DNA from: Phytophthora colocasiae
Lineage: Eukaryota > Oomycota > Peronosporomycetes > Peronosporales > Peronosporaceae
DNA length: 64,000 nucleotides
Direction of reading: 5' to 3'
Assembly (NCBI GenBank): GCA_018806915.1
Contig: JAGKQI010000100.1
Coordinates: 248,001 to 312,000 of the forward strand
Each line of letters starts with the position of its first letter. The first letter of the stretch is position 1. This document shows, in pieces, positions 1 to 64,000 of this stretch. The notes beneath the pieces were generated by a model, which had not been told where the DNA came from, did no database searches, and worked only from the letters and a program-made list of their open reading frames with translations. A program made the position numbers and the translations under genes.

Positions 1-52
1 GTCGGGACTCCAGATCTCTCGTGGAAGTTCCACAGACTCGTCGCTGACGTCC

Positions 53-3000
53 ATGAGTCGAGGGGCGTCTGCACATATGCCGTTGTCCGTCGGAGGTCTG
101 GCGATGATCGCCCAAGGTGCTGAAGCCGGGGGAATGCTCGCCGGAGAGTCTATGGGAATCCACGTGACACGAACACTGATGCCGGTGAAGTCGGAGCCTG
201 AAGACTTCGAGATGTTGGAAGAGAAGCCGGAGTTTCCAGAAGTGAAGTCCGAGAGACAGTTGTCTACCAGAAATTCTGTAAGAGATTCTGTTCACCGGAC
301 GCCAGAAGCTCCATCATCGTCCGTCTCGAGTCGTGGGAGAAGCCACCAGAGCAGGCACCAGAGTCTGAAGAGCGAGGATCACCAGAAAGTGTCTTCCAGA
401 CGCCTGAGTTCCGTTGCGTCAAGCCACACACGAAGTTCCCAGAGATCAGGCCCAGCGCAGATCGAATTGAACGCTATGCGGCAGCAACAGGAATGGCATC
501 GTCGAATGGAACAGGAGCAGAAGGAATTTCTGGCCAGAGAACGTCTGGAATCCATGGAGCGTGAACGTCGACGTGAACAACGAGAACTTGATACGCGCCA
601 GCAGATCCAGACACTTACCGACCGCCTACTTGAGTCTGAGAGCGCCAGACTGGAAACCCAGAGACGCGCGGATGACTTGGAAGAACGTCGGAGTCAAGCG
701 TCAGAGTCCAAGCCCAAGTACCATTCGAAATCGTCTGAGAGACAGGTGTCCGACGAACAAGTTTCTGGTGAACAGTTTTCCGATGTACAGCGTCTGGAGA
801 CCGAGTTTGCAGATCGCTGGAAACAACGGGAAGCCGAGGCCGAAGCCGAACGAGCGCGTTGGGCAGACGAGCTGAAACGTGACTGGATTTCGCAAATGGA
901 GACCTTACGACAGCGGGTGCACGACGTGGAGTCGGAGCGCGACAGGGAGCGGGAAAGTTCCCAGAACATGCAGCGTTTCCAGGCCGCAGAATTGAGGAAC
1001 CTTCGTGCAACATTGTCCCAAGTTCAAGGGGTCGCCCACCCTGAAGTAGCAACTTCAAGTCGGATCTCCGGTGAACATGACCCTAAACAGGCAACCGGAC
1101 TTCTGGTGAACAGTCGGGATACGGAGGATTGCACACCGGGGGTTAGGGGATCAGAAGGAGTCGCCAGCAGGGGTAGGGTTACACCCATTAAAACGACAGA
1201 GGCCTTCCATACGCCTCTTCCCTTACGGAGATCGACCGACACCAAGCGCGCGAAGGCTGGAAGGCATGGCGCGGCCACCGCGGCCGCTACGACGACCCAG
1301 ACGGCTCAAGCGGCTCCCCTGACCGAGATCAAGACTGAAGGAAGGCGCCCAGCGACTCCCAGGCGCGAAGGACACCGGAAACCAAGCGAACGACGCTCTG
1401 AAGATGGCCGGGACGCTCCTCGAAGGCCTGGAAGACGCAGGAATGACCCAGACCCTGGCGGAAGCTCAAGTGACTCAAGCTCGGACTCAAGTAATTCGTC
1501 TTCTGATGACTTGGACCCTCCGGAGGTTGTCAACCTGACTTCTGCGTCCCATGGACAAGCTGGAGCGACTCTGCTGACTATGAGGCCTTTCATAAACTCA
1601 AGTATCATCGGAGAATTTGATCCCCGAGCGACATTACGGGAGCGTGTTCACTGGTGGGAGCGTTTTGTGAACATGGCATCTCAGGGAGCATGGACGAACA
1701 AGACCCGCATTCAAGAGCTCAAGCTGAAGCTCCCAGTGTCTGCCAGAGATTGGTTCAACCAGCTTCCGAAGAGCGTTTCCCGTGACTGGAAGGAATTATC
1801 GTCGGAGTTTCGCAGGCGCTATTGCAAGGCCCGGTCCTCCGAGAGATATTTCACGATGGAAATGAAGAGTTCCGAGACTCCGTTGGACTTCTTCTATCGC
1901 CTGAACTCGGCCGCCGGAAAAGCTGAGGTGGACTTCAGAAAATCCTCCAGACGTCTGGAGAAACACGTTCTGAGGTACATCACCAAGCTGAAGGACGAGC
2001 GTCTGAAGATCGCGTTACAAGGCCGGAAGTTCAGGAGTATCTCGGACTTGGAATATGCTCTGCAACAGGACGAAGATGTCTGGCGAACAGCTGATCAAGA
2101 CACTACGACCACCAGACACCGGGATTTCCGAGCGGACAATCTCCCACGCGGACAGTTTTAAGCCGAAGCGCATGGGAAGACTTACGTCGCCCGGAGAAGC
2201 AGACCCGGATGCCTCTGACGATGTCGATGCGGATACCAGAACTCAAGAGAAGGATACAGAGCTTCGTCGTCAGAACACGATCGCGAGATGTCTGGTGTAC
2301 AATCTGCCTCTCAGGCGCCTGGTGGTGCTGATTGGACTCAGACTCTGACAAACAGAAGTCTACCGAGTCCACTGGTGGGGAGCGTTTTGTGAACATGGCA
2401 TCTCAGGAGCATCGACGAACAAGACCCGCATTCAAGAGCTCAAGCTGAAGCTCCCAGTGTCTGCCAGAGATTGGTTCAACCAGCTTCCGAAGAGCGTTTC
2501 CCGTGACTGGAAGGAATTATCGTCGGAGTTTCGCAGGCGCTATTGCAAGGCCCGGTCCTCCGAGAGATATTTCACGATGGAAATGAAGAGTTCCGAGACT
2601 CCGTTGGACTTCTTCTATCGCCTGAACTCGGCCGCCGGAAAAGCTGAGGTGGACTTCAGAAAATCCTCCAGACGTCTGGAGAAACACGTTCTGAGGTACA
2701 TCACCAAGCTGAAGGACGAGCGTCTGAAGATCGCGCGTTACAAGGCCGGAAGTTCAGGAGTATCTCGGACTTGGAATATGCTCTGCAACAGGACGAAGAT
2801 GTCTGGCGAACAGCTGATCAAGACACTACGACCACCAGACACCGGGATTTCCGAGCGGACAATCTCCCACGCGGACAGTTTAAGCCGAAGCGCATGGGGA
2901 AGACTTACGTCGCCCGAGAAGCAGACCCGGATGCCTCTGACGATGTCGATGCGGATACCAGAACTCAAGAGAAGGATACCAGAGCTTCGTCGTCAAGAAC

Positions 3001-5634
3001 ACGATCATGAGATGTCTGGTGTACAATCTGCCTCTCAGGCGCCTGGTGGTGCTGATTGGACTCAGACTCTGACAAACAGAAGTCTACCGAGTCCACTGGT
3101 GGGGAGCGTTTTGTGAACATGGCATCTCAGGGAGCATCGACGAACAAGACCCGCATTCAAGAGCTCAAGCTGAAGCTCCCAGTGTCTGCCAGAGATTGGT
3201 TCAACCAGCTTCCGAAGAGCGTTTCCCGTGACTGGAAGGAATTATCGTCGGAGTTTCGCAGGCGCTATTGCAAGGCCCGGTCCTCCGAGAGATATTTCAC
3301 GATGGAAATGAAGAGTTCCGAGACTCCGTTGGACTTCTTCTATCGCCTGAACTCGGCCGCCGGAAAAGCTGAGGTGGACTTCAGAAAATCCTCCAGACGT
3401 CTGGAGAAACACGTTCTGAGGTACATCACCAAGCTGAAGGACGAGCGTCTGAAGATCGCGTTACAAGGCCGGAAGTTCAGGAGTATCTCGGACTTGGAAT
3501 ATGCTCTGCAACAGGACGAAGATGTCTGGCGAACAGCTGATCAAGACACTACGACCACCAGACACCGGGATTTCCGAGCGGACAATCTCCCACGCGGACA
3601 GTTTAAGCCGAAGCGCATGGGGAAGACTTACGTCGCCCGAGAAGCAGACCCGGATGCCTCTGACGATGTCGATGCGGATACCAGAACTCAAGAGAAGGAT
3701 ACCAGAGCTTCGTCGTCAGAACACGATCGCGAGATGTCTGGTGTACAATCTGCCTCTCAGGCGCCTGGTGGTGCTGATTGGACTCAGACTCTGACAAACG
3801 AAGTCTACCGAGTCCACTGGTGGGAGCGTTTTGTGAACATGGCATCTCAGGGAGCATCGACGAACAAGACCCGCATTCAAGAGCTCAAGCTGAAGCTCCC
3901 AGTGTCTGCCAGAGATTGGTTCAACCAGCTTCCGAAGAGCGTTTCCCGTGACTGGAAGGAATTATCGTCGGAGTTTCGCAGGCGCTATTGCAAGGCCCGG
4001 TCCTCCGAGAGATATTTCACGATGGAAATGAAGAGTTCCGAGACTCCGTTGGACTTCTTCTATCGCCTGAACTCGGCCGCCGGAAAAGCTGAGGTGGACT
4101 TCAGAAAATCCTCCAGACGTCTGGAGAAACACGTTCTGAGGTACATCACCAAGCTGAAGGACGAGCGTCTGAAGATCGCGTTACAAGGCCGGAAGTTCAG
4201 GAGTATCTCGGACTTGGAATATGCTCTGCAACAGGACGAAGATGTCTGGCGAACAGCTGATCAAGACACTACGACCACCAGACACCGGGATTTCCGAGCG
4301 GACAATCTCCCACGCGGACAGTTTAAGCCGAAGCGCATGGGAAGACTTACGTCGCCCGAGAAGCAGACCCGGATGCCTCTGACGATGTCGATGCGGATAC
4401 CAGAACTCAAGAGAAGGATACCAGAGCTTCGTCGTCAGAACACGATCGCGAGATGTCTGGTGTACAATCTGCCTCTCAGGCGCCTGGTGGTGCTGATTGG
4501 ACTCAGACTCTGACAAACGAAGTCTACCGAGTCCACTGGTGGGAGCGTTTTGTGAACATGGCATCTCAGGGAGCATCGACGAACAAGACCCGCATTCAAG
4601 AGCTCAAGCTGAAGCTCCCAGTGTCTGCCAGAGATTGGTTCAACCAGCTTCCGAAGAGCGTTTCCCGTGACTGGAAGGAATTATCGTCGGAGTTTCGCAG
4701 GCGCTATTGCAAGGCCCGGTCCTCCGAGAGATATTTCACGATGGAAATGAAGAGTTCCGAGACTCCGTTGGACTTCTTCTATCGCCTGAACTCGGCCGCC
4801 GGAAAAGCTGAGGTGGACTTCAGAAAATCCTCCAGACGTCTGGAGAAACACGTTCTGAGGTACATCACCAAGCTGAAGGACGAGCGTCTGAAGATCGCGT
4901 TACAAGGCCGGAAGTTCAGGAGTATCTCGGACTTGGAATATGCTCTGCAACAGGACGAAGATGTCTGGCGAACAGCTGATCAAGACACTACGACCACCAG
5001 ACACCGGGATTTCCGAGCGGACAATCTCCCACGCGGACAGTTTAAGCCGAAGCGCATGGGGAAGACTTACGTCGCCCGAGAAGCAGACCCGGATGCCTCT
5101 GACGATGTCGATGCGGATACCAGAACTCAAGAGAAGGATACCAGAGCTTCGTCGTCAGAACACGATCGCGAGATGTCTGGTGTACAATCTGCCTCTCAGG
5201 CGCCTGGTGGTGCTGATTGGACTCAGACTCTGACAAACGAAGTCTACCGAGTCATGGATAACATGGGATGGCGACCGCCGCCCCAGTCTCCCCTAGGATC
5301 ATCAGGTCAAGACTTCCAACATACACGTCGGGACAACCCTGACTACTGGAACAAGTTCTGCGAGAAGTGTCGCCGCTCGGGTCACTCTGAAGAGAACTGT
5401 TGGAGAGACATTGTCTGTGACAGATGTCAGGAGAAGTGTCACCCGAGCAGGATGTGCCGAGTACCGCCGTGTGAGGTTTGCGGAAAGGTGCACTCTGGGA
5501 GACCATGCGAGGACATCAAGACTCTGGAATCCCTCAAGAAACTAGCCCGTCAAGGTACACTGAATGACCTGCCGGATCACCTACTGGAGAGACTCCTGGG
5601 TGACGAGGCTGACTCTGGGAAACAGTTAAACTAG
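53..5634 (+). pseudogene. gag: Gypsy-1 gag with internal five-fold duplication
   Basis: The first ORF (53-2161) gives a 702-aa N-terminal part: a basic/Ser-rich head, a long Glu/Arg/Gln-rich coiled-coil region (about residues 140-330), an Arg/Ser/Asp-rich linker and a capsid-like segment from about residue 530. It stops at 2161 because of one extra T in a T-run relative to the other repeat copies. The capsid segment is then repeated four more times. The last copy reads into a Cys-rich nucleocapsid (5341-5520) with several CxxC pairs (CEKC, CDRC, CEVC) resembling zinc knuckles. The true protein is probably the head, one capsid unit and the nucleocapsid. The stop TAG (5632-5634) directly abuts a -1 slippery heptamer. 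The ATG at 53 is the first in frame; an earlier start outside the window is possible. Confidence 0.8.
1648..5253 (+). repeat. Five tandem ~720-bp copies of the gag capsid region
   Basis: Units begin with CACTGGTGGGAGCG at 1648, 2370, 3094, 3815 and 4534, giving lengths of 722, 724, 721, 719 and 720 bp. The unit is 240 codons, so exact copies stay in frame. Copies are almost identical and differ mainly by one-base length changes in short runs (for example CATGGGAAG versus CATGGGGAAG, and GTTTAAG versus GTTTTAAG). Unit 5 is intact and joins the nucleocapsid. Unit 1 continues the N-terminal gag frame. The pattern fits a recent tandem expansion, by unequal exchange, replication slippage or an assembly artefact. 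Confidence 0.95.
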
Positions 5635-7808
5635 CAAGCCCGTCGGATGGGGATCCGAAACGCGCCGGGCAAGGCACACCCCCAGAGTTATGTGTTCTAG
5701 TGTACGTAGGACCGGAGCTGAGAACAACCCAACCTAAAAATCATCATTGCATGACCGCTTTAGCTCAAGAATCAGCCATGTCTTCAGAAATTCCGCGTCT
5801 GAGAGACAGTTCATCGGACTTTCCGAGAGACTGTTCACCGGACTTTCCGAGAGACAATGAACCGCCTCCGGACGACACAATCCAGTTTCGTCTGAAAGAC
5901 GGAGAATGTTATGGCTGGTGGGAGGATCACTACCCTGATCCTGCAAAGCGTGATGTGGTTATGGTACATGGCGCTGTCAATGATCATCGGACCAAGGTTC
6001 TCCTGGACACCGGTGCGACTATCAACATCCTGAGTTACGACTTTGCGCGTAAGCTCGGACTCAGGCTCAAGTCACACAAACAAACAAGGGTGTCTGGGAT
6101 GGGAGGTGTTCCGACGTACATTGGTGCCAGTGCTGAGATCAAGCTGACTCTCGGACCGAGAGTGGTTTACATTGTTGATGTCTGGGTTGCGAATATCGGC
6201 GAAGGTATAAACGTGCTATTGGGAATGGGATTCATGTTCGCCGCTGGTCTGAGGATCAGTGTTCGTGAGGGACTGGTATCTATGCCAGACGAAGTCGTGG
6301 TGATGATGTGCAGCTGGGAGCCTGGTGATCATATCGGCAGGAACAGGTCCATCAGACCAAGTGAAGCTGTACTTCTGAGACCTGGTGAAGAATTTGTTGT
6401 TCGCATTGATTATGGTCCGACGAACCCACAACGAGAAGTCGTGTGGGCGGGACGTGGAGATCGTTGGGTGACTCAGCTGATTTATGCAGCCCGGTCATGG
6501 CCTGTGGCGGTGCGCGTGGTGAACATCTCGGACAAGAATACTTGGGTGAATGAATTCTCTGACGTTGCAAGGATTGTGGAGTATGGATTTTTCCCACGAC
6601 ATGGTCGCTTTGTACGGCCAGGCTCTGCAGCCTACCGCGACTGGGAAGTTTTGATTCTGGAGAACACTCCGTCACCAGAGACGAAGAGACGTCTGAAGGC
6701 CGAAGCTGACTTGGAGGATCTGATACCTCAACCTCCGTGTGTGGATCACTCGGTATACCCGTGGCCCACTAAGATATTACAGCGCCCAAGGCTAGATAAT
6801 GCTCGAGTACAGTTCGTGAGGCCTACTTCGGTCCCACGAACAAAACGAGTTCGTTTCGCTTTGGATGTGGCTACGCAGACAGATGACTGGGTGGATGCCG
6901 GAAAAGAGGAGACCCGAGATACCGCTGTGGACACCGGAGATCTGGGATTGTCATCAGGGAAAACGACTCCGAAAGGCTCCGGAACCACGTCTGGGATTCC
7001 GAGTTACATGGTCGAGGACGAAGTCACCCTGAGTGTTTCTGGTGAACTGTCCATGGGAGATGAGGATCCGACAGACTGTTCATGGGACATCCCAATCCAG
7101 AGTATGCCAGGCACCCCTGTGGAAAAGCTCCGAGCCGAGTACGAGCGGTGCATGCGAGTCACGAATGAGGAATTGGATCTGGAACCCGGTGTCTACATTC
7201 GGGAAGGAACAGAGCTGCTCTCTCAGTTACGTGACCAGCTGGTTATGTTACCTGAACTGGAAGATTTGACTCCTGAATGTGACATCGACAAGGCTGACGT
7301 TGGAGTACCCGGGAAAACAACGCCGGAGATGGAGAAGAAACTCAGGGACATTCTGAAGTATCATCGGAAAATCTTTCTGGGAGACGGCAACGCCGCACCT
7401 GCCCCGGCAAGGGGCGTGGTCTGTGACTTGGACGTGGGAGACGCTAAACCTGTTGCCCAACGTCCGAGGTCCGTTGCCCCTCACCTGATGATCAAGGTGT
7501 ATGAACTTCTGAAGAAACTCCTGGAGACCGGACTCATCGAGTACTCGACTTCGCCTTGGGCATCACCAATTGTGATTGTCCTCAAGAAGAATGGTGTGGA
7601 CATACGCATGTGCATTGATTATCGAGTGGTGAATGGTTTTATCCAGTTGTCGCGTTACCCGTTGCCTCTGATAGACGATCTGTTGATTGGTTTTGAGGCA
7701 GCACTATGGTTTATGAGTCTGGATATGGCGAGTGGTTTTTGGGCTATTCGAATGACGGAGCGTGCAAGGCTGATCTCAGCGTTCATCTGCCCATTTGGAC
7801 ATTTCTAG
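5613..7808 (+). CDS. pol: Gypsy-1 pol, part 1: protease and N-terminal RT
   Basis: This frame is open from 5613 and overlaps the end of gag in the -1 frame. No good ATG precedes the protease, so translation probably depends on frameshifting. The aspartic protease motif LLDTGATINIL lies about 100 residues after position 5700. A poorly conserved linker of about 450 residues follows. Gypsy RT begins near 7430 with RPRSVAPHL, then LLETGLIEYSTSPWASP, then CIDYRVVN and LDMASGFWAI (equivalent of DLxSGYxQ). The frame ends at TAG 7806-7808, where related elements read F-(Q/E)-W before MPFGLKNAP. The same frame continues without any other fault at 7809. Confidence 0.85.
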   Translation, partial: LWETVKLASPSDGDPKRAGQGTPPELCVLVYVGPELRTTQPKNHHCMTALAQESAMSSEIPRLRDSSSDFPRDCSPDFPRDNEPPPDDTIQFRLKDGECYGWWEDHYPDPAKRDVVMVHGAVNDHRTKVLLDTGATINILSYDFARKLGLRLKSHKQTRVSGMGGVPTYIGASAEIKLTLGPRVVYIVDVWVANIGEGINVLLGMGFMFAAGLRISVREGLVSMPDEVVVMMCSWEPGDHIGRNRSIRPSEAVLLRPGEEFVVRIDYGPTNPQREVVWAGRGDRWVTQLIYAARSWPVAVRVVNISDKNTWVNEFSDVARIVEYGFFPRHGRFVRPGSAAYRDWEVLILENTPSPETKRRLKAEADLEDLIPQPPCVDHSVYPWPTKILQRPRLDNARVQFVRPTSVPRTKRVRFALDVATQTDDWVDAGKEETRDTAVDTGDLGLSSGKTTPKGSGTTSGIPSYMVEDEVTLSVSGELSMGDEDPTDCSWDIPIQSMPGTPVEKLRAEYERCMRVTNEELDLEPGVYIREGTELLSQLRDQLVMLPELEDLTPECDIDKADVGVPGKTTPEMEKKLRDILKYHRKIFLGDGNAAPAPARGVVCDLDVGDAKPVAQRPRSVAPHLMIKVYELLKKLLETGLIEYSTSPWASPIVIVLKKNGVDIRMCIDYRVVNGFIQLSRYPLPLIDDLLIGFEAALWFMSLDMASGFWAIRMTERARLISAFICPFGHF
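5625..5670 (+). promoter_or_regulatory. Probable -1 programmed ribosomal frameshift signal (gag to pol)
   Basis: In the gag frame the last codons are CAG TTA AAC TAG. The heptamer G TTA AAC (5625-5631) is in correct phase and immediately precedes the stop. After a 6-nt spacer (5632-5637) a strong stem follows: GCCCG (5638-5642) pairs with CGGGC (5666-5670), and TCGGAT (5643-5648) pairs with ATCCGA (5653-5658) around a GGGG loop. Pol is in the -1 frame, open from 5613, and reads straight through to the protease. GUUAAAC is an established slippery sequence in nidoviruses. The arrangement here is seen in the sequence; its activity is inferred. Confidence 0.75.
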
Positions 7809-10808
7809 TGGGTAAGAATGCCCTTCGGTCTGAAGAACGCCCCTCTGGTGTACCAGGCTATGCTGGATAACTGCCTGTGGGGGTTCGTGCGATTGTCACC
7901 TGAAGAGGAAGCTGAGGTTGACTCCGATGTGCTGGAATTCCTGAAGTTAGAACCCCAGAACTCTGACGTACATGGTCTGATGTCTGGTGAACAACTTCAG
8001 AACTCTGATGAACACATGCCAGAGGTTCCGGTGCTCACCGACCAAATGACTGTCTTTCAGAGGAACATCCCAGTCCCGTCCTTCATGGGACCGGTACTCG
8101 GTCGAAGTTCCTACATTGACGACATTGCTCATGGGGCGCCCACCTGGAATCAACTTTGTGAAGACTTGAACGCCTTGCTTTTCAGACTCAGATACTGGAA
8201 CATTTCTGTGAGCCTGCCCAAGAGCGAGTTCGGGAAGCTGACGATTCCTTATCTGTCACATGAGATCAGTGCTGAAGGACTGAGAGCCACGCCGAAGATC
8301 GTCAAGGGAGTGGAGGAATTGCCGTTCCCGTCGACACTCAAGGGAGTACAGAGTTTCATGGGAAGTCTGAATTATTACAACAAGTTTATCGAAGATTTAC
8401 CGGTGATCGCTGCTGTGCTCTACGAGTTGTCTGATGAACAGATTCGCGCTGGTCGAGATTTGGCTCGAGCTAAGGAAGCCTTTGAGATTCTGAAGCTCAA
8501 GATTGTCTCGACACCGCTCCTCAGACACCCAGATCGCACCAGACCGTTCGTTATTATACCTCATGCGAACCCGTGGGCTGCCTCAGCCGTCTTGGGACAG
8601 GAGTACGATGGAGTGATACACCCCGTACGGTTCACTGGACGCGTGCTGAATGAGGCGGAACTCTGGTTTTACATCGCAGTCAAAGAGGTGATAGCGATCC
8701 TCAGGGTTCTGGAGAACTTTCGGGCTCTGGTAAACACGAGTCCCGTGATCACGGTGTACACCAGACATTCGGTGTTGAAATGGCTCCTGTCATCCAGTTC
8801 GGCTGACGGTCGGAACGTGAAGTGGGGATTGAAGTTGTCACACTGGAATTTGGAGATTCGCAGGATCCAGCGAGATGAAGATGGTCTCCCGGCCATTCTT
8901 GGAGCGGGCATCACACCCCGTGAACACCTCGATGAGGTTTCTGAAAACCTCATCGCCGTCAAGGGGCGAGTCAAACCTCCAGCACCCATTAGCGTGGAAA
9001 TGCTAGAGGCTGATTACCGAGGTTGTGTTCTGAGTTTTGATGGTGCCGCCAAGACATCCACTCGCCTGGGAAGCTGCGGATGTGTGCTCTGGGAGCTCCC
9101 GGGGTGGAATATCCTGGAAGCCCAAGGGTTCGCTCTGAAAGATGTCACTGTGAATGACTCAGAATACTGTGGTCTAATCAACGGATTGAGGTTAGCTTTG
9201 GAACGTGGTATCCGAGACTTGGTGGTTGTCGGAGACTCCCGTATCGCTATCCAGCAAGCTCAAGGACTGATCAATTGTAATCAGCCGAACCTGCAGCGGA
9301 AATTGGCCGAGTTTGAGTCTCTGAAGATCAAGTTCCAGTCTCTGAAGCTAGTGCACGTGAAGCGTGAGTTCAATCAAGCAGCGGACTATTTGACGTCCAA
9401 GACTCTTGTTCTTGGCGAGTCCTGGCAGGTCCAAGACCCTGACGAACGGACTCATCTGAAACTGGTGTCCAAGATCCCAGAGAAGTTGATGAAGCCTCCC
9501 GAAGGGAGGTCTTCTGAAGCCCCGGATGATGTTCACCAGACCTCTGGTGAACATGATTGTACACCGGAGATGGATGACCCAGGGCCAGAGTCTGCACCCC
9601 TGCCTCATGCTGCCAAGGTGCTTGTTGCCATCACTCGTGCACGCAATCAGGAAGAAGCAAACCTACCAGATGACGTAGAGGCCCGTGAACCTATGGGCCC
9701 ACTGGAGTTTCAGGAAGAACGCTGGCGGAGGATCAAAGTTCACCAGACTCAAGATGTTCATCTGGCAGAACTCATCAAGTTCCTTAAGGGTGACGTGGGA
9801 GATTTACCACGACCCCGAGTAAGGAAGCTTGCCAGGATTGCCGATGATTTCATCTTGGATTCCAGAGACGTTTTGTACCGCCTCAGCCGTGCTACCAGGG
9901 AACGTCCGAGAGACATGGTTGATGAACTCAGACTTGTGGTTCCCAGAGACTTGCATGCTGATATGCTGCACTATGCTCATGGGGATTACCAGAGTGCTCA
10001 CCAGGGAATCAAACGTACGTTCGAGAAACTGAGCTCCGAGTTTTACTGGATTGATATGTACGCTGATGTGGAAAGGTTCGTCAAGGAGTGTATGGACTGT
10101 GCAAGTGGCAAGGGGCGTCCCCCGAATCCTGGACCGTCGCCCGGTAATATCGAGCTTAGTCGACCTTTTGAAGTAGTGTCCATGGATTTCGTGACGCACA
10201 TGCCAAAGTCCGCCAGAGGCAACACGTTCCTGTTGTTGTTCCAAGACATGTTCTCAGGATATGTGATGTGCAAGCCTATGAGTATTACTACGGCTCAAGA
10301 TGTCGCTGAGGCCTACGAGGAACGTGTCTTCCGGAACTTCGGAGCTAGTTCCCTGATACGCCATGATCAGGACCCTCGGTTCATGAGTGAAGTGTTCAGG
10401 TGTTTCCGGGATCTCCTGGGAAGCAGACAGCGAGCGACTCTGGCGTACCGTCCCCAGGCGAACGGCCAACAAGAACGGTCTGTTCAGACGGTCGTGCGCG
10501 CCATCAAGGCCTACATCGCCGAAGCTGATCAAAGTGACTGGGATGACCACGCCGAACGTCTGATGTTCGCGTTGAACACTTCCTTTGATGCGACCCGTCT
10601 GGAAACACCTTTCTTTCTGGTGCACGGATGGGATGCTCATGGGACTGTGTCCGCGATGCTTGGTCCAAAACCTTCTGGTGTACAAGAGCGCACTGCTTAT
10701 GAGTGGCGTCGGAAGATGCAACGAGATTACAGCTACGCTCAAGCCTGTGCTGAAGAACTTCAGAAGAAGGCCAAGCGGGAGCGTTCTGAAGAACAGACCC
10801 GAAAGTAG
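7809..10808 (+). CDS. pol: Gypsy-1 pol, part 2: C-terminal RT, two RNase H domains, integrase
   Basis: This continues the same frame after the amber. RT resumes at MPFGLKNAPLVYQ; a long insert precedes the active site, which reads YIDD (near 8110). The native Gypsy RNase H follows RT but has lost catalytic Asp residues: the usual DAS reads HAN and the usual TDH reads TRH. A second RNase H of the RNase HI type starts near 9030 and keeps D-E-D-D (SFDGAAK, NDSEYCG, VGDSRIAIQ, NQAADYL). Integrase has an HHCC zinc finger (HYAHGDYQSAHQG ... CMDC) and a DDE core (MDFVTHM, HDQDPRF, NGQQERS). The frame closes at TAG 10806-10808. Confidence 0.88.
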   Translation, partial: WVRMPFGLKNAPLVYQAMLDNCLWGFVRLSPEEEAEVDSDVLEFLKLEPQNSDVHGLMSGEQLQNSDEHMPEVPVLTDQMTVFQRNIPVPSFMGPVLGRSSYIDDIAHGAPTWNQLCEDLNALLFRLRYWNISVSLPKSEFGKLTIPYLSHEISAEGLRATPKIVKGVEELPFPSTLKGVQSFMGSLNYYNKFIEDLPVIAAVLYELSDEQIRAGRDLARAKEAFEILKLKIVSTPLLRHPDRTRPFVIIPHANPWAASAVLGQEYDGVIHPVRFTGRVLNEAELWFYIAVKEVIAILRVLENFRALVNTSPVITVYTRHSVLKWLLSSSSADGRNVKWGLKLSHWNLEIRRIQRDEDGLPAILGAGITPREHLDEVSENLIAVKGRVKPPAPISVEMLEADYRGCVLSFDGAAKTSTRLGSCGCVLWELPGWNILEAQGFALKDVTVNDSEYCGLINGLRLALERGIRDLVVVGDSRIAIQQAQGLINCNQPNLQRKLAEFESLKIKFQSLKLVHVKREFNQAADYLTSKTLVLGESWQVQDPDERTHLKLVSKIPEKLMKPPEGRSSEAPDDVHQTSGEHDCTPEMDDPGPESAPLPHAAKVLVAITRARNQEEANLPDDVEAREPMGPLEFQEERWRRIKVHQTQDVHLAELIKFLKGDVGDLPRPRVRKLARIADDFILDSRDVLYRLSRATRERPRDMVDELRLVVPRDLHADMLHYAHGDYQSAHQGIKRTFEKLSSEFYWIDMYADVERFVKECMDCASGKGRPPNPGPSPGNIELSRPFEVVSMDFVTHMPKSARGNTFLLLFQDMFSGYVMCKPMSITTAQDVAEAYEERVFRNFGASSLIRHDQDPRFMSEVFRCFRDLLGSRQRATLAYRPQANGQQERSVQTVVRAIKAYIAEADQSDWDDHAERLMFALNTSFDATRLETPFFLVHGWDAHGTVSAMLGPKPSGVQERTAYEWRRKMQRDYSYAQACAEELQKKAKRERSEEQTRK

Positions 10809-11348
10809 TTGTCGGAACGTCTGAAGTCCGGATTTGCCGTCGGTGAAGCCGTGTGGCTATACATCCCTAAGGGGTTGAGTCGGAAACTCACACACATGTG
10901 GCATGGCCCTTTCCGGATTGAAGAGATGTTGGATGATTTTCGTGTGAAACTGAAGGTTGAGGATACCGGGTATCGGGTGAACCCTTGGGTTCATATAAGT
11001 CGCCTGAAGCCGAGAGCCTTGTTTCCCAGAAGACCGACTGTGGAACTCGATGTCCGCGAGGATGATGACTTTGATGCAGCACTGTTACCAGAAGACAGTT
11101 GGGAGCCCGACACCGAGAATGATGAATACGAAGTGGAAAAGATACTTGACACTCGGTGGAGCAAACGTACCAGGACCTCCAAGAGACTTCGCGAATACCT
11201 GGTCAAGTGGAAGGGGTACGACGAGACAGAGTGGCTACCCTTGTCAAAGCTGAACTGTGGCGCTTTACTGTATGAGTTCAATCAGAGCGCACGAGCGCGA
11301 GCTCGTTTCCAAGCAATGCAAGCTGGAGACGATCACCCCAGAGTTTAA
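10809..11348 (+). CDS. pol: Gypsy-1 pol, part 3: integrase C-terminus and chromodomain
   Basis: In frame with the preceding segment once the TAG (probably an ancestral Gln codon) is read through. The first ~75 residues match the integrase C-terminal SH3-like/GPY region (VWLYIP ... MWHGPFRI ... VNPWVHISRLKPR). Residues ~103-160 form a chromodomain: YEVEKILDTRW, then YLVKWKGYDETEWLPLSKL. Such chromodomains tether integrase to marked chromatin in chromoviruses. The ORF ends with TAA at 11346-11348. Confidence 0.88.
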   Translation: MSERLKSGFAVGEAVWLYIPKGLSRKLTHMWHGPFRIEEMLDDFRVKLKVEDTGYRVNPWVHISRLKPRALFPRRPTVELDVREDDDFDAALLPEDSWEPDTENDEYEVEKILDTRWSKRTRTSKRLREYLVKWKGYDETEWLPLSKLNCGALLYEFNQSARARARFQAMQAGDDHPRV

Positions 11349-11730
11349 ACTCTAACCTATTCTGAAAACTCTGGTGAACATCACTGTTCACCAGACGATG
11401 TATTTCAGAGATGAGGTGTCTGAGAGACATGTCTTTCGGAAATGTGATTTCGGGGATACGTGACTCCCAGAGATGGTGATTGCTATGTGAATTTGTATGG
11501 AGATGATTTTGTGGTTGTGTGTGTATGATGGAATTTTACGAATGGATTATGATGATGCTATGAGAAGAGGATTACTGAACGACATGTGAGGATGTTAAAG
11601 GAGAAGGTCGTCGGGGAACTATATTTGGAATTGTTACTACGCTACGATATGCAGACGACTAAGTTGTTCTGGAAGAAGAAGTGTAGTTCCCCGGAGATGT
11701 CGCGAAGAGTACACCAGACCTCTGGCGTAC
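11349..11730. other. Gypsy-1 interval between pol and antisense ORF
   Basis: No coding signal was recognised. It contains a perfect hairpin, CTGGTGAACA (11371-11380), loop TCAC, TGTTCACCAG (11385-11394). A second near-perfect palindrome (11709-11730, GTACACCAG-ACCT-CTGGCGTAC) ends exactly beside the antisense ORF stop. Both use the 10-mer that is dispersed through Gypsy-1. It may serve as 3' UTR for the two converging transcripts. Confidence 0.6.
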
Positions 11731-14700
11731 TTACTTCAGAGAGACAGGATTTTCGGCGCGTTCAGCGGGCGTCAGAGCTTCTTTCCGGAGGTCGGATGGC
11801 ACGTATTGCATCCAGTCCTTGTCTGGAGACGCTGTGGCCCACTGCGTGAGCGCCGGTTCCGCTGAGTCGATAGCTTCGAGTTGCTTGCGCAAGCTCAGGC
11901 ACTTGGGACCTCCGATGTCACGTGCACGTGGGTCCTGCCAGATCCATGGGCAATATTTGTCCGGGACCTTCCAGATACCAGGCTCGAACATGAGCGTCTC
12001 CGGGAAATCCTTGTGCTTCAGAATCTTGGATACTGTCCCTCGATATTGGCGCAGCAAAGATGCATGTCGGAGCCCACGTTCCTTGTGCTGTTCACCGGAC
12101 AGCAGGTCCTCGTCGGGATCCATGATTACCCAGTGAGTGCGTTCCCACAGCGCTTGGGCGTGCTTGCGCATGAGAGACGCGAGTTCTTCGATGTCCGCCT
12201 GAACCAAAGGACAGAGGTCTTCACGCCGGTGAAAATATAACTCGGTCCGGCGGTACATGACCTCCCAGGGAGCTGGCACTTCGTCCAGCAAAGCTTGGTA
12301 CTTCTTGGAGTTCCAGCGTTTCTTAAGGCGTGCCAGACTGTGTCTGTGGGGCTCGAAGTCTGGGAACCCTGGAGTCTGCCCGATGGACGTCTTGGTGTCA
12401 CTCGTCGGCTGGACCGGAATACCGTAGTACAGCCACGAAGAACAATGTGTGTCCGGGGCCTCGATTGTCAGCGGCTCCTTCGGTGTCAGCGACTTGTACG
12501 ATTTGGACACCAGATTTGACTTCCGGAGTTTACCAGAAGGTCGCTTGCCCGAAGAACTCTTAGGCGACTTGGAGTCTTGAGACTTCTTGTCCTTGGAACT
12601 TGACTTATGCGAACCACCGGACTTCTTGCTCTTGGGACTTGACGTGGAGGTGCCACCGGACTTTTGACTGCCTGACTTGGATCGGGATGCTTCGTGCACA
12701 CTATCCCGCTTGGACTTCTTGGTGGGGATTATTGGACCCGAGTCATCCGAGTCGCTGGACTCGTAGTCCCGTGGACGCTTATTGCCGGCGTGCGAATGAT
12801 CATCAGACTCATCGTCGTAAGAGTCATCGCTGTTGCCGCTCGACTTTTCGTCGTCAGACTCGCTGTCGCTGGATGCAGATTCTTGTTCACCAGACTCCTT
12901 GAAGTCCGGGTCCTTCTGAGGGTCATCCTCTGTGGACTCAGGCTCACTGATGGGATATGGGACGTGAGCATCCAGTGCCTCCCAGACCGGTGGCTCCACA
13001 TCGTTCTTCCGAAGCCGGCGCAGTTCCTCCTCAGCCATCTTGTAATACGTCTCTGGGACGTACGAAGTCCACGGGGTCTGATTCAGCTTGCGCCAGTACA
13101 TCATGCTCACTAGCATTTTTACCAAGGGGCGCCCCGTGAACAGGCTGTGGGCGGGCTTGTCCGTGCGCAGCCACTTCATCGCTGTCTCGTAAGAAATGCC
13201 GGCGAGCAGAGCCAAGCGCAAGTCCGGACGAACTTCTTCCCAGACGACTCCAGCCGGCAACGTGGTGTGAACTGCGTCCTTGGACACCGGAGACTTGGCG
13301 TTCGCCGGACGCACTGAATCGATACCAGGCGTGTAATTCTTGGGGCGATCCTGAGGAACACGAACCCGATGTTTCCCAGACGGCCGGTTAGGCTTGAGTG
13401 GTGGAGATCCGGAAGATTTGGGCGACCTGGTGGGCGACCCAGACTTGTTCACCGGGCGAGTGCCTGATTTCTCGGGGCCACCCGCATGTTCACCGGAGAC
13501 CTTCACACCACTGCCAGCACCCGTCAGATCCAGCACTTTGGCTGATTTCTTGGCCTCCGCAGCTTGATCGAAGCGAATTCTCGCCAGACGCTTGGAAAAG
13601 TCAGGAATTTCCGCCTTACGCTGATCCATTGCCGTCACATTGATGATGGTGTCCCAGTCTTTAGGCGGCGCCTTGCCCTCTTGGAAGTTCACCAGAAGCT
13701 CCCGAAGACGCACCCAACTGCCGTTCAACTCCCCGTGTTCAAACAAGTACTCCAGGAAACCCCAGGAGTCTGTGGCTGTGGTCGTGGGGCGTGCCTTCAG
13801 CAGTCGGACCTCCGGTCGAGAGTCTTCCAGGCGTTCTTCCAAGGCCGACTTCTCGGTCTCCAGGGCATCTATCTGGTCTTGATAGTGCGACGCGAGGCTC
13901 TTGGACTCCGCATTCACGCGATCTTCGATCTCACCAGCAGTACGCCGGGCGTCCAGCACTTCATGACGCCAATACTGGCAATTGAAGACCCACTGACGCT
14001 TGAGATCTTCAGACTCGTTCTGGATAGCGGCCGTGTCCACCAGAGATGTGTTGCCCTGGGACTCAACTTGAAGTCGAAGCCGACGGTGAGCGCCGGCCAT
14101 CTGCTTCAGATAGCCGGATGTCTTGTACACCCGCTCAGCGAGACGCTGATGAGGGAGGTGCAGGAGGATTGCCGCCAATTCCCGGAGGACGTCAACGGAT
14201 CCCATGTGTGCTTCAAGACTCATGCGATTACGACTGTCCACGTGAGGAGCGAGCATTTGACCTTCAGTGAAGTCAGGAATCACGCGCTCAAGCTCCGAGA
14301 TGTCGGCCGGTGTGAAGCCCTCGAGGCCCACCAGAACACCGGGCCCACCATAGATGTTCGCTATATGGTTACCCACGCGAAAGTCTTCGGCAAGCGCTGG
14401 AACACCAACCAGAAAAGGCTGTCCCTCAGGCCTTGGCTCAGAGTCCACCCAGTCGGAAGGGACGTTAGACTTCTCTTCGTCCAACGGTTGTTGCCCGGGC
14501 CCAAACAGATCGTCTACCTCGGTGGTAGAGAGGATATGCGGCCCTCTGGGGAACGAAACTGCGACACTGGAAGAGAGACTCGCAGAAGCAGAAGCCGCCG
14601 ACGTATCAGGTCCGCTCACGTGATCATCGCTGTCAGCAGCATCAACGCCCTGCTTCGGAGCGGCGGACGCGCTCGACTGTGAGGCTGGGGCGCTTGAGCT

Positions 14701-14811
14701 GCCACCAGGTGATGCGGAAGTACCGTCACCACCACCTCGCGATGCTACAGATGCCGAAGCGGGCCCAGTGCCCGAGGCGTCGCCAATAGTAGAGGCCGAT
14801 GGGGAACTCAT
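11731..14811 (-). CDS. Gypsy-1 antisense ORF (aORF1), function unknown
   Basis: A minus-strand ORF open from 15012. I prefer the Met at 14811 (MSSPSASTIGDASG), because it resembles the N-terminus of the Gypsy-2 antisense ORF (MNSPTPTSPSATADA) and gives about 1026 aa. In order: a Ser/Ala/Gly-rich head, a mid region with a coiled coil (near residues 290-340 of the preferred protein), a Lys/Pro/Ser-rich basic section, an acidic Ser/Asp/Glu tract, the basic motif KRPRDYESSDSDDSG (NLS-like beside acidic serines), a Ser/Lys-rich tract, then a more globular C-terminal third rich in Trp and Tyr. I recognise no catalytic domain. Length, intact frame and position between pol and 3' LTR argue that it is a real element gene rather than chance. 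Confidence 0.7.
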   Translation of the reverse strand: MSSPSASTIGDASGTGPASASVASRGGGDGTSASPGGSSSAPASQSSASAAPKQGVDAADSDDHVSGPDTSAASASASLSSSVAVSFPRGPHILSTTEVDDLFGPGQQPLDEEKSNVPSDWVDSEPRPEGQPFLVGVPALAEDFRVGNHIANIYGGPGVLVGLEGFTPADISELERVIPDFTEGQMLAPHVDSRNRMSLEAHMGSVDVLRELAAILLHLPHQRLAERVYKTSGYLKQMAGAHRRLRLQVESQGNTSLVDTAAIQNESEDLKRQWVFNCQYWRHEVLDARRTAGEIEDRVNAESKSLASHYQDQIDALETEKSALEERLEDSRPEVRLLKARPTTTATDSWGFLEYLFEHGELNGSWVRLRELLVNFQEGKAPPKDWDTIINVTAMDQRKAEIPDFSKRLARIRFDQAAEAKKSAKVLDLTGAGSGVKVSGEHAGGPEKSGTRPVNKSGSPTRSPKSSGSPPLKPNRPSGKHRVRVPQDRPKNYTPGIDSVRPANAKSPVSKDAVHTTLPAGVVWEEVRPDLRLALLAGISYETAMKWLRTDKPAHSLFTGRPLVKMLVSMMYWRKLNQTPWTSYVPETYYKMAEEELRRLRKNDVEPPVWEALDAHVPYPISEPESTEDDPQKDPDFKESGEQESASSDSESDDEKSSGNSDDSYDDESDDHSHAGNKRPRDYESSDSDDSGPIIPTKKSKRDSVHEASRSKSGSQKSGGTSTSSPKSKKSGGSHKSSSKDKKSQDSKSPKSSSGKRPSGKLRKSNLVSKSYKSLTPKEPLTIEAPDTHCSSWLYYGIPVQPTSDTKTSIGQTPGFPDFEPHRHSLARLKKRWNSKKYQALLDEVPAPWEVMYRRTELYFHRREDLCPLVQADIEELASLMRKHAQALWERTHWVIMDPDEDLLSGEQHKERGLRHASLLRQYRGTVSKILKHKDFPETLMFEPGIWKVPDKYCPWIWQDPRARDIGGPKCLSLRKQLEAIDSAEPALTQWATASPDKDWMQYVPSDLRKEALTPAERAENPVSLK

Positions 14812-15067
14812 GGCTGCAGGATCTTCTTCCGAGGTGTGCGTCAGAAAGGAAATCGGGATGTGGTCGTTTGTGGGATACGACAGTTGGCTATTTCTGAGTC
14901 CGATGGAATCAGATTGAGCGACAGGACACCAGAGACTTTGAAACCCCGGAAGTTTTGAGAGCGTCACAGCTACACTATGTTCACGGGACCTCTGACGTAC
15001 TGTCCTGGCCATGATGCTCAGTTTGGAGAAAGTTCCGCACTGACGAATTATGACCAGGAGGGGCGGT

Positions 15068-16900
15068 TGACACGTTGCTAATTACGATTTTCCGAGTGGA
15101 TATGGACGTTACGCTGTGATGTGATTGGACATATACTGGATTGTGGGAGAAAGGGAGATGTGGGACGAGGTTATGTCCCGTGTGACAATATGATGGGTCT
15201 GTGGAAGAAAACTGCTATATATATTAACCTTCACCTGTACTGCAAAGGGGCCCAAGAGATCAGAAGTGTTCCTCGGAAAAGTGCACAAACTCCGAGAGAC
15301 AATAGCACTCAGTCTGATCACCGGACTTTCCCCGACGATGAGTGCCTAAAGGTTGGCAGAAAGTCTCTCAGAAGAATGTATCTCTGAGAGACCTCATCCC
15401 GTTGCCGTCCTGTGTGACGATGATGGTTCAAGGAATACAGTTATACCCACAAGATACCAAGTATCGCGCACCGGACGTAGCGCACCCCGCGCATATCCCA
15501 ACTGGACTTCGTGCGTTGTAGCATACGTGCTCCGCACCCTAAAAACACTCATGGATTTCTGGTATCACGCATGGAAACTCTGATACCACACCATGAAGTC
15601 TGATGTACATGAGTCCGACGTACATGAGTCTGACGTACATGAAGTCCGACGTACATGAGTCTGACGAACATGATTCTGGTGAACAAGTCTGATGTGTCCG
15701 GCTTATACAAGCAATATTCCAGACATTTACCAGTTTCCGATGAACAGACTCCGACGTACAAGACTCCGATGAACAGACCCAAGTGTCACGACTCTGGTAT
15801 TTATGACTCTGATGTACATGATTCCGGAGTACATGGTTCCGATGAACATGTCTCCGACGCACATGATTCCAGACCCTGATGAACAGGATACCAGACTCTG
15901 ACACTCTGAAGTCCACCCCCATACTGAAACCAAGTGTACCCAACACGACCTCACGCAATCAAGTGAAACGCAACCTGCTCATCCCTGTAATGACATCATT
16001 AAGTGTCGACTCGACAAGATCTGCAGCATCGACTACCATAGTGAGCCCAAGTGAAGATTCCTGAGTTATACTGAGACCAAGTGTATATGAGAATATGGAA
16101 GACAGAAGACAGAGAGATACGAGATAGATAACCAGAGTTCAATTTTCCCTGTTGTAACGAGTTCGATTTGCTTTGTTATAACGAGGTCGTCTGCCTGCTG
16201 CTTCCCGTAAGTATTAGGCCACGACAAAGCTTTGAGTCGTGTGATCTCTCACCTATCAAGCCCCTTTAGGTGGAGATCAGCGTAACGTAGAGACCTGAGA
16301 GGACCCACCTATTCCATTTACTAGTTGGGTCGTTTGTCTTGTCTCTAGCGGTAGCCCATTTCATATTGTACGTTTGGACAGGTTTTGGGAGCTAGACAGT
16401 CGCTCTCAAGACGCTCGGTAGACTGTTATATAACTGATAGTATATTGGTTTATTTTCCCTCTATATATTAGAGGGTGGTGCGCGAAAGTTACGGGAATAC
16501 CAGACAGACCAGGTGTCTGGTGAACATTTCCCTAGTTGACCTGGAGAACTAGCCCACTGCTCAAGGGCCAGGAAAGAATAAGAGCAGCTACATATTTGTA
16601 TATCGGAACTCTATATTGCGGTTATCTCGGAAGTCTAATTACTGGATTTCCCATTGCATTAATTTCTCTTTTGCTTTCAGAAATCTCTGGTGTACACAAG
16701 TGTTCACCGAAAACGTTCGACTCCCAAGCGCTCCTGTGAGGACCAGAAGGACATCCGACGGTCTACGCAAGGAACCCTCACTCTCGCCAACACTCTCACG
16801 ACCCCGGCGAGGGTCTCATTACCAAGACAACGAACCTACGAGGACAGCACAAGGTAACACACGCCCACCTTGCTGTGCGACTCTGGTATCACTACCGGTA
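15068..16900 (+). repeat. Probable 3' LTR of Gypsy-1 (right end approximate)
   Basis: A purine-rich tract AGGAGGGGCGG (15057-15067) just upstream of the antisense ORF start is a candidate polypurine tract, followed by TTGACACG, where the LTR probably begins. The region has no long ORF. It contains a degenerate array (15590-15900) of motifs such as GACGTACATGAGTC and TCTGGTGAACA, TA-rich promoter-like stretches near 15220 and 16425-16470, and a hairpin TCCCTCTATATATTAGAGGG near 16456. With no second LTR in the window the limits cannot be confirmed. Confidence 0.45.
15590..15900. repeat. Degenerate short tandem array in Gypsy-1 3' region
   Basis: About twenty imperfect copies of a 12-18 bp motif, roughly (T/C)C(T/C)GA(C/T)G(T/A)ACATGA(G/A), occur in a row. 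The same family of motifs (CTGGTGAACA, CTGGTGTACA, CCGATGAACA) is scattered through gag, pol and aORF1 of the same element. It could be a cis element or simply slippage-derived satellite. Confidence 0.7.
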
Positions 16901-16904
16901 GTCA

Positions 16905-17038
16905 CACTTCCAGGTTTACTGTACGCCCCTGCACCGCGGTAAAAGTTGCACCGACTTCGCGACAGATGCGTTACGGCTGTGGCTAACGGAGATTAATGTC
17001 GTGGACGCGTGGAGGCTGTATCACCCGACAACTCTGAT
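16905..17038 (+). pseudogene. LINE fragment 1 (end of AP endonuclease region)
   Basis: One frame reads TDFATDALRLWLTEINVVDAWRLYHPTT. The sequence VDAWRLYHP is the hallmark 'D-x-WR-x-x-x-P' at the C-terminal edge of the L1-type endonuclease. It is cut off by the Gypsy-2 5' LTR at 17039. The RT part of a LINE in the same orientation appears directly after the Gypsy-2 3' LTR, so this is probably the upstream part of one LINE copy, with the connecting ~150-200 residues missing. Confidence 0.6.
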
Positions 17039-17499
17039 TGTAACGGGGTTACACGTACAAGTGATTGTACCACTGGAAACTCTAACAGTTAGGATAACTT
17101 GTTAGAGGTTTGAAACGGGCCTCAGACCTTAGTGTGCTGTACACACCAATGGCTACATGGGCGAACCACATTATTGGGTGGTTCGTGTGCATTTGTGCAT
17201 ATTATTGGTAGAAAGTAACGGATTTCTACCAATCACTGAGCAGAGTTTCTGCCGACCACACGTTGGCAGACCCTTTAGAAATAGATAACAAACAGTTTTA
17301 GGAGGTCCATAATTGGCTTATGCCAAATTCAATAACAATTCTCATTTTACGGTATTTGCAGAATTAATTTAGCTATATTTGATTTAATTATACTTATTTA
17401 AATAAGTATACTTAAATTAAGTCTATTCTAATTGCACGCTTCCTCATACACGTAAGCGCACGTGTACGCCATCTAATAGGTCTTGGTAGACCCATTACA
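17039..17499 (+). repeat. Gypsy-2 5' LTR
   Basis: 461 bp, TG...CA ends, matching 24950-25409. It is built of consecutive hairpins: CGAACCAC (17162-17169) with GTGGTTCG (17178-17185); TTGGTAGAAA (17205-17214) with TTTCTACCAA (17223-17232); TCTGCC...GGCAGA; and a long AT palindrome around AAGTATACTTATTT (17388-17416). The sequence just after it, beginning CCTGGTAGCACTTTG, is the candidate primer-binding site (TGG start as expected for a tRNA 3' CCA). Confidence 0.9.
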
Positions 17500-17548
17500 C
17501 CTGGTAGCACTTTGTAGTCCGTCCCACGACCGACTGCTGTTCGTTCGT

Positions 17549-18535
17549 ATGGAGTCATACGAACGCGGGGTAGAGAACTCCCCAATGGATGAGGGATCCA
17601 CTGGGACCCCTCACATGTCCGTGACGCGCACGGACTGTGCCCACCTGTCAGATCCAGAGTGGGAAGCTCTCCAAAGACTTTCACAAGTCATTGGAGAGGC
17701 AGCGGTAGCGACGATGCTTCGTACGCTATCGCCGACAGAGCAACACGGTGTTGCTCTGGGGTACATTGTTAAGGAGCAACGAGATGTTGCTGCCTCGGTG
17801 GCTTCCCCGAAGCCACGCGTGGAGTCGTTGAAACTCCACGTGAGTACCTACACGGGGAAGGAGGACGAGACCCTCCTTCGTTGGCTTGTCGAACTTGACA
17901 CAGCCGTTGCGGCTCGACGTATCGTCGATCGGATGTCGAAGGTCGCGTTCGCCATGTCATGTCTTGGCGGACGTGCGAGGAGTTGGGCCTATGGGCGCCG
18001 ACTCTCGGATCCTACGTGCTTCAGCACGTACGAGGAGTTCAAGGAGGAACTCAAACTTGCGTTTGAGCCCCCGAAGAACGAGTTCAGATCGAGAGCGGAG
18101 TTTCTCGATCTGCAGCAGGGCAAGGATGATGTTCACACCTTTGCCCAGCGTGCTCGATACTTGGTATCGAACATAGTGGCCAACCCGATCGACAAAGCGA
18201 CCAAGGTCGTCACGTTCATGAAGGGACTAAGAGATGGTCCCGTCAAAACATATCTCTTCCGAGAGTATCCGAATACTCTCGAAGAGGCGATCAGCCTTGC
18301 AATGCAAGAGGAGTTTAGCCGACGTCAAGCTAAACTCCATGCGAACGCGCCGAAGCCGGCGCGTCCTGTTGTGAAGACAGGAGGTCCGGAACCTATGGAC
18401 CTCTCGAGTGCTACGACTGCTGGTCAACAGCAGCGTAGGAACAGCAAGGTTCGATGTTACAAGTGTAGTAACATCGGTCACTATGCACGCGAGTGCACAG
18501 CGGGCGGGCGTTCAAAAAACGCTAAGGACCAGTAG
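17549..18535 (+). CDS. gag: Gypsy-2 gag
   Basis: Starts at the first ATG after the LTR (MESYERGVEN), 328 aa. Residues ~110-290 are a retrotransposon gag/capsid domain (LLRWLVELDTAVAARRI ... SWAYGRRL ... FAQRARYLVSN ... VTFMKGLRDGPVKTYLFR). A CCHC zinc knuckle follows near the C-terminus: CYKCSNIGHYAREC. The stop TAG (18533-18535) lies inside a 9-bp hairpin (ACCAGTAGG 18528-18536 with CCTACTGGT 18547-18555). Pol is in the -1 frame, open from 18526, but no convincing slippery heptamer lies in the overlap. Confidence 0.88.
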   Translation: MESYERGVENSPMDEGSTGTPHMSVTRTDCAHLSDPEWEALQRLSQVIGEAAVATMLRTLSPTEQHGVALGYIVKEQRDVAASVASPKPRVESLKLHVSTYTGKEDETLLRWLVELDTAVAARRIVDRMSKVAFAMSCLGGRARSWAYGRRLSDPTCFSTYEEFKEELKLAFEPPKNEFRSRAEFLDLQQGKDDVHTFAQRARYLVSNIVANPIDKATKVVTFMKGLRDGPVKTYLFREYPNTLEEAISLAMQEEFSRRQAKLHANAPKPARPVVKTGGPEPMDLSSATTAGQQQRRNSKVRCYKCSNIGHYARECTAGGRSKNAKDQ

Positions 18536-19164
18536 GCGCGGGGCGTCCTACTGGTGATGCAGTCTCGCGTGTCGAGCTTGGACACGCGACAATGAGGACT
18601 GCTGCCCCCAGCGAGAAAGTCTCTCGCTGTAAGCTGCAAGATGACAAGCCAAACCTTGTCATCCTGAACGTGATGTCGAAGAGAGTGAACTCTCTTCGTG
18701 CCCTAGTGGCCTCGGGCGCGTCGAACAACTTTGTTCGACAGGGAAGTCTTCGAAGGCTTGACTTCGAAGAAGCCGACACGCCTCGCAGCGTGTTGGAGGT
18801 GCGGTTGGCAACAGGTGCCACCGTGAGGACTGAGAAGCGCGTAGTCCGTGTACGCTTCTCTTACAAACGAAGGACGTTTGTAGAAGATCTTATCGTCTTG
18901 GATCTAGACGATAAGTTCGACTTGGTATTAGGCATGCCGTGGCTTGCACGGCATGACCCGGTGATCGACTGGGAGAAGCGTACGCTCGTACGCTTCAACA
19001 ACGCATGCGCGACAGAGAGCGATGGCCCTGTCAGTGCTGCACAAGCACCAGGCGGTGCATGTGATTCCCCAGTTGAGGCAGCAGCGGCCGCCGCTGCCTC
19101 CGATCGCCGCCGGCGACCGCCAGCGACTCAGGGAGTCGTTGGGAGAAAATGTGTGTCGACTTAG
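18526..19164 (+). CDS. pol: Gypsy-2 protease segment (active-site Asp lost)
   Basis: First ATG at 18592; the frame is open from 18526. A retropepsin-like fold is clear: ALVASGASNNFVR, then VLDLDDKFDLVLGMPWLARHDPVIDW (shown in part; the second piece is the conserved flap/C-terminal region). The catalytic triplet, normally D-S/T-G, reads A-S-G (GCC where GAC is expected), so protease activity is probably abolished. The frame ends at TAG 19162-19164 and continues in the same frame into the repeat-rich linker and RT. Confidence 0.8.
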   Translation, partial: GPVGAGRPTGDAVSRVELGHATMRTAAPSEKVSRCKLQDDKPNLVILNVMSKRVNSLRALVASGASNNFVRQGSLRRLDFEEADTPRSVLEVRLATGATVRTEKRVVRVRFSYKRRTFVEDLIVLDLDDKFDLVLGMPWLARHDPVIDWEKRTLVRFNNACATESDGPVSAAQAPGGACDSPVEAAAAAAASDRRRRPPATQGVVGRKCVST

Positions 19165-20841
19165 AAATCTGAGCCGAAGGGTCGCGGTCACATGAGTGAT
19201 GGTCAGGAGAATGTGAATCACCTGACGCATAAACATCAGAATGATGTTTGTCACATGAGTGATAGTCAGGTGAATGTGAATCACCTGACGAATAAACATC
19301 TGAATGATGTTTGTCACATGAGTGATGGTCAGGTGAATCGCATTCACCTGAGAGAAGGTAAAATACCGGTATTACCGGTATCCTTGGAGGTACTTCAAGC
19401 CCCCAAGGGTCGCGCCGACGACGTCGCGTCAACTCTGGGAGTTGACGAAGCAAATAATATTCGGGGAACCGAAAGACGTGCGTCAGCTCTGGGAGCTGAC
19501 GCCACTGGCGCTTCGCTGCTAGTTCCGGGAACTAGCGATCGGTCATCAGCTCCGGGAGCTGATGAGACGTGTATAGGCGAACAGTCGCTGCTAGTTCCGG
19601 GAACTAGCGATCGTACATCCGCTCTGGGAACGGATGATAGGTGTACAAGCGAACACTCGCTAGCGCAGGAAGCTAGCGAGAGCACGTCGACTCCGGGAGT
19701 CGACGATGCGGTTGCTTCATCCGCTCCGGGAGCGGATGGAGGCGCAGCGGTTCAGGGAACCGACTGCGCGGCAGGAGGTGCTGGCGGGTGCAAACGCCCA
19801 GCACCCGAACAACCTGCGTGCTCACGTGCAGCAGCGCTGCACGCGATGAGCGGTACTCAAGCCGGGCTTGATAGTGCGAGTCAGCGGAAGGAATCCGCTG
19901 ACGATTGCGATAACGTCCCGTCCAAGGTGCGATGCCTTGGACGTGGAGCACCTGGAGCCAGGCTCCATGGTAGATCTTCGCGGCGCAAGCTCAGGGAGCT
20001 GCGCGAGTCTCAGTCCGGGACTGAGACGGGTGTATCTGCAGTGCAGACACCGAGTGTCGAGACGTTGAACGTCTTGACACGTACTGGTACTGGGTTACAG
20101 TACCAGAGGATGCGGTTGGAGAATCCGCCGACGTGTGCGTCGGCGTTGGCCGCACTTCCAACGATGAGTTGGAAGCGCTTCGCGCGGGACTTGTACGATG
20201 GACGCATCGAACAAATTTGCATTCTCTCGGATATCGAGAGAGTGGATCGCGAAGCCGAAGAGCTGAAGCAGCTCGTCGTCGATGGGATCACTGAGGGTGA
20301 TGACTCCCTCAGTGCGAAGACTAAGCAGCAGCGCTTCGAGGAGCAGAGTTGGGACTCGTTGAGGTCGAGTCCCTACTACGAAGTTCTGCGGGAGTACAAG
20401 GATGTACTCCCGGACGAGATTCCTTCGGAGCTTCCGAAGGATAAGGGCGTACAGCACGAGATTGATCTCGTGCCGGGCACGAAGTACTGTGCTACACGGC
20501 AGTGGCCACTGCCGCGTGAACAAGTGCAAGCGATCGACGACTTCTTTGAAAGTCGTCGTATTGCAGGTCAAGTGCGGGAATCAAAGTCCCCGCACAGTGC
20601 TCCAACGTTCTGTGTTAAGAAACCACAGGGCGGCTGGCGCATCGTTCATGCGTATAACAAGCTGAACGATGCGACGATACCGGCGCAAACGCCGATACCG
20701 CGAAAAGATGTTATCATCGATTCGATGGCCTTGAGCACTATCTTCAGTGCTCTAGATCTGCGTGATGGATTCTATCAAATCCTCATGCGTGAGAGGGACA
20801 TCCCTCTCACAGCGGTAAGCACTCCAAGCGGTATGCTTTAG
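19165..20841 (+). CDS. pol: Gypsy-2 repeat-rich linker and N-terminal RT
   Basis: Same frame as the protease segment across TAG 19162-19164; first ATG at 19192. It starts with 21-residue repeats (19187-19352), then a low-complexity section of S-x-PG-x-D peptides coded by palindromes (19430-19790). RT begins near 20400 (VLPDEIPSELPKDKG), with PLPREQVQAIDDFF, HSAPTFCVKKPQGGWRIVHAYN and LDLRDGFYQI. It ends at TAG 20839-20841, one codon before E-W-L-V-MPQGLKNAP; related elements have Trp or Tyr at this place. Confidence 0.82.
   Translation, partial: KSEPKGRGHMSDGQENVNHLTHKHQNDVCHMSDSQVNVNHLTNKHLNDVCHMSDGQVNRIHLREGKIPVLPVSLEVLQAPKGRADDVASTLGVDEANNIRGTERRASALGADATGASLLVPGTSDRSSAPGADETCIGEQSLLVPGTSDRTSALGTDDRCTSEHSLAQEASESTSTPGVDDAVASSAPGADGGAAVQGTDCAAGGAGGCKRPAPEQPACSRAAALHAMSGTQAGLDSASQRKESADDCDNVPSKVRCLGRGAPGARLHGRSSRRKLRELRESQSGTETGVSAVQTPSVETLNVLTRTGTGLQYQRMRLENPPTCASALAALPTMSWKRFARDLYDGRIEQICILSDIERVDREAEELKQLVVDGITEGDDSLSAKTKQQRFEEQSWDSLRSSPYYEVLREYKDVLPDEIPSELPKDKGVQHEIDLVPGTKYCATRQWPLPREQVQAIDDFFESRRIAGQVRESKSPHSAPTFCVKKPQGGWRIVHAYNKLNDATIPAQTPIPRKDVIIDSMALSTIFSALDLRDGFYQILMRERDIPLTAVSTPSGML
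19187..19352 (+). repeat. 63-bp in-frame tandem repeat (2.6 copies)
   Basis: Units start GTCACATGAGTGAT at 19187, 19250 and 19313. Each codes for 21 residues of the type MSDGQ-NVNHLT-KH-NDVCH. The unit contains its own inverted repeats (for example CAGGTGA with TCACCTG). It lies between protease and RT. Confidence 0.92.
19430..19790 (+). repeat. Array of palindromes encoding S-x-PG-x-D peptides
   Basis: At least eight palindromic units of one design occur, each with a 5-8 bp stem around a CTGGG/CCGGG-type centre. Examples are GTCAGCT-CTGGG-AGCTGAC, CTAGTTC-CGG-GAACTAG, GTCGACTC-CGG-GAGTCGAC and TCCGCTC-CGG-GAGCGGA. Stems differ between units, but the centre and the palindromic form are kept. 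The encoded peptides read SALGAD, SAPGAD, STPGVD, LVPGTSDR and similar. Confidence 0.85.
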
Positions 20842-23781
20842 GAGTGGCTCGTCATGCCACAGGGGCTTAAGAACGCCCCTGCGACGTTCAATAGATGCGT
20901 GACACATCTATTGCGCTCGGTGCGCGACTTCGCACCGAGCTACTTCGACGACGTGTTCGTCCACAGCCGGGCTGTGAATGGGAAGACGGACATTGAGATG
21001 CACAAGGTGCATCTCCGGAAGCTGCTAGAGCTTATGAGGAAACATAAGCTCTATGCGAACCTGAAGAAGTGTATCTTCGGGGCGAGCGAGATACCCGTGC
21101 TGGGGTGTCTCGTGGGGAAAGACGGCGTGCGCCCTGACCCAGAGAAGGTCAGAGTGATCAATGAATGGCCCACGCCATCCAATGTGAAGGAACGGAGGCA
21201 GTTCCTTGGGCTTGCCACGTACTTGTGCAAGTACGTGGAGAACTACGCGGGCAAGATTCGCCCGTTGTCACAGCTTCTTAAGAAAGAAGCTGAGTGGATT
21301 TGGACGACCGAGTGCGAGGAGGCATTCGGTGCAGTCAAGCAGGGCTTGACTGAAGCGCCGATCTTGGCCGTGGCGGACCAAGATCGTCCATTCCACGTAG
21401 TGTGTGATGCATCCGACTTTGCAATCGGATGTGCATTGATGCAACACGATCACGAAGGGCGTGATCGTGTGGTCTACTATCAATCGCGTCAGCTGAAGCC
21501 AGCTGAGCGTAACTACCCCGTACATGACAAGGAGCTCCTTGCCATGAAGTATGCACTCGCAAAGTTCCGAGTGTATCTACTTGGGAGTAGACCGTTCGTG
21601 GTCTATACAGACCACGCATCATTGCGTACGGCGATTAAGTCGCCGCACATCTCGCAACGTATGGCGAGATGGTTGTCCTTCTTCGCGGAGTACAACTTCC
21701 GGGTGGAGTACAAACCCGGAAGACTCAATGTAGTGGCCGACGCGTTATCGCGTCGACCTGACTATGCGGAGACGGTCGACGCCAACGCTGTTGGCGTCGT
21801 GAGGACAAGTGTGCCGTCGTCAACGTTGGTTGACGACGTGAAGAACGCGTATGCAAGGGATGCAGACGCGAAGGGGCTGCTGGAGTTCCTCGCAGCACCT
21901 TCCGACGTGGCACGTCGGAAGCTAACCCCTCATCTTCGAGCTCGTGTACACCGCTATCGTGTACACGAAGGCCTACTGTTGTACAGTGCAGTAGACGACA
22001 ATGCGGATCGCATTGTCGTCCCGAATGATCATGACCTCCGGTTGAGGATCATGTTCGAGTATCACGATGCCCCCACGGCAGGGCATCCGGGTCGTGAGAA
22101 GACATACACGCTTCTCACGCGTGACTTCTACTGGCACCACCAGTACAAGTGGGTGCGCAAGTACGTACGTGGTTGCGAAGTATGTCAACGCGTGAAGCCT
22201 GCGCAGTTCTCGCAGGCTCCTCTTCAATCACTACCGACTCCGTCGGAGTGTTGGCAGTCCATGTCCATGGACTTTGTCTTCGGTCTTCCGCCTGACAGCA
22301 AGCGGAGGACGGGCATCGTTGTCTTTGTGAACCGATTCAGCAAGATGGTTCATCTTGCTGCCGTCCCGGCTACTGTTACAGCCGCGCAGACTGCGCGACT
22401 GTTTGTTGACATGGTGTTCAAACACCATGGCATGCCGCTCGACATTGTGTCGGACCGTGATCCACGCTTCATAGCGCGGTTCTGGCAAGAAGTGTTTACA
22501 CTTCTTGGTTCACAGTTATCAATGTCGACTGCGGATCATCCGCAGACGGACGGACAGACCGAACGTGTCAACCGTGTATTGGGTGACACGTTGAAGAGCT
22601 ACGCTCACTCGTTCCCGCATTGGAGCGAGTGCTTGCCGATGGCAGAGTTTGCCATCAACAACTCGGTGCATGCCTCGACAGGGCATACACCGTTCTACGT
22701 GAACGCCATGAGGCATCCACGATTGCCGAGCATGCTCGGCGGGGTAACTTCCTCCTTAAGTGGGGGAGGATCTACGGTTGCGTCCGAACAACCGCAGAAT
22801 GCAACTGATAGCAGCACACTATCAGCTGCGGTGACGCGTGCGACGTCTCGTTCGAGCAGGAACGAGAGCGCGATGTCTGTGCCGGGCACAGACATGAGAG
22901 ATGATAGCGAGCAGGCATGGCCTGCTGCTGACAAGGGCGACAAGCTGAATGGATTCAGCTCGGGTGCGCTAGACTTTGTCCAGCGAAGACAAGCCGTCAT
23001 ACGGTTTGTCCAGGATGCTATCGCAGCTTCTGTCGATCGACAGAAGCTGAACGCTGATAATGTTGGTAGGGGCAACATAAATGAATTCAAAGTGGGTTCA
23101 TTAGTTTTGTTAGCTACACAAAACCTGCCTAAACATACAGTGTCTGACTTTGGAGCAAGCAAGCTTGCTCCAAGATTCATTGGGCCGTTCAAAGTACTTG
23201 AACGGCATGGTAACGCGTACCGGCTGGACATACCGTCCAGCATGAGGCTCCACCCGACCTTCTACGTCGGGCGGTTGAAGCCGTACGTGCAGCACGGACT
23301 ACCTAGGGTTGGTAGTCCGACTGAGGAAGTGCGAGAGGCCTGGAAGGCCTTCTCGAGACCGTCGACACGGTCGATCAACTGGTTCACTCGTCCCAAGACC
23401 GGACGAGAGGTTCGAGGCAGTCTGAGCTGCCTCGCAGACCTCAGCACGGAGGACACGAACCTCCTGCTTCAGAGCAGCTATCTCAGCGCTCTGTGTCTGC
23501 TCCAGCGCAGCAACTCGATCGTGCAGGGCACGATCGTCATGGTCATAGCGTTGACCATGCGGAGGGAGTGTTCCCACCCCCTCCGCCGCCGTTGCGCGAC
23601 GCGCGTGGAGCGATCCGCTGGATTGTTGAGCGGATTGTGGCTCATAAGAGAACGAACTCTCAAGGGGTTCGTTTTCGTATTCGTTGGAGAGGATTTCCTC
23701 CCCATCGAGAACATGGGAGCCGCGGAACGTCCTGATGGAGGACGTTCCGGAAATGGTGAGGGCGTACGAAGCCCACCATAA
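20842..23781 (+). CDS. pol: Gypsy-2 C-terminal RT, RNase H, integrase
   Basis: Continues the RT frame from EWLVMPQGLKNAPATFN. RT active site is YFDDVFVHS. RNase H keeps its residues (VVCDASDFAIGCAL, DKELLAMKYAL, VYTDHASL). Integrase has HHCC (YHDAPTAGHPGREK ... CEVC) and DDE (SMDFVFG, SDRDPRF, TDGQTERVNR), then the C-terminal GPF region (RFIGPFKVLERHG ... LHPTFYVGRLKPY). After about 23300 the reading frame loses its family character. The true continuation, with the chromodomain, is in another frame. Confidence 0.88.
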   Translation, partial: EWLVMPQGLKNAPATFNRCVTHLLRSVRDFAPSYFDDVFVHSRAVNGKTDIEMHKVHLRKLLELMRKHKLYANLKKCIFGASEIPVLGCLVGKDGVRPDPEKVRVINEWPTPSNVKERRQFLGLATYLCKYVENYAGKIRPLSQLLKKEAEWIWTTECEEAFGAVKQGLTEAPILAVADQDRPFHVVCDASDFAIGCALMQHDHEGRDRVVYYQSRQLKPAERNYPVHDKELLAMKYALAKFRVYLLGSRPFVVYTDHASLRTAIKSPHISQRMARWLSFFAEYNFRVEYKPGRLNVVADALSRRPDYAETVDANAVGVVRTSVPSSTLVDDVKNAYARDADAKGLLEFLAAPSDVARRKLTPHLRARVHRYRVHEGLLLYSAVDDNADRIVVPNDHDLRLRIMFEYHDAPTAGHPGREKTYTLLTRDFYWHHQYKWVRKYVRGCEVCQRVKPAQFSQAPLQSLPTPSECWQSMSMDFVFGLPPDSKRRTGIVVFVNRFSKMVHLAAVPATVTAAQTARLFVDMVFKHHGMPLDIVSDRDPRFIARFWQEVFTLLGSQLSMSTADHPQTDGQTERVNRVLGDTLKSYAHSFPHWSECLPMAEFAINNSVHASTGHTPFYVNAMRHPRLPSMLGGVTSSLSGGGSTVASEQPQNATDSSTLSAAVTRATSRSSRNESAMSVPGTDMRDDSEQAWPAADKGDKLNGFSSGALDFVQRRQAVIRFVQDAIAASVDRQKLNADNVGRGNINEFKVGSLVLLATQNLPKHTVSDFGASKLAPRFIGPFKVLERHGNAYRLDIPSSMRLHPTFYVGRLKPYVQHGLPRVGSPTEEVREAWKAFSRPSTRSINWFTRPKTGREVRGSLSCLADLSTEDTNLLLQSSYLSALCLLQRSNSIVQGTIVMVIALTMRRECSHPLRRRCATRVERSAGLLSGLWLIRERTLKGFVFVFVGEDFLPIENMGAAERPDGGRSGNGEGVRSPP

Positions 23782-24848
23782 CTTGCAGGGTTAAACCCTG
23801 CACGAGGAGTGCTGCGGTCAGCCACAGCACTCGGAGCTTCGCGTGGCACAATACGACCACGTAGTTCCTTGATGTGATCGGGTACACGGACGACCGTGTA
23901 CCCCAGGAGATCACTTTCGGTGAGGCGTGTTGCCAAGGGTGGGCAACACGGACAGGGTGTGCCAAAGGGAACGGCACATGGGATCCCCGCTTCCATGGAC
24001 TGATCATGGAGGCGTTCACACTTACCACGTGTAGTGTAAGAGTAGTAGCGATCGCGAGCCGCAGCAACGCGATCGCGATATGCCTTCGTGTCTTTGTTGA
24101 AGTTTTCAACAAAGGCGTTCCACGACTGACAAAGTGCCTGCCACTCTGGCACTTTGCTCTTGCGCGAAGTCTTCTTCGCTGCATAGTATCGGAGCTCGTG
24201 GAAGAGCCCGATATAGTAGTCGCGTCTTTGAGTCTCGGACTCAAAGACAACCTTAGCGGCGACGTCGTCGTCGTTGATACTGTTGCATGAGTACAACAGT
24301 ATCGGGTTCGGTGGTGAACTAGCACCGAACCGGTCATGGATTTCTGCCTCAGTAGGCATCCATGGTGTGCGCACTGGCGGATCAGTGCGCGGGGCAGTGA
24401 GCGCCCTCGACATGGGGGACGCTTCATCATCACTGCGCGGACGCTTCGAGCTTGAAGCGTCCGAGGCCTCATGACGAGGTCGTCGAGATCCCACGGGTGG
24501 GTCTGACGTGTCTTCGGACGAAGACACGGGAGCGGGAGCCTTGACATCAACCTCCCCCTCCTCGACATCCTCCTCGTAGTCGAGGATGTCTTCGTAGTCC
24601 TCTCCAAAGAGTTCTTTGAGAGGGACAGCAGGATTCTTAATCTCTGCTAGAGAAGAAGACTTCTTCTTCTTCTCATGCTTCTCCTTATGGAGAGCATGGT
24701 ACTTGGTGACAGAGAGCTTCTCTGTCGGACCGCTGGAAGCAGCAGTGCTAGTGAGCACTGCTGAGGTCGTTGTTCCTGCTGCAGAGGCAGCAGGTGAGGC
24801 TTGCGCGTCCGCAGTAGCCGACGGAGACGTGGGCGTTGGCGAGTTCAT
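23478..24848 (-). CDS. Gypsy-2 antisense ORF (aORF2), function unknown
   Basis: 456 aa on the minus strand, starting about 100 bp from the 3' LTR and converging on pol, with ~300 bp overlap. The N-terminus is Ser/Thr/Ala/Pro-rich (MNSPTPTSPSATADA); next come a Lys-rich patch (KHEKKKKSS), an acidic stretch (GEDYEDILDYEEDVEEGEVD) and the NLS-like motif SSSKRPRSDDEASP. A globular middle section follows with many Tyr/Trp/Arg (about residues 170-320, including a Cys/Pro-rich CPCCPP). No known domain was recognised. The order of composition and the KRPR-plus-acidic motif parallel aORF1 of Gypsy-1. The coding sequence is hairpin-tiled like the rest of the element. Confidence 0.7.
   Translation of the reverse strand: MNSPTPTSPSATADAQASPAASAAGTTTSAVLTSTAASSGPTEKLSVTKYHALHKEKHEKKKKSSSLAEIKNPAVPLKELFGEDYEDILDYEEDVEEGEVDVKAPAPVSSSEDTSDPPVGSRRPRHEASDASSSKRPRSDDEASPMSRALTAPRTDPPVRTPWMPTEAEIHDRFGASSPPNPILLYSCNSINDDDVAAKVVFESETQRRDYYIGLFHELRYYAAKKTSRKSKVPEWQALCQSWNAFVENFNKDTKAYRDRVAAARDRYYSYTTRGKCERLHDQSMEAGIPCAVPFGTPCPCCPPLATRLTESDLLGYTVVRVPDHIKELRGRIVPREAPSAVADRSTPRAGFNPASYGGLRTPSPFPERPPSGRSAAPMFSMGRKSSPTNTKTNPLRVRSLMSHNPLNNPADRSTRVAQRRRRGWEHSLRMVNAMTMTIVPCTIELLRWSRHRALR
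23493..23735 (+). pseudogene. Gypsy-2 chromodomain in shifted frame
   Basis: An 80-aa frame ends in a chromodomain-like stretch, WIVERIVAHKRTNSQGVRF, then IRWRGFPPHREHGS, matching 'V-E-x-I-x-x-x-R...W-x-G-F/Y' of chromovirus integrases. It is one frame away from the integrase ORF, so an indel lies somewhere in 23300-23500. It overlaps, on the opposite strand, the 3' end of the antisense ORF. Confidence 0.65.
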
Positions 24849-24949
24849 TGCGAAATGAACTCGGATTTCTCTTGGGAACTTGACGGTCTTGTCAAGTTCT
24901 GTTGATTGACGTATCTAGACCGATACGTCGAATCTTAACGGTGGAATGG

Positions 24950-25409
24950 TGTAACGGGGTTACACGTACAAGTGGTTGTACCACTTGTAACTCTAACGGT
25001 TAGGATAACTGTTAGAGGTTGGAAATGGGCCTCAGACCTTGGTGTGCTGTACACACCAAAGGATACATGGGCGAACTACATTATTGGGTGGTTCGTGTGC
25101 ATTTGTGCATATTATTGGTAGAAAGTAACGGATTTCTACCAATCACTGAGCAGAGTTTCTGCCAACCACACGTTGGCAGACCCTTTAGAAATAGATAACA
25201 AACAGTTTTAGGAGGTCCATAATTGGCTTATGCCAAATTCAATAACAGTTCTCATTTTACGGTATTTTGCAGTTTAATTTAGTTATATTTGATTTAATTA
25301 TACTTATTTAAATAAGTATACTTAAATTAAGTCTATTCTAATTGCACGCTTCCTCATACACGTAAGCGCACGTGTACGCCATCTAATAGGTCTTGGTAGA
25401 CCCATTACA
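24950..25409 (+). repeat. Gypsy-2 3' LTR
   Basis: 460 bp, same ends as the 5' LTR. A weak purine tract (GGTGGAATGG) precedes it. Some stems differ from the 5' copy: for example CGAACTAC here versus CGAACCAC there, replacing a perfect pair by a mismatch or wobble. Confidence 0.9.
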
Positions 25410-26608
25410 ACTGGGGTAGAAGTTTTGGGTATATTGATCAAAACCCGGGTGGAGAAGATAGTATCGTTAATATAGAGTCTCAAGATCGACTAGTAAATAG
25501 CATTGACCGAATATTAAGTTTGGAAGAAGCCGGTAAACCGGCTGATAATATTACAGCAGATGAGTTTGTGTATGTCATCAAGAAGATGAGATCTCACTCG
25601 GCCCCATGTCCGGATGGGTTTAGCAGTGCGTTCTATCAGCTGGACCCAAACTTATTCAGAGCGAATCTATTGGAAATATTTCGATATCAGGAAACACGGG
25701 GCATTCTTCTGCCCCATCAGCATTATTCATCACTGGTATTATTACATAAAAAGGAGAACGAAGTGATCCTGGCAACTTTCACCCGATAGCGTTGATGCCA
25801 GTGGAGGTGAAGATCTTGTCACGAGTGCTTGTGAATTGTTTAACTCCAATGGTAGTCAAGCACGTACACCCAGATCAAAAAGAGTTTATCCCTGGAAGAC
25901 GGATCGAAGAGCAAGTGATGCTCGTTAGGGACCTGCAACACTTCGTGACGTCACAAAACAAGAGGGGATTGGCCATATTTCGATTTTGCTAAAGCGTATG
26001 ACCGCGTCAATCGGCAATACCTTTTTCGTGTATTAGAGTATCAAGGTTTTGGCCCAAGATTTTTGTCGTGGGTACGGCTGATGTACAAAGAATCGAAGTG
26101 CTCGCTGATGATTAATGGCTGGGCACAAGTTGCACTGACGCCTACCCCAGGCGTTAAGCAGGGAGACCGATTATCTCAATATCTGTTTGCACTCTCGTTA
26201 GAACCCCTTGGAAACCTGTTGAGATCACACAGGAGTATGGGAGTTCTGATAGATTCCTCACTGACCATTCCAGTGGAGTTTTTTGCGGATGACACAGTGT
26301 TGTTTTCGAAGGGAGAGCCGCAGCTAGAAGACCAACCGCAGCTAGTGAACTGCTACTGTGAAGGATCCGGTGCTCAGCTGAACCACTCTAAAAGCGTGAT
26401 AATGAGCTTAAATAACAGGCGATCGGCTCCAAAACTAATGGTCAATATCACCAGATGAAACAGTTCCTTATCTTGGAATTCCATTTGGAAATTCAGACGT
26501 CTCCACTTCACTTGCGACCCAACTGGATAAAAAGCTGCTTACAGGCCTTCAATTATGGCAAGGACGAGCTAACGTTACTTGGACGTCGATTAATTGTACA
26601 GGCCTTAA
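25410..26608 (+). pseudogene. LINE fragment 2 (reverse transcriptase)
   Basis: L1-type RT in several frames. 25520-25789: ADEFVYVIKKMRSHSAPCPDGF then FYQLDP (the 'GPDG-x-x-xFY' block). 25792-25992: MPVEVKILSRVLVNCL and QKEFIPGRRIEEQV (the 'Q-x-GFIPGR' block). From about 25980 in another frame: FDFAKAYDRVNRQY. 26063-26458: GVKQGDRLSQYLFAL and the active site FFADD. 26459-26604 in another frame: YLGIPFGNSDVS ... LQLWQGRANVTW. Several frameshifts make it a pseudogene. It is broken at TTAA 26605 by piggyBac, and its reading resumes at 29942. Confidence 0.85.
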
Positions 26609-26943
26609 CCCCTCGGTTCCCGAGAAATATACACCATAACACGCTAATGAACGTCGTGGGGTCACCATACGCACATTACTTCGAGTTTGTAAGAAGCATA
26701 GCCACGACATGAAGATCGGTGTATTATTTTTCAAAAGGTTTCATTTTCAAAACGTCTAATATACACCTTTGTCGATCACATTGAGTCCTCAATGTCGTAA
26801 CTTCCCGCCACTACATCAAATCAGGCAAGAACATATATACAGGCAACTGCAGAACATGGCAACAAAAGGTACACCAATTCAAGGAAGTGTGTATTACAAC
26901 TCGACACTACCTAACACTCATCAATTGACACGCAGGCCTCCTA

Positions 26944-29475
26944 TCACTCCTGTTCGCAGTCACAATCGCTTTTCTCGTCGTCGCCATCCTCTCCTCCCAC
27001 TTCAAGGCGAAGCTCCCGTCGAGTTTTCTTGCGTTCACTAGCCTCTTGACCAGGACGACGCAGTACAACTCGCTTACCCAAGGTAGGTGAAATTGTTTCC
27101 CCGTTTCCAAAGTCCTCATGCCAGATAGCAAAACATGGCTTTGCTACTCCCTTGTACTCACGACGGATTTTGTTGCAGAGCCAAAGTTTCGCATCGTCGA
27201 GCGAGCATCGCTCACAGAAGTACGTAGTCGCGTACGATTTCTTTTTCTTGTCTGTGCGAAGCAAAGCACAGACTTTACATGAGCGTTGACGACGTTTCTG
27301 AATTCCACTCACCGTCACCCAATCTTCAGATTGCTCCGATGCATGAACGACCCGCGCGCCCTTGCGCTTCTGAATAGTAGGTGGCGGCGTCACCATCACA
27401 CCACCAAAATCCGCTGGTCTCAATTGCAGTATCTGGTTTTGTAGGACGCGATACCATTTACACCTGGACATGGCATTTCTTTCAAAGATCCTTGCCGCCT
27501 CTCGATGCGATATGTACGAGTTCACTCAGGCATGATATACGAAGCCCAAAAAGAGACTTTTGTAGTACTTGACAAACTTTGTAGACATCTGAAGCGAATA
27601 CCGCTGGAGACGGAGTTGATCATGGACATTAACTCCGCCCATACCTCGTTGGTAGTCACAAACAGCGGCTGGACAAGCTACAGTGATATCGCCGATCTGC
27701 TTAACGTTCCTTCCAAATCGTAGCTGAGACCATTGTTGCCCCTGTGCACAAGTAGTACCCAGGCCCACCAGTGAAATACGACTTAACTCGGAACGGATAC
27801 AGAGCGTGAGAAAGTGAATGAGCCTCTTGGAATGTTTGCAGGACGCGTCTGTCGCGACTCCTTCACGGCCTTGTCGAACCCAAGGCGGTTGGGTATCACC
27901 GTGCCAATAACGTACACATTCATTCGGAGCAGTTCAACGGCAAGCAAGAAAAACGAATAGAATCTGTCAATAACGACAATATGCCACGGGAGCCTCCCAT
28001 TAGCGCTGTCTAGGACATTTTTCAAGTTTCGAATAACTGCCACCGCTCCAGTCTTGTTGTCAACAGATGCAGTGGTGCCGTCACCTCCATTGCGTTTACC
28101 CGCATAAAGCTCGAATCTATGCAGATACGACATTCACAGTTAGATATTCGCATCAACGTCGAGGGTTACGACATAATACAACAAACCTGTGGCAGTAGGC
28201 ACTTCTAGAGTCGCACATCATAAATATCTTTGACCGATAACGATGGGGCTTGTCAGGCATAAACATGCGGGTAGTGTTACGCCTAGATGTGGAGGGCAGG
28301 ACACCTTCATCAAAAGAAAATGAAGAAGATAGAGTCCACCCGGCAAGGAAATGTTCCTGTATCTTGTCACACACAGGGCGAAGCTCCCAAAGCTTGTCTC
28401 GGTTTCTTTCTGCTTCATTGCCAGTGAAGTGCAGATCGCGAAGTATATCCTGACAATGGTTACGTGCCATGTACCGTCCGAAAGTTCCAGCTGGAACTGC
28501 ACCATCCTCAACCATGGACCAGTGAGCAGTGAAGCGTTACTGAGGGCACAACATGCGCGCGACTAGAAGGCCGATCATCTGCAAAATTTCATGGGTCTGG
28601 TATCCCTTCTTCATCTTCAAGCGCCTATGAATTTGCTTGGTCGTCTCACAGCGATGACTCGTCTGCCTTGCTTGAATCGCATGAGCGCGTTTGTTAATTT
28701 GCTGAAGGTTGTAACGGTTTGTTTCATCGCAGATCATGACCCACAGTGACTTAGGCATGAAGTAGAAGAGAGTGAGAAGTCGTGAGTGGGCAACCGCTAG
28801 AAGTTCGGGGACTGGTCGCGCCTCTTCGTTCTTCAACCCGGGGTATGCAGGCATGTCTTGCTCAAACTCTGAAGATTCCGAAGACCACTCCATGGCACGC
28901 AACGCTGCCTCTCGCTGTTTCAATGATTCTTTATTTGATTTGTCCATGTTGAGAGAAGCAATGAAAGCTTTGTCCAATCTGGACCGCGCCATCATCGGAT
29001 AGAACATCACCTTCATCTTCGCTACCGTAGTCATCGGCTCTAGGATTTTCATCGTCGAAGTCATCAATTCATTCGTCGTCACTCTCACCGGTGCTGAAGC
29101 TCTCATACGAGCTACAATTCTCGTCGTCTGGAACGATGTTGACGTCCACCTTCACGTCAATCCGTGACCGTATTACTCGTCTAGAAACGGCGGGTTCTAC
29201 GTCTCGATCAGCATCACTATCGACACCTGAAGCCTCGGACAGCATCTGCAAGCTCGCGACAGCTTCTTGGTGCGACTCATCAACTTGTATGTCACCAGGT
29301 AGAAGATCAAACGCCCTCGAAACGGCATGCTGGGAAAGATCACCAACCTCAGGCGAACTCGACTCCGGTCTGAACAATTGTCCAATGTATTCTGTGAAGG
29401 CTCCGTATTCGTGTTGATCTGAGAGGCGCGCACAGGGTCCTCTGCGTTTTCTTCCTTGTCCTCACGATTCAGCAA
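26944..29475 (-). pseudogene. piggyBac-type transposase, broken
   Basis: Read from right to left. An acidic N-terminal part (29475-28540) contains KSLWVMICDETNRY and KKGYQTHEILQMIGLLVARM. At 28515-28153 is the DDE_Tnp_1_7 core start (FGRYMARNHCQDILRDLHFT, DKLWELRPVCDKIQEHF, FDEGVLPSTSR, KPHRYRSKIFMMCD). At 28133-27783 is the second catalytic block (HIVVIDRFYSFFLL). At 27768-27526 is GMGGVNVHDQLR. At 27525-26944 is the C-terminal zinc-ribbon-like tail (CKVCALL ... YFCERC ... LWLC). At least five frame or stop breaks; autonomous activity is unlikely. Confidence 0.85.
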
Positions 29476-29941
29476 ACCAGCTTTGAGCGCATATTCGACT
29501 ACTGCTCTCTCGCCTACAAAAACCTGTGCGCGCCATCAGGACTCGAGTAGCTCCATTCCCGAGCTAACCCACTTGGTCGTATCGTGGACCAACTCACAGC
29601 CTTCAGTTGACGCCAGAAATGTCCAAAATCGATGTCACGTGCCACCTCGGCGGCGGATTCCTTTGTTCTGCTGGTTGATCAGATGCGCGCCATCGCGCTT
29701 ATTCTCAAATGAATGGTTTGCGTGGCTGTTGGCACCTGGATTCTTTCCCGCTTTCAAATCATCAAGATATTAAAGTCCTGTGATTTGAAGGTGTTCCAAA
29801 TTTCCTCTAGCATCTTATGCTCCAAATTTGACTTGATGAAAGTATTGCCCGAGCCATTGTCTATTGTTAATCGCGCTATGTCGTAAGTTACGACATAATG
29901 ATTTTGCTATGACGTAAGTAACGACGTTGGGAACCGAGGGG
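29476..29941. other. piggyBac right-end noncoding region
   Basis: Between the transposase start and the right terminal repeat. Near the end there are subterminal palindromes: ATGTCGTAA-GTT-ACGACAT (about 29877-29895) and a related TATGACGTAAGTAACGACG (about 29909-29927). The left side (26622-26943) has no equivalent that I can see. Confidence 0.55.
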
Positions 29942-30860
29942 TTAATACTTTCTCTACTATGGTATTTCACAGCAAATGAAACAATCCCGCCTTGCTTTCT
30001 CGTTCGGTGGCAAGGAATTGTGAACCGTTACGTGCTGTACAAATAACGATTGCGCGTATTCTTGACGATGCAAAATGAAAAGTGATCATATTAGTAAAGC
30101 CATCCTCCTACTCGATAGCTAATGATCAATTCTAGAACACTCGAAGCTTCACCAAACGAATCATCTGCTGTGCGAGTTGCTGCTGTCCTGTCCGTTCAGA
30201 TTGGAGCAAATCTTCTTCTAGAACTCCGACAGTACAATCGAGTGAGTGCCGGGAAAACTGGAATCAGTATCGTCCAGAAAGGCCTTGCAGTACGACCAAA
30301 GGAAGCCGATGGGATAGGAGTGCCAGACGTGAAAATTATTATCCAGCGTCAACATTTCCAAGCTTTACAAAACTTCGTGTTAACAATTAGCGCTCAGCCT
30401 GAGGATGATGAGAATGTGTGGTATCGCCCAATGCTAGCTATGCTCAGACTACGATATGGTTGCTTTTCACGCCTTCGTTCAAGTGATTTTCTGCTTTAAG
30501 ATCCTCCGAAGCCAGCAGGATGGAAAGCATCGATGCTGCCGTTATGGTGGAGACATACCCTGCGGGAATGGAAACGAATTCAGTGGCCAGATCGAACGTT
30601 GCTGTTCAATAGAATACGAGAGCTACAATTCGCATTGTTTAGCCTAATTTGGTGGAGCACGATGCCAGAGTTTCACGTTTTGAAAGAGCATGGGGCTGAA
30701 ACAACCTTGACACCTTTGGGATCAGGCCCGATACCACTTCGAGACCTGTGCCGAAAACCGATTTTTTTGCTTTGCAAATGTTCTGGACGAAAACCACAAT
30801 TGGCCAACGTCTGCTGCCTTTTTCAGCAAGGTTTGGACAGCTCTGAGGGTAACAGTTAGA
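29942..30860 (+). pseudogene. LINE fragment 3 (C-terminal RT region and tail)
   Basis: Directly after the TTAA one frame reads LSLLWYFTANETIPPC, then FLVRWQGIVNRYVLYK, the conserved 'WY-x-TA' block downstream of RT in L1-type elements. At 30122-30499 another frame gives VRPKEADGIGVPDVKI and QRQHFQALQNFVLT. Further LINE-like tails follow in other frames (WPDRTLLFNRIRELQFALF near 30580). About 230 bp near 30040-30270 do not fit the LINE and may be a small insertion. Confidence 0.7.
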
Positions 30861-31084
30861 TCCAGAATAGTTCCACATGATGTTTTCCTGCTCTATCGAC
30901 AATTGACTCAAGTATTTCGTCGAGTACTTCCAATCTCTCGAGATGGTGGAATTCAAGCCAGGGCTGCCGAAAATGGCATGACAATAATAATAATGGTCAT
31001 ACATATCATTCATAAATATATGGTTTGACGATGGGCCATAGAATGTCATAATGTATGTAACAACCCTTTTAAACAGAATAATGT

Positions 31085-31453
31085 ATGCAAGTTTCACAGC
31101 AAAACTATGAACCCCACAGAACCAACCGTTTACTGGAGTGTGGTTTGTCTGTTGTCGTTTGTCGTTTTGCTGTCAGTGGTGAAGCCGTGCCCGGGTCGGA
31201 CGACGAAGAGAGCTCATCGTTCGTTGAGCGCCTTCAACAGCGCCGGGAGCTGGCGGAGCAAGAGCAGAATTACATGCTGCTCCGAAGTATTCCTCCCACG
31301 TCGAACATCGTGGAGAGGTTCTTTAGTATTGCCCGGACGACATTCGAGCAAGAACGTAATAGCCTTCAACCAGCGACGCTCTAGCAGATCCTCTTTCTCC
31401 GGCGGAATGCAAGCTACTGGGATGTAGGCACCATTGATAGTCTCCGAAGTTAG
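31085..31453 (+). pseudogene. hAT transposase C-terminal dimerisation fragment
   Basis: The frame contains RSIPPTSNIVERFFSIARTT then FEQERNSLQPATL, matching the hAT C-terminal block 'P-x-TS-x-x-VER-x-FS'. An in-frame TAG (31382-31384) interrupts it, followed in the same frame by QILFLRRNASYWDVGTIDSL and a final TAG (31451-31453). There is no upstream transposase body in the right orientation next to it. Confidence 0.75.
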
Positions 31454-32621
31454 CTAGCATAATGTCATTATGTATGTCTGAAACCTCCTGCATCACATTA
31501 TTTCGGTAGATGATTCTGCTAACCCCTCACCATTATTTATCTATCGTTGTCGCTCTTGCTAAAAAAAATTTCCATAATCGGCAGCCCTGATTCAAGCTAT
31601 CGAATATTCACTTGCGCCGCCCGTTTTTGGGATGGCTGTCGCTGCCTCAGATCCTACAGAGCACACAGTTCGGTTCTTCCCTGGATTGCGGACTCACGAT
31701 TGGAGCAAACTTCTTCAAAAAGTACCTGAATTGATGCATCACCCGCTAGAGGATTTGGGATGTCCTCGGCAACGAACACATCAAACGTTGTCCAGCTTAC
31801 TATCGCTCCGAGGGTTCTTACTTCCTGTGGTGCGTGATGTAATGTTGCGATTGTATTTCGGAGACTTAATTGTGGGCTCACTCCTGAAATCACCCAATTC
31901 GACAATTCATTCAAGAATGTGTGCGTCCAAGTTGCCACTCGATTGAAACAGATGAGCATCGTTTTTTTTTTTTTGCGTGTCCAACATTGGCTTCAACATG
32001 GCACCTGATATAGACTCCATGGAAATGTTTCTTTCGATCGTCATTGACTTGGCGAGTTGTTGCTTTTTCCGCAGCCTCGTGATATTCAAAGAACCTGGAG
32101 GGGGAACCACAAAGTACTTCTTATATTGTAGAAAGTTCAAACAGCTGTTGTTTTTCATGCGGTTTGGAGACTTCGGAACGATATTTACTTCCGTCAAACA
32201 TTAGCTCAAACGCCAAAGATCGCCAACCTGCAAATTTCCTTCAAGAAGCACTGTCAATTTATCTACCATCACGCGATGGAACTAGATTGTGACCGATCTA
32301 CTTTGGAGAAGCTGACCAGAAAACTGGGGTTTGAATCAACGACGGACATAATCCCTGAACGGACAAACAACATCTGGATTCCGCAGGTTTAGTGTAGTTC
32401 TAGAATCTTGAGATAGAATCACACAGATATGAAATCCGCTAACTAGTTAATCAACTCATTTTCTTCTACTTCAGTGTGTCTTAGATCTTCAAGTATCACG
32501 TGCTTGTCGAGAGGGAGACGGACGTCGAACAGGGTTCGGACAATATCCATTGTTAATTGATTGTCAGGTTGACTTTTCAATCAATCACTAGTGTAACAAT
32601 ATCAATATCGAGGACAATCAA
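31454..32621. other. Unassigned AT-rich interval
   Basis: Short ORFs on both strands (for example 31632-31946 plus, 31907-32197 minus) resemble nothing I recognise and lack shared frame with the hAT relics. Around 32540-32640 the sequence is AT-rich with repeated CAATCAAT and CAATAT motifs that recur at 32880-32975. Confidence 0.4.
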
Positions 32622-32903
32622 TTGCAATACGGCAATATAATTGTGTTGAAGTTGATAATAGAACCCCACGTCACTGAAGAACTCAAGGGAGAGCGGTTTG
32701 TTCTGGTATTTGATGGTCTCACTGACAATGGAGAGCATTCTTTAGCTATATTCGTAGTCACACGCAAGGGTTGGAGATTTCTGGCACTTTCATCTTTCTT
32801 GCATGAATTCAGTATGACTGCAGATGAGCATATCCGCTTCCTCGATCTCCTACTGGACCAGTATCAGCGCAAGAGATTCTGGTATTCTTCTACACAATAT
32901 TGA
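32622..32903 (+). pseudogene. hAT transposase central fragment
   Basis: A 93-aa frame includes FVLVFDGLTDNGEHSLAIFV and SMTADEHIRFLDLLLDQY, resembling the 'L-x-x-DGW-T...H-y-l-A-i-f...' catalytic-core region of hAT (BED-type) transposases. The C-terminal hAT fragment lies upstream of it (31085-31453), so these are two different relics or a rearranged one. It directly precedes the Argonaute sequence. Confidence 0.5.
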
Positions 32904-33010
32904 TCAATTTGTAGTAGATATTGCAAGTTTTCAATCAATCAATATTGTAAGGAACAATTTTTACAATATCAATCTTTTTTTTTCAATCCCTGGACGTCGT
33001 ATTCAGGGAG

Positions 33011-34064
33011 GTGGGGCAAACACCACGTTTATCACGCTCTTTGGTGCGAAAGGTTATTGATGCCGCGTTAAGTCAGTACCAATCCGAGTTTGGAGGAATC
33101 TGTGTCGTCCACGATAGCGTAGCCGCTATCTACGTCCCTTCCAGGCTTCGATGGGACTCCAAGACTTTCGCCAACATTAATCCTGATGATTTTCAGCCAA
33201 CGCCATCAGCCTCAGGGAGTAATCATCGTACCTTTTCCATGACGATTCAGCTGGTTGAAGCAATCGTGACGGGAACACTAGCGGATTACTACAAGAACCC
33301 GGACGTGAACATTATGCCTGTACTGCAAGCTCTCAATGTCGTGGCGTGCCATCTCGGTGCTCAACGTCTGACGAATATCGGTCGAAGGTTTTTTTCGATG
33401 AGGAATCCAACTCCACTTACGGGCGGAAAGGAGCTGTGCTGGGGATACCACCAAGCTATTCGTATTGGCGATTGTAAGCTACTGATGAATGTGGATCAGA
33501 AAGCTACGGTGTTCTATACTCCAGGTGAGTTGATGGGGCTTGTTCTACCTATGGTGGATCCACAATCCGTTAACGACACCCGAGGTTTGTCCGACCGCGA
33601 CAAGAGGAAACTGGAGTCTGTCGTGAAACGTCTTGAAGTTGTCCCTATTCACCGCAAAGGCTGGAAACGTGCCATCTATGGTATTAGTGAACAGCCTGCG
33701 AACCAGACCATGGTGGATATTAGAGGTGAGCACATGTCTGTGACGGATTATTTTCTCAAGAGCTACAACGTGACTTTGAGATATCCGTATCTGCCGTTAG
33801 TCAATGTGGGGAGAAGAGAAGTGGAGAAGGAGACGTGGCTGCCTATTGAGTTGTGCAAGGTGGCACCAGGGCAGCGCAGCAAAAATGTCACTGATGTAGA
33901 TACTGCGGAAATATTAAAACAAACCGGTCAACCTCCGCGTGCTCGTCAGATCAACACCAAGAAGCAGGTCCAGCAGGCTGGCTTTGAAAACGACCCGTAC
34001 CAGGCTGCGTTTGGCGTGCAAGTGGATCAGAATTTCGTGAAGATTAAAGCGCGCGTGATGGATC
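33011..34064 (+). pseudogene. Argonaute piece 1: N-terminal, linker-1 and PAZ domains
   Basis: The ORF begins at a GTG and is open upstream, so the true start is not seen. Content: part of the N domain (VRKVIDAALSQYQSEFGG ... YVPSRLRW), linker 1 (MPVLQALNVVACHLGAQR then FFSMRNPTPLTGGKELCWGY then NVDQKATVFY), and PAZ (SVTDYFLKSYNVTLRYPYLP then VNVGRREVEKETWLPIELC). Argonautes bind small RNAs and act in RNA silencing. The frame is cut at 34064 by the Copia 3' LTR. Excising that element (keeping one GGATC) joins in frame to 39442. The N-terminal start may have been lost next to the hAT relic. Confidence 0.88.
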
Positions 34065-34244
34065 TAACGGAGCGCGGATCGAACTCACTCACAAACAACT
34101 TGTTACTCTTAGGGTAACTTTCGGACTGAGGACGCACGTACGCGTGCGGACTCCCTATGCCTTTCTACCATCATTCTGCTTCTAGTTCAAGAAGCTGACT
34201 TCAACTTCACTTCGTTGTGACAAAAGATGATACGGTTTCCAACA
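34065..34244 (-). repeat. Copia 3' LTR
   Basis: 180 bp, adjoining GGATC on the outside and the polypurine tract inside. Differences from the other copy include TACTCTTAG versus TACAATTAG, CACGTACGC versus CACGTCCGC, and CACTTCG versus CACTTTG. Confidence 0.93.
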
Positions 34245-34268
34245 CGCCCTCCTCCGAAGTGAATCACG

Positions 34269-37200
34269 TCACTGAGGATGATGCTGCTTCGATAAACCGA
34301 TCATCGCACTCAGTGCTTCGAGTCTATCGCCGGCCAGTGGTTTCGTCATAAGATCGGAAGGGTTCGCGTCAGTCTTGATCTTCCACAAGTCCACGGTCTT
34401 CTTCGCCACTTGGTCACGTACGTAGTGCCAACGAAGTTCGATGTGTCGCGTCCTGCGACTATAGGTTGGATTGGTAGCCATCACGTAGGCCGCCTGGTTG
34501 TCAATTCCCATTCTCACTTTGGTCACCAAGTCTGAGAACACTTGGATTAGCATGTTGCGTAGCCCTTGGCCTTCCATGCATGCCTCGCATGCCGCAACAT
34601 ACTCCGCCTCTGCGGTCGATTGCGCCACAATAGTCTGGCGTCTTGATGCCCACAAAACTGCGCCGCCTGCCATGCAGTGCACAAAGCCTGTAATGCTCTT
34701 GCGTGTGTCCGGATCATTGCCCCAATCGGAGTCACAATATCCATCAATAATCAACCCTGGCTTCTTCTCGGCTGACTTGTTTCGGGTGTACACAATTCCT
34801 TGCGTCTTGGTACCGACAAGGTACCTGAGCACTTTCTTGGCCGCACCAATGTGCTGCTGTGTTGGGTTTTGGACGTACCGACTGAGCTGTCCAACGGAGA
34901 ACGCGAGGTCCGGCCGTGTACAGGTCGTCAAGTACATGAGGGATCCGACAAGTTCACGGTACGGGAACTTCTTGCCGTTTGCAGGCTTCTCCTTGCGTCG
35001 ATCCACCTCATCGGCTTTCACCGTCAGACGCATGTTGGTCTCCATAGGAATTCTGCTTGGGTGAGCGTCCACAAAACTGAACCGCTCGATAATATCTTCG
35101 CAGTACTTAGTCTGATGAATCTTGATTGAATCTGCATTCTGCTCCACTTGCACGCCGAGGTATGTGTCGAGAAGACCTTGGTCCTTAAGACCGTAGTCGT
35201 TGTCAAGCTGCTCAAACATCCTCTTCTTGACCTCAACGTTGTTCGTCGCGCACAAAATATCATCAACGTACAGAAGTACGATAGCGAATTCGCCGTCTTT
35301 GTCATAGAAATAAAGGCACGGCTCGGTCTCACACTGCTTGAAACCGTGGTCCAGGAACCAGCGATTCACCTCACTGTTCCATTCTCTGCCGGACTGGCGT
35401 AGCCCGTACAAAGCCTTCTCGATGATGTAAATCATGCCATCATCGTCACATGGATAACCTTCCACCTCTTCCAAATACTGCTTGATGCCTAACGCAGCGT
35501 TGAGGTAGGCTGTGTTGATGTCTCCTTGGTAGATTACTAAGTTCAACAGTATACACACAGCAACGAACGTCCTGAATGTCGCCATACATGCCACAGGAGA
35601 AAACGTGTCCGTGAAGTCGATGCCAAATCGCTGCTTGTCGCCGCGAGCAACAACGCGTGGTCGGTACCTCACCATGTATCCAAGGTGATCTGTCTTCACG
35701 TCAAAGACCCACATGGTCTTAATGGTCTGCTGGCCACTGGGTAATTCTGTGCGTGAAATCTGCCGTAGTACACCCTTGGCTTTCAGTGCAGCCATCTCTG
35801 CGTCCATAGCTTCACGCCAAAACTTAGCCTGCTTGGAACGCATCGCTTGCCTGTAGCTCTTAGGTATCTTGATGTCACTCTCACGTAGTCCACCATTACC
35901 GCGGCGATCTGCGTGCAGTGCCTTGAACGCTGAGTACACATCATAGTCCTCAAGCCGTTCGAGTTTGTGGTTCTCCGGAACTTCACGAAGTCCCGTGCGT
36001 CTCGTTGCCTCAGCAAGTTTGACTTTTGTACGCTTCTTGTCATGCGTACGACGAACCTCTTCGTCTCTGGGATGCACCTTTCCTATCAGCATCTGTGATG
36101 GAATTGCTAGTTCAGTGTTTCTGGCTGGCGCTGGCGGTTCACTCCCGTCATCACTTGCCCCGCTATCACATTGTGCCTCATGAGCGTCACTCGGATCAAA
36201 CAGATAGTCGTATTCCTCGTCCACTTCTAGGCCACCATCAGTTTCCTCAGGGAAAGAAGCCAAATCCGACCCGTGACTAGTTACTCCGGGCTGTTCATCA
36301 ACTGCATCACCACAGTAATCGTCATGTTCATCAGTTTCACTATCACCACAGTAATCGTCATGTTCATCAGTTTCACTATCTGCTTCACCACCAGCATCAC
36401 TCTCTGCTTGCGCCAGATTACTTGCAGCATCATCATCGACATCAACAGCTTCTGCATCCACGCCCTCCTGCGTTTCACACGCACCATAGTCGGGCAGTGA
36501 GCTGTTTCGCAGTATATCATCCCACAATTGGTGGTCTTCATCCGCTAAGTCACTGCTAGAACCGCTCCCGTCAACCTTTGGAACCACGCTATTTCGCACC
36601 ATGTCGTCCCACAGCACTTGCTCATCTTCGTCAAGATCATCTGCAGTCTGCATCTCGATATTACTGTCTTCACTGTCACTTTCTTCGTCGTCGAGATCTC
36701 CATCCTGAATATACTCGTCGAAAGTCTGCAGCCATTTGTTTACCTTAGTCTTGAACTCGCTGCCGTAGCGGTCCTTGTACTTGATGGACTCGTTCACCTT
36801 CACATCAGCCACGAAACCCTTCTGGTGCTCAGTAGGAAAGTATACCTGGCATCCGACAACGTCTTCTTGATAGCCGATGAGAAAGCCCACCTTGCAGTTT
36901 ACTTCCAGTTTCTTGCGCTTGGCGAGTGGCGTGTGGCAGTACACTAACGATCCAAACGTTCGGATGTGATGAATATTCGGCTTGGCACCGTACATCATCT
37001 CATACGGAGTCCGCCCTGCGCCCTTGCAGAAAACTCGGTTCTTGATGTAGACAGCCGTCTGCAATGCATGCATCCAAAATGATCTCGGTAGCCCCGAGTC
37101 GTGCATCATTGTCTTTACCATACCAATTAAAGTCTGGTGTGTGCGCTCTACAAGATTTAGTTGGGATGACTTTGGACCAACCTTGGTGTGGACAATGCCC

Positions 37201-38033
37201 TTCTTGGCATACCACCGCTCGATGGTGTTGTTGCAGAACCCTGCACCCTTGTCCGTTAGCACTTGCTTCACCGGTCCGACAACCTCATCGTGCTCATCAC
37301 TGGACTCATCTGTGCTCCACCGCCGAGTGACAACAGTGTCAACTCTGCGTCCGTGTTGCCGCTCAGCCCACGCGATGTACTGCTTCATGTATCTGTTAAC
37401 CTCGTCTTCAGACTTAGACTTGAGCAGATACGTAGTCACGAAACGCGAAAATCCGTCCATCACGACTAACACTGCACTGTACTGCGTGCCATTGTGTAGC
37501 CCAGGAATCAGTAAGTCGGCGAAAATCATGTCGTTCACCTTCGCGATATTCCGTTCTAGACTCTTCTTGAATGTCTTGCGTCTCTGCTTGCCGAAATGAC
37601 AGTCAGCGCAATCCATCTTGCCACGCTTCTTCAGCATGATGCCCTTGGCCATTCCACGATCGACCATCAGGCGAATATATTCTGGACAGGTGTGCCCTAG
37701 ACGCGCGTGCCAAACATCGATGTCCTCGACTCCGTCTGTCACCGCAAAATTTGCCACTACTTGCCTCTTCACATCAGTGGTCTTCCTGTCGACTTTGTTG
37801 CCACCAACGTTGTGCGCGGTAAAAGCCCACAGTCGATGTTCATGCACAGCCCGAAGCACTTCGATGCCATCGAACATCATACCAAACATCAAGGTTTCCT
37901 GGTCCCACGACATCTTGAAGCCATGCTCCAGTGCTTGTCCGGGTGAGAAGAGATTACATCCAGCTTTTGGTACGTATAGCACGTCTTCGAGGTACACGAG
38001 AACCATCTCTTCATCTATCACTGTAGCGAGCAC
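34269..38033 (-). CDS. pol: Copia pol: protease end, integrase, RT, RNase H
   Basis: 1254 aa on the minus strand. It begins inside the protease region (EDVLYVPKAGCNLFSPG). The GAG-pre-integrase zinc finger follows (HARLGHTCPEY ... CADCHFGKQ). The integrase core has D-D-E (VVMDGFSRF, LTDKGAGFCNN, LVERTHQT). An acidic linker has a duplicated ETDEHDDYCGD peptide. RT of the RVT_2 type follows: KTMWVFDVKTDHLG, QGDINTAYLNA, KALYGLRQSGREWN, and active site LLYVDDILCAT. RNase H closes it: GYCDSDWGNDPDTRKSITG, AEAEYVAACEA. All motifs look intact. The start Met at 38033 is artificial, since the gag-protease frame is one base away. Confidence 0.9.
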   Translation of the reverse strand: MLATVIDEEMVLVYLEDVLYVPKAGCNLFSPGQALEHGFKMSWDQETLMFGMMFDGIEVLRAVHEHRLWAFTAHNVGGNKVDRKTTDVKRQVVANFAVTDGVEDIDVWHARLGHTCPEYIRLMVDRGMAKGIMLKKRGKMDCADCHFGKQRRKTFKKSLERNIAKVNDMIFADLLIPGLHNGTQYSAVLVVMDGFSRFVTTYLLKSKSEDEVNRYMKQYIAWAERQHGRRVDTVVTRRWSTDESSDEHDEVVGPVKQVLTDKGAGFCNNTIERWYAKKGIVHTKVGPKSSQLNLVERTHQTLIGMVKTMMHDSGLPRSFWMHALQTAVYIKNRVFCKGAGRTPYEMMYGAKPNIHHIRTFGSLVYCHTPLAKRKKLEVNCKVGFLIGYQEDVVGCQVYFPTEHQKGFVADVKVNESIKYKDRYGSEFKTKVNKWLQTFDEYIQDGDLDDEESDSEDSNIEMQTADDLDEDEQVLWDDMVRNSVVPKVDGSGSSSDLADEDHQLWDDILRNSSLPDYGACETQEGVDAEAVDVDDDAASNLAQAESDAGGEADSETDEHDDYCGDSETDEHDDYCGDAVDEQPGVTSHGSDLASFPEETDGGLEVDEEYDYLFDPSDAHEAQCDSGASDDGSEPPAPARNTELAIPSQMLIGKVHPRDEEVRRTHDKKRTKVKLAEATRRTGLREVPENHKLERLEDYDVYSAFKALHADRRGNGGLRESDIKIPKSYRQAMRSKQAKFWREAMDAEMAALKAKGVLRQISRTELPSGQQTIKTMWVFDVKTDHLGYMVRYRPRVVARGDKQRFGIDFTDTFSPVACMATFRTFVAVCILLNLVIYQGDINTAYLNAALGIKQYLEEVEGYPCDDDGMIYIIEKALYGLRQSGREWNSEVNRWFLDHGFKQCETEPCLYFYDKDGEFAIVLLYVDDILCATNNVEVKKRMFEQLDNDYGLKDQGLLDTYLGVQVEQNADSIKIHQTKYCEDIIERFSFVDAHPSRIPMETNMRLTVKADEVDRRKEKPANGKKFPYRELVGSLMYLTTCTRPDLAFSVGQLSRYVQNPTQQHIGAAKKVLRYLVGTKTQGIVYTRNKSAEKKPGLIIDGYCDSDWGNDPDTRKSITGFVHCMAGGAVLWASRRQTIVAQSTAEAEYVAACEACMEGQGLRNMLIQVFSDLVTKVRMGIDNQAAYVMATNPTYSRRTRHIELRWHYVRDQVAKKTVDLWKIKTDANPSDLMTKPLAGDRLEALSAMIGLSKQHHPQ
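36308..36379 (-). repeat. 36-bp tandem duplication in Copia pol linker
   Basis: Two perfect in-frame copies (36308-36343, 36344-36379), each coding for 12 acidic residues (ETDEHDDYCGD-type). Confidence 0.9.
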
Positions 38034-39193
38034 AATGGTACCAAACCCCTCAGCCTTGGCGTCAACACCGTCTGCGATTCCGAGATACTTGGGTTCCAGT
38101 CACTGTCCTCCATGCTGTTCAGCACCGTGAAATATTTCTTGCACGCCACGATGTGCACGTTGGTTCCGCTGTCGAAATACCAACGGCCTGCGTCGTAATC
38201 CTTTGCGGCTCTCTTTACAACTTCGCCCACAACCACGTCACGCTTGTGCCCGCAGTTTTCGTCGTCGTTGTCCTTCTGCTCTGATGCGATCTTCTTCGTG
38301 GGTTTCTCCCCCGAGCGTGCCATCTTCGCGCTTGCCTTCTTCTCCGCACTTGGTTTCTCTTCCAAGTCGGGAAAATCGCTCTTGTAGTGACCCATGTCAC
38401 CACAGTTGAAGCACTTGATGTCGGCCTTCGACTTCTTCTTTGATCCATCACCAGATGCCTTGCCCTTCGGGCCTCCTGAAGCGTTGCCTTGCTTCTTCTT
38501 TCTGCCTTGGTTGCTGCCAAAGGCGTTCTTCTCCCAGTCCTTGCTACGCGTCTCAGCCGTGAGTATCAATTCTCGCACAAGATCTGGTGTGTATTTGCTC
38601 ATGTAGGAGCTAAATAACACTTTTCTACGAAGTTCGTTGTAGCAAACCTGCTGCGGCAGGCTGCGCAACAACATGTCTACCATCTGGAGGTCACTCAACG
38701 GAGATCCAAGCTCCTTCAGCTCGTTCTTGATCCGAAACATCGTGTACAAGTGTCCACGAACGTCTCCGTTGGCGCGCAGATGAGTCCGGTGCAGCTCACC
38801 TTGTAAGCGATACACTTTCTGCGCCTTGGTGGCATCATTCTTCTTGCCTTCGTAGATATTGCAGAGCTCAGCCCACATGTCTGTTCCAGACTCCTTGTCT
38901 ATCACGTGCTGGGCGAGTCTCTTCGTCAGCGAACCCATGATCAACATCTGGATCTTCGCTTGCTTCTTGGTGTGTTCATCCTTCTTGTCTTCACTCCAGT
39001 TTGCGTCGGTCTTGATCTTGCCTTCTGCTATGTCCAGCAGCAAGCTCCTCTGGAACACAATTTTCATGCTTTTCTTGTAGAACAGCCAGTTCTCGCCGTC
39101 CCAGTTGACTGGATTGCCGGAAGAGTTCATCCGGAACGTCTTGCCCGTCTTGCTCTTGCGACGATCGTCATCGGAGTCAGACGCGGATGACAT
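38018..39193 (-). CDS. gag: Copia gag and protease N-terminus
   Basis: 391 aa: a UBN2-type gag (WDGENWLFYKKSMKIVF ... DMWAELCNIYEGKKND ... KVYRLQGELHRTHLR ... MLLRSLPQQV), then a Lys-rich stretch and a zinc knuckle CFNCGDMGHYKSDF, in which the final Cys of CCHC is replaced by Phe. The protease motif WYFDSGTNVHIVA follows. The frame is lost at about 38091-38093, where one base in a GGG run (plus strand) appears to be missing. The next frame continues KYLGIADGVDAKAEGFGTI into pol. Confidence 0.87.
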   Translation of the reverse strand: MSSASDSDDDRRKSKTGKTFRMNSSGNPVNWDGENWLFYKKSMKIVFQRSLLLDIAEGKIKTDANWSEDKKDEHTKKQAKIQMLIMGSLTKRLAQHVIDKESGTDMWAELCNIYEGKKNDATKAQKVYRLQGELHRTHLRANGDVRGHLYTMFRIKNELKELGSPLSDLQMVDMLLRSLPQQVCYNELRRKVLFSSYMSKYTPDLVRELILTAETRSKDWEKNAFGSNQGRKKKQGNASGGPKGKASGDGSKKKSKADIKCFNCGDMGHYKSDFPDLEEKPSAEKKASAKMARSGEKPTKKIASEQKDNDDENCGHKRDVVVGEVVKRAAKDYDAGRWYFDSGTNVHIVACKKYFTVLNSMEDSDWNPSISESQTVLTPRLRGLVPLCSLQ

Positions 39194-39256
39194 CTTGTCG
39201 TTGTAGTGCAGTTCACCAACGTGTAGCGCAGCGCGTGGTACTTAGGCTCGTAACCC

Positions 39257-39436
39257 TAACGGAGCGCGGATCGAACTCACTCACAAACAACTTGTTACAA
39301 TTAGGGTAACTTTCGGACTGAGGACGCACGTCCGCGTGCGGACTCCCTATGCCTTTCTACCATCATTCTGCTTCTAGTTCAAGAAGCTGACTTCAACTTC
39401 ACTTTGTTGTGACAAAAGATGATACGGTTTCCAACA
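39257..39436 (-). repeat. Copia 5' LTR
   Basis: 180 bp. Outside it is GGATC, then Argonaute sequence. Inside, on the minus strand, it is followed by GGGTTACGAGCCTAAG, the likely primer-binding region. Confidence 0.92.
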
Positions 39437-39441
39437 GGATC

Positions 39442-39671
39442 CACCTGAGGTGCAATTTGCAAATGTATCTGTACGCCCACCTAATGGGCAATGGGACTTG
39501 CACCGATTTGTCCAAGCTGTTACTTTACGGAACTGGGGAGTTGTGATTACTGCGAACGTTACTGAACGTGAAGTTAAGAAATTTATCGGCGTCTTAGTGG
39601 ACATTGCTGGAAAAAGCAGTTTAATGTTCGAGGACAGACAACCGTATTGCGTACCGGACCAAAGGCTCCGG
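39442..39671 (+). pseudogene. Argonaute piece 2: linker 2 and start of MID
   Basis: Continues piece 1 in frame after removal of the Copia element and one GGATC: RVMD joins PPEVQFANVSVRPPNGQW, then DLHRFVQAVTLRNWGVVI and IAGKSSLMFEDRQPY ... PDQRLR. The pattern 'P...v.P..G.W......W' is the Argonaute L2 signature before MID. Coding stops at 39671, where the Helitron-like terminal inverted repeat begins. The next Argonaute codon is at 50025, same frame. Confidence 0.85.
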
Positions 39672-39686
39672 GTTTGTAGTTCGAAT
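39672..39686 (+). repeat. Helitron-like element left terminal inverted repeat
   Basis: 15 bp, perfectly complementary to 50010-50024, followed by CTAAGGGGGGAGGGG. The right end, read inward on the minus strand, also reaches a GGGGGG run. Confidence 0.85.
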
Positions 39687-39920
39687 CTAAGGGGGGAGGG
39701 GATGAATGATTTGCACGATAGAATATTATGGATGATTGGTAGGGCAGTTGAAGGTGGTTTCCACTAAGGAAGTAATTATATGTAAGCTGAATGATCGGTT
39801 ATGTGGAACTGCTTTCTGCCTGAATAGTGAGAGGATGAAAACGTGTTGCGTGTTGTGGGGCTGAATGCAGTCAAATGCGATAATGATTGAGTCATGGTGG
39901 CTAAATTGCCTTGATCAGGT

Positions 39921-40646
39921 TTAGCTTGGTGTCAAGCAGTCGCGATAGACACGCATCTTCGTCGGTGCAAAGGAGATGATCGTTCCTGGTCGTGGGAGCA
40001 TCGGATTGTCGGCGTTAGTGTCGTAGATCGACACAGTAAGAAGGAACTTGTTGGTCTCGAACGGATCGTCCTGCTGCGCGTCTTGAAAGACCTGCAACAC
40101 AGGGGAAGACAAATGGTGAGAGCATACGTATCAGCTGAGATTGAAGAATTGCAAAAAAATTACAGCTATTTGTTCTTTCAGCGGCTCGGTTGCTCGCTGT
40201 TCACCAAGATAGATGCGGAGATAGCGCGTAGTGCTATTGACTTGATCATTCCGCATCCACAGGACGCGGCTCTGCACTCGGACAGAAGCCCGAGTTTCTG
40301 CATCGTCCATATTATTGGTGGAGATAAATTATCGTAATTCTTGGTAAGAGTTATGTGTTAGAAATCATAGACAAAAAAAAAGAATCAAAACAGAACCTTC
40401 GATAGTGTCGAAGACTCGACGCTTGTGTAGCTCCATCGCCTTTTTTTACTTCTTGATTGGCGAGACGTACTCACTGAGCGACGACTTGCTGGCTGCGCAC
40501 TCGTGCTTGGCCACTGAGCGCGATGGCGACGGCGGGGATGGTTTACGTAGGACTGTCACGGTTGTAGGCGCTGAAACGGACATTTCGGCAGTGCTTACTG
40601 CCGGTTCACCTACTTGGTGCTGCTTGGTTTGCTTCTTCGGCGGCAT
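39921..40646 (-). CDS. Possible spliced minus-strand gene inside Helitron (OB-fold/SSB-like?)
   Basis: Start ATG at 40646 gives MPPKKQTKQHQVGEPAVS ... SSLSEYVSPIKK. The frame, across a TAA that may lie in an intron, continues MELHKRRVFDTIEG. Further on, other frames give plausible exons, RVQSRVLWMRNDQVNSTTRY then LRIYLGEQRATEPL (near 40280-40150), and, after a GTTGCAG acceptor-like site, VFQDAQQDDPFETNKFLLTV then PGTIISFAPTKMRVYRDC, ending at 39921. The last exon resembles a beta-rich OB-fold. Helitrons of plants and animals often carry RPA-like single-strand-binding genes. Exon borders and function are tentative. Confidence 0.35.
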
Positions 40647-40951
40647 TGGAAGATCAAAAATGGTCGGATGTAGAGAGACTGGATGTTGGTTGCGCAGATT
40701 TTAGAATGGACTGAGCGGCTATTGTGATGTAGGCTGTGCGAGTGTGCGGTACTTCCGATCCCATCTTTCGTTGTACATCACGGTCTTCAAGTGTGACATT
40801 TCTACTGCGGCCCCGTCGCGAGCGATAACAAACTCCATTTACCAAGTATGAGGTAGTACGGGACGCGGTGCTCTGCATGTTGTAGGATCAGAGCTTCAAT
40901 GAGCGACAAAAGCCATAACGGTGGTGTTACGCTGACAGGCAAAATATATCC

Positions 40952-42052
40952 ATGGGTGAGCTGGTCGATGTTGCGCATGCGTCGGCCATTGCTGCTGGCG
41001 CTGTTGAAGAAGCGTTCCACGGGGTTTGGATCGTCGAAGCGAACGTAGCAGTCGGTGGTAAGTGGCTAGAAGTGCAACAGGTGAGTGTGAATGGTCTTTA
41101 CTATGCTGTTGTTTGCACTTAATTTGCTGATCTTCAAGAGCGTGTTGGTGACGATGGCTTCAACCTCAAAGTATGATGTTCAGGTCTGTGACTGTGAGGT
41201 CGACGACCAGACCGGCCTTGGCTGTGGCGACGGTTGTAGCAACCGTGCGGTAAGCATTGATCTACAGCAGCTACGAGTTACTTAATAGTGCTAATGTCAT
41301 CTTGTCACCAGATGCACTATGAATGTGCAGTCGAAAGTTGCCCTTGTGGATTAATGTGTACAAATCGCCAACTACAAACCGGAACATCGGTCGCGACAGC
41401 AGTGGTCAACTGCGGTCGGAAGGGTGTCGGCTTAATCGCAATGGAAGTCATTAAAGCTGGTCAGTACGTTGGAGAGTACGTTGGAGAGGTGGTTTGCAAC
41501 AATGAAGCCATGGATCGCTATCAGGTAGGGTGCTTGCGAGTCTGCGTTGTCGAACCTAGTAATGCTAACGCTAGGTTATTACTGTAGTCTTATCGAGGGT
41601 CTAAGCATCGCTACATGCTGCGGTTGAGCGCGGACAAAGTCCTTGACGCCACCCGTTTTGGTGGCCGAACACGCTTTATAAACAACTCATGTGATCCTAA
41701 CTGTTCATTTGAAAAGTGGAACGTTCGTGGTCTCGAGCGATGCGGTGTCTTCACGATCCGAAAGGTGCGAGCGGGTGAGGAGCTGGCAATCGACTATCAG
41801 TTCCAGTACGTTGCTAATGAGGTGCGGTGTGAAGATGGTTTTCTTTCCGTGTACCAGTCACTTTAGGTGTGGTAACATGATTGTGTTCGTGGCTAGCAGC
41901 AAGTCGAGGAGTGCTTCTGTGGCTCTCGCAATTGCAGAGGTGCCATTAGGTGGCGAAAACGCAAGCGACAGCGATCTGATCAGGGGACGAACAAGCGGGT
42001 TATCCAGCTTACTATTGACCGGTTTCTTGTAAAGCAGGAGGTGGGCAACTGA
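40952..42052 (+). CDS. SET-domain histone lysine methyltransferase (spliced, Helitron cargo)
   Basis: Five exons with short introns: 40952-41080, 41139-41249, 41312-41524, 41588-~41821, ~41900-42052 (introns of 58, 62, 63 and ~78 bp, GT...AG; the last donor is uncertain). About 279 aa. Exons 2-3 hold an AWS domain (CDCEVDDQTGLGCGDGCSNR, then YECAVESCPCGLMCTNRQ). Exons 3-4 hold SET (GRKGVGLIAMEVIKAGQYVG, GEYVGEVV, then RFINNSCDPNC and GEELAIDYQF). Exon 5 holds post-SET (ECFCGSRNCRGAIR) and a basic tail. AWS-SET-postSET is the H3K36 (SET2/NSD) arrangement. The usual NHSC motif reads NNSC, so activity is not assured. It lies head-to-head with the putative minus-strand gene. Confidence 0.82.
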
Positions 42053-42329
42053 CTTCACTACTGCTGTCGCCACCATTGAGCGGGAGCTCGACAGGCGAAT
42101 CTTCTTGTTACTTTGTGGATGCACAGAAGCAACAAAGCTGCTTAGTAAATAACTTTCACCTTCTTGTATGATACATTGACGATATTATATCTTCCATGCC
42201 TGAGGCAATAGTTTTACAGATACCAGCATAGCATCCCAAGCGTTGGGAACATGTCAATACGCGTTACGATAGTCCGGCGGTGGACTAACGTTTGGGTTTT
42301 TACATGGTTTCGCACTTGCTTAATTTGAA

Positions 42330-42990
42330 GTGCTTTGCTACTCAAGTTGAAGTTGTTTGGAATTTAAACGTTGGATGAACATTTATGTGTATTAAGAGGT
42401 GTTTGGGGTCGTTGTCGTTGTGCTTACTACACTGTACGAGATTCACACTAGTTCGTCTCGCTTCCGTATCTTTCATACAAAGCCACTACGACTCTCACTG
42501 CTGACAAAAGACGCGAGCGGAATAGGTTGTCTGCACAGCGACGTCGAGCCCGCGAGACACAAGACGTTGATGTTGTGTTCGTGATAGCGCGGTTGAGTAC
42601 GCCAGACAGGGTTGCGTCTCGATAGCTGAGAATGTGTCATGACGATTTATGTCGAACGGTGGACAATTTCGTTTACTGGATGTCATTATTGCTCAAGTTG
42701 AAGTGCTTTGAATGGTCATCGGTGTGCCGACATCGTTAGTGTATAACGGGTTGACGTTGTCGTTGGTTAGTATGTAGTACGTAATGTCACACTAGATTGT
42801 CTGAGATAGTGTCCGAAAGATCGAATAGTACTATTGACTGTCGTCTAAGTCACGCAGCGTCGGTATGACTCTTACTGTGGACGAAAGGCGTGAACGGAAT
42901 CGTTTATCGGCTCAACGTCGACGTGCCCGCGAGACAGTAGCGGCAGGAAATGATAGGCGTCGTCGCGATCGAGAGGGTCATCGCCGTCGT
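42330..42990 (+). repeat. Tandem duplication of the Helitron Rep 5' region
   Basis: A block near 42330-42600 and one near 42690-42990 are related: CTCAAGTTGAAG, a GTTGTCGTTG region, then the start of the Rep ORF (ACGACTCTCACTGCTGACAA at 42488 versus ATGACTCTTACTGTGGAC at 42865, both leading into a basic RERNRLSAQRRRARET peptide). The upstream copy lacks the ATG and is truncated. Copies are diverged, so the duplication is not recent. Confidence 0.6.
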
Positions 42991-45900
42991 CGGATAGCGT
43001 CGGCGGCTACTACTGTTCCAGCTTGCCTTTTGTCTACACCAGCACATGGAGAACCAACCCGTTCTACCGGTGGGCAATGCTCTGAACACCATCACGCATG
43101 GGACGATGATGCAATTCCAAGATTACACCCCGTGTCCGACGAGGCGAAGAACGCCACGCTGCAGCGCCTGCAGCTGGCGCTTGGAGCTGACGGACTCGAC
43201 GAGACCGCGTGTGCGGTTTGTGACCGTAATGTGTTGTGGAAGTCAATCCGTCTCGTGGATGTTACTGATCGCGATCGCATCGAGAAAATGCGTCCTGTTC
43301 TCGCAAGCAATGATGATGACTTGCCGCAGCACCTCATAGCCGAGTACGATTGCTCGCAGTTGCACTCGTGCTTGAATAGCATGCTACTGTCGAGAGCAGG
43401 GATTCACGAAGCTGGGTTTGTTCAAGTTTGCGAAGAATGCAACGACAGTTTGTTGAAACAGATTGTACCGAAATTTGCGATTAAAAACGGATGTGCAATT
43501 GGAACGCTGCGGATACAGTTCGCGGACGTTACACTGCCGGAGCGATTGAACACACAGCCTGTATCTGTTGTCTGTGTGACGCGTGTCATGCGTGGGGGCG
43601 CCCATCGCGCGATCCGATCGCACTGCCTAGCGTTCGACGCCTCACCAGGTCCAGCGGCGACGCTTCTACCAATCCCTGTTGGAAGCATATCGTGTTGTGC
43701 TTGCTGGACCCTTCACTACGGAACAACATGCGCGTGTACGTGAAATGCACCGCGTTCGACGCGAAGTTGTCGACGACTTGCTTATTTTTTACAAGGAGCA
43801 CAACCCATTGTACGCATCCATTTCCGTTGTCAATAGTTCTGGTCTTTCGGTTGACGCGGTCGCCGAAAATTTAATCATTGAGGTCGCCAATGCTGCTGCG
43901 GAAGTCGCCGACATCGACGCAGAGCAGGACCGCGTTGGCAGCGTGACAGATGTGGATGTATCCACACAAGAGGCCGACGTAGTCGAACGTCGAGTGGTTT
44001 TTGTGCCGGACGATCGCGAAGTTACAACGCAGGAGCTGCACGCTGTGTCTGGGCACCCGACGCCGGCCGTGCCTGAACCGCATTTCCTAATACGTCACTC
44101 GACAAAGTTCGCTGAAAAAGATCGCGTGCTGTTTGCACGAATGTGGCCTCATCTCTTTCCGTATGGAAGAGGACATCCTGGAGAGGAGCGCCGCGTTCCG
44201 GTGTCCTTCGAGGCGTGCATCCGGCATTACTGCATGCTCAGCTCGCGGCGATTTGCAGAGGATGAGCTGTTCACTCTAGCGAGCTTCGACTACTTGTCGG
44301 TGCAGAAGATGTATACCCAAGTAGGACTCAAGTGCCGCCGAAATCCAGTGCTTTTTGCGTACAGCGACATCTCGGAGGAATCACTGCTCCAAGCACTAAG
44401 AGAAAAAGAACTTCAGCGAAAAGGTTGTGCCGCATCCGCCAGAGGTGACGACTCGAGTGCGACCGCCTTCCTACGAACGGTTGAGCTTAGTGGCAGTTTT
44501 ATGTGGGGCAGCAACGGTGAGCGGGCGCAATGTCGACGCCGGGCATTCGCGTACCAGGCACGGTTTGGGCAACCAGCGCTCTTTGTGACCCTCACACCCA
44601 ACGTAGCGGATTCGTTTGTCATGGCGTAGTACTGTGGTGTAGCCTCCGTCGATACACTGTTTGATGTCCCGTTGTCTGCGCCACCAGGACGGTCAACTCT
44701 CCATAGCGCAGCCATGCGGAACGACGTGGCATCTGCTAGACTGTTTATACGAAACATTGACGCTTTCATTGAGCTCGTGCTTGGTGTGCCTCTGAAGCGC
44801 ATGAAAGCCAAGCCGTTTGACGGACTGTTTGGGCCGGTACGAGCCTACTTTGGCATGGTCGAAACTCAAGGCGGTGGAACGCTCCACGCTCATTTCTTGG
44901 TATGGCTGGAGAATGCGCCACCAAACAGTGAAGCATTTGACCGAGCGGTAACAGCACATGGTGAGCAGTACTATCGTGATATCGAGGCGTTCACGGACAG
45001 CGTTGTGTCAACGTCGATGCCGTTGAACATTGCTAATTCGTCGTGTGTCTTCTGCGGGCACTCCTACGCGGATCTGCAGCAGCTCTCAATACCGCCAGAG
45101 GCATACGAGGACCCGAACAAGCAGGGCGATCAGCTCCACGGTGAACCGTTGCTGATTCAGTGCGCTGGATGCGGAACCAAATTGAGCTCACAACACGTTA
45201 TCCGGCGCATCTTGCTCGACAGCCGACCGAAATCGTGGCCGGCACAGATGCGACCATACTCCTCGGATGAGCTGAAAGCGGCCGTACGGTTAGAAACGCG
45301 CTGTCGGGGAGGAACGGCAGCAGCGAAGACGGCCATTTATCAACGCGATCTCCATCTATTCGAAGGGACAGACTCAAGTAGTAGCGACGTTTATGGAGAG
45401 TATCTGCGGGGCTTGAATCAGTCTCCGCGCCGGCTCGAGCGGCGAGAAGATGACGCATTTCGCAATGATGGTGTCACTAGAGCATTGGTGATGATGCCTC
45501 CGTCAGTTGATGATAACCGGTTTGCGCCACGAGTTATTGCGTTCGTTGTGTCGGTGCTCGTCTTCATGTTCAATCTTCACTGGTGGTCGCATGCTGTAAG
45601 CTGCTTTAAGAGGAGCCGTGCGTCGACGCCCGGGCAGTGCCGCTACAAGTTTCCACGGGGTCGAGCTGTACGCACGTCGTGCTCGAGTGACGGTGTCACA
45701 GTCGCAAGACAACCACCATTCGAGTTCGTCAACGGCTACAATCGTGAGATGATGCTGGCGTTCAAGTGCAACCATGATGTTCAAGTCATGGTCGGTGGGC
45801 TGGCTGCCCTGCTGCGAATCTACTATGCCACCAAGTATGTGACCAAGATGCAGGAACATGTTGACTCAATCACAGCCGTCGCCCTCGCTGCATTTCAGCG

Positions 45901-48746
45901 TCGCCAGCTACGAGAAGCGCGCAATGAAGAGACTGTATCCGCGAACCGCGCTGCAACTGGGCGCAAGCGCGTAGCATCACTGCTATATGCGATCACGAAC
46001 CGTTGTGAGATCGTTGGACCTCTTGCTGCCTTGTACTTGCTCCGAGGATCGTGCGCATTCATGAGTACCCCGTGTGCTACGCTCCCACTCCGAGCAATGC
46101 TGAGTGAGCTCATTGATCAATCGACGGAAATGTGCGACCTCGTCCAATTACGAGAGCACGGAGAATCTGGCGTCAGGTTCCGTGCGGCATCGTTCCTCGA
46201 CGACTACTTGTTCCGGCCTTCGGCTCTGGGCTCAAGCAATCTGTACGAGTACGTAGCGAAGCATTTTCGTCGGAAGCGATCTGAGACTTCTGCAGAATGT
46301 GCACTTTTCCAACCAGATCACCCTCTCTATGACTCGCACTGTGTTGGTACGCACATCGACGAGATCGTTCCGGTCGTGGTCGGAATGCGCATGCCCTTCA
46401 TGGACTCCGAGACGCCCCATGAATACATTGTGAAGCGCATCCAGTGCGCACTTGTGCTGTTTAAGCCCTTCCGCCGTGTTTCAGACCTTGTGAAAGGCGA
46501 CCCTGCTGATGACAATGCCTGGCTCGAGGGGTACGCGCAGTGGGAACCCACCCGTACGAGCTTTATACGTGAGGTGATGGCCAATATGGACGACTACCAC
46601 CGAGCAGCAAAGCAAGCAGAAGAATGCTATGGCGACGTATGCAACAGCGGCGAGACGCGATAGCGATGGCGACGAGGTTACCGGCACGCGCAACGACGTC
46701 GATGATGCACTTGACCACTCCGCGGCATGCGAGATAAATTCTACTGCTGCGGGAGCCGATGCTTTCTACCATCATCTTTTCGACGCCTGCAGAAATGATA
46801 ACATTGATGTCGACGATCGAAGCAAGGATACGTCTTCACACGATCTGACTTTACCAATTTTCCCCAACGCGGGGTCCAGTGGCGGGTATCAACATCTCCT
46901 CACGCCAGTGGCACGCAGCACGGCTGGAACGGCACCGGACCTGCGTAGCCATAGTTCGCTGCCCAATTTTGCGATAGATGAGCTCCAAAGATTCGTCAAA
47001 TACACGTCCAACGAAGAAAAGACTGAGCCGCAGCGGTCAGAGTCGTTCCGTAACGAACGGCCAACTGAAGTAGTTGAGCTCCTAAAGAACACCCTCGAGG
47101 ATAGCACGGAGTGGGTGTCGCCAGCAAAGTCTTCCACCGACCCGTCGCCGCTGCGGGCGTACTCGTCAATTGGTGAAGTCTCCCGAGCATTCACGCTTAA
47201 CCGTCGACAGCATGCCGCATTCGCTCTAATTGCGACGTCGCTGCTTAAGCGTTACCTGCACCAAGAGCTTTGTGGTCTCAATGCCAACGATGGAAGTGGT
47301 GGTAACTCCCATAGTAGCAACGATACCCGGGTTCGCGATGAGCAATTGCTCATGTACCTTGGCGGTGCCGGTGGCACCGGGAAGAGCCGTGTGATCGATG
47401 CCATCCATGCATTCAGCACTAGTTGGCATCGCGATGACGCCGTCGAGAAGACCGCCCTGACTGGAAAAGCCGCCACACTTATTGGAGGGTGCACACTCGC
47501 CAGCTTCATGATGCGGCTGAAACACGCGATCCAAAACAAGCACTTCGCACCACTTGATATCCTAGTCATTGACGAGGTGTCAATGATGTCCAAAGCTGAA
47601 TGGTTGAAGCTCGACAAGGCGCTTCGGCAGTACAAGTAAGTTCCGGGCGTGCCATTCGGTGGCGTGCACATCGTGCTCGTGGGAGACTTTTTGCAGATGC
47701 CTCCGGTTAAGGCTGACCCAATCTACGTGGATCCCGCCGAAAAACGAAAGTCAACCACGGTCGATGTGGAAGGCTTCGAGCTATGGCGGCGGATTAACAC
47801 CGTCATCATGCTTGACGAATCCGTGCGTTTCAGAAACGACCCAGAGTGGGGAGCGGGCTGTGGCCTCGCTCGTCTCGGCCAGTGGACGCCCGAATTCATC
47901 AACCTCGTCAACAGCAGGGTTCTCAAGTCATCTCACCATCCGCAGCAGCAGCAGCAGCACGAGCCGGCATCACAATTGAAGCTCCGAGACGAAATCACAC
48001 CAGAAGCGGTCTTCGTCACGCCGGAGAATACGACACGCTTGGCCATCAACAACGTTTTCGTAGCCGAGACCGCGTCCATGCTGCCCAACAACGCATTTCC
48101 TATTAGGATAGTTGCTAACTTCAAGGGTGCGCTGAACGGCCTCAGTCAGAGCGATCTGCGCTACGTGATGGACCTCCCGGACAATCGATTTGGACGCATG
48201 GCGCCTTATCTTGATCTCATTGAGGGCATGCCCGTCCAGGTGACGCAAAATGTTGCAATCACAAAAGGGATCGCAAATGGCACACTCGGAACACTCGAAT
48301 CGGTGCACTTCCCAGAGGATACCAGCTTCGGTCTTGTGCAAGACGGTGTAACCAACACGGTTGTACAGCTGCCGAGTCGAGCTCCAGACTACGCCATGCT
48401 CCGCGTCTCGCGTCGGAATGCCTCTGCAATTCGGCCTGGTGTCGATCCCTACCTCTTTCCTGTGTTTTACGCCACTGAGGCGTACCAGAAGATGACTATC
48501 ACGTTGCCGAGAGCCTCTCGCGTCACATCACGTTTTGCATTCATTGCATTACACCCGCTTACCAGTGAGCTTGCGGCGTGGTCGAAACCACCTACAAGCG
48601 CAATCCATGAAGAAGTACGGCTAAACCGACTGAGCGACACCAATCTGGCGATGTTTTATTCATCAATGTCTTCCACCACTGCCACAACGCAATCTCTTTT
48701 TGCTCGAGCTCGCTCAACATCGTGTCCACCTTCGCTGAATATATGA
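42865..48746 (+). pseudogene. Helitron Rep/helicase, four breaks
   Basis: The ATG at 42865 starts with a bZIP-like basic stretch. The frame shifts near 43650-43680. Then: 43679-44629 (Helitron-like N region, LFVTLTPNVADSFVMA, TAG at 44627-44629 where CAG is expected); 44672-46663 with the Rep HUH motif (GGGTLHAHFLVWL) and Y2 motif (YYATKYVTKMQ); frameshift near 46630-46660; 46629-47639 with helicase Walker A (GGAGGTGKSRVID) and Walker B (ILVIDEVSMM), TAA at 47637-47639; and 47649-48746 with VLVGDFLQMPPV, TQNVAITKGIANGTLGTLES and a decayed last motif. A CAG run codes for polyGln near 47942. It would need a helper for transposition unless some breaks are sequencing errors. Confidence 0.88.
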
Positions 48747-50009
48747 TAAGTAGTTAGTAGTCATTATTCGTCGTAACACGGACCTGTATGCACACCCACG
48801 ATGATACGCCAAGTTCAGCCAGTGCAACTTCGAAGCACATGAAAGCCATCCATGAAATCCCACAAGAACGTGAAGACGAAGTAGCTCGCGAACGTCTCAC
48901 AGCACTGATTCCATGAAGTATCACAACAGGTCGTACGCCTGTGTCATGCGTTTGCAGTACACCACTCTCGATCCGCTCACTAGGAAGCAATGCAGTATTG
49001 AACGATACGATACCGTTGAACACGACATGATGAACTCCATGTCCACACCACACTTAATGCTTTAGTAGCTCGTATGCCTGCAGTCCAGTAATAGCACACC
49101 GAACACCAGCGCCACCAAGAACGTCGCCACTATGCAGATGGCGAGAGTGTGTCCAGCGCTTCCAGCCCGATTAAAAGTTTAACGACGGTGTGCCCCCGTA
49201 CATGTCCAAGAACTCTCCAGCAAGCAAACTGGTCCTGCGTCGTCGCGCTTGCAGCGAAAATCTTCATCAGCCGAATGTCCATCGTGCAGGTGACATGGTA
49301 TACACCAGCACCAATCACTTCCGCCACTTAGATACCACCATCCAATTGCGGTTCGTCCACAAACACATCCTCACCGCAGAATCAGTAAGTGTCGAACAGG
49401 TAAAATACCTCTGCTGACGACTGGTGGATCATGCTGCCAATGGTACACTCGCTAACCTTACGGACGCCATTTGCGTTTCATCGTTGCTGAGCGAGCGTCC
49501 AGCCATCTCGTGAGTCGTCAAAAACACAAACATCAAACTCCACGATGATCGCCAGACACTTCATCATCTCCTTTTGAGCTGTAGTGGATGACGTGGCCCA
49601 CGATGTGCATGTCCAGCATGTCCAGCACCTCGCCAGCCAGCCGAACTTCTTGCCGGCCAAAACCGCCATCGCCATGATCGCCTCACTTCTACACCTCGGA
49701 CTGTACGTCCAGCTGCTCGTAGTAGCCCCTATCTCGCCCTTGATGGAGAAGCGTGTGTTGTGGCGTTTACGTCCATGGCTGTCGACTTGGCGGTGCCCAT
49801 CCAGCAGCGATAAATCGTCAGCGCAACCGCAGCGTTTCTTGCTGATACCGGTATTGGAATGTTGCGAAGATGTGGACCACACAGACGTACCCTACGATGT
49901 TGCCGACATGGTGCTCAGAAGTTGCACTAAGTTGCAGTAGCGGTGTTGCACGAAGGTTGAGTGATGACAGACACGGCCCCTGTGCACCCCCCTATGATAG
50001 TTCTCATAT
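48747..50009. other. Helitron 3' region, no gene recognised
   Basis: About 1.26 kb. ORFs of up to ~130 aa on both strands (for example 49478-49882 minus, 49584-49940 plus) overlap each other and resemble nothing I know. The segment ends with the hairpin at 49993-50008 and the right terminal repeat. Confidence 0.5.
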
Positions 50010-50024
50010 ATTCGAACTACAAAC
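50010..50024 (-). repeat. Helitron-like element right terminal inverted repeat
   Basis: ATTCGAACTACAAAC, exact reverse complement of 39672-39686; the next base is the Argonaute codon ATG at 50025. Confidence 0.85.
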
Positions 50025-50728
50025 ATGATCCACAAGAATCAGTTCGGTGGTGTTCAGATTAAAGAACTGATGACAAAATGTTTGACGGATCTGGAAGGGC
50101 GTCACAAAGGCCCCCCGCAATTGATCATGGTAGTAATGGAGGAAACGTGTGACGAGGAATTCCGTGAAATCAACTACACGTCGGACACGGTGTTGGGGGT
50201 TCTCAACCAGTGCATTTTGGCGGAAAACGTCCGTGATGCCAAACCGTCGATCTGCAGGAATTTGTCCCTGCAAATTAACAGTAGGGCGGGAAGAACTCCA
50301 TTCTGCGTGAACCATTGCCACTTGTGAGCACCGCTCCTACAATCGTTATTGGTGCTGACGTGGACCAGGAATGGGCTCGAGACCTTCGATTGCTGCTGTT
50401 GTTGCGTCAATGGATCGCTATTCGGCAAAGTACATTGCTCGTGTAGCTGCACAGACAGCTGCGAGCGACATCCACCACTTGCCGCATATATTGCGTGATC
50501 TCTTGCTGGCATTCTTCAAAAATACGAACCGTAAGCCCGAGCACGTTATCTACTACCGTAACGGTGTGGACGAGGGTCGATTCCACGATATCCTAGAGGC
50601 GGAGATGCGTTCGCTTCGCGTGGCGTTCAAGATGATCTCGGATGACTACAACCCACCGGTTACCTTCATTGTCGTGAATAAGCGACACCATACGCGAGCT
50701 GCTTTCCTCGAGAATGCTCGATACGCCC
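50025..50728 (+). pseudogene. Argonaute piece 3: end of MID and most of PIWI
   Basis: In frame with piece 2 after Helitron removal: IKELMTKCLTDLEGRHKG, PPQLIMVVMEE, then INYTSDTVLGVLNQCILAEN and LSLQINSRAGRTPF. IGADV (first catalytic Asp) is present, but a small deletion around 50360-50370 shifts the frame. The new frame reads MGSRPSIAAVVASMDRYSAK ... YYRNGVDEGRFHDIL ... TFIVVNKRHHTR. The second catalytic position (usually YRDG) is Asn (AAC, 50560-50562). At 50728 the sequence switches to an inverted ankyrin-gene fragment, so the last catalytic His region is missing. Confidence 0.88.
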
Positions 50729-51250
50729 ATTCCGCAAACCCTAGTCGCTTACCTGTAGCAACAAGAGCCTTCTTCAGCACGACAATTCTGGTACAAAAAC
50801 CACAAAATACCAAAGTGGGAACAGTAAGCTAACACGTCGTTTGCACAATCCACTGCAGTAATTCGACAAAGCTCAGGTTGACGAGGATAAAGCCACTCAA
50901 GTACTTCCAAGTTGCCCATACGAACTGCACCGCGTATGGCTTTGTCCGTAAACCCTTCTGACCTGTTTTGGTCGAGCCACTTTAGCACTGCAAGATGATT
51001 GTTTTGTGCTGCTTTATCCATCGCTTGCGTGGTGCAGCCCTCCGGTCGATTCGCGTGTAGCCATTTCACCGTATCGAGATGTCCATTTCTAGCAGCAGAA
51101 TCCATGGCGTGAGTTGTACAACCCTCCGTTCTATTGGAATGAAGCCACTTCACCACGTCAAGGTGACCATTTCCAGCGGCATAATCCATAGCATCCGTTG
51201 TACAACCTTCCGTTCTATTGAAATGTAGCCACTTTACCATGTAGAAAACT
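50729..51250 (-). pseudogene. Ankyrin-repeat gene, 3' fragment (copy B)
   Basis: On the minus strand it codes MVKWLHFNRTEGCTTDAMDY and further 28-residue repeats nearly identical to the C-terminal part of the intact ankyrin protein at 60287-62272. About 21 nt are missing near 50785, shifting the frame to a premature stop. It probably belongs with 57193-58545, from which it is separated by Gypsy-3 and some unrelated sequence. Its other end is fused to truncated Argonaute. Confidence 0.82.
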
Positions 51251-51400
51251 TCTATGCCGACGAGGGCAACAGCAATGAACCTGCTACGGTATCTATCACA
51301 CATGGACATCAATCGATCGAATCCCTGAATCCTCCACTGTGTACGCCACCGGCATGACGGAGGAAGACAGGCGGACAGACTGACGTCGTAAAGCGCAGTC

Positions 51401-51681
51401 TGTGGTGCTCACGGATTGGGAGCTGGAACTCCCGCGAAGTCAACGTGTATTGACTTCAGTAGTTGCCGGTGAATAGCAAAGTAATGTCTTAACTACTAGT
51501 ACTCTTCATGGACGATCTCGCCTACCGTAGTGGCAGTCCAGAGAGAAGCGTCCTTGATCTGTTGAACAGTATCCTCTACAGCTGCATGCTTCAGTCGTTG
51601 CGATCTGCTTAACTATGCCTGCTCGAATAGAGTATCCAGTCATGGGTTGGAGAAGCTGGGTACATGCATGCCATCATCACA
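51401..51681 (-). repeat. Gypsy-3 3' LTR
   Basis: 281 bp, differing from the other copy by about one base (CCAGAGAGAAG versus CCAGGGAGAAG). Flanked outside by CAGTC. Confidence 0.93.
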
Positions 51682-52115
51682 CTGCCCCCCAAGCTTTCCA
51701 ACTCCTCGCAGTGGTCACCAGTGCGGGTTGTAATACCGTTGTGAATATGCAGCCGCTTTTCCGTTCGTCCAATTGCGTGTCTCGTCACATATAGCGCGCA
51801 GCCGGTACACCAACTTCAACACGTTGCAGTGTTACAGGTCATTTTTGCAAAGATTTGCAACTCTTGACACCCAGCCAATGAGAACGCTCAGACTCAAATT
51901 TCAGCCAATCAGGAGTCTTGGAATCTTGAAAGTCTTCGTACGGAGCAGATATCCTTGTGATTGACCCCAGACCCCGTTATCCGCTGTAGTGCAGTACTGA
52001 ACACGTTGTCCATTGGTCACAGAACTTCTTTGGCTCGACAGAGGTTTATAGACGCAAATCCTCCCAAACTAGATCATCAGCTTTGGAAGGAAGTCACCAT
52101 AACTCTGCTTCTAGT
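51682..52115 (-). other. Gypsy-3 3' untranslated region
   Basis: Between the pol stop and the 3' LTR. No gene seen; it ends in the G-rich polypurine tract. Confidence 0.6.
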
Positions 52116-53975
52116 TCACTTGGCGCGTTTCCGCTGCTTGGAATCGATAGCACGGGTCACGGCGCGTAGGAATTGGTTGTCATCAGCACCATTCGCGTAC
52201 TGCAACAGAAGTTTTGGTACATCTTCTCCAATCGTTTTCAGAGGCTCCCAGGAGTTCTCAATAACCTCGAGTCCGGCCCACTGCACTTGAACCTCATAGG
52301 CGTTCATGTTGGCATTAATTCGGTGCCCTACAAGTGCATCTATAGCCAGCAGTGTCCCCTGAGAGGCGACGTGGTCCAGCAGCTCTTCACTGACGTCCAG
52401 AGATTCATCTGCGTACAGTTTTAGGCGAGATGGGTGCACGTCCATCGTGGTCCCAGTTACCAAATGCTCCACAGTAAAGTAGTAGCTAGCGCTGCTGACA
52501 ACACGATAAGGACCGACCCACATCACTCGCAGTTTGTTTGCATGAAGCTTCTCGTCGACGCGTGAACGTAGCACGTAGTCACCAACCGAGAAGTTGATCT
52601 GCTGGTGGTAGTGTGGTCGTGCTCTGTATTGTTGAGCCTGCTTAGTACGCTTGTCCTTCACAGCTTTGTGCATCACCTCAACTGACGCTCTCAAATTGGC
52701 GAGTCGCTGTTCAGTCCCACGTCGTGGATCAGTAAGAGTAGCCACACGCCCTCTCCCCTCTGGGAAAAATACAGTGTCCAAAGCACTGGGACATGGAAGT
52801 CCGGTAAAGAGCTCAATAGGAGCTTTGTTAGCCAGCGACGGCACAGGTGAATGATTGATGCTCGACTGGATCAAAGGTAGGAAATACGGCCAATCGTGTA
52901 CACTCACTCGAAATTCCAAAGCCAAAGCCTTCAGAACTTGCAAAATGTCGCGGTTAACCCGTTCCACTGAACCATTTTTCCATGGCGAGTACGCCAGTAT
53001 GAATTTCTGTCGCCCTTTTAGTCGTCGGTTCAATTCAGCGATCACCTCACTCTTAAAGTGCGATCCTGAGTCGCTAACCCACGTAGTTGGTACACCGTAG
53101 CGGCTGTACCAGTCTAAGATAGCCGTTGCTGCCACTGCTGACGTCGGTACATCACATGCCACTAGTTCCACAAAATGAGTAGCTTCGTCCTTTAGGACCA
53201 ACACATAGCGAGACGACCCGAACGATTCTCCAAGTGTCAGGAAGTCCCAATGCAGTGTTTCATTACGCTCGAATGTGTGGTGCGTCTCGCTGAAAGGGCG
53301 AGGAATCACAACGCCACCTTTCACATGTAGGCAGAGCAGGCACTTCATACAGAATGCACGTACAATCCCACTAAGACCATCCAAGTAGAACAACCGGCGA
53401 ATGTGGTTCTCCATCACATGCATGCCGCGGTGTCCACTGCTTCCACAATGAGCGATAATCAATAGTCGTTGTACCAGTTCAACCGCTTGAGACGGTATCC
53501 AAATCAAACTATCCACTGTCCACAATTCGTCACAACCCAGCGTTGCACCCGATGGTGCCTCGTAAAGTGCCTGCACGCTGCCAATTTCATCAACTGTCGG
53601 CCATACGAAGTCATCTTTGTCCAGTGGACGTAGTGGTGTTGGACCAGTGGCAGCCTTATCATTCGTCACCGCATCCCTATCACGTTTTCGTCTCTTCCTC
53701 GTGAAGCGTTTGGCCGAATGGATCCTCGCTGCAGGTTGCGGCTGTCCACCCCACCTCGAAATAAGGTCGGCCCACACGTTGTGCACTCCTTCAATGTGCT
53801 CAATAGTGTAGCGATACTCTTGTAATTTGGTAGACCATCGTAGCAACTTGCCTCGTACATGACGTTTCATTTCCTTGTTCGGTGAGAACAGGTATATGAT
53901 GTTCCGATGGTCGCAATAGAGGCGAAACCCTTGTGGACGCAGCAGTAGATATTCTAGCTTCTCGCATGCGTGCAC
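52116..53975 (-). CDS. pol: Gypsy-3 pol: RNase H end, integrase, chromo-like tail
   Basis: 619 aa on the minus strand. The first Met shown is inside RNase H (KLEYLLLRPQGFRLYCDHRN, IEGVHNVWADLISR). Integrase has a zinc finger (HCGSSGHRGMHVMENHI ... CMKCLLC) and D-D-E (LHWDFLTLG, WVSDSGSHF, NGSVERVNRD). Its C-terminal region contains VGDYVLRSRVDEK and MWVGPYRVV. The last part (YEVQVQWAGLEVIENSWEPL) is chromodomain-like. The upstream frame, NWSVIEKESYPIVHACEK, connects to the previous ORF if one G is added at the run 54034-54038. Confidence 0.9.
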   Translation of the reverse strand: MHACEKLEYLLLRPQGFRLYCDHRNIIYLFSPNKEMKRHVRGKLLRWSTKLQEYRYTIEHIEGVHNVWADLISRWGGQPQPAARIHSAKRFTRKRRKRDRDAVTNDKAATGPTPLRPLDKDDFVWPTVDEIGSVQALYEAPSGATLGCDELWTVDSLIWIPSQAVELVQRLLIIAHCGSSGHRGMHVMENHIRRLFYLDGLSGIVRAFCMKCLLCLHVKGGVVIPRPFSETHHTFERNETLHWDFLTLGESFGSSRYVLVLKDEATHFVELVACDVPTSAVAATAILDWYSRYGVPTTWVSDSGSHFKSEVIAELNRRLKGRQKFILAYSPWKNGSVERVNRDILQVLKALALEFRVSVHDWPYFLPLIQSSINHSPVPSLANKAPIELFTGLPCPSALDTVFFPEGRGRVATLTDPRRGTEQRLANLRASVEVMHKAVKDKRTKQAQQYRARPHYHQQINFSVGDYVLRSRVDEKLHANKLRVMWVGPYRVVSSASYYFTVEHLVTGTTMDVHPSRLKLYADESLDVSEELLDHVASQGTLLAIDALVGHRINANMNAYEVQVQWAGLEVIENSWEPLKTIGEDVPKLLLQYANGADDNQFLRAVTRAIDSKQRKRAK

Positions 53976-56410
53976 AATCGGGTACGACTCCTTTTCGATG
54001 ACGCTCCAATTAAGTTCTGATCCCGTAAAACTGCCCCCATACAGACGAGTAGTTCGTGGTGCTGTTCTTGGATGGGTACATTTGGTTGCCAGTGTTCAAC
54101 TTGTGACACAACTAGCCCCCAGCCGGAATCGGCAGCGTCAGATAGCACACAGAGCTCCTTGGTTGGATCCGGGTAGGCCAGCATTGCCGAATGTCCAAGC
54201 AGATCCTTAACCGCTTCAAACGCTACAACTTCATCCGGAGTCAGTGTTATCTGGACCCCAGCCGCTGCTCGCTTAGTTCGTTTCGTCCCCGCAAGAGCTT
54301 GGTCAAGGCGTTCTTGTAGTGGTCGAGAAACTCGTGCATAGTCCACCAGACCAGCGCGCATCCAATTACTCGCACATAAAAATTGCTGTAGCTCGGCCGC
54401 AGTTGTCGGCGTTGGCATCTCCCGCAGTGCCCGGATGCGTTCAGGGTCGTGGCCAATACCATCCTTGTTAATGATTCTACCACACCACCGAACCTCTGTC
54501 AGGAACACCGCACTCTTCTTAGGATTTAGGATTAGCCCGTGCTCGTCCAACTTCGTTAGAACCGCCTCGATAGCATCCAACATTTCGTCTGCGGTGTTGG
54601 CAAAAACCAGTAGGTCGTCAATCCAGACAACCACACACTTGCCAACTAAGTCACCCAATACCATCTCAACAGTCGACTGAAAATGAAGTGCCGCATCGGT
54701 ACTACCTTGAGGAACACGCATCGGTGTGAAAATCCCTTTGTCCGTCATGTAGGAGAGGAATTCGCGGCTGTCTTTGTGTAAAGGAAGCTGCCAAAAACCC
54801 TTTAGGAAGTCAAACATCGCATAGTTCATCTTCCCTCTGCAATGTTCCAATGCTACCTCCAAGCTCGGCATCGCACCAGCTATGGGCTCTGTCACGTTGT
54901 TAAGAGGTCGATAATCTGTTGTCTGGCGAAATTCCATTGTACCAGGCTTGCGTACAGGCAGTGCTGGACAGCACCATCGACTTTCCCGATTTTCGTACAC
55001 CCATCCGAGCTCCACCAGCTTCTTGTTAAAGCTCGCGAGGAATTCAGACTTTTCAGGGCTGTACTGACGCACTTTGCACCTAATTGGTGTTGCATTTGCC
55101 TTCAACTGGATCTTGAGTGGGGGCACTCGAGCCGGTGGATCGTTCCCTAGCTCAAGTCTCCACCCACCGTACTTCCTCACAATCTCGTACAGTTTGTCAG
55201 TAACGTAGGAGTCCACAACCCCGCGGTCTACTGCATCCTTTACCAGAGCGTCTACAACATTCTGCACAACATCGCCAATCACTGGCCGGCAAGGTGGCAT
55301 ACCTTCCGGTTCATCAAATGAGTCATCTCCGTCTGGTTCCCGAGTCGCGAGATACTCCAGTTGACGATCGACGTCAATGCCAAGTTCAACAAGTAACTGC
55401 TTTCCCACTAGAAATTCGTCTTCATTAGACTCCACAATCAAACATCGTTTAGCATCTTGACACCGAACCGGTCCTGCTGCCGTGTTCAGGGTCAATCGGA
55501 CATCTACTGCCTGTGTTGAATTCAGAATGGCTCCACCGACTGCTCTCGAAGAGATTGGTTCTTCCAAGTCCACCAACGTTATCGCTGGGTCCAAAGCGCA
55601 TAATTCGTCCACATGTTGTCGACTAATGATATTCAAGTCCGATCCACTGTCCGCACAATAAGGTAGTTCGAACACGCCATTCAAAATCACAGTCGGACGG
55701 CGGGCCTCGTCTGTGTCGGCGTTAGTGTTGATGCTACCGTCGACACGTTTCGACCGAAGGCGCTTCTCTGCTCCTGATGCAGTCCCGGATTTGGTCTTTC
55801 TCGCTGCCAAAATTGCCTCTTTGCCAGCTTCATCAAGGTCAGGGCACTGGCTGAGCCAGTGGTCCTTACCACAATGGAAGCAGCCCGTCCTGGGTTTCGA
55901 GTTTGCTTTGGCAGGCGTCTTTGTGGTGGTCTTCGAGTCAACCACTGTGCGAGACTGTCCTTGGGGCTCTTTAGTCGAGGCATCTCGTTTTCGTGACGAG
56001 AGCTGGGATTTTCCTCCAGTTGCATTTGCCGGTGTTTGTTTCTTGCGCTTCGCCATCATCTGAAACATCTTTTCCTGCTCAAGCGCCTTTTCCTTCACCA
56101 ACAAGTAGAGCGCCTGTTCATCGGCCTTGCTGGAAGCGTCAACAACCCGCTGATGGACATCAACAGCTTCACGGAGAGCTACTGGCTCAAGGTGTTGACG
56201 AAGCAGCCTACATTTCTCTTTGATACCAGTCGCCGTTGCAAAGGTGCTTGATAAGCCATGTTCAAGAACAATCTCGTCACAACGCATGAAATAATTGATA
56301 ACTCGAGCCTTCACGTCGCGTTCCCGAAGGTCCATTTTCAAGTTTGCGTTAAAGACGGCTCCGATGTCAACGATCGCGTCATTCATGACGTTTCCAATGA
56401 TCTTGTCCAA
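53954..56410 (-). CDS. pol: Gypsy-3 gag-pol: nucleocapsid, protease, RT
   Basis: 818 aa on the minus strand; the start is artificial because an indel/stop lies upstream. It contains a gag helical region, a zinc knuckle CFHCGKDHWLSQC, protease (YCADSGSDLNIISRQH), and RT (RQTTDYRPLNNV, FDFLKGFWQLPL, RVPQGSTDAALHFQ, active site VVWIDDLLVFA). RNase H starts with VLSDAADSGWGLVVSQ. The frame runs off at a G5 run (C5 on the plus strand, 54034-54038), where six Gs would join it to the next ORF. Confidence 0.9.
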   Translation of the reverse strand: MDKIIGNVMNDAIVDIGAVFNANLKMDLRERDVKARVINYFMRCDEIVLEHGLSSTFATATGIKEKCRLLRQHLEPVALREAVDVHQRVVDASSKADEQALYLLVKEKALEQEKMFQMMAKRKKQTPANATGGKSQLSSRKRDASTKEPQGQSRTVVDSKTTTKTPAKANSKPRTGCFHCGKDHWLSQCPDLDEAGKEAILAARKTKSGTASGAEKRLRSKRVDGSINTNADTDEARRPTVILNGVFELPYCADSGSDLNIISRQHVDELCALDPAITLVDLEEPISSRAVGGAILNSTQAVDVRLTLNTAAGPVRCQDAKRCLIVESNEDEFLVGKQLLVELGIDVDRQLEYLATREPDGDDSFDEPEGMPPCRPVIGDVVQNVVDALVKDAVDRGVVDSYVTDKLYEIVRKYGGWRLELGNDPPARVPPLKIQLKANATPIRCKVRQYSPEKSEFLASFNKKLVELGWVYENRESRWCCPALPVRKPGTMEFRQTTDYRPLNNVTEPIAGAMPSLEVALEHCRGKMNYAMFDFLKGFWQLPLHKDSREFLSYMTDKGIFTPMRVPQGSTDAALHFQSTVEMVLGDLVGKCVVVWIDDLLVFANTADEMLDAIEAVLTKLDEHGLILNPKKSAVFLTEVRWCGRIINKDGIGHDPERIRALREMPTPTTAAELQQFLCASNWMRAGLVDYARVSRPLQERLDQALAGTKRTKRAAAGVQITLTPDEVVAFEAVKDLLGHSAMLAYPDPTKELCVLSDAADSGWGLVVSQVEHWQPNVPIQEQHHELLVCMGAVLRDQNLIGASSKRSRTRLCTHARS

Positions 56411-56469
56411 CTCAGAGATAATTCGATCCTCTGTAACCGCCTCGTTGGAGTGGAGGCGCTGAGTTTATC

Positions 56470-56877
56470 TCACTCCAGTTTGCATAGAGTAGACAGCAAT
56501 TGTCGATTAAAGCAGTTCTTCACGCTTCTCAGCGCTTTCGCTTTGTCTTCTCCGGTGGCGGCGCAACGCGCCTCAATCGCCTCTTCATACTCCTGTCGCT
56601 CTCGTTTCCATTTAACCAACGCGGGGTGCGAAACGTCCGTAATGTACGGTGGAACGATCGAGCTAGCCGTCACCGGGACCTGGTTGTCATTCCCCGACGG
56701 GGCAGTCGTGGTTATACCCGATGCCGTCGGAGTGGTTGCAGTGTTCGTCATAGTTTGCGACGACCTCTGGTCACTTTGGCTAGGACGCCCACTACGGGTT
56801 TGCATCGCTTCTTGCACGATACTAAAGTTAACTTTGTGGTGCTCACGGATTGGGAGCTGGAACTCCCGCGAAGTCAA
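56470..56877 (-). CDS. gag: Gypsy-3 gag N-terminus
   Basis: ORF on the minus strand starting within the 5' LTR edge. A more likely start is MQTRSGRPSQSDQ at about 56805, just inside the LTR. A Thr/Ser/Pro-rich head leads to a helical part (WKRERQEYEEAIEARCA). The frame closes at TGA near 56470. The next frame (SNEAVTEDRIISELDKIIGN) continues gag, so a short frameshift plus stop separates the two. Confidence 0.7.
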   Translation of the reverse strand: MTSREFQLPIREHHKVNFSIVQEAMQTRSGRPSQSDQRSSQTMTNTATTPTASGITTTAPSGNDNQVPVTASSIVPPYITDVSHPALVKWKRERQEYEEAIEARCAATGEDKAKALRSVKNCFNRQLLSTLCKLE

Positions 56878-57115
56878 CGTGTATTGACTTCAGTAGTTGC
56901 CGGTGAATAGCAAAGTAATGTCTTAACTACTAGTACTCTTCATGGACGATCTCGCCTACCGTAGTGGCAGTCCAGGGAGAAGCGTCCTTGATCTGTTGAA
57001 CAGTATCCTCTACAGCTGCATGCTTCAGTCGTTGCGATCTGCTTAACTATGCCTGCTCGAATAGAGTATCCAGTCATGGGTTGGAGAAGCTGGGTACATG
57101 CATGCCATCATCACA
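56835..57115 (-). repeat. Gypsy-3 5' LTR
   Basis: 281 bp, outer flank CAGTC. Inside, on the minus strand, it is followed by AAGTTAACTTTAGTATCG, the candidate primer-binding region. Confidence 0.93.
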
Positions 57116-57192
57116 CAGTCACGATATGTCATTGCAGACTGGAAACAACACCACAAACTACTGGAGAGTCCATACAGCAATTGTTTTTCATA

Positions 57193-58545
57193 CTACTTGG
57201 CAGCAATAATGGATACTCTTATTGTGCAACTTGCATTGGTGTTCTCATGAAACCATTGAACCACATCTAAATGACCTCGGATAGCAGCAGTAGTCATAGT
57301 ACCATCGTAGCATCCCTCTCTACAATTTTCGTGAAGCCACTTCACGACATCCAGGTGGCCGTTTATCGCTGCATGATGCATCGCATTCGTACTGCAGCTA
57401 TGTGAGGTATTTTCGTGAAGCCATTCTACAACACTGAGGTATCCACCCTCTGCGGCACAGTCTATGGCTTTATTCGTTGAGAATCCTGCGGTTACGAGGC
57501 ACTTTACAATATCAAGGTGACCATTTCTTGCAGCTGCACCAACAGCTTCTGATGAAGAAGAGATATTTCCAATGGGAGACGAAAGCAGTAAGCGAATAAT
57601 ATCCAGGTGGCCATTTCCAGCAGCTTTTAAATATGCATAACGAACGTCGCACATTTGCGGGTAGTGGTGAATTAACCAAGTGAGAGTAGCGATATGTCCA
57701 CGAGCTGCTGCCATAGAAACATTAATCTTGTCACTGATGGAGATTTGCTGTAATTCTGACAGAAAAATGCTTCTGACAGAAAAGCTTTTCGAATCCGATA
57801 TGCCCATCATCCACTGTAGTAAATGAAGGTGACCGCAATTGGTAGCAATCTGCACAACTCCAATCAAATCCAATTCTTCCAGTGCATAATGAGGATTCTG
57901 ATCAGTGTCCGGCTTAGTCAGTAAGCTGCAAGCCCATTTCACCATTACCAAGTCTCCTATTTCAGCTGCTGCTTGCGCCCACTCTTCGATGTCATCCGAT
58001 GAGGCGGTCGGTAGTCTCTCTTGTAGCCATTTCGCCAATTCAATCTGCCCTTGTAAAATAGCTATACGAACAATATAAGGATCCCACTTGACATCGCAGT
58101 CGCACTCAAGTAGCCACTTTACAATGTCGGATAGGCCACGTCATGTAGCAGCTATAATAGGTTGCTTCAGAACTCGACAGTCTCGAAAGTGTTTTGTCAA
58201 TAGTTGAACTATTTTCAAATTCCCCACCTCCACCGTCTTGCTCAAACAGTTCTCGAATTGCCATTGTCGATAGTCAGATCGATGCCAAAAAGCTTTGGAT
58301 GGGTTAGCAGCTTTCTGTCTTGCAATAAGTCGTTCAACTAGATGATGGAAGTTGGACGCGCAGGCTTCGGTAAGAGTCCATTTCCAGGAGCCATCGAGAA
58401 ATTCATCAAGTGTGGCAACAATATGAGGCACACACAGTATATCGGGACCATTTTGAACTACTACTCGTACACAGGTTAGCGGTATCAGTAGGTTGTTTCT
58501 CGGTGCCGGAGGATTTATTCGGCTTTGCTTGTTTCTTCCAGTCAT
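57193..58545 (-). pseudogene. Ankyrin-repeat gene copy B, 5' part
   Basis: On the minus strand from MTGRNKQSRINPPAP (ATG 58545). It parallels the intact 661-aa protein: CVRVVVQNGPDILCVPHIVA, WKWTLTEACASNFHHLVERL, then ankyrin-like repeats (GHLDIVKCLV, GHLDVVKWLHENCREGCYD). There is one in-frame TGA near 58140 (AAT-stop-RGLSDI; the paralogue has AAK). It diverges after HLDVVQWFHENTNASCT, where the paralogue continues. Its 3' part lies beyond Gypsy-3 at 50729-51250. Confidence 0.85.
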
Positions 58546-58765
58546 CGTCTTAAATAGAGTCGTCTGATGGAGGGTTTGATCATGAATTCTAATGATATTG
58601 CATTCTGGGAATGCTGATCCTTTCTTGGAAAGTGAAGAGAGTCCAGATTTCTGACTGAAGCGAGTAGACACCTATCGAGAATCGTTCTTGAAGGACTTGA
58701 AGTGATCTCCAGGATGTTTATTGTTTTCTGTGGTTCATTTCTGAATTTGTGACCCAGTCAGCAGC
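58546..58765. promoter_or_regulatory. Head-to-head intergenic region of ankyrin/membrane gene pair
   Basis: 220 bp between divergent start codons. It is conserved, in opposite orientation, at 60121-60286, and in part at 62550-62641 (ACGAGAATCGTTCTTGAAGG, GTTTATTGTTTTCTGTGG). The copy at 60121-60286 lacks about 60 bp next to the membrane-gene start. Its conservation between duplicates suggests a shared bidirectional promoter; no TATA or Inr was assigned. Confidence 0.55.
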
Positions 58766-59698
58766 ATGATGCCCCAGCAAGCCAAAACAAGCAAGTTGCA
58801 AGAAAAAACTAGGACAACACCCTCATCAAGTCGCAGTTGTTGGACACAATGTTGCAGTCTACAGCCCTTCAAGCGAGCTGGTGAGCTACTCGCCTTCCAC
58901 CTACTAAACGTTCTCGTGGGTATCCTTGGTATCATCTCTGTGATACTCTTACTTACAAGCATGGCTCTTATCCCAATCTGGGTCGTGGTCACTGTCGTTG
59001 TCGATGCCACACAATGGATCGAAATAACGCGGGTCATGTACTTCGCGTTGGCTGTGCTGGCTATACTCTACACAATTTTACTGGTGATTGATTTCCCTTT
59101 AGCGGCCGTTATATTCTTCTTTGTCTACCTTGGGGCCTCGAGCTTGGATCTATTCTTCAATTTAGCTACAGCTTTGGTGAAAACCGACGTCACGTTAGCA
59201 AACTTTGTCACTACTGAAGATTCAGAGGCTCATGACCCCGACGAGTGCCAGCATCGCTTTGGATCTCCTGGCTTATATCATATCGGTACCCCCGTTCGGC
59301 GAATTTATATGCCACGACGAATCTGGCTCGCCGTCATTTATTTTGCTGTTATTAAGGTCGCCATCAGTTTATTGAGTGCTGTCGTTCTTGCGATATCTAT
59401 CGCTCTGCCTGCGCTCGTTCTGTTCAACGGAGGTGAGGTATCCCTGGCTGATCATCAATTCAAGTTCAGCGACACTCCCATCACGTACACTGCTTTGGCT
59501 ATTACTACCTGGCTGGTTGGAATCGTTGGAGTGTCCATTGTGTCAGTGCTATCGGTCAAAGCTACATTTTGGGTGTGCGATGTCGGGCAGCAACAACTGG
59601 AAGTTGAGGCTCAGACGATTCCCTCACCGGAGGTAACGACGACAAATTTTGTGAAGGTTGAGATAAGTACACCGGTCGAAGCTGCAGCAGTTGTGTAG
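58766..59698 (+). CDS. Multi-span membrane protein, unknown function
   Basis: 310 aa, intact. The N-terminal ~40 residues are basic and Ser/Thr/Gln-rich (KTSKLQEKTRTTPSSSRS) and probably cytosolic. Then come hydrophobic segments at about 43-65, 68-88, 92-112, 116-136, a loop with TTEDSEAHDPDECQHRFG, and further segments at about 190-225 and 245-275, so about six membrane spans. The soluble tail is acidic/Thr-rich. No family was recognised. It starts 220 bp from the divergent ankyrin gene and has two truncated paralogues nearby, always beside an ankyrin copy. Confidence 0.8.
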   Translation: MMPQQAKTSKLQEKTRTTPSSSRSCWTQCCSLQPFKRAGELLAFHLLNVLVGILGIISVILLLTSMALIPIWVVVTVVVDATQWIEITRVMYFALAVLAILYTILLVIDFPLAAVIFFFVYLGASSLDLFFNLATALVKTDVTLANFVTTEDSEAHDPDECQHRFGSPGLYHIGTPVRRIYMPRRIWLAVIYFAVIKVAISLLSAVVLAISIALPALVLFNGGEVSLADHQFKFSDTPITYTALAITTWLVGIVGVSIVSVLSVKATFWVCDVGQQQLEVEAQTIPSPEVTTTNFVKVEISTPVEAAAVV

Positions 59699-59989
59699 TA
59701 GAGAATGGCGATTTCGTTCTTTGATTTTCGATTAGCAGGTAGGTAAAAGTTGATTAACTTTACCTAGACTACATCTTGCAGGCTATGGTATTACCAATGT
59801 CTCACGTCTAGCTTCGTGGATTCCATGTTTGGTTTTGTAGGGAAGAAGTTCAGTTTTTTCCGCCTCAAATTACAAGCTCATAAGCATTCAGTTAAGCTCT
59901 TCACCATCAATATTCCAACCAGACGAATAGAAATGACAGTGGGGGATTGATTACAAGCCCACAGCGATTTCAGGGGTGTATAACAGCGA
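59699..59989. other. Intergenic sequence at the inverted-duplication centre
   Basis: No gene seen. Contains the inverted repeat TTTACCT/AGGTAAA (near 59740-59765). It joins the 3' end of the intact membrane gene to the truncated, inverted paralogue. Confidence 0.4.
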
Positions 59990-60120
59990 GTAGCGAGTAG
60001 CTCACCAGCTCGCTTGAAGGGCTGTAGACTGCAACATTGTGTCCAATAACCGCGACTTGATAAGGGTGTAGCCCTAGTTTTTTCTTGCAACTTGCTTGTT
60101 GTGGCTTGCTGGGACATCAT
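59990..60120 (-). pseudogene. Membrane-protein gene, N-terminal remnant (inverted)
   Basis: Minus-strand ORF from MMSQQATTSKLQEKTR to KRAGELLA, nearly the same as the first ~43 residues of the gene at 58766, then unrelated sequence. It is head-to-head with the intact ankyrin gene at 60287, mirroring the 58545/58766 arrangement. Confidence 0.8.
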
Positions 60121-60286
60121 GCTGACTGGGTCACAAGAACGATTCTCGATAGGTGTCTACTAGCTTCAGTCAGAAATCTGGCTTCTCTTCACTTTCCAAG
60201 AAAGGATCAGCATTCCCAGAATGCAATATCATATACAGTCATAATCCAACCTTCAGGATTCCCATCAGACGACTCCATTTGACACG

Positions 60287-62272
60287 ATGACTGGAAGAAA
60301 CAAGCGAAGCCAAATAAATCTTCCGCTCCTTGACGATCTGCCCAGCAACAACTTCCCGAAACCGCTAACCTGTGTACGAGTGGTAGTTCAAAATGGTCCC
60401 GATATACTGTGTGTGCCTCATATTGTTGCCAAACTTGATGAATTTCTCGATGGCTCCTGGAAATGGACTCTTACCGAAGCCTGCGCGTCCAACTTCCATC
60501 ATCTAGTTGAACGACTTCTTGCAAGACAGAAAGCTACTAACCCATCCAAAGCTTTTTGGCATCGATCTGACTTTCGACAATGGCAGTTTAAGAAATGTTT
60601 GAGCAAGACGGTGGAAGTGGAGAACTTGAAAATGGTTCAACTATTGACAAAACACTTTCGAGACTGTCGAGTTCTGAAGCAACCTATTATAGGGGCTGCA
60701 AAACGTGGCCTATCCGACATTGTAAAGTGGCTACTTGAGTGCGACTGCGATGTCGAGTGGGATGCTAATATTGTTCGTATAGCTATTTTACAAGGGCAGT
60801 TTGAATTAGCGAAATGGCTACAAAAGAGGCTACCGACCGCCTCTGCGAACGAGATCGCAGGGTGGGCGCGGGCAGCAGCTGAAATAGGAGACTTGGCAAT
60901 GGTGAAATGGGCTTGCAGCTTACTGACTGAGCGGGACACTGATCAGAATCCTCGTTATGCACTGGAAGAAGTGGATTTGGTTGGAGTTGTGCGGGATGCT
61001 ACCAATTACGGTCACCTTCATGTACTACAGTGGATAATGGACGAGCCGAATCGAAATGTTTTTCTTTACAAGCGTTTCCATTCAAAATTAAAGCAAACCC
61101 CACAAGTGAAGATTAATCTTTGTACGGCAGCAGCTCGTGGACATATCGCTACTCTCGCTTGGTTAATTCAGCATTTCCTGGAGATATGTGACGGTAACGA
61201 AGCACACTTGTGTGCTGCAAAATATGGCCATCTCAATATTGTTCGCTTGCTACTCTCATCTCCTATTAACCCAAGTACTCCATCAAGACATATTGGTGCA
61301 GCTGCAAGAAATGGCCATCTTGATATTGTAAAGTGCCTTGTAGCCGCAGAATTCCCAACGAATGATGCCATTGACAGTGCCGCAAGCTATGGATTCCTCG
61401 ATACCGTGACGTGGCTGCACGAAAATACCCCGCACAGCTGCAGTACGAATACGATGCATTATGCAGCGATAAACGGCCACCTGGATGTCGTGAAGTGGCT
61501 TCACGAAAATTGTAGAGAAGGATGCTACGATGATACTATGACTACTGCTGCTATCGCAGGTCATTTAGATGTGGTTCAATGGTTTCATGAGAACACGACA
61601 AAAGATTGTACAACAAAAGCTATGGATTGGGCTGCGAGGAAAGGTGACCTTGAAATGGTAAAGTGGCTACATTTCAATAGAACGGAAGGTTGTACAACCG
61701 ATGCTATGGATTATGCCGCTGGAAATGGTCACCTTGACGTGGTGAAGTGGCTTCATTCCAATAGAACGGAGGGTTGTACAACTCACGCCATGGATTCTGC
61801 TGCTAGAAATGGACATCTCGGTGTGGTGAAATGGCTACACGCGAATCGACCGGAAGGCTGCACCACGCAAGCGATGGATAAAGCAGCACAAAACAATCAT
61901 CTTGCAGTGCTAAAGTGGCTCGACCAAAACAGGTCAGAAGGGTTTACGGACAAAGCCATACGCGGTGCAGTTCGTATGGGCAACTTGGAAGTACTTGAGT
62001 GGCTTTATCCTCGTCAACCTGAGCTTTGTCGAATTACTGCAGTGGATTGTGCGAACGACGTGTTAGCTTACTGTTCCCACTTTGGTATTTTGTGGTTTTT
62101 GTACCAGAATTGCCGTGAGTGCTGCTTAATGGAGACTCTGAAGAAGGCTCTTGTTGCTACAGGTAAACGACTAGAGTTTGCGGAATGGGCGTACGTTCAC
62201 CACCGGCACGAGTTCGAGCTGAGTGTTGCGGAACCCTTATTTGCTGACCGGCTAGTTGCTCAGCAGTTTTAA
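60287..62272 (+). CDS. Ankyrin-repeat-like protein, 661 aa (intact copy)
   Basis: ATG 60287 (MTGRNKRSQINLPL). An N-terminal ~130-residue region has no repeats (LTCVRVVVQNGPDILCVPHI ... WHRSDFRQW). Then ankyrin-like units follow to about residue 600. The clearest are 28 residues long, of the type EGCTTDAMDYAAGNGHLDVV-KWLHSNRT, occurring at least four times in a row near residues 455-570. A non-repeat tail follows (ILWFLYQNC ... WAYVHHRHEFELS). Proteins of this style form large oomycete families; a protein-binding role is inferred. No signal peptide, RxLR or catalytic domain is seen. It is the template for fragments at 50729-51250, 57193-58545 and 63400-63720. Confidence 0.88.
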   Translation: MTGRNKRSQINLPLLDDLPSNNFPKPLTCVRVVVQNGPDILCVPHIVAKLDEFLDGSWKWTLTEACASNFHHLVERLLARQKATNPSKAFWHRSDFRQWQFKKCLSKTVEVENLKMVQLLTKHFRDCRVLKQPIIGAAKRGLSDIVKWLLECDCDVEWDANIVRIAILQGQFELAKWLQKRLPTASANEIAGWARAAAEIGDLAMVKWACSLLTERDTDQNPRYALEEVDLVGVVRDATNYGHLHVLQWIMDEPNRNVFLYKRFHSKLKQTPQVKINLCTAAARGHIATLAWLIQHFLEICDGNEAHLCAAKYGHLNIVRLLLSSPINPSTPSRHIGAAARNGHLDIVKCLVAAEFPTNDAIDSAASYGFLDTVTWLHENTPHSCSTNTMHYAAINGHLDVVKWLHENCREGCYDDTMTTAAIAGHLDVVQWFHENTTKDCTTKAMDWAARKGDLEMVKWLHFNRTEGCTTDAMDYAAGNGHLDVVKWLHSNRTEGCTTHAMDSAARNGHLGVVKWLHANRPEGCTTQAMDKAAQNNHLAVLKWLDQNRSEGFTDKAIRGAVRMGNLEVLEWLYPRQPELCRITAVDCANDVLAYCSHFGILWFLYQNCRECCLMETLKKALVATGKRLEFAEWAYVHHRHEFELSVAEPLFADRLVAQQF

Positions 62273-62403
62273 TCGAATTGATTTGTAGAGATCGACACTA
62301 CTTCCCGAAAAAATAAAAAAAAAGTTTACTTTGGTTGTTACCTTCTGCTTGATGTTCGCTGTACCAATGAAATGGTCGCTCCGAGGTATTCAATGGTCTT
62401 CTA

Positions 62404-62535
62404 GCAACAACAACAACAACAATACTATTGTTCCTACATGAATACAACAACAACTGTCAACAATACTATTGTTCCTACATGAATATCATTGGTGATAGTA
62501 TTGTTGAATTGTTAAATTCAACAATCCATATCAAG
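62404..62535. repeat. Short repeats between ankyrin and membrane-gene copies
   Basis: A CAA run, then a 28-bp direct repeat (62417-62444 and 62458-62485) containing the palindrome AACAATA-C-TATTGTT, then an inverted repeat ATTGTTGAAT-TGTTAA-ATTCAACAAT. The rest of 62273-62641 has no gene, except the promoter-like copy from 62550. Confidence 0.7.
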
Positions 62536-62641
62536 TCTCTGAAGCTAGTGGACACGAGAATCGTTCTTGAAGGACTTGAAGTGATCTCCAGGATGTTTAT
62601 TGTTTTCTGTGGTTCATTTCTGAATTTGTGACCCAGCCAGC

Positions 62642-63176
62642 ATGATGTCCCAGCAAGCCAAAACAAGCAAGTTGCAAGAAAAAACTAGGACAACACCCTC
62701 ATCAAGTCGCAGTTGTCGGACACAATGTTGCAGTCTACAGCCCTTCAAGCGAGCTGGTGAGCTACTCGCCTTTCACCTACTAAACGTTCTCATAGGTATC
62801 CTTGGTATCATCTCGGTGATAGATACTATTGGCTCTTATCCCAATCTGGGCCCTGGTCACTATAGTTGTCGATGCCACACAATGGATCGTAATAATGCGG
62901 GTCATGTACTTCGCGTTGGCTGTGCTGGCGGTACTCTACACAATTTTTCTGGTGATTGATTTCTCTTTAGCAACCGTTATATTCCTCTTTGTCTACCTTG
63001 GGGCCTCGAGCTTGGATCTATTCTTCAATTTAGCTACAGCTTTGGTGAAAACCGACGTCAAGTTAGCAAACTTTGTCACTACTGAAGATTCAGACCGACG
63101 AGTTGGCAGCATTCGCTTCGGATCTCCCGATTTATATCTGCGCGCAGGTTTTCCTATGCAACCAAACGAACCCTGA
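62642..63176 (+). pseudogene. Membrane-protein gene, truncated third copy
   Basis: Starts MMSQQAKTSKLQEKTRTT and follows the 310-aa paralogue through NVLIGILGIISVI. An indel near 62820 shifts the frame, and the next frame carries on (MALIPIWALVTIVV ... VYLGASSLDLFFNLATALVK ... TTEDS). It ends early at 63176 after RVGSIRFGSPDLYLRAG, lacking the last two membrane spans. Confidence 0.85.
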
Positions 63177-63399
63177 GTTTTGTATTAGGAGCAAAGAACA
63201 AACAACAATGACACAAGACGCTTAGCAACTCTAGAAGCCTTTGGAGAAGATTTACGCTACTGGCGATCATTATGCAGGAAATCAGCAATATAGTGCTTGT
63301 TTGCCTTGGCGAGAGCCTGACACAAATGCCGAAACTTCTCCTAGTGGTGTCAATAGACTGATAAACCCGAACAAAATCCCTAAAGCCCGCTACGAATTC

Positions 63400-63720
63400 A
63401 AATTTTCCTTGTGCTACAGTGTGTGCCTCGTATTGTTGCAAAACTGAATGAATTTCTTGACAATTGCTTGAAATGGACACTCCAATAGCTGACTCATCAG
63501 GTGGGGTGGGTTAACTTACGTATCCCATGGCACCCTGCAATGTCAATTCTATAGTGTGGAGAATTTGAAAGTGGTTCAGCTATTGGCTCCCGATTGTCGT
63601 GCTACGAAACGGTTAGTTGCGGTCTATCAGACACTGTGAAGGTGCTAGTTGAGTGCGACTACTGTGTCGAATTGAATGCTAAAGTCGTTCGCGAGGCAAT
63701 TTTACAGAGTTTAATCGCTC
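63400..63720 (+). pseudogene. Ankyrin-repeat gene, degenerate N-terminal remnant (copy C)
   Basis: Pieces match the intact gene at nucleotide level: GTGTGCCTCGTATTGTTGCAAAACT (shown here only as a region at 63420-63444) corresponding to CVPHIVAKL; GAGAATTTGAAAGTGGTTCAG near 63560 (ENLKMVQ); and TGTGAAGGTGCTAGTTGAGTGCGACT near 63636 (the IVKWLLECD part). Stops and frameshifts are numerous. Confidence 0.65.
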
Positions 63721-63754
63721 AATTTCTTAATTGCTCCTACACGTTGCTATCCTT

Positions 63755-64000
63755 CTACGCCCACTTACCCAGTAGTGCCATGAAACCCGCACCACACCAT
63801 AGGAAAAAATACAGCATATACCGTTGCGGAGTTGTGCGTGCCAGGAATTTCGGGTTGGTGGTCATGTTGTATGTTAACAGCTCCACCAGCCCCGTGTAGA
63901 TTAAGATTCCACCCGCAACACAATCGAATACACCCTGCACCCATAATGCTGTTGTAGATTCACTCGAATACGAATTCCGGATTCCAATTCCAATCACTTG
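63755..64000 (-). CDS. ZIP-family zinc transporter, C-terminus (partial)
   Basis: Minus strand, running out of the window at its 5' side. The ~80 residues IGIGIRNSYSSESTTALWVQ, GVFDCVAGGILIYTGLVELL and a last hydrophobic stretch (MLYFFLWCGAGFMALLGKWA) match the final transmembrane helices of ZIP metal transporters: 'G-v-f-d-a-x-x-x-G-i-l-i-Y-t-x-l-v-e-l-l' and 'M-a-l-l-x-x-W' at the C-terminus. Stop at 63755. It looks like an ordinary host gene marking the edge of the repeat-rich region. Confidence 0.8.
   Translation of the reverse strand, partial: QVIGIGIRNSYSSESTTALWVQGVFDCVAGGILIYTGLVELLTYNMTTNPKFLARTTPQRYMLYFFLWCGAGFMALLGKWA

What the first reader, a model, noticed from the sequence alone, without database searches (positions are those of the whole stretch)
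17039..25409. A retrotransposon whose whole sequence, coding and LTR, is tiled with short perfect hairpins
Reading Gypsy-2 linearly, one 6-10 bp inverted repeat with a 2-12 nt loop follows another almost without gaps. Checked examples: TTGGTAGAAA 17205-17214/17223-17232 (LTR); CGTGGAGT 17818-17825/17833-17840; CGAGAGTAT 18260-18268/18273-18281; GAGTTTAGC 18311-18319/18329-18337; CACTGAGGG 20289-20297/20306-20314; CGACGACTT 20535-20543/20550-20558; CATGGTGTT 22410-22418/22421-22429; AAGAAGTGT 22487-22495/22498-22506; GGGTACACGG 23880-23889/23894-23903; GGTTCGGT 24305-24312/24324-24331. They occur in LTR, gag, pol and the antisense ORF, irrespective of reading frame, while conserved protein motifs are kept. 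Gypsy-1, Gypsy-3 and Copia next to it do not show this. Possible causes: repeated quasipalindrome correction by template switching during reverse transcription, or selection for a structured genomic RNA. I know of no described element like this.
Basis: partly seen in the sequence, partly recalled or inferred. Interest (0 to 1): 0.88.

Follow-up and report, generated by a model that had tools for sequence, protein, structure and literature searches.

The report
Retrotransposon tiled with short perfect hairpins
A jumping gene has about half of its sequence arranged as short perfect mirror-image hairpins, and its copies show some of these hairpins flipped, and one lengthened, by copying from the opposite strand, which points to an unusual copying habit more than to a designed RNA shape.

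Summary
All ten listed hairpins are exact. Gypsy-2 has about 18.6 perfect stems of >=7 bp per kb against 0.9 in the rest of the window; synonymous shuffles average 1-4 per ORF where 11-54 are seen. Stems are short (mostly 7-11 bp), local, and occur in LTRs, gag, pol and an antisense gene. A sister family is also enriched, with hairpins mostly elsewhere; the window's other retroelements and a 27-copy Gypsy family are not.

RNA-structure selection is disfavoured: G.U and A.C mismatches are equally common, the strands of the sense region fold alike, positions turn over, pairing runs into the loop.

Copies show template switching: eight loop inversions, and one 8-bp stem that became 17 bp. Best explanation: repeated short-range switching to the opposite-polarity strand during the element's replication. 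Gaps: visible events are about 1% of variants, while a neutral model needs over 0.4 per point mutation, and one inversion is in a single LTR, so late or post-integration. No such retrotransposon appeared in the literature listings seen; the nearest parallel is hairworm mitochondrial genes.

The parts
17039..17499 (+). 5' LTR (TGTAAC...TTACA), itself hairpin-rich
   Evidence: LTR ends, 441 of 460 aligned positions identical to the 3' LTR, 1 gap; 4 stems >=7 bp in 17039-17420 vs 0.36 expected
17483..18535 (+). gag ORF
   Evidence: PF03732 E 2.2e-14, zinc knuckle PF00098; 15 stems >=7 vs 1.1 in synonymous shuffles
18592..19164 (+). protease ORF
   Evidence: PF08284 RVP_2 E 6.4e-9; 11 stems vs 1.0
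19192..20841 (+). spacer with repeated hairpin motifs, then start of reverse transcriptase; ORF ends at an in-frame stop 20839-20841
   Evidence: (PF00078 E 5.2e-6, 26.8 bits, below the curated cut-off of 29.6); 36 stems vs 2.2
20854..23781 (+). rest of RT, RNase H, integrase with SH3 (Tf2-1-like) domain
   Evidence: PF17917 E 3.9e-35, PF17921, PF00665, PF24626; 54 stems vs 3.6
23478..24848 (-). antisense ORF, 456 aa, convergent with pol, under coding constraint
   Evidence: variants shared by copies fall 65/22/18 on codon positions 3/1/2; no significant Pfam match; 27 stems vs 2.4
24950..25409 (+). 3' LTR
   Evidence: 6 stems in 24951-25409 vs 0.42
19817..19852 (+). site of an 8-bp hairpin (19825-19843; same haplotype in 21 of 30 copies) that is a 17-bp perfect stem in copy L009
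21444..21470 (+). 11-bp hairpin whose 5-nt loop AAGGG is inverted to CCCTT in L022 and L028
21778..21798 (+). hairpin with loop GCT inverted to AGC in L019, L025, L028
22700..22719 (+). short quasi-hairpin; loop ATGA inverted to TCAT in L030 (a stem-pairing C to T change there also occurs without the inversion in L017 and L025)
23880..23903 (+). 10-bp hairpin of the finding; loop ACGA inverted to TCGT in L020

Best explanation
The element is a Ty3/Gypsy LTR retrotransposon of a lineage whose replication repeatedly makes short-range template switches. SHOWN: copies differ by sequence that equals the opposite strand within a hairpin, giving inverted loops and, once, a much longer stem. SHOWN: stems are mostly perfect, 7-11 bp, within about 30 nt, strand-symmetric, and mostly at other positions in a related family. 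INFERRED: the switching occurs mainly during the element's own cDNA synthesis, when both strands are present, because hairpin tiling marks Gypsy-2, its sister family and one further repeat but not the other retroelements examined in this genome. INFERRED: near-palindromes are completed by copying one arm onto the other, the proteins tolerate what they can, and point mutations erode the stems again, so the tiling is mainly a by-product and not a designed structure.
For: Caught events: 12 of 66 linked multi-site variants among 30 copies (the window's own included) match a local reverse complement over >=9 nt; reverse-only control 1, complement-only 3; control Gypsy family 0 of 14. The 12 are 11 events: 8 loop inversions (21455, 21745, 21787, 22708, 23161, 23890, 24448, 25003), the L009 stem growth from 8 to 17 bp, and 2 doubtful (one 9-nt match, one low-complexity). 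Loop inversion needs the opposite strand as template (mechanism as in PMC8604942). Hairpin centres shared with the sister family: 2 of 14 (shift null mean 0.6, max 3). Unique single-mismatch stems in the window: G.T 10, A.C 12, other 11; between copies G.T 78, A.C 77, transversions 96. MFE per 100 nt in the sense region: + strand -39.4, - strand -39.0. Innermost pair closed in 31 of 64 tight hairpins against 25% expected. Amino-acid identity to relatives is lower in arms: 34 of 119 vs 168 of 397 outside (L058), 88 of 152 vs 282 of 440 (L063).
Against: Rate gap: 12 switch clusters against 1023 variant states, whereas one neutral simulation run per setting reached only 12.6 stems/kb at 0.4 arm-copies per point mutation. 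Single-site changes that create stems are near chance: 24 vs 19.0 (singletons 14 vs 13.1, shared 10 vs 5.9). Only 3 two-sided Watson-Crick changes, beside 4 two-sided non-pairing ones. Stem growth in one step is seen once; its loop (GCT) is the inverse of the usual AGC but is also one change from the GGT of L014 and L028, so inversion is not certain there. L022's LTR loop is inverted in the 3' LTR and not in the LTR at the expected 5' place. No arm asymmetry and no pair-orientation bias pointing to one strand's synthesis. In the sister family the innermost pair is closed in 7 of 21, not clearly above 25%. The cap near 11 bp was not predicted, and the L009 stem exceeds it. The control family is small in variants (179 states).
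Confidence: 0.47

Rival explanations
1. Selection keeps strict base pairing of the element's nucleic acid (for instance cDNA or a both-strand property), with template switching supplying the variants.
For: Isolated variants shared by two or more copies avoid stems (20 of 104 vs 34.1 expected, p 0.003) more than singletons do (85 of 316 vs 104.2, p 0.02); the 3 two-sided changes are all shared by 3-5 copies; the mutation-only rate gap.
Against: Positions are little conserved in the sister family; arms are the less conserved protein positions; arm-to-arm conversion predicts the same depletion; no candidate benefit is known to me.
Confidence: 0.24
2. Selection for a structured genomic RNA (genome-scale ordered structure).
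For: Very stable folding: about -39 kcal/mol per 100 nt against -27 (Gypsy-1) and -22 (Copia) on the + strand; in the antisense-only part 23782-24848 the + strand, which is the genomic RNA, folds better (-41.9 vs -38.9), though Copia shows a difference of that size the other way.
Against: G.U is not preferred over A.C; both strands fold alike in the sense region; positions turn over; pairing extends into the loop centre.
Confidence: 0.12
3. Host chromosomal replication makes the switches in integrated copies; the element's perfect hairpins are simply hot spots.
For: L022 inversion in one LTR only; 6 of 8 clean loop inversions are private to one copy; the same event types are known on yeast chromosomes (PMC8604942).
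Against: Explains flipping of existing hairpins but not why Gypsy-2, its sister and one repeat have them while a 27-copy Gypsy family, L056 and the window's other retroelements do not.
Confidence: 0.12
4. Assembly or sequencing artefact, or chance.
For: None found.
Against: 39 other scored copies match the window at 97-99% over 2376-2928 of 2928 bases (one partial, with a further piece at 95%); the aligned copies carry the hairpins; shuffles exclude chance.
Confidence: 0.01

Closest known systems
Coding palindromes in Nematomorpha mitochondrial genes (PMC6649704; abstract, Discussion and a few found passages seen)
   Same: Perfect inverted repeats scattered through functional protein genes, gained and lost between species; conversion by template switching proposed there
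   Different: Mitochondrial DNA, arms up to 284 bp and no excess of imperfect repeats; here an LTR retrotransposon in many chromosomal copies, arms mostly 7-11 bp, an excess of single-mismatch stems, and switching events seen between copies
Inverted-repeat template-switch mutations in S. cerevisiae genes (PMC8604942; abstract and one Results section seen)
   Same: Spacer inversion inside perfect arms, and arm homogenisation with spacer inversion (REG2, 5 to 16 bp), like L009 (8 to 17 bp)
   Different: There, ten spacer-inversion events in coding sequence of the strains studied; here one element is tiled with hairpins
Template switching creating RNA hairpins (PMC8794818; abstract and Discussion seen)
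   Same: One-step creation and repair of stems; complete loop inversion marks the inter-strand route
   Different: There RNA genes are studied; here no sign of RNA-level selection, and the pair-orientation bias discussed there for intrastrand events was not found
LTR retrotransposons with an antisense ORF, such as plant Retand (PMC11963269; search listing and start of abstract only; that the ORF lies between pol and the 3' LTR is partly recalled)
   Same: Gypsy element with an extra reverse-strand ORF
   Different: No hairpin tiling mentioned in what was seen; relationship not tested

Membership tests
Ty3/Gypsy LTR retrotransposon | Two LTRs with TG...CA ends | tested here: met
   TGTAAC...TTACA, 441 of 460 identical
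Ty3/Gypsy LTR retrotransposon | gag, protease, RT, RNase H, integrase in this order | tested here: met
Ty3/Gypsy LTR retrotransposon | Short target-site duplication | tested here: not met
   flanks CTGAT and ACTGG differ; possible recombinant or aged insertion (LTRs 19 of 460 positions different)
Ty3/Gypsy LTR retrotransposon | Primer binding site and polypurine tract | not tested
   no call made
Template-switch (quasipalindrome) mutation | New sequence is the reverse complement of adjacent sequence | tested here: met
   12 of 66 clusters, controls 1 and 3; control family 0 of 14
Template-switch (quasipalindrome) mutation | Spacer inversion and arm homogenisation | tested here: met
   8 spacer inversions, 1 arm homogenisation
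Template-switch (quasipalindrome) mutation | Event rate sufficient to account for the tiling | tested here: inconclusive
   visible rate far too low, but reversions by arm copying leave no trace
Selected genome-wide RNA structure | G.U tolerated over A.C, sense strand folds better | tested here: not met
   exception: + strand folds better in 23782-24848
Selected genome-wide RNA structure | Helix positions conserved between relatives | tested here: not met
   2 of 14 shared, shift null mean 0.6, max 3
Coding palindromes of the Nematomorpha type | Perfect inverted repeats inside functional coding sequence | tested here: met
   shared variants in pol fall 46/18/17 on codon positions 3/1/2
Coding palindromes of the Nematomorpha type | Long arms without an excess of imperfect repeats | tested here: not met
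   arms mostly 7-11 bp, 93 one-mismatch placements (arm 9, overlapping counts) vs 6.2 in shuffles; 33 unique

The most novel reading that the evidence does not exclude
A clade of Gypsy elements has a replication machinery that systematically copies short stretches back from the opposite strand, so that its genome drifts toward a steady state of perfect hairpins about one helical turn long; the tiling is a heritable signature of that machinery, with proteins evolving under a continual palindrome-making pressure.
Probability: 0.38. Interest if true: 0.87.

Novelty: new variant of a known kind. Interest (0 to 1): 0.75.

Why it matters
Template switching is known as a rare source of clustered mutations; here it, or something that exploits it, seems to have reshaped a whole multi-gene element while its proteins stayed recognisable. 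With dozens of copies at graded divergence in one assembly, the element is a natural record for measuring how hairpins are born, flipped and lost, and for asking whether perfect stems in sequence always mean a selected RNA structure. It also bears on the unexplained palindromes of hairworm mitochondria.

Tried and rejected
Chance and codon usage: rejected by shuffles. Codon-phase preference: classes 30/38/42 against background 400/419/435, no test made, no clear signal. Arm asymmetry to identify the strand of synthesis: none. Pair-orientation bias expected of intrastrand switching: G-C 396 vs C-G 358, T-A 273 vs A-T 294, not significant. First alignment was wrong because minus-strand loci were not turned round; repeated. 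One search gave 73 two-sided Watson-Crick changes; one search showed that L026, L027, L030 (5' part) and L012, L007 (3' part) run into unrelated sequence there; after masking by local identity 3 remain. In one search, 232 of 268 clusters were dropped by a density filter; one search repeats the test with the mask and keeps 66. The raw loop scan gave 21 of 518 loops, controls 3 (reverse) and 6 (complement; two or three of these are the same true inversions of self-similar loops); several of the 21 are 2-nt, low-complexity or in unrelated flank and are not counted. The L030 change at 25167 lies near the centre of a 257-nt palindrome and is not counted. On checking, I withdrew L030 22708 as a second stem-growth event, since its pairing change also occurs in L017 and L025; for this I lowered the best explanation from 0.50 to 0.47 and the novel case from 0.40 to 0.38, and raised the selection rival from 0.22 to 0.24. 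The 30 loci are not 30 families: 27 are copies of one, plus L048, L056 and the Gypsy-2 copy L059. Whether Gypsy-1, Gypsy-3 and the 27-copy family are distinct was not tested. The viral-contig search found nothing. Literature searches for a retrotransposon of this kind showed none in the rows listed (capped lists; one search returned no paper); no preprints are held.
Full report
WHAT IS THERE. Window 17039-25409 is a Ty3/Gypsy LTR retrotransposon: LTRs 17039-17499 and 24950-25409 with TG...CA ends and 441 of 460 identical positions, gag, protease, RT, RNase H, integrase with an SH3 domain, and a 456-aa ORF on the opposite strand, 23478-24848. The sense reading is split in this copy, among others by an in-frame stop at 20839-20841. 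Flanking 5-mers differ, so no target duplication is seen. In the genome (G000, 92.5 Mb, 105 contigs) 40 candidates of 1062 were scored; one is the window itself and the 39 others match at 97-99% over 2376-2928 of 2928 bases of pol, one of them in two pieces, the smaller at 95%.

THE OBSERVATION. All ten examples are exact. With loops of 0-12 nt the element has 9.3 stems of >=7 bp per 500 bp (lowest 5, 16 bins) and the rest of the window 0.47 (highest 3, 111 bins). The excess holds for each of five ORFs against 100 synonymous shuffles and in each of 14 sub-regions against dinucleotide shuffles. 183 non-overlapping hairpins with stems of >=6 bp cover 47%. Stems of >=8 bp with loops up to 16 nt number 127, against 0-3 in five shuffles; with loops of 17-40 nt there are 3 against 0-7; with loops of 41-100 nt there are 16 against 1-8, a slight excess that I did not follow. 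Stem length falls sharply after 11 bp: 44 of 9, 28 of 10, 15 of 11, 1 of 12, 1 of 13.

WHERE ELSE. Of 30 loci found with the integrase SH3 profile, 27 are copies of one Gypsy family, mostly about 36-39% identical to Gypsy-2 pol in the main aligned stretch; these and L056 have 0.3-3.4 stems of >=7 bp per kb, flanks included. L059 is a Gypsy-2 copy. L048/L063 is a related family (54-66% amino-acid identity in three stretches; 64% DNA) with 6.1 stems per kb in the aligned stretch, where Gypsy-2 has 18.1. Only 2 of its 14 stems share a centre with a Gypsy-2 stem (shift null mean 0.6, max 3). Against L064, an 82% copy of that family, 4 of 10 stems of L048 sit at the same place, two unchanged in sequence and one with a compensated pair. 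The flank of L037 (2416-3198), a repeat with 40 scored places at 98-100%, has 9 stems where 0.46 are expected and no similarity to Gypsy-2 found by blastn or tblastn.

IS IT RNA STRUCTURE? A selected RNA should tolerate G.U but not A.C. Unique single-mismatch stems in the window have G.T 10, A.C 12, other 11. One-sided variants in 993 stem pairs of 30 copies are G.T 78, A.C 77, transversions 96; among isolated variants shared by copies 9 and 9. Both strands of the sense region fold alike (-39.4 and -39.0 kcal/mol per 100 nt; Gypsy-1 -26.9/-26.2, Copia -21.6/-24.9); the antisense-only part folds better on the + strand (-41.9/-38.9), which is a point for the RNA rival there, though Copia shows as large a difference in the other direction. 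In tight hairpins the innermost pair, which an RNA loop cannot form, is also closed in 31 of 64 against 25% expected (p 6e-5); in the sister family 7 of 21. Protein identity to relatives is lower in arms than outside, while DNA identity to the sister family is about the same in arms (0.66/0.65) as outside (0.63).

IS IT TEMPLATE SWITCHING? Most variants between the 30 copies are private; shared ones group the copies in conflicting ways. After masking non-homologous parts there are 1023 variant states (737 in one copy, 286 shared) and 66 linked clusters; 12 equal a local reverse complement over >=9 nt, against 1 (reverse) and 3 (complement). The control family gives 0 of 14 with only 179 variant states, so it is a weak control. 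The 12 are 11 events: 8 loop inversions, for example 21455-21459 AAGGG to CCCTT in L022 and L028 and 23890-23893 ACGA to TCGT in L020, one stem growth, and 2 doubtful. In L009 the 8-bp stem at 19825-19843 is 17 bp: the left side reads as the reverse complement of the right, with one base inserted, and the loop GCT is the inverse of the usual AGC, though L014 and L028 carry GGT there. The L030 loop inversion at 22708 comes with a change that adds a pair, but L017 and L025 have that change without the inversion. Inverted loops need the opposite-polarity strand as template; simple fold-back of the growing strand would keep the loop. The same two event types are described on yeast chromosomes (PMC8604942).

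WHEN DOES IT HAPPEN? Isolated variants shared by copies, which passed through replicating ancestors, avoid stems (20 of 104 vs 34.1 expected), singletons less so (85 of 316 vs 104.2). The 3 two-sided Watson-Crick changes are each shared by 3-5 copies. This fits upkeep during the element's replication, by conversion or by selection. Against an early event stands L022, whose loop at 25003 is inverted in the 3' LTR but not in the LTR at the expected 5' place; the sequence between was fetched only in part. L030 ends in a 257-nt palindrome (arms about 128 nt) reaching the end of the fetched locus and turning near an LTR hairpin.

THE GAP. A neutral simulation with arm copies of up to 10 bp, one run per setting, reached 5.1, 8.1 and 12.6 stems per kb at 0.1, 0.2 and 0.4 events per point mutation; the element has about 18. 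Visible switch clusters are 12 against 1023 variant states. Reversions by arm copying leave no trace, and the rate may have been higher in the past, but present-day events are not shown to suffice. Single-site stem gains are 24 vs 19.0 expected (singletons 14 vs 13.1, shared 10 vs 5.9). I therefore put the mutational by-product account at 0.47 and keep selection for strict pairing as the main rival.

KNOWN PARALLELS. Hairworm mitochondrial genes hold long perfect coding palindromes that come and go, with template switching proposed (PMC6649704, abstract, Discussion and found passages; follow-up PMC10380579, abstract). Template switching can create and mend stems (PMC8794818, abstract and Discussion). 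In nine literature searches no row listed showed a retrotransposon tiled with hairpins; the lists were capped, and the library lacks preprints and most subscription journals.

Noticed in passing
23478-24848 (-): The antisense ORF behaves as a real gene: variants shared by copies in 23782-24845 fall 65/22/18 on its codon positions 3/1/2, singletons 60/52/44. No significant Pfam match; best is DUF3472 at E 0.076.
   Followed up: partly
L037:2416-3198: A 783-bp repeat with 40 scored places at 98-100% identity is hairpin-rich (9 stems of >=7 bp vs 0.46) and not similar to Gypsy-2 by blastn and tblastn.
   Followed up: partly
L030:5674-5930: The 3' LTR of this copy runs into an inverted copy of itself, a 257-nt palindrome matching at 92.7% that reaches the end of the locus and turns near an LTR hairpin.
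   Followed up: partly
19420-19780: A run of hairpins whose arms differ but whose centres are alike (CTCCGGGAG-like), read directly from the sequence; looks like a diverged tandem repeat whose stems stayed paired.
   Followed up: no
1656-5400: Five direct repeat units about 720 bp apart, with several pieces 93-100% identical, spanning open reading frames.
   Followed up: no
50778-62117: Large inverted repeats (700 nt at 93%, 463 nt at 98%, 342 nt at 85%), some arms of which overlap an ankyrin-repeat ORF at 60287-62272.
   Followed up: no
L008, L020, L022, L026, L028 near window 24030-24690: A subfamily that lacks the stretch at window 24350-24400 and shares a compensated stem pair (A-T to C-G at 24651/24673).
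   Followed up: partly
17039-25409, loops of 41-100 nt: Stems of >=8 bp at 41-100 nt distance are 16 against 1-8 in five shuffles, a weak longer-range excess.
   Followed up: no
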